DNA from: a virus
Direction: 5' to 3' (one strand)
DNA length: 24,681 nucleotides
Virus record (IMG/VR): IMGVR_UViG_3300001041_001516
Location: 1-24,681 of that record
This document shows, piece by piece, positions 1 to 24,681 of the stretch. Under the pieces are notes generated by a model. It saw nothing but the letters and a program-made list of their open reading frames with translations. It was not told the DNA's origin and ran no database searches. Within the stretch, counting starts at the first letter, position 1, and every line of letters begins with the position of its first letter. A program made the position numbers and the translations under genes.

Positions 1-271
1 CGCCGATCATTTCGGCCAGCTGGGTAAGGGGCGTATCAATTTCATACTGCAGCATGGAGGTGGTAGCCGAGGAGCTGCCCGTGCCCACGTCGCGGCGGTC
101 GATCACCACCGTATCATAGCCCGCCCGCAACAGGGCGTGGCTGATGAGTGCTCCGGTGATGCCGGCACCCAGCACGGCGATGTCGCAGCTGCTGTCTTCG
201 TTCAACGAAGGATAACTGTGCAGGATGCCATTCTTAAGCAACCAGAATGATTCGGGTGTACGCAACTTCAT
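1..271 (-). CDS. FAD-dependent oxidoreductase, N-terminal part (runs off left edge)
   Basis: Only the first 90 residues are in the window; the rest lies left of base 1. About 30 residues in, a beta strand ends in the dinucleotide-binding motif GAGITGA (GxGxxG). It is followed by helix ALLRAGYDTVVIDRRDVGTGSS, whose acidic residue would hold the ADP ribose. This is the standard start of DAO-type FAD-dependent amine or amino-acid oxidoreductases, which oxidise small amines or amino acids in the cytoplasm; the substrate cannot be told from this part. The ATG overlaps the stop of the upstream AlkZ-like gene as ATGA, so the two are probably translated from one leftward mRNA. The DNA is GC-richer than the phage DNA to the right, which suits native host chromosome. 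Confidence 0.85.
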   Translation of the reverse strand, partial: MKLRTPESFWLLKNGILHSYPSLNEDSSCDIAVLGAGITGALISHALLRAGYDTVVIDRRDVGTGSSSATTSMLQYEIDTPLTQLAEMIG

Positions 272-1329
272 GATCGGGCATAGAATTTCTCCAGCCGTTC
301 TATTTCGGGCTGAAAGAGACGGATGGTTTTTTTAGGTACGTTTCCAAAAAAAGTGAGTGTGATCTGGGGAATGTTTTTCTTTATGCTCTTTTTCCAGGAA
401 CCGATGATTTTGCCGTTCAACGTGATGGTGGGTGAAAAGATGCCGTTTTTGGTGATCACTTTTCCATAATGAGTCTCTTCTATTATTTCCGAACGATCCT
501 TATAACTTACTACAAACTCATCGAAGGGAGCCAGCAACAAAGCCAGGTCGTGGTCTGTGGGAGGTGTGCAGAGGTTGCCTGGCATCCAGCACTCCCGCCC
601 GTTGATCTTCTCCCTGATGAAATCGGGACGAATCATTTCCATCGCCTGCCGGCATTCGGTGATCGACAGGCCGGACCACCAGGTGAAGTCCTGCAGGGTG
701 GCGGGACCGTGGCTGGAGAAATATTTTCGTGCAAGCCGCCCCAATGACTCTTCGCGTGACAAGGGAGCTGTCCGTGGCACCCACTCTTCCAGCAACGTGA
801 AGGTCTGCCGACTGCCATCGAGCTCCCCATTCACAATAAGCCCCTCCAGTTCAGCGAAGGAGAGCAGCAAGGAGAGATGATTGTCGTCGAGGAGCACACC
901 CTTCCTGGTCAACGCATCACCCATCTCCTGCTTCGAGAGATGCCTTCCTCCTGAGAGAAGTTCCTCGACAAGGGGAATGTAACGGTATATCACCGCTTCG
1001 TCGGCACCCAGCATCTTCGAGTAGGAGCGGTAGACGGGCTTCAACCGCGGATAGGAGAGATTATACATCCAGCGCAGATCCTCCGCAGCCACAAAATGCC
1101 AAGTCGGACGCAGGATATGGGTGCGGATCACATCACCCCGGTTCAGGGATTCGGTAATATTTTTCGCAGTGTAGTTCTGCAGCCGCGAACCAATGGCCCA
1201 CTTGGCCATCTCCAGTGTCTGCGACTGCATCGCACCCATGTGTGCCACCACATCGCGTGGTTCCTTCAGCGCATGCAGGGTAAGCAACTGGTTATAAAGG
1301 CGGATGTACAGCAGTTCATCGTGATTCAT
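268..1329 (-). CDS. winged-helix DNA-binding domain protein, AlkZ-like (HTH_42 family)
   Basis: The 353-residue protein matches the HTH_42 (AlkZ/YcaQ) family in length and motifs, including the characteristic HILRPTWHFV near residue 72. Family members with known activity are DNA glycosylases that unhook interstrand crosslinks or remove bulky alkylated bases. AlkZ-type enzymes use a Q-x-Q catalytic motif; here QSQ lies at residues 35-39 (Q35 and Q37 from the chosen start), so the active-site pair looks present. I chose the ATG at 1329 rather than the TTG two codons upstream, because Bacteroidetes rarely use TTG and a -7-like box lies 22 bases upstream. It overlaps the oxidoreductase start by four bases. 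Many HTH_42 proteins are uncharacterised, so glycosylase activity is inference. Confidence 0.85.
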   Translation of the reverse strand: MNHDELLYIRLYNQLLTLHALKEPRDVVAHMGAMQSQTLEMAKWAIGSRLQNYTAKNITESLNRGDVIRTHILRPTWHFVAAEDLRWMYNLSYPRLKPVYRSYSKMLGADEAVIYRYIPLVEELLSGGRHLSKQEMGDALTRKGVLLDDNHLSLLLSFAELEGLIVNGELDGSRQTFTLLEEWVPRTAPLSREESLGRLARKYFSSHGPATLQDFTWWSGLSITECRQAMEMIRPDFIREKINGRECWMPGNLCTPPTDHDLALLLAPFDEFVVSYKDRSEIIEETHYGKVITKNGIFSPTITLNGKIIGSWKKSIKKNIPQITLTFFGNVPKKTIRLFQPEIERLEKFYARS

Positions 1330-1350
1330 AAACAATCAGTTATAGAACTC

Positions 1351-1358
1351 CAAATATA
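1351..1358 (-). promoter_or_regulatory. -7 promoter box for the AlkZ-like gene
   Basis: Read on the minus strand this is TATATTTG, a perfect match to the Bacteroidetes -7 consensus TAnnTTTG, 22 bases before the ATG at 1329. No good TTTG -33 box is seen at the expected spacing. The box lies on the host side of the junction, so the prophage would not have cut this promoter. Confidence 0.5.
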
Positions 1359-1582
1359 CATTTTTTTTCAACAACGATTGGCAGGAATCACAATGATTCA
1401 TCGAATCAAGAATTATGCGGAATGAATTTTAAGATTCGCTCGTCGTGGGACATGAAGCTACCAATTATTATTGGATTGAAATATTTTCCGGTTGCCGGAG
1501 ATGAAGTTGAGACGTCAAGCAGAGAAAAAGATTATCCTATACTACGTTTGGAATTGTAATAAGTAAACAACGATAATTTTCT

Positions 1583-1632
1583 GGGTGTAGAAAAGGGTGT
1601 AAATCTCTTAACTATTTGATCTACACCCTTTT
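1583..1632. repeat. GGGTGTA direct and inverted repeats; possible terminator or recombinase arm sites
   Basis: GGGTGTA occurs at 1583 and again at 1595, one helical turn apart. The stretch 1591-1601 (AAAAGGGTGTA) is perfectly complementary to 1622-1632 (TACACCCTTTT), giving an 11-bp stem with a 20-base loop. A T run follows on the plus strand and a shorter one (TTTT) on the minus strand. It could end the leftward repressor transcript. The short repeats at helical spacing also look like arm-type sites for a tyrosine recombinase at a prophage end. Both roles are inference. Confidence 0.5.
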
Positions 1633-1734
1633 TTTGCGGAGAGAGAGGGATTATTTCTCCACCCTGTTTGTTTTACTATATATTTGATTATTAGATATAT
1701 AAACTTTTATAAAAACTAAAAATTTACCGCTTTC

Positions 1735-1752
1735 TGTGCCGTTTTTGTGCCG
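1735..1752. repeat. TGTGCCG direct repeat pair, 11 bp apart
   Basis: TGTGCCG occurs at 1735-1741 and 1746-1752, separated by a T run. With the GGGTGTA pair about 150 bp to the left, this is a second couple of heptamers at one helical turn, in the expected place for integrase or excisionase binding near the left prophage end. Confidence 0.35.
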
Positions 1753-1818
1753 GCGTTTTTACCTTCTTTTCAGCATCAGGAAACATTTTCACTGTTTTGT
1801 TTTTTTTGCAACTGCAGT

Positions 1819-2190
1819 TCACGCAATACCCGCAATATTTTTCCTCTCGTTTTTTGAAAGGTTTTCAATTGTCCGCTGCTGTGATTCTATTATTGTAAGG
1901 AGCCGATCTTCCTTTTTCCTATACACCTCGGATGAAATTACATTCTCAATCACTTCTGGGATATCTTTCTTTTTCTCGGGATCACCCCTACCCGTCATTA
2001 ACCAGTCTGGGTTCACCCATTCAATATTTATGATGATATTTTTAAGAACCTCATAACCTGGTTTAGATCTTTTGTATTTGAGAGTTCCTCTCAAAGTTTC
2101 ATACTTGACCTTTGCTCTAATTGAGAAATCTGCCAAATTTTTACAGCCCTCTTTATCAACTATATATTGTAGCCTATCAAAAATATCCAC
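1819..2190 (-). CDS. CI-like phage repressor, HTH_XRE type without protease domain
   Basis: A 123-residue DNA-binding protein, probably the lysogeny repressor. The N-terminal half (about residues 2-70) has the form of Bacteroidetes XRE/CI repressors: DIFDRLQYIVDKEG, the helix-turn-helix around LADFSIRAKVKYETLRG, and the hallmark NPDWLMTGRGDP at 60-71. The C-terminal S24/LexA peptidase domain of classical CI proteins is missing. A short charged helix (residues 90-115, EDRLLTIIESQQ) takes its place and could dimerise. Without a self-cleaving domain, RecA-driven cleavage is unlikely, so induction probably depends on an antirepressor such as the product at 4491. The start is GTG at 2190, since an upstream stop leaves no room for another. 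It is divergent from the Cro-like gene, and its start codon lies inside an operator-like site, which suggests autoregulation. Confidence 0.85.
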   Translation of the reverse strand: MDIFDRLQYIVDKEGCKNLADFSIRAKVKYETLRGTLKYKRSKPGYEVLKNIIINIEWVNPDWLMTGRGDPEKKKDIPEVIENVISSEVYRKKEDRLLTIIESQQRTIENLSKNERKNIAGIA

Positions 2191-2251
2191 GCTATTTAAT
2201 TTTTATTAACGTTATTATATTTGCTTTTACCGTAGATATCCACGATATTTG
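2183..2251. promoter_or_regulatory. divergent operator/promoter region of the lysogeny switch
   Basis: Three related 13-base sites are seen: ATATCCACGCTAT (2183-2195), TTATTAACGTTAT (2203-2215) and ATATCCACGATAT (2236-2248). The third is a near-perfect palindrome, ATATC-CAC-GATAT. For rightward transcription, TTTG at 2220-2223 is followed after 20 bases by GATATTTG at 2244-2251, one base off the Bacteroidetes -7 box and overlapped by the third site. TATATTTG at 2216-2223 is an alternative -7 box. Repressor bound here would block the early promoter. No clear leftward promoter was found. Confidence 0.6.
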
Positions 2252-2319
2252 CAAACGCTGTTTAACTGCTTTCGAAATTAAGCAAAATAAATAATTAAAC
2301 AATTCAATTTCTATTAAAA

Positions 2320-2535
2320 ATGAAAAAAATGACATTCAAAGACTATGGATCTTCTCTATCTAACGAGAGAACAGAATTTATCAAACGAATTGCTGAAATA
2401 ACTACCTGTGATCCAACCACTGTGTCACGGTGGATTAGTGGTGAATTTAAACCATCGAGACGGAGACGGGCAATTATTGCCGAAGAAATGGGTATTCCGG
2501 AAGAAACACTTTTCCCGGAGACAACAAAAGCATAA
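2320..2535 (+). CDS. Cro-like small HTH DNA-binding protein
   Basis: This 71-residue protein is almost entirely a helix-turn-helix domain. The core runs through RIAEITTCDPTTVSRWISGEFKPSRRRR (residues 23-51), where TTVSRWISG is the recognition helix, followed by IAEEMGIPEETLF, typical of small XRE/Cro proteins. It is the first rightward gene after the operator region and divergent from the repressor. By position it is the Cro counterpart that would shut off the repressor during lytic growth. The role comes from position and fold; no direct evidence of its binding site is visible. Confidence 0.75.
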   Translation: MKKMTFKDYGSSLSNERTEFIKRIAEITTCDPTTVSRWISGEFKPSRRRRAIIAEEMGIPEETLFPETTKA

Positions 2536-2539
2536 TATC

Positions 2540-3109
2540 ATGGATATTTTTGCTAATACAGAATTTTACACTACTCCGGATGGATGTGTCATGATTAAAC
2601 CTGAAAATGGACCTGTGTGGGAATTAAAAGAGACTGGAATAAATTCCCGTCATTTTATTCAGCAGTTCATTGATTATCTCAGGACATTTCATGTGGAAGC
2701 ATTTGAGGCGCTTTGCAAAGAGTATTCGGCAAAAGAACCCAACAGGTACAATTACGAATATTGGATTGTGAGCAGGTTCATCAGATGCAACGCCGGAGAA
2801 TATGACAGGTTGAATTCTGACATCGATCACAATGGCCGTTTACAGTTCGAAGAAGTACGTTGCCCTCTCAGGGGAGAATGTAAACTGGAAAACATCTGTT
2901 GCAAACCTAAATTCACCTCTGGTCTTTCGCACAGAGAAACTGAAATACTGCGACTCATTGTAGGCCATTACGAAGCCGTTGAAATTGCTGATAAACTTCA
3001 TTTAAGTCCTCACACCGTAAACAATCACCGCCGGAATATTCATATCAAGACATCTACGCGATCTGTGGCTGAATTGGTGGATTACTGGCATAGAAATAAC
3101 CTAAAATGA
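2540..3109 (+). CDS. LuxR-type HTH transcriptional regulator with N-terminal unknown domain and Cys cluster
   Basis: The C-terminal third of this 189-residue protein is a LuxR/GerE DNA-binding domain: LSHRETEILRLIVGHY (129-144), then EIADKLHLSPHTVNNHRRNI (149-168). The N-terminal 105 residues match no sensor domain I recognise. Just before the HTH is a cysteine cluster, C108-x5-C114-x5-C120-C121, that could bind a metal or sense redox. I chose ATG 2540, five bases after the Cro-like gene, because the longer open frame would overlap that gene heavily. The stop overlaps the next start as ATGA. Bacteroidetes phages and conjugative elements often carry such LuxR-type proteins early in their operons. 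It may switch on later phage genes, but no target site was found. Confidence 0.8.
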   Translation: MDIFANTEFYTTPDGCVMIKPENGPVWELKETGINSRHFIQQFIDYLRTFHVEAFEALCKEYSAKEPNRYNYEYWIVSRFIRCNAGEYDRLNSDIDHNGRLQFEEVRCPLRGECKLENICCKPKFTSGLSHRETEILRLIVGHYEAVEIADKLHLSPHTVNNHRRNIHIKTSTRSVAELVDYWHRNNLK

Positions 3110-3399
3110 AAAAAGAAATCCTGATTAAAGAAAAACTGGTTCTCGTGATTTGTGGAAATGAATTTGCCATACTGCAACGAGAGGCCAATGACGATGGAAT
3201 GATCGGCGTTACATTCTCCATGCCCGTAACACCCAAAACAGCCGATTTACTGGACCAATCGGGTATCGTGACAGTACAACAGTTTTCCGGAGATGGAATC
3301 CTGATTTTTAAATGGCGTGACTTCTACCAGATCCCGCTGATGATTGAATTAATCATTGATATCCTTGAAAAATATGAAACTGAACAGAATCTCTCCTGA
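3106..3399 (+). CDS. small unknown early phage protein
   Basis: I do not recognise this 97-residue protein. It is soluble, with mixed strands and helices, and has no Cys motif or membrane segment. The N-terminal KLVLVICGNEFAIL is strand-like and the C-terminal PLMIELIIDILEKYE is a helix. It starts on the ATGA overlap with the LuxR-type gene, so it is translated from the same early mRNA and may work with that regulator. Its 3' end overlaps the following 48-residue membrane peptide. Confidence 0.6.
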   Translation: MKKEILIKEKLVLVICGNEFAILQREANDDGMIGVTFSMPVTPKTADLLDQSGIVTVQQFSGDGILIFKWRDFYQIPLMIELIIDILEKYETEQNLS

Positions 3400-3520
3400 T
3401 TGGCTTGAGGTGCTCATTTATGCCTCTTTTGTCGTTCTCCTTGCACTCGTCGCTCTATTCCTGATACTCCTTCAGATATTTACCGAAAAAGATATTATCA
3501 TTTGCCAGGGTGCCTGGTAA
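3374..3520 (+). CDS. 48-residue single-span membrane peptide
   Basis: A short frame from ATG 3374 to TAA 3518-3520 encodes 48 residues: a short charged N-terminus (MKLNRISPDW), one long hydrophobic helix of about 25 residues (LIYASFVVLLALVALFLILL), and a short polar tail. It overlaps the preceding gene by 26 bases in another frame and fills a gap that otherwise has no gene, which supports a real, translationally coupled gene. A role as holin-like, superinfection-exclusion or signalling peptide is possible, but nothing in the sequence decides it. Confidence 0.5.
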   Translation: MKLNRISPDWLEVLIYASFVVLLALVALFLILLQIFTEKDIIICQGAW

Positions 3521-3535
3521 TAAAACATCACTGCT

Positions 3536-3844
3536 ATGGACTTTTCTGTACATCGTCTCACCAATGAGGCTGATTTGCTTTCTTATCACGCACAAATGGG
3601 ATCCGCGCAATTCTGGACATTTGGGAATAAACTGTTCAGCATGGTTTTGCTGATGAAACCGGGAGAGACTTTCCGGGTAAATAATCTGGTGAAAGATAAA
3701 AACAGGGACCTGTTTATCAAATTATTATGTTGGTTCATTCAATCGGGAGCAACACCCGACTTCATTTTCAATGATTCCTTTACTGTCTTTGGCCGACAAA
3801 AAGAGGTTTTTAAAATTACACAGGAAAAAAAATCTGAAAAATGA
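3536..3844 (+). CDS. unknown early phage protein
   Basis: A 102-residue protein that I do not recognise. It looks like a small alpha/beta fold: SAQFWTFGNKLFSMVLLMKPGETFRVNNLV reads as two strands, followed by a helix LFIKLLCWFIQSG and a Lys/Glu-rich tail. It follows the membrane peptide by 15 bases in the same direction, so it belongs to the early operon. The next 225 bases contain no credible gene and are strongly structured. Confidence 0.55.
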   Translation: MDFSVHRLTNEADLLSYHAQMGSAQFWTFGNKLFSMVLLMKPGETFRVNNLVKDKNRDLFIKLLCWFIQSGATPDFIFNDSFTVFGRQKEVFKITQEKKSEK

Positions 3845-3877
3845 TTGCTATCTCAAATATTATGCTCATATTTGCAT

Positions 3878-4080
3878 TGCCTTACATAAACTCGGAGTGG
3901 GAAACCGCTTCAATACTGAGAGCGGATTTTTTATGTCCGCATCTCAACCAATATTGGTACAGTACCCCCTCGTGGACGCTTAATGGCGCCACTGCTCCGA
4001 GTGAGTGTAAGGCAGAGGGAAAGGCTGTACCTCTTTTTATTTTACAGCCTATACAGCAAATTATCTGTAATGCCTTACAC
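3878..4080 (+). ncRNA. structured RNA region, candidate translational switch upstream of the gene at 4070
   Basis: A long stem pairs 3878-3886 (TGCCTTACA) with 4006-4014, then 3890-3897 (ACTCGGAG) with 3995-4002, with a TAA/GAG internal loop between, enclosing about 90 bases. Inside are smaller hairpins: CCGCT/AGCGG at 3905-3925 and GGTAC/GTACC at 3956-3966. A further perfect 8-bp hairpin pairs 4022-4029 with 4043-4050. The start of the next gene, 4071-4080 (TGCCTTACAC), repeats the 5' arm, so the shared 3' arm (4005-4014) could instead pair with it over 10 bp and hide the ATG at 4070. The two pairings exclude each other, as in an attenuator or riboswitch. It could also be a free-standing small RNA. 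Confidence 0.5.
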
Positions 4081-4387
4081 AGAATCAATTTGTTTGCAAG
4101 CGAAAAACAGTACCTTACAAGCAACGCCTTGTGCAGCGACATGCACCGCATCCACGCGCAACCACTCCAACAGCGCAGACAATCCCTTCGTTCAGCAGTT
4201 TATCTCACTCGTGGACACAGTTTATCCCGGTCTCACAAAAATCCGTTTCAAGAAGACCGGACAGGTTTATGTGGTGCGGGTAAAAAAAAGCCGGCGAACC
4301 TTTTCGGCAAAAGGATATACTCCACAGAACGCCGCACGCAACTTCATTTCATCATTCAATTATCAAGAATTTCTGCTACCGGTGTAA
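4070..4387 (+). CDS. small basic unknown protein
   Basis: A 105-residue protein I cannot name. The first 40 residues are Thr/Ser/Cys-rich and look unstructured. The rest is a compact alpha/beta unit, NPFVQQFISLVDTVYPGL then IRFKKTGQVYVVRVKK and RRTFSAKGYTPQNAARNF, strongly basic and plausibly nucleic-acid binding (two strands, then a helix). I chose ATG 4070 because the longer open frame begins inside the structured region and its N-terminal extension reads as low-complexity noise. The start codon lies in a repeat that can pair with upstream RNA, so translation may be controlled. Confidence 0.55.
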   Translation: MPYTESICLQAKNSTLQATPCAATCTASTRNHSNSADNPFVQQFISLVDTVYPGLTKIRFKKTGQVYVVRVKKSRRTFSAKGYTPQNAARNFISSFNYQEFLLPV

Positions 4388-4425
4388 TGCCGGAAGCCTG
4401 GTCTTCGTGTGGCCAAACAAAAAAA

Positions 4426-4454
4426 GCAGTTGCAGGATCATTCCCCGCAACTGC
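4426..4454. repeat. 8-bp perfect hairpin between early genes
   Basis: GCAGTTGC at 4426-4433 and GCAACTGC at 4447-4454 form a perfect stem with a 13-base loop. There is an A run before it and no T run after it, so it would act as an intrinsic terminator only on the minus strand. On the plus strand it may be an mRNA processing or stability element between the genes at 4070 and 4491. Confidence 0.4.
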
Positions 4455-4490
4455 CGCTAACTCTTATATTAATTTTTAAAATCCAGAAGA

Positions 4491-5072
4491 ATGGAAACAA
4501 TTCAACCAATGGTGGTTACTTCCGAATTTCAAGTAACAAAGGTAAACAATGTTTCGATCACTTGTATCGAAAATAACAACAAAAGATTCATCCCTATTCG
4601 TCCAATCTGTGAGGCGCTGGGAATAGATGCCAAAGTACAAAGAACAAAGATTCAGGAGGATGAAATTCTGAGTTCAACTGGGGTGCTGAGCACCTCAGTT
4701 GCAGCAGATGGAAAAGAGCGTGAAATGCTATGTTTACCCCTCGAATTTGTATTTGGGTGGCTCTTCACCATCAACCCGAAAAACGTATCTCCCGAGGCAC
4801 GCGAATCAGTCACCCGTTACAAACTGCAATGTTACCAGGCACTGTTCGAGTATTTCACCGAACCACAAACATTCCTCAAGCAGAAACAGGAACAGATGGA
4901 GCGCATGGTGACAATTTACCAGGAAAAACAGGCAAACTTCAAGAATGCCCGCAAGGAAATGGACGATGCCAAAAAAGAACTCAATGAAATAATGGCCATC
5001 ACCATTGATGACTGGAGAGCCAATAATCGGCAACTTATTATCCCGTTCGAGTCAGCTGAAATTGAAAACTGA
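4491..5072 (+). CDS. phage antirepressor, P22_AR_N domain
   Basis: This 193-residue protein carries the N-terminal domain of P22-type antirepressors (P22_AR_N, residues about 25-125). Landmarks are FIPIRPICEALGIDAKVQRT, a variable loop with LSSTGVLSTS, and LPLEFVFGWLFTINPKNV followed by ESVTRYKLQCYQALFEYF. The usual C-terminal ANT or KilA-C domain is absent. Residues 125-175 instead form a charged coiled coil (KQKQEQMERMVTIYQEK...). Antirepressors bind and inactivate phage repressors, so this is the likely trigger for induction here, where the repressor has no self-cleavage domain. It is preceded by a hairpin and an AT-rich leader, and is followed by the primase after 74 bases with another hairpin. 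Confidence 0.85.
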   Translation: METIQPMVVTSEFQVTKVNNVSITCIENNNKRFIPIRPICEALGIDAKVQRTKIQEDEILSSTGVLSTSVAADGKEREMLCLPLEFVFGWLFTINPKNVSPEARESVTRYKLQCYQALFEYFTEPQTFLKQKQEQMERMVTIYQEKQANFKNARKEMDDAKKELNEIMAITIDDWRANNRQLIIPFESAEIEN

Positions 5073-5087
5073 CACGAACACAAAACG

Positions 5088-5115
5088 CCCGATGCAGCTT
5101 TGTTGGTGCATCGGG
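5088..5115. repeat. 9-bp perfect hairpin between antirepressor and primase
   Basis: CCCGATGCA (5088-5096) pairs perfectly with TGCATCGGG (5107-5115) around a 10-base loop, in the gap before the primase ATG. No T run follows, so it is probably not a full terminator. It could partly reduce readthrough or protect the upstream mRNA. Confidence 0.5.
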
Positions 5116-5146
5116 AACAAATGAACCGGAGAAACAAACAAAGGCA

Positions 5147-8100
5147 ATGAGAATAAGCAAAGAAGATAAGGAACGCATCCTGCAAGCTGCAGAAGGGAAA
5201 TTACTCGAGGTGATTGAATCTGAAACATCACTCACCAAACGCGGTGCCAGTTTCAAAGGGAAATGCCCCAGCTGCGAAGAAGACAAGGGATTTGAATATG
5301 CGCCTGCAAAGAATATTTTCAAGTGTTTCAAATGTGGCTTTGGCGGAAATTCTCCTGTTGACTTCTACATGAAGCTTGGAAAGACATATCCGGAAACCCT
5401 TCAGCTTCTTGCCCATCAATTTAATATTTTCATAGAACAGGAGGATGAGATCCAACCTGCCAAAAAGACGGCAAAGAACAATTACTGCAAACAACTGCTT
5501 CAACAGTCAGGGCTGACCGAATCGGATGTTCAGGCAAAAGTGTTTTTACAGGATGAAAACAAAACCACCACTGTTGGCAGGGTATTCCGGTCGGGGACCA
5601 TCAACAGCCGTGCCGAGATCATCGACGGGAATGATGTCATCATAGAGTATTATAACCTGGAAGGTTCACCGGTGATGTACGAACAATATCACAAAGGAAA
5701 ACCAACCGGAAAAATGAAAGAATACTTCCGGGTCCGTTGGCAGTTCCCGCAAGAACATCTCGACAAAGAGGGAAAACCTTTTAAATACAGAAGCCCGTCG
5801 GGAAGCGGATCATTCATTTATATCCCGCAACGGATCCGCGAAGTGTACCAGGCTGGCACCGAGATCCCGCGACTATTTATTCAGGAAGGAGAGAAGAAAG
5901 CCGAAAAAGCATGCAAGCATGGCATTCCATCCGTGGCCATCTCAGGTATTCACAATATTGCGAGCAATGGCCGGCTTCATGAAGATCTTGTTAATCTGAT
6001 ATCCCGCTGTAAGGTCAAAGAACTGGTACTGCTATTTGATGCAGACTGGAATGACATATCTTCCAACTTGGGGATCAATGATCTGGCCGACCAGCGCCCC
6101 CGTAACTTCTTCTATGCCGCAAAGAATTTCAAGGAATATGCCAATCAGCTTAAAAATAGTCGCAACATTTATCTGGAGCTGTACATCGGCAATGTACAGA
6201 AGAATGAGAATAACGACAAAGGAATAGATGATCTGCTGGCCAACACCCTCAAAGGGAACGAAGATGATTTGAAAAATGACATCGATTACCTGATCAATGA
6301 ACGATCACTCACCGGTAAATACCTTCAATTACACAAGATCACCACTATTTCCGACGGGAAGTTGCTTGAACTTTGGTCGCTTCACAATGCATCTGAGTTT
6401 GCTAAAAGACATCGGGATATCCTGCAGGAATTGCCTGAGTTTAGAATCGGTAAACATCGGTGGCGTTTTAATGCTTCCGGAGAGATTGAGAGCGCTCAAC
6501 CCATCGAGGCCGATGAAAAGTTTTGGGAAGAGATTGAACGTGCAGACAGGTCGGGTAATGTAAGAACAGAATATCGATTTCGGTATGAACGATGTTTCCG
6601 TTTCCTGCAGAATAGGGGTTTTTCCCGATTTCAGAAACCGGATGGTGAATATGATTATATCCTTACCGAACATCCATTTGTGAAAACAGTGTACAAGACT
6701 GATGATATTCGGGACTTCGTGAAAGATTTCACACGCGAGATTGCTAACGAAGAGGTTCTTGAAATGTTGCACCGGGGTGGTCCGCAGTTTTTAGGACCAG
6801 AAAAACTGTCTAACCTGGTGAAGACAATACCGGCACTGGAGGACCCACAGCGTGACAGGCAAATGTTCTATTTTTCCGAGAACTACTGGGAAGTGAAAAA
6901 AGACAGTATCGAAGAGCACACCTATAGTGAAATATCTCATCAGATATGGGAAGATCAGCGGCATGACATTCCGGCACGACGTACGGATCGGCTGATTACG
7001 GTAACACATGACGAGGAAAACAATGTATTCAATTACACACTGAGCAAAGCCGGCCAAACGTGTCATTTCCTTCAGTTTCTCATCAACACTTCAAATTTCA
7101 CTTGGAGAAAAGAAAAACATGGTGAAGAAATACCGGAGGAAGAACTTGAGGAAAACAGGGCACATCTCATATCAAAACTTTGCGGTATTGGATACATGAT
7201 GATGTCGGCCAAAGACCGAAGCGTCAGCCGGGCGCTTGTGGCCATGGATGGCAAACAGTCCGAGGTTGGTCTTTCAAATGGTCGCTCCGGTAAATCGATT
7301 ATTGGTGAAATGTTCAAACAGGTGCTCCCCGCCATTTCTATTAACGGGAAATATAAAGATATTGATGCCGACAACTTCCTTTGGGATGAAATGACTGTAA
7401 AAACTAAGATTGTTTTTATAGATGATGTCAGGACTAATTTCCCTTTTGAATTTCTTTTTGCCAACATCACCGGTGACTGGTCGGTGAATTATAAGGGTAA
7501 TCGTCGTGCCACATTCCCGTTTCACAGATCACCCAAAATTTACATAACTACAAATCATGCCTTGAACGGGGAAGGATCCTCATACAATGACCGGCAGTGG
7601 AAAATTGCTTTTTCCGATTATTATAATGACAGCCATAAGCCGGTTGATGACTTCGGCGTTCTTTTCTTCGATGATTGGGATTTTGAGCAATGGAACTTGC
7701 TATGGAATCTCCTGGCAGAATGCGTGCAGCTCTATCTTCGTTTTGGCGTGGTACAATCTCCATCGGAAAGGATTGAAAACCGACAATTGAGACAATCCAT
7801 GGGTGAGGACTTCCTTGCCTGGGCAGAGGAATATTTCTCCAGTGCAGAGAAACTGAATGTGAGGATACCACGCAAAGAAATCTATGACAACTTTGTGGAG
7901 TATGCCCCGGAACAGCGGCGATATACGGGTGCCACCATTTTCAAAAAGAAAATTCAGAAATATTGCCATTGGAAAGGGTTAATCTTTAATCCTCACAAGT
8001 TCGATCCTACTACCGGCGATCCCATGTTTTTTGACAAAGATGGCCGGCCGGATTATGATGACAAGTCTGGTGGAATAGAATACTTCATGCTTGGTTCTAT

Positions 8101-8176
8101 AGAGCAGTATGCCGCTGTGGCTGAAAAGCTGAATATTGAGATACCATTCATACCTAATGATGATAAACCATTTTAA
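5147..8176 (+). CDS. phage primase-helicase (CHC2-type zinc finger, Toprim, SF3-type ATPase)
   Basis: A 1009-residue replication protein. A DnaG-like zinc finger comes first: C40-x2-C43 and C60-x2-C63 within GKCPSCEED and FKCFKCGFGG. A Toprim-like catalytic part follows, with EGEKKAEKA near residue 247 and the acidic motif LLFDADWND near 297. After a long middle region comes a P-loop ATPase with Walker A NGRSGKS near 711-717, Walker B IVFIDD near 755-760, and a sensor-like KIYITTNHA near 800. The order resembles phage P4 alpha and D5-type proteins, which make RNA primers and unwind DNA as rings at the origin. No polymerase is seen nearby, so the phage probably borrows the host enzyme. Start ATG 5147 fits, with no good upstream alternative. 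Confidence 0.88.
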   Translation: MRISKEDKERILQAAEGKLLEVIESETSLTKRGASFKGKCPSCEEDKGFEYAPAKNIFKCFKCGFGGNSPVDFYMKLGKTYPETLQLLAHQFNIFIEQEDEIQPAKKTAKNNYCKQLLQQSGLTESDVQAKVFLQDENKTTTVGRVFRSGTINSRAEIIDGNDVIIEYYNLEGSPVMYEQYHKGKPTGKMKEYFRVRWQFPQEHLDKEGKPFKYRSPSGSGSFIYIPQRIREVYQAGTEIPRLFIQEGEKKAEKACKHGIPSVAISGIHNIASNGRLHEDLVNLISRCKVKELVLLFDADWNDISSNLGINDLADQRPRNFFYAAKNFKEYANQLKNSRNIYLELYIGNVQKNENNDKGIDDLLANTLKGNEDDLKNDIDYLINERSLTGKYLQLHKITTISDGKLLELWSLHNASEFAKRHRDILQELPEFRIGKHRWRFNASGEIESAQPIEADEKFWEEIERADRSGNVRTEYRFRYERCFRFLQNRGFSRFQKPDGEYDYILTEHPFVKTVYKTDDIRDFVKDFTREIANEEVLEMLHRGGPQFLGPEKLSNLVKTIPALEDPQRDRQMFYFSENYWEVKKDSIEEHTYSEISHQIWEDQRHDIPARRTDRLITVTHDEENNVFNYTLSKAGQTCHFLQFLINTSNFTWRKEKHGEEIPEEELEENRAHLISKLCGIGYMMMSAKDRSVSRALVAMDGKQSEVGLSNGRSGKSIIGEMFKQVLPAISINGKYKDIDADNFLWDEMTVKTKIVFIDDVRTNFPFEFLFANITGDWSVNYKGNRRATFPFHRSPKIYITTNHALNGEGSSYNDRQWKIAFSDYYNDSHKPVDDFGVLFFDDWDFEQWNLLWNLLAECVQLYLRFGVVQSPSERIENRQLRQSMGEDFLAWAEEYFSSAEKLNVRIPRKEIYDNFVEYAPEQRRYTGATIFKKKIQKYCHWKGLIFNPHKFDPTTGDPMFFDKDGRPDYDDKSGGIEYFMLGSIEQYAAVAEKLNIEIPFIPNDDKPF

Positions 8177-8204
8177 AAATAGTAACAAATAAAACAGGAT
8201 TAAC

Positions 8205-8420
8205 ATGGCACGAAAAAAGGGAATTATAACCACGTCCGAAGCTGCAGACTCCCGTGAAACTGCAATAAAAGTTGGGAGTGAAGTGAAACAAAAATTCAAG
8301 GATCTGATTCCGCACCGTATTGATAACAACACGGTGATTCTGATCCACGCACACCAGGATCATGCCGCACAAATCAACCGGTTCTTACAGAAACTCGAAA
8401 GAGATAGACTGAATTATTGA
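8205..8420 (+). CDS. small unknown protein
   Basis: A 71-residue charged protein I do not recognise. It begins with a basic stretch (MARKKG) and ends in HAHQDHAAQINRFLQKLERD, which reads as a helix rich in His and charged residues. It follows the primase-helicase by 28 bases, so it is probably co-transcribed. A small accessory replication or DNA-binding role is possible, but nothing shows it directly. Confidence 0.55.
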   Translation: MARKKGIITTSEAADSRETAIKVGSEVKQKFKDLIPHRIDNNTVILIHAHQDHAAQINRFLQKLERDRLNY

Positions 8421-8431
8421 GTACTAATGAG

Positions 8432-8686
8432 ATGAGTAACATGGGAACAAGAAAAAAAAACACACAGGCAGAGATAGACAGCCAATATGTTATAGTCGGG
8501 ACATATAAAGAGACTGGGAAGCGACAAATGATATCGCGGAATTTTAGCACTAAAAGTGAAGCTGAAAAAACAATTAAAGCAGTTTTTCAGACTTCAAAAT
8601 ATAAGAAAATTTACAAGTATGTAAAAGCATGCGAATTAAAATACGCACAATCAAAATTTCCTGATTTATATATCAGACATCGTTGA
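8432..8686 (+). CDS. small basic unknown protein
   Basis: An 84-residue, Lys-rich protein with a compact central part: QYVIVGTYKETGKRQMISRNF (two strands), then KSEAEKTIKAVFQTSKYKKIYKYVK (helix and strand). The pattern suits a small regulatory or nucleic-acid-binding fold, but I do not recognise a family. I used ATG 8432, although a TTG at 8417 overlapping the upstream stop, and another ATG at 8441, are open in the same frame. Confidence 0.55.
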   Translation: MSNMGTRKKNTQAEIDSQYVIVGTYKETGKRQMISRNFSTKSEAEKTIKAVFQTSKYKKIYKYVKACELKYAQSKFPDLYIRHR

Positions 8687-8709
8687 ATTAATAATGAAAC
8701 AAAGCAATT

Positions 8710-8901
8710 ATGGATCACGCATACATACTCCAAAACAAGGACCGCGAAGCTGTAGCGATAGCTATAGAAGAGGACGAAGCAATGAAATGGTGTAGAGAAA
8801 ATGAAGGCACGTATCGCATGGTACCTCTCCATTTAAGTGCCAGGATCGAGATCAAGATCATGGCGCCAACAATGCCGAAGGAACTCTTAAAAGGATGGTA
8901 G
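8710..8901 (+). CDS. small unknown protein
   Basis: A 63-residue protein, not recognised. The first half, HAYILQNKDREAVAIAIEEDEAMKW, is strand then acidic helix; the second half is more basic. Its stop lies within a few bases of the start of the ASCH-like gene, so the two are translationally linked. Confidence 0.5.
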   Translation: MDHAYILQNKDREAVAIAIEEDEAMKWCRENEGTYRMVPLHLSARIEIKIMAPTMPKELLKGW

Positions 8902-8903
8902 TT

Positions 8904-9359
8904 ATGAAAACATATACATTAACTTTAAGTAGAAACTTCCCGGCAACACATCCCAGGAAAGGTGAAGAAACAGGGTTTATTGACAATATTCTGGCGTTTA
9001 AAAAGATCCACACCATTCGTAGCAATTACGAATTTTGGCGCAAACGATTCGATGAGATTGAAAAAGGCAATGCTTACCTTTCATTAAGATATTGGGAAGG
9101 AAAACCATACCGGTCTAATCAGGTAGAATTTAAGAGGCTTATAAAAGAAGATGGTATTGGGTTGCAGTGTATTGATTTATCTATATTTAGCGACTTAGGA
9201 CTCTGTTTTTTAAATACAAAAAACAGCGCAAAGAGGATAAGCCCAATTTGTATTGCCAAAAACGACGGTCTCTCATCTAATGATTTCAGGAAATGGTTCA
9301 AAAACTACAGTCTGAATGAACCGATGGCAATCATTCATTTCACAAAATTCAGATATTGA
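8904..9359 (+). CDS. ASCH/PUA-like domain protein
   Basis: A 151-residue protein resembling Bacteroidetes phage proteins with an ASCH-like (PUA superfamily) fold. Support is the N-terminal strand KTYTLTLSRNFPATHPRKGE, then ILAFKKIHTIRSNYEFW, where a Lys followed by TIR is a common ASCH signature, and strand-rich AYLSLRYWEGKPYRS. ASCH/PUA domains bind RNA or modified bases. The gene ends two bases before the cytosine methyltransferase ATG, so its product may read, protect or act on the modified DNA, which is inference from position. ATG 8895 in the same frame is an alternative start. The fold call rests on short motifs only. Confidence 0.55.
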   Translation: MKTYTLTLSRNFPATHPRKGEETGFIDNILAFKKIHTIRSNYEFWRKRFDEIEKGNAYLSLRYWEGKPYRSNQVEFKRLIKEDGIGLQCIDLSIFSDLGLCFLNTKNSAKRISPICIAKNDGLSSNDFRKWFKNYSLNEPMAIIHFTKFRY

Positions 9360-9361
9360 CT

Positions 9362-11041
9362 ATGAAAAAAAAGAGTTACCTGACTGTAACAGATCAATTC
9401 TGTGGCGCCGGCGGATCATCGCAGGGCGTTCGAAGGCTGGCCCAAAACATGGGTGGAGGCTTGGAAGTAAAACTTGCTATGAACCACTGGGATTTGGCCA
9501 TAAAAACGCACAACACCAACTTCCCGGATACGGATCACGATTGTGCTGATGTTTCTGCCACAGATCCTCGTAGGTACCAGAGTACCGATATTCTTATAAC
9601 TTCTCCGGAATGTACGAATCATACCATTGCAAAGGGCGTGAGCAGGAAGTACCAGCTGACAAAAAATTTATTTGGGGATCTTACTATAGACCCTGGAGCC
9701 ATCCGCTCACGCGCAACCATGTGGGATGTTCCCAGATTTGCTGAAATTCACAACTACAATCTGATCATTGTTGAAAATGTTGTTGAAGCAAGAGTCTGGA
9801 TTATGTGGGATGCCTGGTTGCATGCAATGCACAATCTTGGATACACGCACAAATGCGTATATCTTAATTCAATGCATGCTCTTCCAACACCGCAGAGCCG
9901 GGATCGAATGTATGTTGTGTTCTGGAAAAAAGGGAACCCTGTCCCCGATTTGGATTTTCGTCCAAAATCATTTTGTTCAAATTGCGGGAAGGAAGTGGAA
10001 TCTATACAAAGCTGGAGGAACCCTCGAAAGAAATTCGGAAAATACAAGCAGCAATACGATTATCGGTGTGCCAATTGTGGCAGCATCGTAGAGCCGTACT
10101 ACTATGCAGCGTTCAACATCATAGACTGGTCCATTCCTAGTGTTCGAATTGGTGACAGATCAAAACCATTGTCTCCAAACACAATCGAACGCATTAAACA
10201 CGGACTCCTGAAGCAAAAAGATTCATCGTTCATAATCTACACCGACCATTCTAGCAATTTGAAACGATCGTCTGGCATTACCGATAAAATGTTCACTCAA
10301 GCCACCCGCCAGGTTGCCGCGTTTGTAACAAAGGGCAGTTACGGAGGTGATATCACTCCCCTGTCTTCACCTCAGTTTACGATGACCACACAGAATAATT
10401 TCGGAGTTGTCGGCATGCCGGCCATGATCGATGAACAAAACAAAAACGGGAAAAGTAGATCCTTGAATGAGTTTGTCTCTATAGTCTTAGCTGGTGGAAA
10501 TCATCATGGCCTGTTAGGTATGCCTATGATCATTAAAAACTACGGCGGAGGATTTAATCCAAAACTCGCAGGTTTGTCACTTTATAAAGCAATCGACACT
10601 GTGACAACTGCCGGAACGTATGGTGTATTAGGCATGCCATTCATGGTTGAAAATAGAGGGCAATCACGCTCAAGAGAGATCGATCAGCCCATGAGCACAC
10701 AAACGAGCATAGTCACACATGGCATTCTTTCCACTGAGGCTGTGAACGCTTTCTTTTCCTACTATTATGGAAAAGCACAATCATCCGGAATGGAAGATCC
10801 GATCGGAACCATGTCAACGCGTGACCGGGTTGCTATAGTATTAAGCTCTCCGGAAAATGTCAAGCTGGAAGATTGCACATACAGGATGATTCAGCCTCAC
10901 GAAGTACAGGCCGCCATGGCCTTCGAGAACGATTACATTGTATTGGGATCCGGAAGAGACAAAGTTAAACAACTTGGAAATGCTGTAACGCCACCGGCAA
11001 TGACCTGGTTGCTTGAGCGTGGGATGGGAACTTTTAATTAA
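9362..11041 (+). CDS. phage C5-cytosine DNA methyltransferase with inserted zinc ribbon and repeat-rich recognition region
   Basis: This 559-residue enzyme transfers a methyl group from S-adenosylmethionine to C5 of cytosine in DNA. Motifs in order: I, DQFCGAGGSSQG (11-22); IV, with catalytic Cys in TSPECTNHT (C84) instead of the usual PCQ; VI, IVENV (136-140); VIII, QSRDRMYVV (178-186); X, KQLGNAVTPP near the end. A zinc ribbon is inserted after motif VIII (C205, C208, C236, C239). The long target-recognition region (about 330-500) holds five copies of a short unit ending GVVGMP, GLLGMP, GVLGMP or variants. The phage may mark its own DNA against host restriction; no partner endonuclease is seen. 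I used ATG 9362, since the upstream TTG overlaps the previous stop. Confidence 0.9.
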   Translation: MKKKSYLTVTDQFCGAGGSSQGVRRLAQNMGGGLEVKLAMNHWDLAIKTHNTNFPDTDHDCADVSATDPRRYQSTDILITSPECTNHTIAKGVSRKYQLTKNLFGDLTIDPGAIRSRATMWDVPRFAEIHNYNLIIVENVVEARVWIMWDAWLHAMHNLGYTHKCVYLNSMHALPTPQSRDRMYVVFWKKGNPVPDLDFRPKSFCSNCGKEVESIQSWRNPRKKFGKYKQQYDYRCANCGSIVEPYYYAAFNIIDWSIPSVRIGDRSKPLSPNTIERIKHGLLKQKDSSFIIYTDHSSNLKRSSGITDKMFTQATRQVAAFVTKGSYGGDITPLSSPQFTMTTQNNFGVVGMPAMIDEQNKNGKSRSLNEFVSIVLAGGNHHGLLGMPMIIKNYGGGFNPKLAGLSLYKAIDTVTTAGTYGVLGMPFMVENRGQSRSREIDQPMSTQTSIVTHGILSTEAVNAFFSYYYGKAQSSGMEDPIGTMSTRDRVAIVLSSPENVKLEDCTYRMIQPHEVQAAMAFENDYIVLGSGRDKVKQLGNAVTPPAMTWLLERGMGTFN

Positions 11042-11064
11042 TAACCACTTCTAGACAATAAAAA

Positions 11065-11376
11065 ATGAAACAGAATAAGATCATCGTAGCGGTGCATCCA
11101 GATGAACAGGTAAGGCGCAAGATAATACAGCGCATTCTCGTGAAGTTAAGTTTTGCCAACACACCAACAGATGCATCAAAACTCATCAGGCCGACAGTTC
11201 ATGATTTCGACCTGGCAGAATGTTATTACGTATGTGCCGCTACTTACAATTTGCGGGACAGTCCCATTACCCGGCAAAGATTGTTTGAACTGGCCGCTCG
11301 CGGTATTGCCGTGATCATCGGGACAAAGCGTTTACAGGCCGAATTTGAATTTATCAGTGAAGCAGTATATGAATGA
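11065..11376 (+). CDS. conserved phage protein of unknown function
   Basis: A 103-residue protein that I recall as recurrent in Bacteroidetes prophages but without known function. It has alternating strands and helices (KIIVAVHPDEQVRRKIIQ, then a region around LAECYYVCAATYNLRDSP, then FELAARGIAVIIGTK), as in a small Rossmann-like fold. No catalytic motif is clear. It follows the methyltransferase by 23 bases and is probably the last gene of the early/replication operon, since a hairpin lies just downstream. Confidence 0.6.
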   Translation: MKQNKIIVAVHPDEQVRRKIIQRILVKLSFANTPTDASKLIRPTVHDFDLAECYYVCAATYNLRDSPITRQRLFELAARGIAVIIGTKRLQAEFEFISEAVYE

Positions 11377-11486
11377 CCGGATACTATAACATCTCACGAC
11401 TCAAGCCTGCGCTGATAGCGTGGGCTTGTTTATTAACTATGAGCGCCGACGGCGCGAATACCTTATCTCTTGCGCTCGGCATTTAG
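11373..11486 (+). CDS. possible 37-residue hydrophobic peptide
   Basis: An open frame starts on an ATGA overlap with the previous stop and runs to TAG 11484-11486. It contains a hydrophobic core, LKPALIAWACLLTM, like a signal or membrane segment. Against it being a gene, the strong hairpin at 11402-11428 lies wholly inside it and is better explained as a terminator. Confidence 0.25.
   Translation: MTGYYNISRLKPALIAWACLLTMSADGANTLSLALGI
11402..11432 (+). terminator. probable intrinsic terminator of the replication operon
   Basis: CAAGCC (11402-11407) pairs with GGCTTG (11423-11428), and an inner CGCT/AGCG extends the stem around a GAT loop, followed by TTTATT. It sits 26 bases after the gene at 11065 and would end the early mRNA before the noncoding repeat region. 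The T run is short, so termination may be partial. Confidence 0.5.
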
Positions 11487-11682
11487 CCGGGCGCATATCG
11501 TATTCCCGGGAACATCGTTTTTCCCTTGCACCCTTTTTCCAGGGATTGAAAGAAATGGAACAATTGTACTATGGCAAAAATCGAGACTGAAGAGGGCGCA
11601 AAAATCACGTAGACAGACATATATATATTCTTTTTTTTTAATATTTATATTTACAAAAAGGACTAATAGAAAAATTAAAATG

Positions 11683-11923
11683 AAAATCGTGCAATCGTGC
11701 ATAACCTGAAAATGAAAGTATATATCACTGAAATATAATGATTTATAAGCGTACTATTTTTGCACGATTTTGCACGATTTGCACTTTTCCGCACGATTTT
11801 CAAAAAAGTACGAAAAACATCATTATTGTACAAAATAGTACGGAAAAAGTACGCCATTATTTCATTGAATCATAGAGCATTAACAATCACGTTGTATATA
11901 AACCGCACGATTGTACTATTTTT
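11683..11923. repeat. AT-rich iteron-like repeat cluster, candidate replication origin
   Basis: GCACGATT-type repeats occur at 11762, 11772, 11791 and 11905 on the plus strand and in inverse form (AATCGTGC) at 11685 and 11693. Two are back to back with a 10-base period, and a degenerate copy sits at 11781. A second motif built on GTAC next to A/T runs occurs at 11751, 11808, 11828, 11838, 11850 and 11913. Together they fill a gene-free, AT-rich 550 bp downstream of the replication genes. Clustered short repeats in AT-rich DNA are typical of phage and plasmid origins. No initiator protein is identified, and the region could instead be a multi-site regulatory region. Confidence 0.5.
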
Positions 11924-11963
11924 CAGCGATGATCCGTCCAAGCCACATTTGTAAACATCATTA

Positions 11964-12028
11964 ATATCCACGTTATTATTGCATTTTACCAAATATTTAT
12001 TGTATATTTGAATGATTATTAACGTTTT
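11964..12028 (+). promoter_or_regulatory. promoter with repressor-type operators for the gene at 12034
   Basis: ATTG at 11978-11981 and TATATTTG at 12003-12010 are 21 bases apart, a good Bacteroidetes promoter (first base of the -33 box off). It is flanked by ATATCCACGTTAT (11964-11976) and TTATTAACGTTTT (12016-12028), which match the sites in the repressor/Cro region. Repressor bound here would be expected to block the promoter. Confidence 0.6.
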
Positions 12029-12033
12029 CAGTT

Positions 12034-12528
12034 ATGGCATTCACTATCCAGGTACCTTGCAAATCATACTCAAAACATTACCTTGAGTTGAAATATGGAG
12101 ATCCGGTACTCCTCATGCGCGATAAATTGCTCTACCGACAGCTTGTGTTAAGTTTGGAGAAGAATTCTAACCGATATAGAAAAAAGTACGAATCTTTGGC
12201 CTTTTCCAATTATACCGAAGTAGTTAATATTACAATCAAAAGAAATGACTTTTATCGACTCGGCTGGGATCTCACTCGCACAGAAATTGTAGAGTTCAAC
12301 CAGGCCATTGAGATGAAAGCAAAAACGTTCATGCATGCGTTTATTGCTCCAAGGATAGCGGTAGGTTTTAACTGGACAGAAACAATCGAATCATTTCAGG
12401 ATGAATTTGGATTTACGGAAGACATCTGGAGCTTCGAGGCGATCCGGAAGGAATGTCAGAGAAATCTTAATATTGACAGAGGGGAACTATTCAAAAGAAT
12501 ATTAAACAACATTAACAATATTGTTTGA
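12034..12528 (+). CDS. conserved unknown phage protein, likely repressor-controlled
   Basis: A 164-residue protein that I recall as common in Bacteroidetes mobile elements, without known function. Its N-terminus, MAFTIQVPCKSYSKHYLELKYGDPV, and the later FYRLGWDLTRTEIVEFNQAIE are the recognisable parts; the rest is helical and charged, with no Cys or nucleotide-binding motif. It is the first gene after the repeat cluster and has its own promoter flanked by repressor-type operators, so it is probably silent in the lysogen and made at induction. Being next to the possible origin suggests a role in replication initiation or its timing; this is inference from position only. Confidence 0.6.
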   Translation: MAFTIQVPCKSYSKHYLELKYGDPVLLMRDKLLYRQLVLSLEKNSNRYRKKYESLAFSNYTEVVNITIKRNDFYRLGWDLTRTEIVEFNQAIEMKAKTFMHAFIAPRIAVGFNWTETIESFQDEFGFTEDIWSFEAIRKECQRNLNIDRGELFKRILNNINNIV

Positions 12529-12586
12529 GTGACGTTGTCCCATAAATGGACACGTGAATTATTATATAACAAATAATTAATTCATT

Positions 12587-13051
12587 ATGAAAAAGATATC
12601 ATTCGATTTTAAAACGAACCTGCCTGGACTTTCAATGGTATATGCAATTCCACCATCAAGTTTGAAACGGGTGCGTCGTGATTATACACACGAAAATTTT
12701 TTCCTTGAACTTGTTAATCTGGAACAAATCATTGAGTTTTATTTTACAGACGACACGGCACAATTCAAACAGGTTGGTGAAAATAACGGGTACAAAACGG
12801 AGCTGATTCTGGTTGCACCAAAGGATCAACCCGTGAATAGAAACATTTTCAGAGAACTACTGGCTGGTTATTGGTTTGTGTTATTCGTGGATCAAAACAA
12901 TTACATAAGGCTGATAGGTACCGAAGAGAATCAGTTGCGTTTTTCTCTTGAAGCATCCACTTCCGGGAGGAATCAGGTCAATTGTTCTTTTGCCGGATAT
13001 CAGGACGAACAGGCCCTCTTCATTGAGAATTCGGGTATCAACATTCTATAA
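12587..13051 (+). CDS. unknown phage protein, possibly structural
   Basis: A 154-residue, beta-rich protein. Landmarks are VRRDYTHENFFLELVNLEQIIEFYF and a pair of strands around GYWFVLFVDQNNYIRLIG. It resembles, from memory, small proteins of unknown role found near head genes of Bacteroidetes phages. It is 58 bases after the previous gene, ends 20 bases before an intrinsic terminator, and lies just before the late operon, so it belongs to the transcript from the 12003 promoter. Confidence 0.55.
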   Translation: MKKISFDFKTNLPGLSMVYAIPPSSLKRVRRDYTHENFFLELVNLEQIIEFYFTDDTAQFKQVGENNGYKTELILVAPKDQPVNRNIFRELLAGYWFVLFVDQNNYIRLIGTEENQLRFSLEASTSGRNQVNCSFAGYQDEQALFIENSGINIL

Positions 13052-13070
13052 TATACTTCTATCAAACAGA

Positions 13071-13107
13071 GACAGCAAATGGCTCATGTCCTTTTGCTGT
13101 TTTTTTT
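13071..13107 (+). terminator. intrinsic terminator before the late genes
   Basis: ACAGCAAA (13072-13079) pairs perfectly with TTTGCTGT (13093-13100), followed by seven more T. This is a standard rho-independent terminator, 20 bases after the gene at 12587. Confidence 0.8.
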
Positions 13108-13122
13108 ATATGGATACTTTTG
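13093..13122 (+). promoter_or_regulatory. late promoter overlapping the terminator
   Basis: TTTG at 13093-13096 (inside the 3' arm of the terminator) and TACTTTTG at 13115-13122 are 18 bases apart. TACTTTTG matches the Bacteroidetes -7 box exactly. Transcription would begin around 13127-13130, just before the protease ATG at 13140, so the late operon gets a fresh start where the earlier transcript ends. Confidence 0.55.
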
Positions 13123-13139
13123 CTCAAAATCATAAGATT

Positions 13140-14246
13140 ATGGCTAAAACGCTAGAGTTGATTGGAGAAGTGGGACGTTGGGGTATCTCAATGCAATTCG
13201 TCAAAACAATGATGGATGATCTGGGAAAAGGTCCAATTGTCGTGAAATGCACTTCTCTGGGGGGAGATCTCAATCATGCCCTCAAAATTAAGGAAATGTT
13301 CGAAACACATGGTGACGTGACGCTCGAGTATGTTGGCTTCAACGCATCGGCTGCAACGATCATTGGACATGGTGCCGTAAAATCACGTATCCGTGAGGAC
13401 TCTTTTTATCTTATTCACAAACCATCTATCTGGGTTGATGCCTGGGGAAACATGAATGAAGATGACCTGGATCAGACAATCAATGATCTGATTGCTCAGA
13501 AAAAGGAAGCTGAAGTGTTTACCTTATCCGTCGCTCAGGACTATGTGAAGAGTAGAGGTATTGACTTTAAAACCGTGATGAACCTCATGAAGGAATCCCG
13601 CTGGTTATCGGCCAAGGAAGCTGTTGAGCTTGGTTTAGTAGATGAACTGGTACCGGTTAAAACTAAAGAAAAGGTAGCTGTCTCTAATGAGACTGCGGCA
13701 AAGATGAAAGCGCTGGATCTTCCGGTACCCGTAATGAAAGAAACAGAGCCTATTGAAATCACTACTGAGATGGTGAACAAAATGGATGAAAAAGACAAAA
13801 AAAGCCTTTTTCAAATGCTGATGGATATTTTTTCACCCAAAAATAAAACCGAAATGAAGAAAGATTTTCAACAAATCAACACCCTGCTGAAAGTGGAAGG
13901 CTTTGAAGAAAAAGAGGGAAACGTAATTGTTTCAATCGATCAAATGAAGTCGCTCGATGCAGAGATCAAAACGATCACCGAAAATGCCGCAAAGGTATCG
14001 GAAGCGACAAATGCACTGCAATTGGTTCTCGACCTGCTCGATGACCTGGATCCTACTGTGAAAGCATCCGCTGATGCAGCTGCAAAAGTAGCAGCTGTGA
14101 AAGCAAAATTAGCCGCTCGCCCGGCAGCTGCTGCAGAAAATCCGCAAGGAGGTTCATCGAATCCGGCAGAAGTAAAGGACGAAACGGACTGGAACACTAT
14201 TGACAATCTTCCTCATAACAAGATTGCTGACGCCGAAATCATTTAA
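13140..14246 (+). CDS. ClpP-like prohead protease fused to a scaffold-like C-terminus
   Basis: Residues 1-175 form a ClpP/Sppa-type serine protease: ELIGEVGRWGI at the start, TSLGGDLNHA, the nucleophile S70 in GFNASAATI, H93 in YLIHKPSIW and D168 in GLVDEL. Such proteases trim the capsid scaffold during head maturation. Residues 175-368 are low-complexity and coiled-coil-like, rich in Lys, Glu and Ala (AAKVAAVKAKLAAR), as in scaffold domains joined to the protease. The total of 368 residues suits a protease/scaffold fusion, and the capsid gene follows after 23 bases. I chose ATG 13140, just after the predicted late transcript start; ATG 13110 in frame would lie before that start. The serine, histidine and aspartate all look intact. 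Confidence 0.85.
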   Translation: MAKTLELIGEVGRWGISMQFVKTMMDDLGKGPIVVKCTSLGGDLNHALKIKEMFETHGDVTLEYVGFNASAATIIGHGAVKSRIREDSFYLIHKPSIWVDAWGNMNEDDLDQTINDLIAQKKEAEVFTLSVAQDYVKSRGIDFKTVMNLMKESRWLSAKEAVELGLVDELVPVKTKEKVAVSNETAAKMKALDLPVPVMKETEPIEITTEMVNKMDEKDKKSLFQMLMDIFSPKNKTEMKKDFQQINTLLKVEGFEEKEGNVIVSIDQMKSLDAEIKTITENAAKVSEATNALQLVLDLLDDLDPTVKASADAAAKVAAVKAKLAARPAAAAENPQGGSSNPAEVKDETDWNTIDNLPHNKIADAEII

Positions 14247-14269
14247 TCAACCCATTAATTCGCAATAAT

Positions 14270-15217
14270 ATGGCAATTACTACTACCGACATCGTAACCG
14301 AATATGGTGCATATTACATCAATTCCGGACAAAACATGGCGCGCCTGAAACGACTTCTGCTCTTTGGACGCGAAACAACCAAGCTGGCAACCAAGATAAA
14401 GACGGATGATACCGTTTATCGCCTGGCTCAATCTGTAATGACACGCCTTGTGCAGTCATTTCAGAAATCATGGACTCCCAAGGGAGATTTGACCTTCACG
14501 CCCAATCCGATTGAACTTTTCCATCTGAAGGTGGATTTTGAAGTTTATCCGGACGATGTGGAAAACAACTGGCTTGGTTTTCTTGCCAGCAATGATCTGA
14601 GTCGCAAAGAATGGCCTCTCATCCGTTACATTCTGGAATCTCACTTCTACGGTCAGATCAATACTGACATGGAAGAACTTGAATATTACAAAGGTGTGTT
14701 CACTGCCCCCACAGCGGGAACTGCAGGTATCTCCGGCCAGTCGATGAACGGATTGAAAACCTTCCTCACAAGTGACAAGGTGAACCACGTGACCATGGCA
14801 GCTTTGGATGCCGCAACAATCTATGATCAGATTGAAACTTTCTACGAAAGTATCTCTGAACAGTATCAGAACTCGAAAATGATCATCGGAATGGCTCCGA
14901 AGTGGAAACGTGCCTTCATGAAGGACAAACGTTCACTTGGATATTACGATATCACCAGTCCTTCCCAGATCGACGACACGCTCGATTTCTCCCCCGCCAG
15001 AGTAGTTGGTCTTCCTTCCATGATCGGTACCGATGACATCTGGGCAACACCGGTTGACAACTTCCTGCATATCACCAAAAAAGGTGAAAATGCAGCAAAG
15101 GTGAAGATCGAGGAATCGAAACGAGTGGTGAACATGCTTACCGACTGGTGGGAAGGTCTTGGCTTCGGTATCAACGAAGTGGTCTGGACGAACGTGGCCG
15201 AAGTGGTTATTCCTTAA
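14270..15217 (+). CDS. major capsid protein
   Basis: A 315-residue head protein, placed right after the protease/scaffold gene as expected for a major capsid subunit. It has no catalytic motif and is rich in mixed alpha/beta sequence, with Trp- and Tyr-rich parts (SWTPKGDLTFTPNPIELFHL, WEGLGFGINEVVWTNV). I recall similar proteins as major capsid proteins of Bacteroidetes siphophages, probably HK97-like fold, although this cannot be proven by eye. No cleavable N-terminal scaffold part is obvious, consistent with the separate scaffold domain of the protease. Base composition and codon use look like the surrounding late genes. Confidence 0.7.
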   Translation: MAITTTDIVTEYGAYYINSGQNMARLKRLLLFGRETTKLATKIKTDDTVYRLAQSVMTRLVQSFQKSWTPKGDLTFTPNPIELFHLKVDFEVYPDDVENNWLGFLASNDLSRKEWPLIRYILESHFYGQINTDMEELEYYKGVFTAPTAGTAGISGQSMNGLKTFLTSDKVNHVTMAALDAATIYDQIETFYESISEQYQNSKMIIGMAPKWKRAFMKDKRSLGYYDITSPSQIDDTLDFSPARVVGLPSMIGTDDIWATPVDNFLHITKKGENAAKVKIEESKRVVNMLTDWWEGLGFGINEVVWTNVAEVVIP

Positions 15218-15244
15218 TTTTTGAATCTCTAAAACAAACGTATT

Positions 15245-15841
15245 ATGGCTGAAAATTGTATAAGTTTAGCTGATATTGACCACCAACTCAGTTGTGAGGG
15301 TGGCAATATGGCCGGTATTGTTCCCGAGATCATCTTCGGTTACCACGAAGACGTTGCCGTATGGCCAACAGAACCGGTGCCTACTATCGACGGGACCACC
15401 CAGGTGGTTACTCCTGTAGAACTGGAAGCTGCAGGAGCGCTGGTGGGGAATTTGACAATGAAGCCCGGCACAAGGGCCTTCAAGTTCAAGTTTACCGAGG
15501 ATGCCGGTAATTTCAGTATCGTGCCGGTTGGAGAAGTGGATGGCACTCACTTCGAATATAACCTGAACATTGTGAAAGCCCGTATTTCACAAACTATCCT
15601 CGGATTTATGAATGCTGCCAGTCAAAGGAAAATGTTTTTTATCGTCCCGGATGAAAACGGTGAATATTACCTGATGGGTAACAAGCGCCGTGGAGCCACA
15701 TTTGTCACGGGAGGCGATGGAGCTGTTACCGGCACCACGGCAAGCGACAGAAACCAGGCATCCATGCAGTTCAGGTTCCGTACCGGAAAAGCCTTGGTAT
15801 ATACAGGACTGGTTGAAGAACTTCTTGTGCTGGTTCCTTAA
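15245..15841 (+). CDS. phage structural protein, possibly head decoration or tail tube
   Basis: A 198-residue, beta-rich protein: strands around AFKFKFTEDAGNFSIVPV, KMFFIVPDENGEYYLMG and QFRFRTGKALVYTGLVEEL. It lies 27 bases after the capsid gene and is followed by an intrinsic terminator, so it is probably made in large amounts like the capsid protein. The even strand spacing suits either a decoration protein or a tail tube; I cannot decide. No signal peptide or Cys motif is seen. Confidence 0.55.
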   Translation: MAENCISLADIDHQLSCEGGNMAGIVPEIIFGYHEDVAVWPTEPVPTIDGTTQVVTPVELEAAGALVGNLTMKPGTRAFKFKFTEDAGNFSIVPVGEVDGTHFEYNLNIVKARISQTILGFMNAASQRKMFFIVPDENGEYYLMGNKRRGATFVTGGDGAVTGTTASDRNQASMQFRFRTGKALVYTGLVEELLVLVP

Positions 15842-15865
15842 CTTCCTCTTTTTCTCATACACTTC

Positions 15866-15899
15866 AAAAGTACCTTCCATCAGAGGAGGTACTTTTTTT
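15866..15899 (+). terminator. intrinsic terminator after the capsid module
   Basis: AAAAGTACCT (15866-15875) pairs perfectly with AGGTACTTTT (15887-15896), followed by more T. A 10-bp stem with a T run is a standard rho-independent terminator. It would separate the highly expressed capsid genes from the packaging genes. Confidence 0.85.
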
Positions 15900-15967
15900 G
15901 TCCTTTCGGCGCACGTTTTTCAGCACTAATTTTAACCGCAAATAAATACTCACTAAATTATAATCAA

Positions 15968-16807
15968 ATGGAAGTAAACATCAGTGTTCAACTGCGGGAA
16001 AAGGTAGCAGCCTATATTAACAGAGATTCGCGGAGAAAAACAGTGGATGATGGAATAGATCTTCTCCATCAAACAGGTTACAAGCCGAATGTGTACGAAA
16101 ATTTTCTGAAGAATAAATTTCGGAGAGATATTCCTCAGAAAATTGACAGGGTACTGCGTGATTATCTTCGTTATCCGATTAATCCGAATGATCCCGATCA
16201 TGACGATATCGAAAACGAGATCCCTTCTGAAGTGAATGTAAATATTGAAAAGGTGACAGCAGAAATTGACCAGGATTTTGCCAATAAAGAATACCCTGAC
16301 GTTGTGAAAAGGGTATTAACCGAATACAGCGATCTGTACAAACAGCGAAGTATCCTGCACAAAGAACTAAAAGAAATTGGCGAAACGAATTCAGAAGACG
16401 CAGTCGCCAGAAGAAAGACGATTGCTGCATCGATACTTGGAGTAAGTCACCGAATGGAAGAACTCTGGAAAAGCTATTCTGCTTACAAAGATTCAGGAAT
16501 TGTACCATCTGATGATCTGTTCAATAAACCTTTCGATCCGGATAATCCGTCTTCACCTGTTGAAACAAAAAAACAGGATACAGGTATCACACTGGCTGAT
16601 GATATAGAGGGACTGAAGAAACAAAAAGAAAACTGGCGCATTAAGATTGCAAAAGCCGAAAACAAATTGCTTTATCAGTCTGAAAAGAAACTGGCCAAAG
16701 AAAATCCAATGCCGAAAGGACCGAAACGGATTACTCTTGAAAAAAAAATCGAGAGGATGAAGGTTGAAAAAGAACAGATTGAATACGCAATAGCGGAACA
16801 ATCGTGA
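15968..16807 (+). CDS. coiled-coil unknown phage protein
   Basis: A 279-residue, highly charged protein, not recognised. The C-terminal third is strongly coiled-coil (IEGLKKQKENWRIKIAKAENKLL, then a basic stretch), and the middle has a long helix around DLYKQRSILHKELKEIGE. The N-terminal 90 residues contain a repeated basic/acidic pattern. It lies between the capsid and terminase genes. Its position suggests a packaging or head role, for example a scaffold-like or connector-associated protein, but no motif shows it. The stop overlaps the next start (GTGA). No perfect promoter box was found in the 127 bases before it, although the terminator upstream implies one. Confidence 0.55.
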   Translation: MEVNISVQLREKVAAYINRDSRRKTVDDGIDLLHQTGYKPNVYENFLKNKFRRDIPQKIDRVLRDYLRYPINPNDPDHDDIENEIPSEVNVNIEKVTAEIDQDFANKEYPDVVKRVLTEYSDLYKQRSILHKELKEIGETNSEDAVARRKTIAASILGVSHRMEELWKSYSAYKDSGIVPSDDLFNKPFDPDNPSSPVETKKQDTGITLADDIEGLKKQKENWRIKIAKAENKLLYQSEKKLAKENPMPKGPKRITLEKKIERMKVEKEQIEYAIAEQS

Positions 16808-17385
16808 CACTCGTTACATTTGGTGAATTACCAAAAGAAACTCCGTGTCAGGAGGGTAGAATGCAGCCCGAAGTGTTAGACACTTCGGAGTCTGCGATCT
16901 ACCTTACTGCAGAAGAATCATTGCTCACACAGCGGCTCGGAGTCATTTCAGAGGGGGAAACAAAACACTTTTGGAGTTTTGGTAATTTCAATATGATGCG
17001 CCTGGTTTTCTGGATCCTAGAGCAAACAGGTCCGGCAGACATCCTGCTCAGTACGTACTCAATCAGTCCGAAAACATTGCAGGGTGTAATGAATCGTAGA
17101 GAAAAAGGCATTATCAGGGATATCCGTTTTATCGTGGATAATCGTGTCAGATCGCTTTCTCCAAAACCGTTCGCGCTGATGGTAAGTAATTTTGATTATC
17201 GGTGCATCTCAATTCATGCAAAGGTGGCCTGTATCTGGAATAATAAATGGCACATTTCTGTTGTAACAAGTCAGAATGCAACTGATAATCCTAAATGGGA
17301 ACGAGGAACAATTTTCACGGACAAGACAATATTTGAATTCGATAAAAAAGTATTGGAAGATGCATTTCTCAGAGGAACAACTTAA
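16804..17385 (+). CDS. PLD-like (single HKD motif) protein in the packaging module
   Basis: The 193-residue protein has one half of a phospholipase D (HKD) active site: H138-A-K140 in SIHAKVACIWNNKW, then S156-Q-N158 and E166 in VTSQNATDNPKWERG. Single-HKD members such as Nuc and BfiI cut nucleic acids as dimers, so a nuclease role is plausible. A long first half (FGNFNMMRLVFWILEQTGP...) reads as a regular alpha/beta unit. It lies directly before the small pre-terminase gene. GTG 16804 overlaps the previous stop; a second start, ATG 16861, is preceded by AGGAGGG, an unusually good Shine-Dalgarno for Bacteroidetes. The FGELP near the N-terminus makes me favour the longer form. The substrate is unknown. 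Confidence 0.65.
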   Translation: MTLVTFGELPKETPCQEGRMQPEVLDTSESAIYLTAEESLLTQRLGVISEGETKHFWSFGNFNMMRLVFWILEQTGPADILLSTYSISPKTLQGVMNRREKGIIRDIRFIVDNRVRSLSPKPFALMVSNFDYRCISIHAKVACIWNNKWHISVVTSQNATDNPKWERGTIFTDKTIFEFDKKVLEDAFLRGTT

Positions 17386-17638
17386 AACAATCGAAGAGAT
17401 GTCTTACAGGCTTTTTCAGCCTCATTTGATTGCTATCAACCTGGAGGTTGATGAAGATGAATTTATTGAAGAGATCTATCAGAAATCACTCGCGAGGACT
17501 GCTTTTTACAAAGGTATAATCCGGCATGAGAATGAAATCAGGGAACAAATAATCAAAGCAGCCCTGAATGGTAGCAATCCAGCGCAGGAGCAACTGATTA
17601 GATTATTACAAATCTTTCATTCATCACTCAATGAATAA
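17360..17638 (+). CDS. small protein before the terminase genes
   Basis: A 92-residue, helical, acidic protein that I know as recurring just before the small terminase gene in related phages, with unknown role. The N-terminal part, FSEEQLKTIEEMSYRLFQPHLIAINL, followed by acidic DEDEFIEEIYQKS, could form an HTH-like unit that contacts DNA. The C-terminal part, AALNGSNPAQEQLIRLLQI, resembles the end of small terminase subunits. I chose ATG 17360, overlapping the PLD-like gene by 26 bases. The stop lies inside the next start region. Confidence 0.6.
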   Translation: MHFSEEQLKTIEEMSYRLFQPHLIAINLEVDEDEFIEEIYQKSLARTAFYKGIIRHENEIREQIIKAALNGSNPAQEQLIRLLQIFHSSLNE

Positions 17639-18218
17639 GACAACCCCAAAAGCGGCACTCGAGCTGCAGCAGCATGATATTATCCTGGCCCACATTCTTG
17701 ACCCGGATAATTCTCCATTACCGAGCAATCTCATTGATCAGTTCAATCGGGTTGTATCTGCCGCCAAAATGCTGGATACGTATCATCCCAGTGCAGTTAT
17801 TCCGCGTCTGTTGGCAAAATACAACATAAGCCCTACCACCGCCCGGAAAGACATAAAACTCGCTCAGGAACTCTTTAAATCGAAACACACCTTTGACTGG
17901 GACTACTGGCAGCAATGGCAGATAAAAGACCTGGTGGATACAATCAGGACTTGCAAGAATCTGAATAAACAAAAAGAACGTATCGCCGCTCATAAAGCTC
18001 TCCGGGAAGTGATCGGGGAAAAAACAATCGGAGAGGAAGATCCCCGGCGCATGGAGAAAAATGTTTTTTACATTCAGCTTAATAATAACCAGAAGACAAT
18101 CAATATCCCCCTTGAAAAACTGAGAGGATTGAACAGAGATGACATTCAAACTGTGATAGAGGTCCTGGACACGCCCGATTACACTGATGACGAAATTACC
18201 AAAATGCTCGACTCATGA
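17631..18218 (+). CDS. terminase small subunit-like protein
   Basis: This 195-residue protein precedes the large terminase gene with an ATGA overlap, the usual place for the small subunit that recognises the phage DNA for packaging. An HTH-like segment, LLAKYNISPTTARKDIKLAQELF (about 61-83), could bind the pac or cos site. A long helical middle (FDWDYWQQWQIKDLVDTIRT) suits ring assembly. No ATPase motif is present, as expected. The call rests on order, size and the HTH-like segment. Confidence 0.7.
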   Translation: MNKTTPKAALELQQHDIILAHILDPDNSPLPSNLIDQFNRVVSAAKMLDTYHPSAVIPRLLAKYNISPTTARKDIKLAQELFKSKHTFDWDYWQQWQIKDLVDTIRTCKNLNKQKERIAAHKALREVIGEKTIGEEDPRRMEKNVFYIQLNNNQKTINIPLEKLRGLNRDDIQTVIEVLDTPDYTDDEITKMLDS

Positions 18219-19939
18219 TGTATAAAGAAGATGTTTGGGAGGAAACTTTATCCCTGAACTCTTTTCAGGTCAAATATCAGTTACTTTCCGCCAAATTAAA
18301 ATACCTTATTGCCGGTCGTGCTACCGGTAAATCATACATCGTGGGAGCTGAAGTGGACGAGAACGTCCGTTTGCTGCCACGTGGAATCACTTCAATCACG
18401 CAGGACACCATTGGCCAGGCACTCACCAAAACGTTGCCATCGACCTTTAAACTGCTTGAACAGCTTGGCTACAAGAAGTACGACCAGAAAACAAAGACAG
18501 GAGATTACGTTGTCTGTCAAAAACCGCCTGATCATTTCTTATTGCCTTATGAGAAGATCATGAGTTACGACAATATGATCACATTCAGCAACGGGCACGC
18601 TCTTTATCTCATCTCACAAAAAACAAGTGGTCGTGGTCCGAATGTGGATTATAACATTACCGATGAAGCGCTGACAATTGACAAGTTGAAGTTCGACCAG
18701 GAGTCGGCAGCCACAAATAGGGGAAACCTTGAGCATTTTGGAGACTTGTCTGTTAAGCCAGTGTTTAAACATCACGGTAGCACTTTTACTTCATCCATGG
18801 GATACTTACCGGAACATAAATGGCTCACAGAGCCTGCCAAGTATTATGAAGATGAAGCCGGGATCCAATTATTCAAAATTTGGAATCAGATTGTTAAGCT
18901 TCAATTGGATCTGATCCGTGCAAAGCTGGATGGTGAAACAGCTATTGCCGTGGAAATATGGAAAGAAGTGAACCGTTTAAAGAAACAGATCACTCCTTTT
19001 GTATCTAAGGATGGAATACTCTTCATGCTTTCCAATGCATTTGACAACATCATCAACATCGGATTTTCGTACATTGTAAAAATGTACCAGACCATGGATC
19101 TGATGACATTCATGATTGAGATACTGAACTACTATATTGATAAGGTTACAGACTGTTATTACAATTTAGATGACCGGCATATATATTATAAGGCCGACAA
19201 TGATAATTACATCCGTGGCCTGGCCGATGACACGGAGTTTGACTGGACCAAACTCGAGAACCGGCATTCTCTGTTTGATGCCGATTGTGATCCAAACCAA
19301 CCCATTGAGATAACGCCAGACTGGGGCAGCAAGATTGCATTGATCGAGGTTGCCCAGGAACGCATGTATGATTTTGTGTCCGGCCTGATCCAGAAGACTG
19401 ATAACAATATCAACGAATTCTATGTGAAACCCCAGGAACATACCGACACAATGATCAATACCCTGATAGATATGTTCTGCCATTACTATCGCCATCATAA
19501 GAAGAAAGAAGTAATCTATACAGTGGACACCTATGGTGATATACGCCTGGCCAGTTCACGTAAGACATACAATCAGCTTGCCATTGCCAGACTCGAGCGG
19601 AATAAATGGAAAGTAACACAGAGAAAACATCCGGGAAAGGAACCACCACACAATGAAAAATATTTGCTTTGGCAATCAATACTGGCTGAAACAAATCCAT
19701 TTTTACCTAAGAAACGATTCAACGGTACCCGGTGCAAGTATACGCTAATCTCAATGAATAACACATCTGTTTTCCAAAAGCCCAACGGACTATTTGAGAA
19801 AGACAAGAAAAGCGAAGCACGCGAATCTGTTTTGCCGGAAGAGGCTACCCACTTCGGTGATGCCGTGGACAAACGTGTGTGGACAAAGTATGGCTATGCG
19901 CTACGCCAAAACCGGTCTTTCATTGCTCCTCGCATCTGA
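18215..19939 (+). CDS. terminase large subunit
   Basis: The 574-residue motor ATPase and nuclease that packages DNA into heads. The Walker A is AGRATGKS (33-40) and the Walker B is YNITDEA (D150, E151). The C-terminal nuclease has three acidic residues in RNase H-like positions: D369 in ITPDWGSKIA, D438 in VIYTVDTYG and D549 in THFGDAVDK. Domain order and length agree with large terminases of tailed phages. It starts on the ATGA overlap with the small subunit. All catalytic residues appear intact, so the protein looks functional. Confidence 0.92.
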   Translation: MMYKEDVWEETLSLNSFQVKYQLLSAKLKYLIAGRATGKSYIVGAEVDENVRLLPRGITSITQDTIGQALTKTLPSTFKLLEQLGYKKYDQKTKTGDYVVCQKPPDHFLLPYEKIMSYDNMITFSNGHALYLISQKTSGRGPNVDYNITDEALTIDKLKFDQESAATNRGNLEHFGDLSVKPVFKHHGSTFTSSMGYLPEHKWLTEPAKYYEDEAGIQLFKIWNQIVKLQLDLIRAKLDGETAIAVEIWKEVNRLKKQITPFVSKDGILFMLSNAFDNIINIGFSYIVKMYQTMDLMTFMIEILNYYIDKVTDCYYNLDDRHIYYKADNDNYIRGLADDTEFDWTKLENRHSLFDADCDPNQPIEITPDWGSKIALIEVAQERMYDFVSGLIQKTDNNINEFYVKPQEHTDTMINTLIDMFCHYYRHHKKKEVIYTVDTYGDIRLASSRKTYNQLAIARLERNKWKVTQRKHPGKEPPHNEKYLLWQSILAETNPFLPKKRFNGTRCKYTLISMNNTSVFQKPNGLFEKDKKSEARESVLPEEATHFGDAVDKRVWTKYGYALRQNRSFIAPRI

Positions 19940-20312
19940 GGACTTCCTTCCATAGTATAGGACTTCCAAAAGTTAAAATGTTAACGTATTTTCATATTTC
20001 AACGAAAAAATGCTTTTTTTCGGGCTTTGACCGATAGGGCGCGTTAGCCATGTCGGCGATTTAAGGCGATGATTTCGCCTTAAAAATCCACTCTAACACA
20101 TCAGAAAATTAACAAAATACGAAATATTTATGTTTATTTAACATAACGCCTATTTTATGAAGCTAATAAACCCGACCCAAACGGTTTTTTTGGAAATTTT
20201 CTACTTTTTGAATCAAATAAAATCTTTGTTCCTTAGACATTATTAAATGAAGTAATAGGGTGATATATTTCTTTAGGTCGTTACTTGTCGACAAATTAAC
20301 ATGTATCTACCT
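19940..20312. other. noncoding region after terminase, with hairpins and a direct repeat
   Basis: No gene is seen. AGGACTTCC occurs at 19939 and 19959, exactly 20 bases apart. CGAAAAAA/TTTTTTCG forms an 8-bp stem at 20003-20022. TTTAAGGCGA pairs perfectly with TCGCCTTAAA (20060-20084) around a 5-base loop. Either stem may help end the late transcript, but neither has a long following T run. The AT-rich rest marks the start of the accessory cassette. Confidence 0.5.
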
Positions 20313-20344
20313 ATTGCACAGATGGTTAATATTTTGTATATTTG
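20313..20344 (+). promoter_or_regulatory. promoter of the RadC-like gene
   Basis: ATTG at 20313-20316 and TATATTTG at 20337-20344 lie 20 bases apart, a good Bacteroidetes promoter. It gives the accessory gene its own transcription, independent of phage late genes. Confidence 0.65.
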
Positions 20345-20350
20345 ATAAAG

Positions 20351-20387
20351 TAAAGGCGGTACAAGTTTGGAGACCGCACCGCCTTTA
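20351..20387 (+). promoter_or_regulatory. 10-bp hairpin in the leader of the RadC-like gene
   Basis: TAAAGGCGGT (20351-20360) pairs perfectly with ACCGCCTTTA (20378-20387) around a 17-base loop. It would lie at the very 5' end of the transcript from the promoter at 20313-20344. It may protect the mRNA or bind a regulator; without a T run it is not a typical terminator. Confidence 0.45.
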
Positions 20388-20428
20388 AAGCATTCTAAAT
20401 TTTTACAAACTTAAAACATTTCAAAGGT

Positions 20429-20920
20429 ATGAAATCTATTTCAAAGAGCAATGCAGGTGACCAACTTCCAAAAGAACTGAAGAGTACTAAAAAAGCCGTT
20501 GAATACAGTTTATCGGCAAAAGTGAGCGAATTTAAAAAAATGAAAATTACAAGTAGCCGGGATGCTCATGAATATATCCGGCAATTTTATAATGACGATA
20601 TCCACATTTTTGAAAGTGTTTTCATTCTGCTATTAAACCGGTCAAATCATACGATTGGATTTGCAAAAATCTCACAGGGTGGTGTTTCCGGTACGGTGGT
20701 AGACGTGAAAATCATTTGCAAATATGCAATTGACAGCCTTTCATGTGGTGTGATCATGGCACACAATCACCCATCGGGAAACACTTTACCAAGTCCGCAG
20801 GATAAACAAATATCCAAGAAATTAAAAGAGGCTCTGCAGTGGATAGATATCGCCCTATTGGATAGCATGATCATCACAGATCAGGAATATTACAGCCTTG
20901 CGGATGATGGGGTGATTTAG
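20429..20920 (+). CDS. radC: RadC-like JAB/JAMM domain protein
   Basis: A 163-residue RadC-family protein. The zinc-binding JAMM motif is complete: E62 in FESVFILLLN, then H112-x-H114-x7-S122-x2-D125 in AHNHPSGNTLPSPQD. The N-terminal helix-hairpin-helix of chromosomal RadC is missing, as is usual in copies on mobile elements. The family's role is unclear despite its 'DNA repair' name; JAMM proteins are often metal-dependent peptidases. It has its own promoter and leader hairpin, and lies between terminase and HicAB in AT-rich DNA, as expected for an accessory (moron) gene. Confidence 0.88.
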   Translation: MKSISKSNAGDQLPKELKSTKKAVEYSLSAKVSEFKKMKITSSRDAHEYIRQFYNDDIHIFESVFILLLNRSNHTIGFAKISQGGVSGTVVDVKIICKYAIDSLSCGVIMAHNHPSGNTLPSPQDKQISKKLKEALQWIDIALLDSMIITDQEYYSLADDGVI

Positions 20921-20927
20921 ACTGCCA

Positions 20928-21038
20928 GAAGAGTACGGAGATTATAAAATGACTCGTACTCTTCGGCGCTACTTTCTTGTTATGGCGACGAAGAAAGTAG
21001 CAAAGAAACGCCTTAAAACCTTTCTCTGTCAGAGAAAG
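20928..21038. repeat. three consecutive hairpins downstream of the RadC-like gene
   Basis: Stems are GAAGAGTACG/CGTACTCTTC (20928-20964, 10 bp), GCTACTTTCTT/AAGAAAGTAGC (20968-21001, 11 bp) and CTTTCTCT/AGAGAAAG (21020-21038, 8 bp). The second resembles the CTTTCTT/AAGAAAG palindromes that I recall as widespread in Bacteroidetes genomes. None has a T run, so they may slow transcription or be repeat elements. Confidence 0.5.
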
Positions 21039-21079
21039 AGAGATGAATCAGATTATTAAATACATTTTATTTTATAGAT

Positions 21080-21134
21080 GATATTAAATTTAATATCTTT
21101 TATTTGGTAATTGATATTATATTTCGTATCTTTG
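21080..21134 (+). promoter_or_regulatory. hicAB promoter with two tandem operator palindromes
   Basis: TTTG (21103-21106), 20 bases, then TATCTTTG (21127-21134) is a perfect Bacteroidetes promoter. A perfect 18-base palindrome, GATATTAAATTTAATATC, lies at 21080-21097. A second copy with 15 of 18 matches, GATATTATATTTCGTATC, lies at 21113-21130, inside the promoter. The copies start 33 bp apart, three helical turns. This fits autoregulation by the HTH-bearing HicB. Confidence 0.65.
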
Positions 21135-21185
21135 TGGTGTTCTAAAAAGGGCTCTTTGACATTATGAACTTTAAAAATATTTTAA

Positions 21186-21374
21186 ATGAAGTACTCAGAA
21201 GTCGAGCGAAAGCTCAAAAAAAGGGGATGTTATTGCTGTGATAGTAATGGAAATCATCCCATGTGGTTTAGTCCGATTACCGGAAAGGAATTTCAACTCG
21301 GTCATCACAAATCACAAGAAGTAAAATCAGGTACTCTCCGAAGTATCGAGCGTGAGTCGGGGGTTAAATTATAA
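21186..21374 (+). CDS. hicA: HicA-like mRNA interferase toxin
   Basis: The 62-residue protein has the size and pattern of HicA toxins, dsRBD-like RNases that cut mRNA and stop growth. It begins MKYSEVERKLKKRG and carries the catalytic His near H24 in NGNHPMWFSP, then HHKSQEVKSGTLRSI, the conserved end helix. The order toxin then antitoxin is usual for HicAB. Its gene follows the promoter by about 50 bases. The stop codon lies inside a hairpin. Confidence 0.85.
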   Translation: MKYSEVERKLKKRGCYCCDSNGNHPMWFSPITGKEFQLGHHKSQEVKSGTLRSIERESGVKL

Positions 21375-21379
21375 CCCCC
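21359..21379 (+). repeat. 8-bp hairpin across the hicA stop codon
   Basis: GGGGGTTA (21359-21366) pairs perfectly with TAACCCCC (21372-21379) around a 5-base loop, with the TAA stop on the 3' arm. No T run follows. It could tune the ratio of toxin to antitoxin by slowing transcription or decay between the two genes. Confidence 0.45.
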
Positions 21380-21437
21380 ACATCACACCCTCCTTATCAC
21401 ACTCGATACACACTATTTATATAATTGGAATGGCAAC

Positions 21438-21893
21438 ATGAACAGAAAAAGCAAGGACGAAAAAATTATGAAAGCAAATGAAATTTACAAAATTGAAGTA
21501 ACAGTTGAAAAAGGTAATGACAACACCTACACTGCTTTTATAAGCAGTGAAAACTCTCTTCCTTTTGGTATATTAGGCGATGGAAACAGTGTAAAAGAAG
21601 CAATTGAAGATTTTGAAAAAAGTTTTGAAGAGATGAAAGAATATTATGCTAAGGTAAAAAAAGAATTTCCAAAAAATGTGGAATTTTCTTTCAAATATGA
21701 TCTTGCATCGTTCCTCTCATATTATTCAAAAATTATTTCATTAGCCGGTCTCGAAAAGTTGACCGGTGTAAATCAGGGACAATTGAGTCACTACGTAACA
21801 GGAAGAAGAAAACCAAGCAAAAAAACAGTCATCAAAATTGAAAAAGAATTGCATAATTTTGCAGCCGAAATCTCACAAGTAGAATTCGTTTAG
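21438..21893 (+). CDS. hicB: HicB-like antitoxin with C-terminal HTH
   Basis: A 151-residue protein with a HicB-type N-terminal domain (YTAFISSENSLPFGILGDGNSVKEAIEDFEKSF, a degraded RNase H-like fold that blocks HicA) and a C-terminal HTH. The HTH is LAGLEKLTGVNQGQLSHYVTGRRKPSKKTVIKIEKEL, typical of DNA-binding HicB variants. It should bind the palindromes upstream of hicA. ATG 21468 (MKANEIYK) in the same frame is an equally good start. The gene is AT-richer than the phage structural genes, suggesting separate acquisition. An intrinsic terminator follows. Confidence 0.85.
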   Translation: MNRKSKDEKIMKANEIYKIEVTVEKGNDNTYTAFISSENSLPFGILGDGNSVKEAIEDFEKSFEEMKEYYAKVKKEFPKNVEFSFKYDLASFLSYYSKIISLAGLEKLTGVNQGQLSHYVTGRRKPSKKTVIKIEKELHNFAAEISQVEFV

Positions 21894-21908
21894 CAAAATA
21901 TTTTTTAC

Positions 21909-21942
21909 CGCCGTGGGCCCTCTAGCTCACGGCGTTTTTTTT
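21909..21942 (+). terminator. intrinsic terminator after hicB
   Basis: CGCCGTG (21909-21915) pairs with CACGGCG (21928-21934), then eight T. A strong rho-independent terminator that insulates the toxin-antitoxin genes from the structural genes that follow. Confidence 0.85.
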
Positions 21943-21969
21943 GTCCTTTTCCTTCCATACAGGTCGGTT

Positions 21970-21977
21970 TATTTTTG
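21970..21977 (+). promoter_or_regulatory. -7 promoter box for the structural genes after hicAB
   Basis: TATTTTTG matches the Bacteroidetes -7 box exactly, 22 bases before ATG 22000 and 27 bases after the hicB terminator. No good -33 TTTG is found at the usual spacing; the TTTT at 21947-21950 is the nearest. Confidence 0.5.
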
Positions 21978-21999
21978 TAGCGTAAATAAATAAATAGCT

Positions 22000-23079
22000 A
22001 TGGTAATAGACCGTTTGCCAGATTATGCACTGACTTCTGAATTTGGAAACATCGAATTGAGTTCCGTATCTGGTTATGTGGATATGGAGATAATCTTTGA
22101 ATCCACTTCGATATTAAACGAGCGATATTATCCAAACAAACATGGTTATGTCACCATATATAACATCGGCGAAGTTGCTTTAAATCTTGCAAGTATTCCG
22201 GAACTGAGTAACATTAATAAATCTATTGGCGTTTTTTATGTGAGTCTTACAATTAAACTGACTCAGAGGTATACAGCGCCGGTGGAAGTAATCCGTTATT
22301 TTTATGTGTCGAGCGTAAATACCAATGGAACCGTAAATCATGACAACATGGTGATCACGCCACTTTCACTGACAAACGAGAAACGAACAGGTATTGGCAG
22401 AAAGGAATTCATCTCATTTTTTGGTACGGAATCCATCTCACTCTATGCCGTATACAAATCACCGACGGGTGACAAAGGGATAACGATCTCAAATTACGCC
22501 ACGCCTACGTATTCATATGTTGGAGTATTTTCTTTCGATGTATCTCCGTCACTTGTAGCTTCCAGGATTGGATGCAATGAAAATGACCTGGTGTATTACA
22601 ATATTTACAAATCTTCTACAAGGGTGATCCGTTTTGTGATGTCAGAACGTATGTACCCTCATTTGAAAACATTCGGATTCATCAACAGCTTTTACGGACA
22701 GGAAACTTTTCACGCCATGGAAGCTGGTAACTTTCAAACAAAATTTGACAGGAATATTGGCACTATCACCGGGGTTAGAAGGCAATTCAGGCCACAAGTT
22801 GAGAAAATAGTCTCCGTTGATACTGGCTGGTTGAAACGGAATGAACTGCCGGTACTTGAAGATTTCCTCACTTCGCAGCGGGTGGGTATATGGGAAGATA
22901 ACACTTTCGTTCCAATAATTATTCAGACCGACTCAATTAAGATTTCAGAGAAACGGGACGAACTGATATCGGTTGAGTTCAGCTACCGATATGCAGAAGA
23001 TAGGTACCAGCGATTCCGGTACGTTACACGTCCGCTTGCCGGCGTATTTGATAGTACGTTTGATCTAACATTTAATTAA
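22000..23079 (+). CDS. beta-rich phage structural protein, role unknown
   Basis: A 359-residue protein, mostly beta strand by sequence, with no catalytic motif. Segments such as YVTIYNIGEVALNLASI, FYVSLTIKLTQRY and LISVEFSYRYAEDRYQRFRY alternate hydrophobic and polar residues as in phage baseplate, tail or receptor-binding subunits. It sits just before a small protein and the portal-like gene, among late genes. I do not recognise its family. A role in the head-tail connection or tail tip is the best guess. Confidence 0.5.
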   Translation: MVIDRLPDYALTSEFGNIELSSVSGYVDMEIIFESTSILNERYYPNKHGYVTIYNIGEVALNLASIPELSNINKSIGVFYVSLTIKLTQRYTAPVEVIRYFYVSSVNTNGTVNHDNMVITPLSLTNEKRTGIGRKEFISFFGTESISLYAVYKSPTGDKGITISNYATPTYSYVGVFSFDVSPSLVASRIGCNENDLVYYNIYKSSTRVIRFVMSERMYPHLKTFGFINSFYGQETFHAMEAGNFQTKFDRNIGTITGVRRQFRPQVEKIVSVDTGWLKRNELPVLEDFLTSQRVGIWEDNTFVPIIIQTDSIKISEKRDELISVEFSYRYAEDRYQRFRYVTRPLAGVFDSTFDLTFN

Positions 23080-23080
23080 A

Positions 23081-23365
23081 ATGGGAAAACCTACACGGAT
23101 ACGTCGTAACATGATGCTGAAGGAAATGGATATCAGATTCTTTCAGAATGGAAAACGAAACATTTTTTCAGTGAAGTTCGTGACAAAAACAGGAAAACTC
23201 TATTTCTTTCCCCAGGCTTATGTCAGAGGATTGCCGTACAACGTTCAGCAGGCACGCCAGAGAGGCATTCAACCGTGTGATTGTGCCGGTCGTCCCGAAG
23301 GACATGTTTTCCCGGTAGGGATCGATCTGATCACACAGTTTAACGGCATGGAAGTAATTTTATAG
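23081..23365 (+). CDS. small basic unknown protein
   Basis: A 94-residue protein, basic (TRIRRNMMLKEMDIRFF), with FSVKFVTKTGKLYFFPQAYVRGLPYN in the middle and CDCAGRPEGHVFPVG near the end. It follows the beta-rich gene with a one-base gap and precedes the portal-like gene by 22 bases. I do not recognise it; a small head or connector component is possible. Confidence 0.55.
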   Translation: MGKPTRIRRNMMLKEMDIRFFQNGKRNIFSVKFVTKTGKLYFFPQAYVRGLPYNVQQARQRGIQPCDCAGRPEGHVFPVGIDLITQFNGMEVIL

Positions 23366-23387
23366 ACACTCGAAAATAACAGGCTAT

Positions 23388-24681
23388 ATGGATATTTTAT
23401 ACAGCAAAAACGGCACGCCACTCATCATCTCCTGCTCATCGGCATTCATGCAGACCACCGGAGCCCCCGGTATTCTGAAAGAACAGAAGAAAAAAGCAGA
23501 TCAGACGGTGAACACAAGCCCTGATCAGGATTTCTTTTCTGTTTCAAACATCAAGATGCTGATGTGGGGAAAAAATAATGATTTTCCACAGTGGGCAAAT
23601 GACATTATAACCAGTACCAGTGTGTTGAACAGCGGATTGAAGTTTATCAGGAATTTTACCTGTGGCCAGGGTATCTATGCATGCAAAATAGAGGGATATG
23701 ATGCCGACGGGAATGAGATGCTGGCTCCGTATGGCGACACGGAGCTGCAACATTTCCTTCTCAGCCGGAAAGCCAGGAGATACCTGGAAAAAGCCGCCCG
23801 TGACTACTTTAAGTTTGGTTCATCGGCCATCCAGTTCATTCCGAATGAAACCGGTGATAAGATTGTGGGTCTAAATCCTGTAAATGCTTTCTTCTGGCGC
23901 CTGAGTGAACGTGATAAAATGGGAAAGGAAACATGCATCGTGAGCGGGAAGTTTCCTGAATCGCCGGCAAAAGGCGATTACAATGCCTATCCTGTGCTGA
24001 TGGAATATGATCCTGAGCTGGATTACGATATCATGAAGTTTGAAGGCAAAACAAAGGAAAGCTTCATGATGATTGTGAGAGACAGCTGGAGCAACCGCGA
24101 CACGTACAGCGAGCCGGTATGGCTGTCTGCATATCTGGCCGGATGGATTGACATTGCCAAAGAAGTGCCGTCGTACCTGAAAAAGGTGTATAAGAATCAG
24201 GCCACGTGGAAATGGCATGTGCAGATCCCATACTCTTTCTGGGAGAAGAAATTTCCTGAAGCGGAGTTTGAAAATGCGAAAGATCGTACGGCCGCGATTG
24301 ATCTGTACATGGATGAGATCGAAAGTAACCTCCTGGGAACGGAAAATGCAGAAAAGCCGCTGTTCACCCATTACTCAATCAATGATCTGAACGGGAAAGT
24401 GGAAGAAGAGTGGAAGATCACCCCGCTGGATAACAAGAGCAAGGAAGGAGATAAGCTGGTGACCAGTGCGGCGGCCAACAGCGAGATCCTCTTTGCATTG
24501 CTTGTCAATCCGAATGTACTGGGCGCCGGTATGCCCGGTGGCACCTATGCCGGCAACCAGGGAGGCAGTAATATCCGTGAGGCTTTCCTGGTGAATATTG
24601 CCAATGCCTGGATAGACCGGCAGAACCTGCTGGATCCACTGGAAATGATGTTACGCATCAATGGTTACACAGATGTTGAGT
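23388..24681 (+). CDS. portal-like protein, N-terminal part (runs off right edge)
   Basis: The first 431 residues of a large structural protein with portal features: an early WGKNNDFPQWANDII segment, a helical stem-like central part (KARRYLEKAARDYFKFGSSAIQF), and the segment GGTYAGNQGGSNIREAFLVN that I recall from portal proteins of Bacteroidetes phages. Portals form the 12-part ring through which DNA enters the head. It is translated from ATG 23388, with no stop through the end of the window. It lies downstream of the accessory cassette, not beside terminase as is more usual. Confidence 0.65.
   Translation, partial: MDILYSKNGTPLIISCSSAFMQTTGAPGILKEQKKKADQTVNTSPDQDFFSVSNIKMLMWGKNNDFPQWANDIITSTSVLNSGLKFIRNFTCGQGIYACKIEGYDADGNEMLAPYGDTELQHFLLSRKARRYLEKAARDYFKFGSSAIQFIPNETGDKIVGLNPVNAFFWRLSERDKMGKETCIVSGKFPESPAKGDYNAYPVLMEYDPELDYDIMKFEGKTKESFMMIVRDSWSNRDTYSEPVWLSAYLAGWIDIAKEVPSYLKKVYKNQATWKWHVQIPYSFWEKKFPEAEFENAKDRTAAIDLYMDEIESNLLGTENAEKPLFTHYSINDLNGKVEEEWKITPLDNKSKEGDKLVTSAAANSEILFALLVNPNVLGAGMPGGTYAGNQGGSNIREAFLVNIANAWIDRQNLLDPLEMMLRINGYTDVE

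Follow-up and report, generated by a model that had tools for sequence, protein, structure and literature searches.

The two clusters of 13-bp sites that lie about 10 kb apart in the window analysed here (a 24,681-nt stretch of viral DNA) are probably operators of the prophage's own immunity switch, through which one repressor would directly close both the early switch and the late promoter. The notion of one repressor for two operons goes back to an earlier note on this DNA and is supported by the present analysis, the candidate binder being the CI-like protein encoded at 1819-2190, the Cro-like protein encoded at 2320-2535, or both. It fits best with a motif that is nearly restricted, across the genome, to these two places and lies on both promoters, with a terminator-like hairpin between the two units, and with the recurrence of the layout in two relatives. 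If it is true, the lysogen silences its structural genes by direct repression.

When extended in its own genome (G000:C23), the window is found to be the left part of a 41.5-kb prophage (1636..43136) of a Bacteroidales host. The second copy of the attachment core overlaps a tRNA-Ser-like gene, read by eye from 43120 onward; a tRNA scan finds none in the window, the attR side lying beyond it. An integrase-like ORF (41833-42996, minus strand) adjoins the right prophage end, and nearly all genes between the two ends read rightward. The early block (2320-11376) encodes the Cro-like helix-turn-helix (HTH) protein, a LuxR-type regulator, an antirepressor-like protein (4491-5072, PHROG 524), a primase and a cytosine methyltransferase. 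Beside the second promoter lies a GCACGA/GTACG repeat array whose role as an origin is only a proposal; a similar array is seen in MT836778, upstream of the homologous late gene. Capsid and terminase functions are assigned tentatively to members of the late operon on the basis of gene order and size, and a family search with the terminase-like ORF gave no match. The features are collected in Table 1.

Table 1. Features of the left part of the prophage, in window coordinates.
Feature	Position	Strand	Basis or remark
attL core, 17 bp, GCGGAGAGAGAGGGATT	1636..1652		Comparison of prophage ends; second copy at 43120
CI-like immunity repressor, 123 aa	1819..2190	-	PHROG 147 transcriptional regulator, E 7e-5
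Putative operator A1, ATATCCACGCTAT	2183-2195	+	Exact pattern match; over GTG start codon of repressor gene
Putative operator B1, TTATTAACGTTAT	2203-2215	+	Exact pattern match; immediately upstream of early -7 box
Early promoter -7 box, TATATTTG	2216-2223	+	Match to Bacteroidota consensus
Putative operator A2, ATATCCACGATAT	2236-2248	+	Exact match; perfect inverted repeat ATATC-CAC-GATAT
Cro-like HTH protein, first early gene	2320..2535	+	PHROG repressor families, E 6e-4; sub-threshold HTH matches in Pfam
Possible extra site, ATATCATGGATAT	2535-2547		Perfect inverted repeat; 14.3-15.6 bits with held-out matrix; overlaps LuxR-type gene start; uncertain
Early regulator, LuxR/GerE-type HTH	2540..3109	+	Pfam GerE, E 7e-12; PHROG 10300, E 3e-46
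Intrinsic-terminator-like hairpin	11402..11428	+	After early operon; 1 found vs 0.9 expected in shuffles; suggestive only
GCACGA/GTACG repeat array, proposed origin	11683..11930		Repeat search; similar array in MT836778
Putative operator A3, ATATCCACGTTAT	11964-11976	+	Exact match and held-out matrix
Late promoter -7 box, TATATTTG	12003-12010	+	Match to Bacteroidota consensus
Putative operator B2, TTATTAACGTTTT	12016-12028	+	Exact match and held-out matrix; at or just past expected transcription start
First late gene, conserved phage family	12034..12528	+	Homologs in 39 viral loci and four other genomes
Start of late operon (further ORF, head maturation protease, capsid-like, terminase-like, others)	12587..19939	+	Clp/head protease PHROGs

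The five sites were found exactly where they had been claimed: ATATCCACGnTAT at 2183, 2236 and 11964, and TTATTAACGTTwT at 2203 and 12016. All five 13-mers are oriented along the plus strand, and A2 alone is a perfect inverted repeat, the other four being imperfect. The same note had also spoken of boxes of one type at both places, and here, too, TATATTTG is seen at 2216-2223 and 12003-12010, both copies agreeing with the Bacteroides promoter consensus TAnnTTTG (as cited in PMC7366714); the octamer occurs five times in the window vs 1.35 expected. From left to right, the immunity region has A1 (2183), B1 (2203), the -7 box (2216) and A2 (2236), and the late gene is preceded by A3 (11964), the -7 box (12003) and B2 (12016). 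The outer pairs are spaced almost identically, at 53 bp (2183/2236) and 52 bp (11964/12016), or about five helical turns. Single matches of uncertain standing occur in the prophage at 2535, 17129 and 34553. A second short string, TTGC(A)TTTTACC, noticed post hoc, adjoins both clusters (2221 and 11979) where 0.02 copies would be expected in the window; it has 11 copies genome-wide.

The immunity region has the layout of a CI/Cro-type (XRE) switch, with a small HTH repressor gene (1819-2190, minus strand) divergent from a Cro-like gene (2320-2535, plus strand) and the repeated sites at 2183, 2203 and 2236 arranged around the 2216 box in the divergent gap. The repressor has no match in Pfam or NCBIfam, and a search of IMG/VR with its own sequence likewise gave none. 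Its family profile does find P2 C (E 0.0025) and 186 CI (E 0.0056). The AlphaFold model (mean pLDDT 79) consists of an XRE-type domain of five helices and, after it, a long C-terminal helix, and Foldseek relates it to SinR, 434 Cro, P22 c2 and P2 C, all with E >0.05 and probability near 1. According to this model, the 123 residues are taken up by the HTH domain and the single C-terminal helix, leaving out the peptidase domain of SOS-cleavable CI repressors; RecA-assisted self-cleavage is therefore not expected for induction, and the antirepressor-like gene at 4491-5072 may offer another route. The closest homolog of the repressor, in G258 (L057), was considered and set aside, as it has no matching prophage context and no similar sites.

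We infer that the CI-like repressor is the binder, that binding means repression, and that the late operon has no other gate. In the lysogen, the repressor would occupy A1, B1 and A2 and so block the early promoter at 2216; with A1 placed over its start codon, it probably blocks its own gene too. Bound at A3 and B2, which flank the 12003 promoter, it would likewise block the structural operon from 12034. Upon loss of the repressor, the early and late promoters would both open, and during lytic growth the Cro-like product may read the same sites.

This last step could be given far greater weight, with the Cro-like protein as the main binder at both promoters and a brake on early as well as late transcription during the lytic cycle; the CI-like repressor would then use only part of the sites, or others. 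We consider this unlikely. The Cro-like gene does carry an HTH signature, it is the gene immediately after the cluster, in the window as well as in the relatives L118 and L137, and operators in lambdoid phages are often common to Cro and CI. Set against this, A1 lies over the repressor's own start codon, as expected of repressor autoregulation, and a Cro acting at the late promoter would work against making virions, although neither point is decisive.

The positions of the sites bear also on whether the late sites are bound by an activator of the phage, such as the LuxR-type protein encoded at 2540-3109, that acts at both promoters. A3 does stand at about -48 of the late promoter, a usual position for an activator, and the LuxR-type gene is kept in the early module of many relatives. 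However, the core promoter either contains or precedes B1 and B2, and A1 covers the repressor start codon; such positions are typical of repression, and the matching cluster is in the immunity region, where operator sequence varies between phages. Activation is a quite improbable account of the two clusters.

Nor do we give much credit to segmental duplication, in which the late promoter segment would have been copied from the immunity promoter and the sites would be remnants without present function. The occurrence of TTGC(A)TTTTACC beside both clusters and a gapped alignment that joins the two regions would suit such an origin, but the A-type sites agree in 12 of 13 bases while their flanks are not alike. 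Sites, promoter and TTTTACC are ordered and spaced differently in the two regions, so no simple copy is involved; we hold the remnant reading to be very improbable.

The case for direct repression by one repressor draws further on how rare the sites are in pattern searches of the 3,749,613-bp genome. The 12-bp core TATYMACGNTWT has 27 matches, five of which are the reported sites; the other 22 amount to about 6 per Mb, so that about 0.002 would be expected in two 150-bp regions. The longer string TATTAACGTTWT has two copies genome-wide, one per cluster, and TATCCACGNTAT has six, of which three are at reported sites and three within host coding sequences. A host core match adjoining TTGCTTTTACC (C21:107818) was examined and falls within coding sequence. 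A held-out matrix, built from the three repressor-side sites only and scanned over the 41.5-kb prophage, gives 11964 a score of 18.25 bits, which ties with 2236 and is the top score outside the repressor region, and 12016 a score of 11.35 bits, about fifth outside that region. When the late region was shuffled 2000 times, the best held-out score was never reached. Symmetrising the matrix leaves 11964 at the top outside the repressor region and lowers the standing of 12016, the sum of the top two being reached in 4 of 2000. We regard 12016 as the weaker match, made convincing only by its nearness, its spacing and its uniqueness in the genome. The earlier note had called for such a weight-matrix and genome-wide count, reasoning that copies at chance frequency would tell against a common repressor; the motif is found far above chance. 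A chance likeness of AT-rich intergenic sequence is scarcely credible, since the genome-wide count already contradicts it: the window has an AT content of 58%, and two-mismatch near matches are frequent (57 vs 32 expected), yet the exact sites are nearly confined to two promoters in the whole genome, and the shuffles tell the same story.

Relatives were collected with the first late protein, giving 39 viral loci and a few genomes, and the layout of repressor, Cro-like gene and LuxR-type gene followed at a distance by the late gene is common to many of them. Two show weaker signs of the same sharing of sites, in our view moderate ones, at about 1% by shuffling each. In L118, two copies of RTATTTAATACTTTTTG lie in the repressor-cro gap, and elsewhere in 17 kb the sequence is matched best at the late gene (16454; 18 of 2000 shuffles, window-scan fraction 0.006). 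This late site is some 65-80 bp upstream of the -7 box and may not block initiation there. In L137, from Bacteroides stercorirosoris, TGAATGATATATAGTTCA and a partner with the half-site TGAnTnATAT lie between repressor and cro, and immediately upstream of the late -7 box is an 18-bp perfect palindrome, TGATTAATATATTAATCA, with the same half-site. Apart from the repressor gene and its gap, no place matches better than this palindrome (20 of 2000 shuffles), which stands out only under a palindrome model, the model-free scan fraction being 0.15. The operator sequences of L118, L137 and the window are mutually unlike, as would be expected if each were matched to the repressor of its own phage.

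A model-free comparison of repressor region and late promoter in about 14 other relatives turned up no convincing case of shared sites. L122 was borderline in that scan (0.04), and the high score of L129 was rejected, since by eye it came only from promoter-box similarity. With no clear motif common to their repressor regions and late genes, these relatives show that the arrangement does not hold throughout the family. L048, the only near-identical IMG/VR record, was discarded as independent evidence, being the same prophage sequence starting at window position 2329.

A comparison of late regions suggests how such an arrangement might be inherited. Starting at position -29 relative to the late ATG, L079 and L081 are 98.6% identical over 6.8 kb, and farther upstream no similarity is found; for L079/L137 and L137/L082 similarity starts at -28. 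With homology starting at -28/-29, the late promoter and operator belong to the early module that is exchanged among close Bacteroides relatives. This boundary, traced for L079 and L081 from their late regions, fits operators that have to stay matched to their repressor, and its location at the late transcription start suggests a route by which immunity could be swapped without losing late control. We tentatively suggest, as a possibility rather than an expectation, that some temperate phages of the Bacteroidota use the immunity repressor itself to gate the virion operon, a double lock with no dedicated late activator. The late promoter and operator would then be passed on as the distal end of the early/immunity module, and recombination at the late transcription start would swap repressor, replication genes, origin and late operator together, keeping lock and key matched. 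Gene control in temperate phages of the Bacteroidota is little described, and a literature search of incomplete coverage turned up no description of a two-lock arrangement for them; what is gained here is a set of concrete operator sequences, a defined candidate repressor and two promoters.

Among Bacteroides phages, the Hankyphage has a CI-like master repressor, RepCHP; when this repressor is silenced, most phage genes are expressed more strongly (PMC12135933). The Hankyphage is a transposable Mu-like phage, and the portion of that source drawn on here reports no phage operator sequences for RepCHP. P2 C, a 99-aa protein that binds directly repeated sites flanking the -10 box (PMC4752584), is with 186 CI among the nearest solved relatives of the window's repressor by profile, and is so by fold too; it differs in having one switch region with two 8-bp repeats, and its sequence similarity to the repressor is weak. 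The stoperators of L5-type mycobacteriophages are 13-bp asymmetric sites oriented with transcription, more than 20 in number, found at promoters and also away from them, many being intergenic and proposed to halt elongation (PMC9283540). The window's sites are also 13 bp long and all five face one way, but they are five rather than >20, occur at two promoters only and have partial palindromic symmetry. SPbeta MrpR is likewise a master repressor with a repeated element, the 15-bp SPBRE, at several phage promoters (PMC10516654), yet it is a former recombinase, in contrast to the small XRE/CI-type HTH protein here. In P1, a single immunity repressor, C1, again has operators spread across the phage genome, 22 dispersed sites with an asymmetric 17-bp consensus, and controls the late activator lpa (PMC8546580). 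The window resembles it in carrying the same operator far from the repressor gene (11964 and 12016, ~10 kb away); its sequences are unrelated, and instead of the many sites found with P1 C1 or SPbeta MrpR it has two clusters in 41.5 kb, besides uncertain single sites. We regard the system of the window as a probable case of dispersed-operator immunity of the P1 C1, SPbeta MrpR and L5 type, in a variation that involves only two promoters, one of which is the structural operon's own.

The GCACGA/GTACG array has a comparable counterpart in the relative MT836778, where it carries the string TTTATAAGCGTAC and sits upstream of the late-gene homologue, and further relatives have other repeat arrays in the same place (TGTAGTTTTT, TGTTGTT, GTAGGTCG and TGTAGAAAG). 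That the arrays at the early/late junction differ in this way between relatives suggests that the proposed replication origin has been swapped among them.

Features of the window outside the two operator clusters
Feature	Window	Locus L059	Location
GCACGA/GTACG repeat array	11683-11930	100-330	between early and late operons
Perfect inverted repeat ATATCATGGATAT	2535-2547		at LuxR-type gene start codon
Small ORF, then HTH-bearing protein	21186-21893		inside late region

The compared locus L127 illustrates that some relatives lack the shared operator layout; at 8380-8525, in its repressor-cro gap, it has different palindromes, TCGCAATCTATTGCGA and TTTAGAATGATTCTAAA, neither of which was seen at the L127 late gene. 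In a second locus, L126 (G349:C1:21000-40759), 15,384 of the 19,760 bases are N, so that the early region of that record is usable only via locus L079.

Both operator clusters of the window are adjoined by a second common string, TTGC(A)TTTTACC (2221-2231 and 11979-11990). Within the early operon, ATATCATGGATAT is a possible additional operator. As for the late-region ORF pair, PHROG supports only the HTH region of its second member, and the pair looks like a putative toxin-antitoxin system of the HicA/HicB type.
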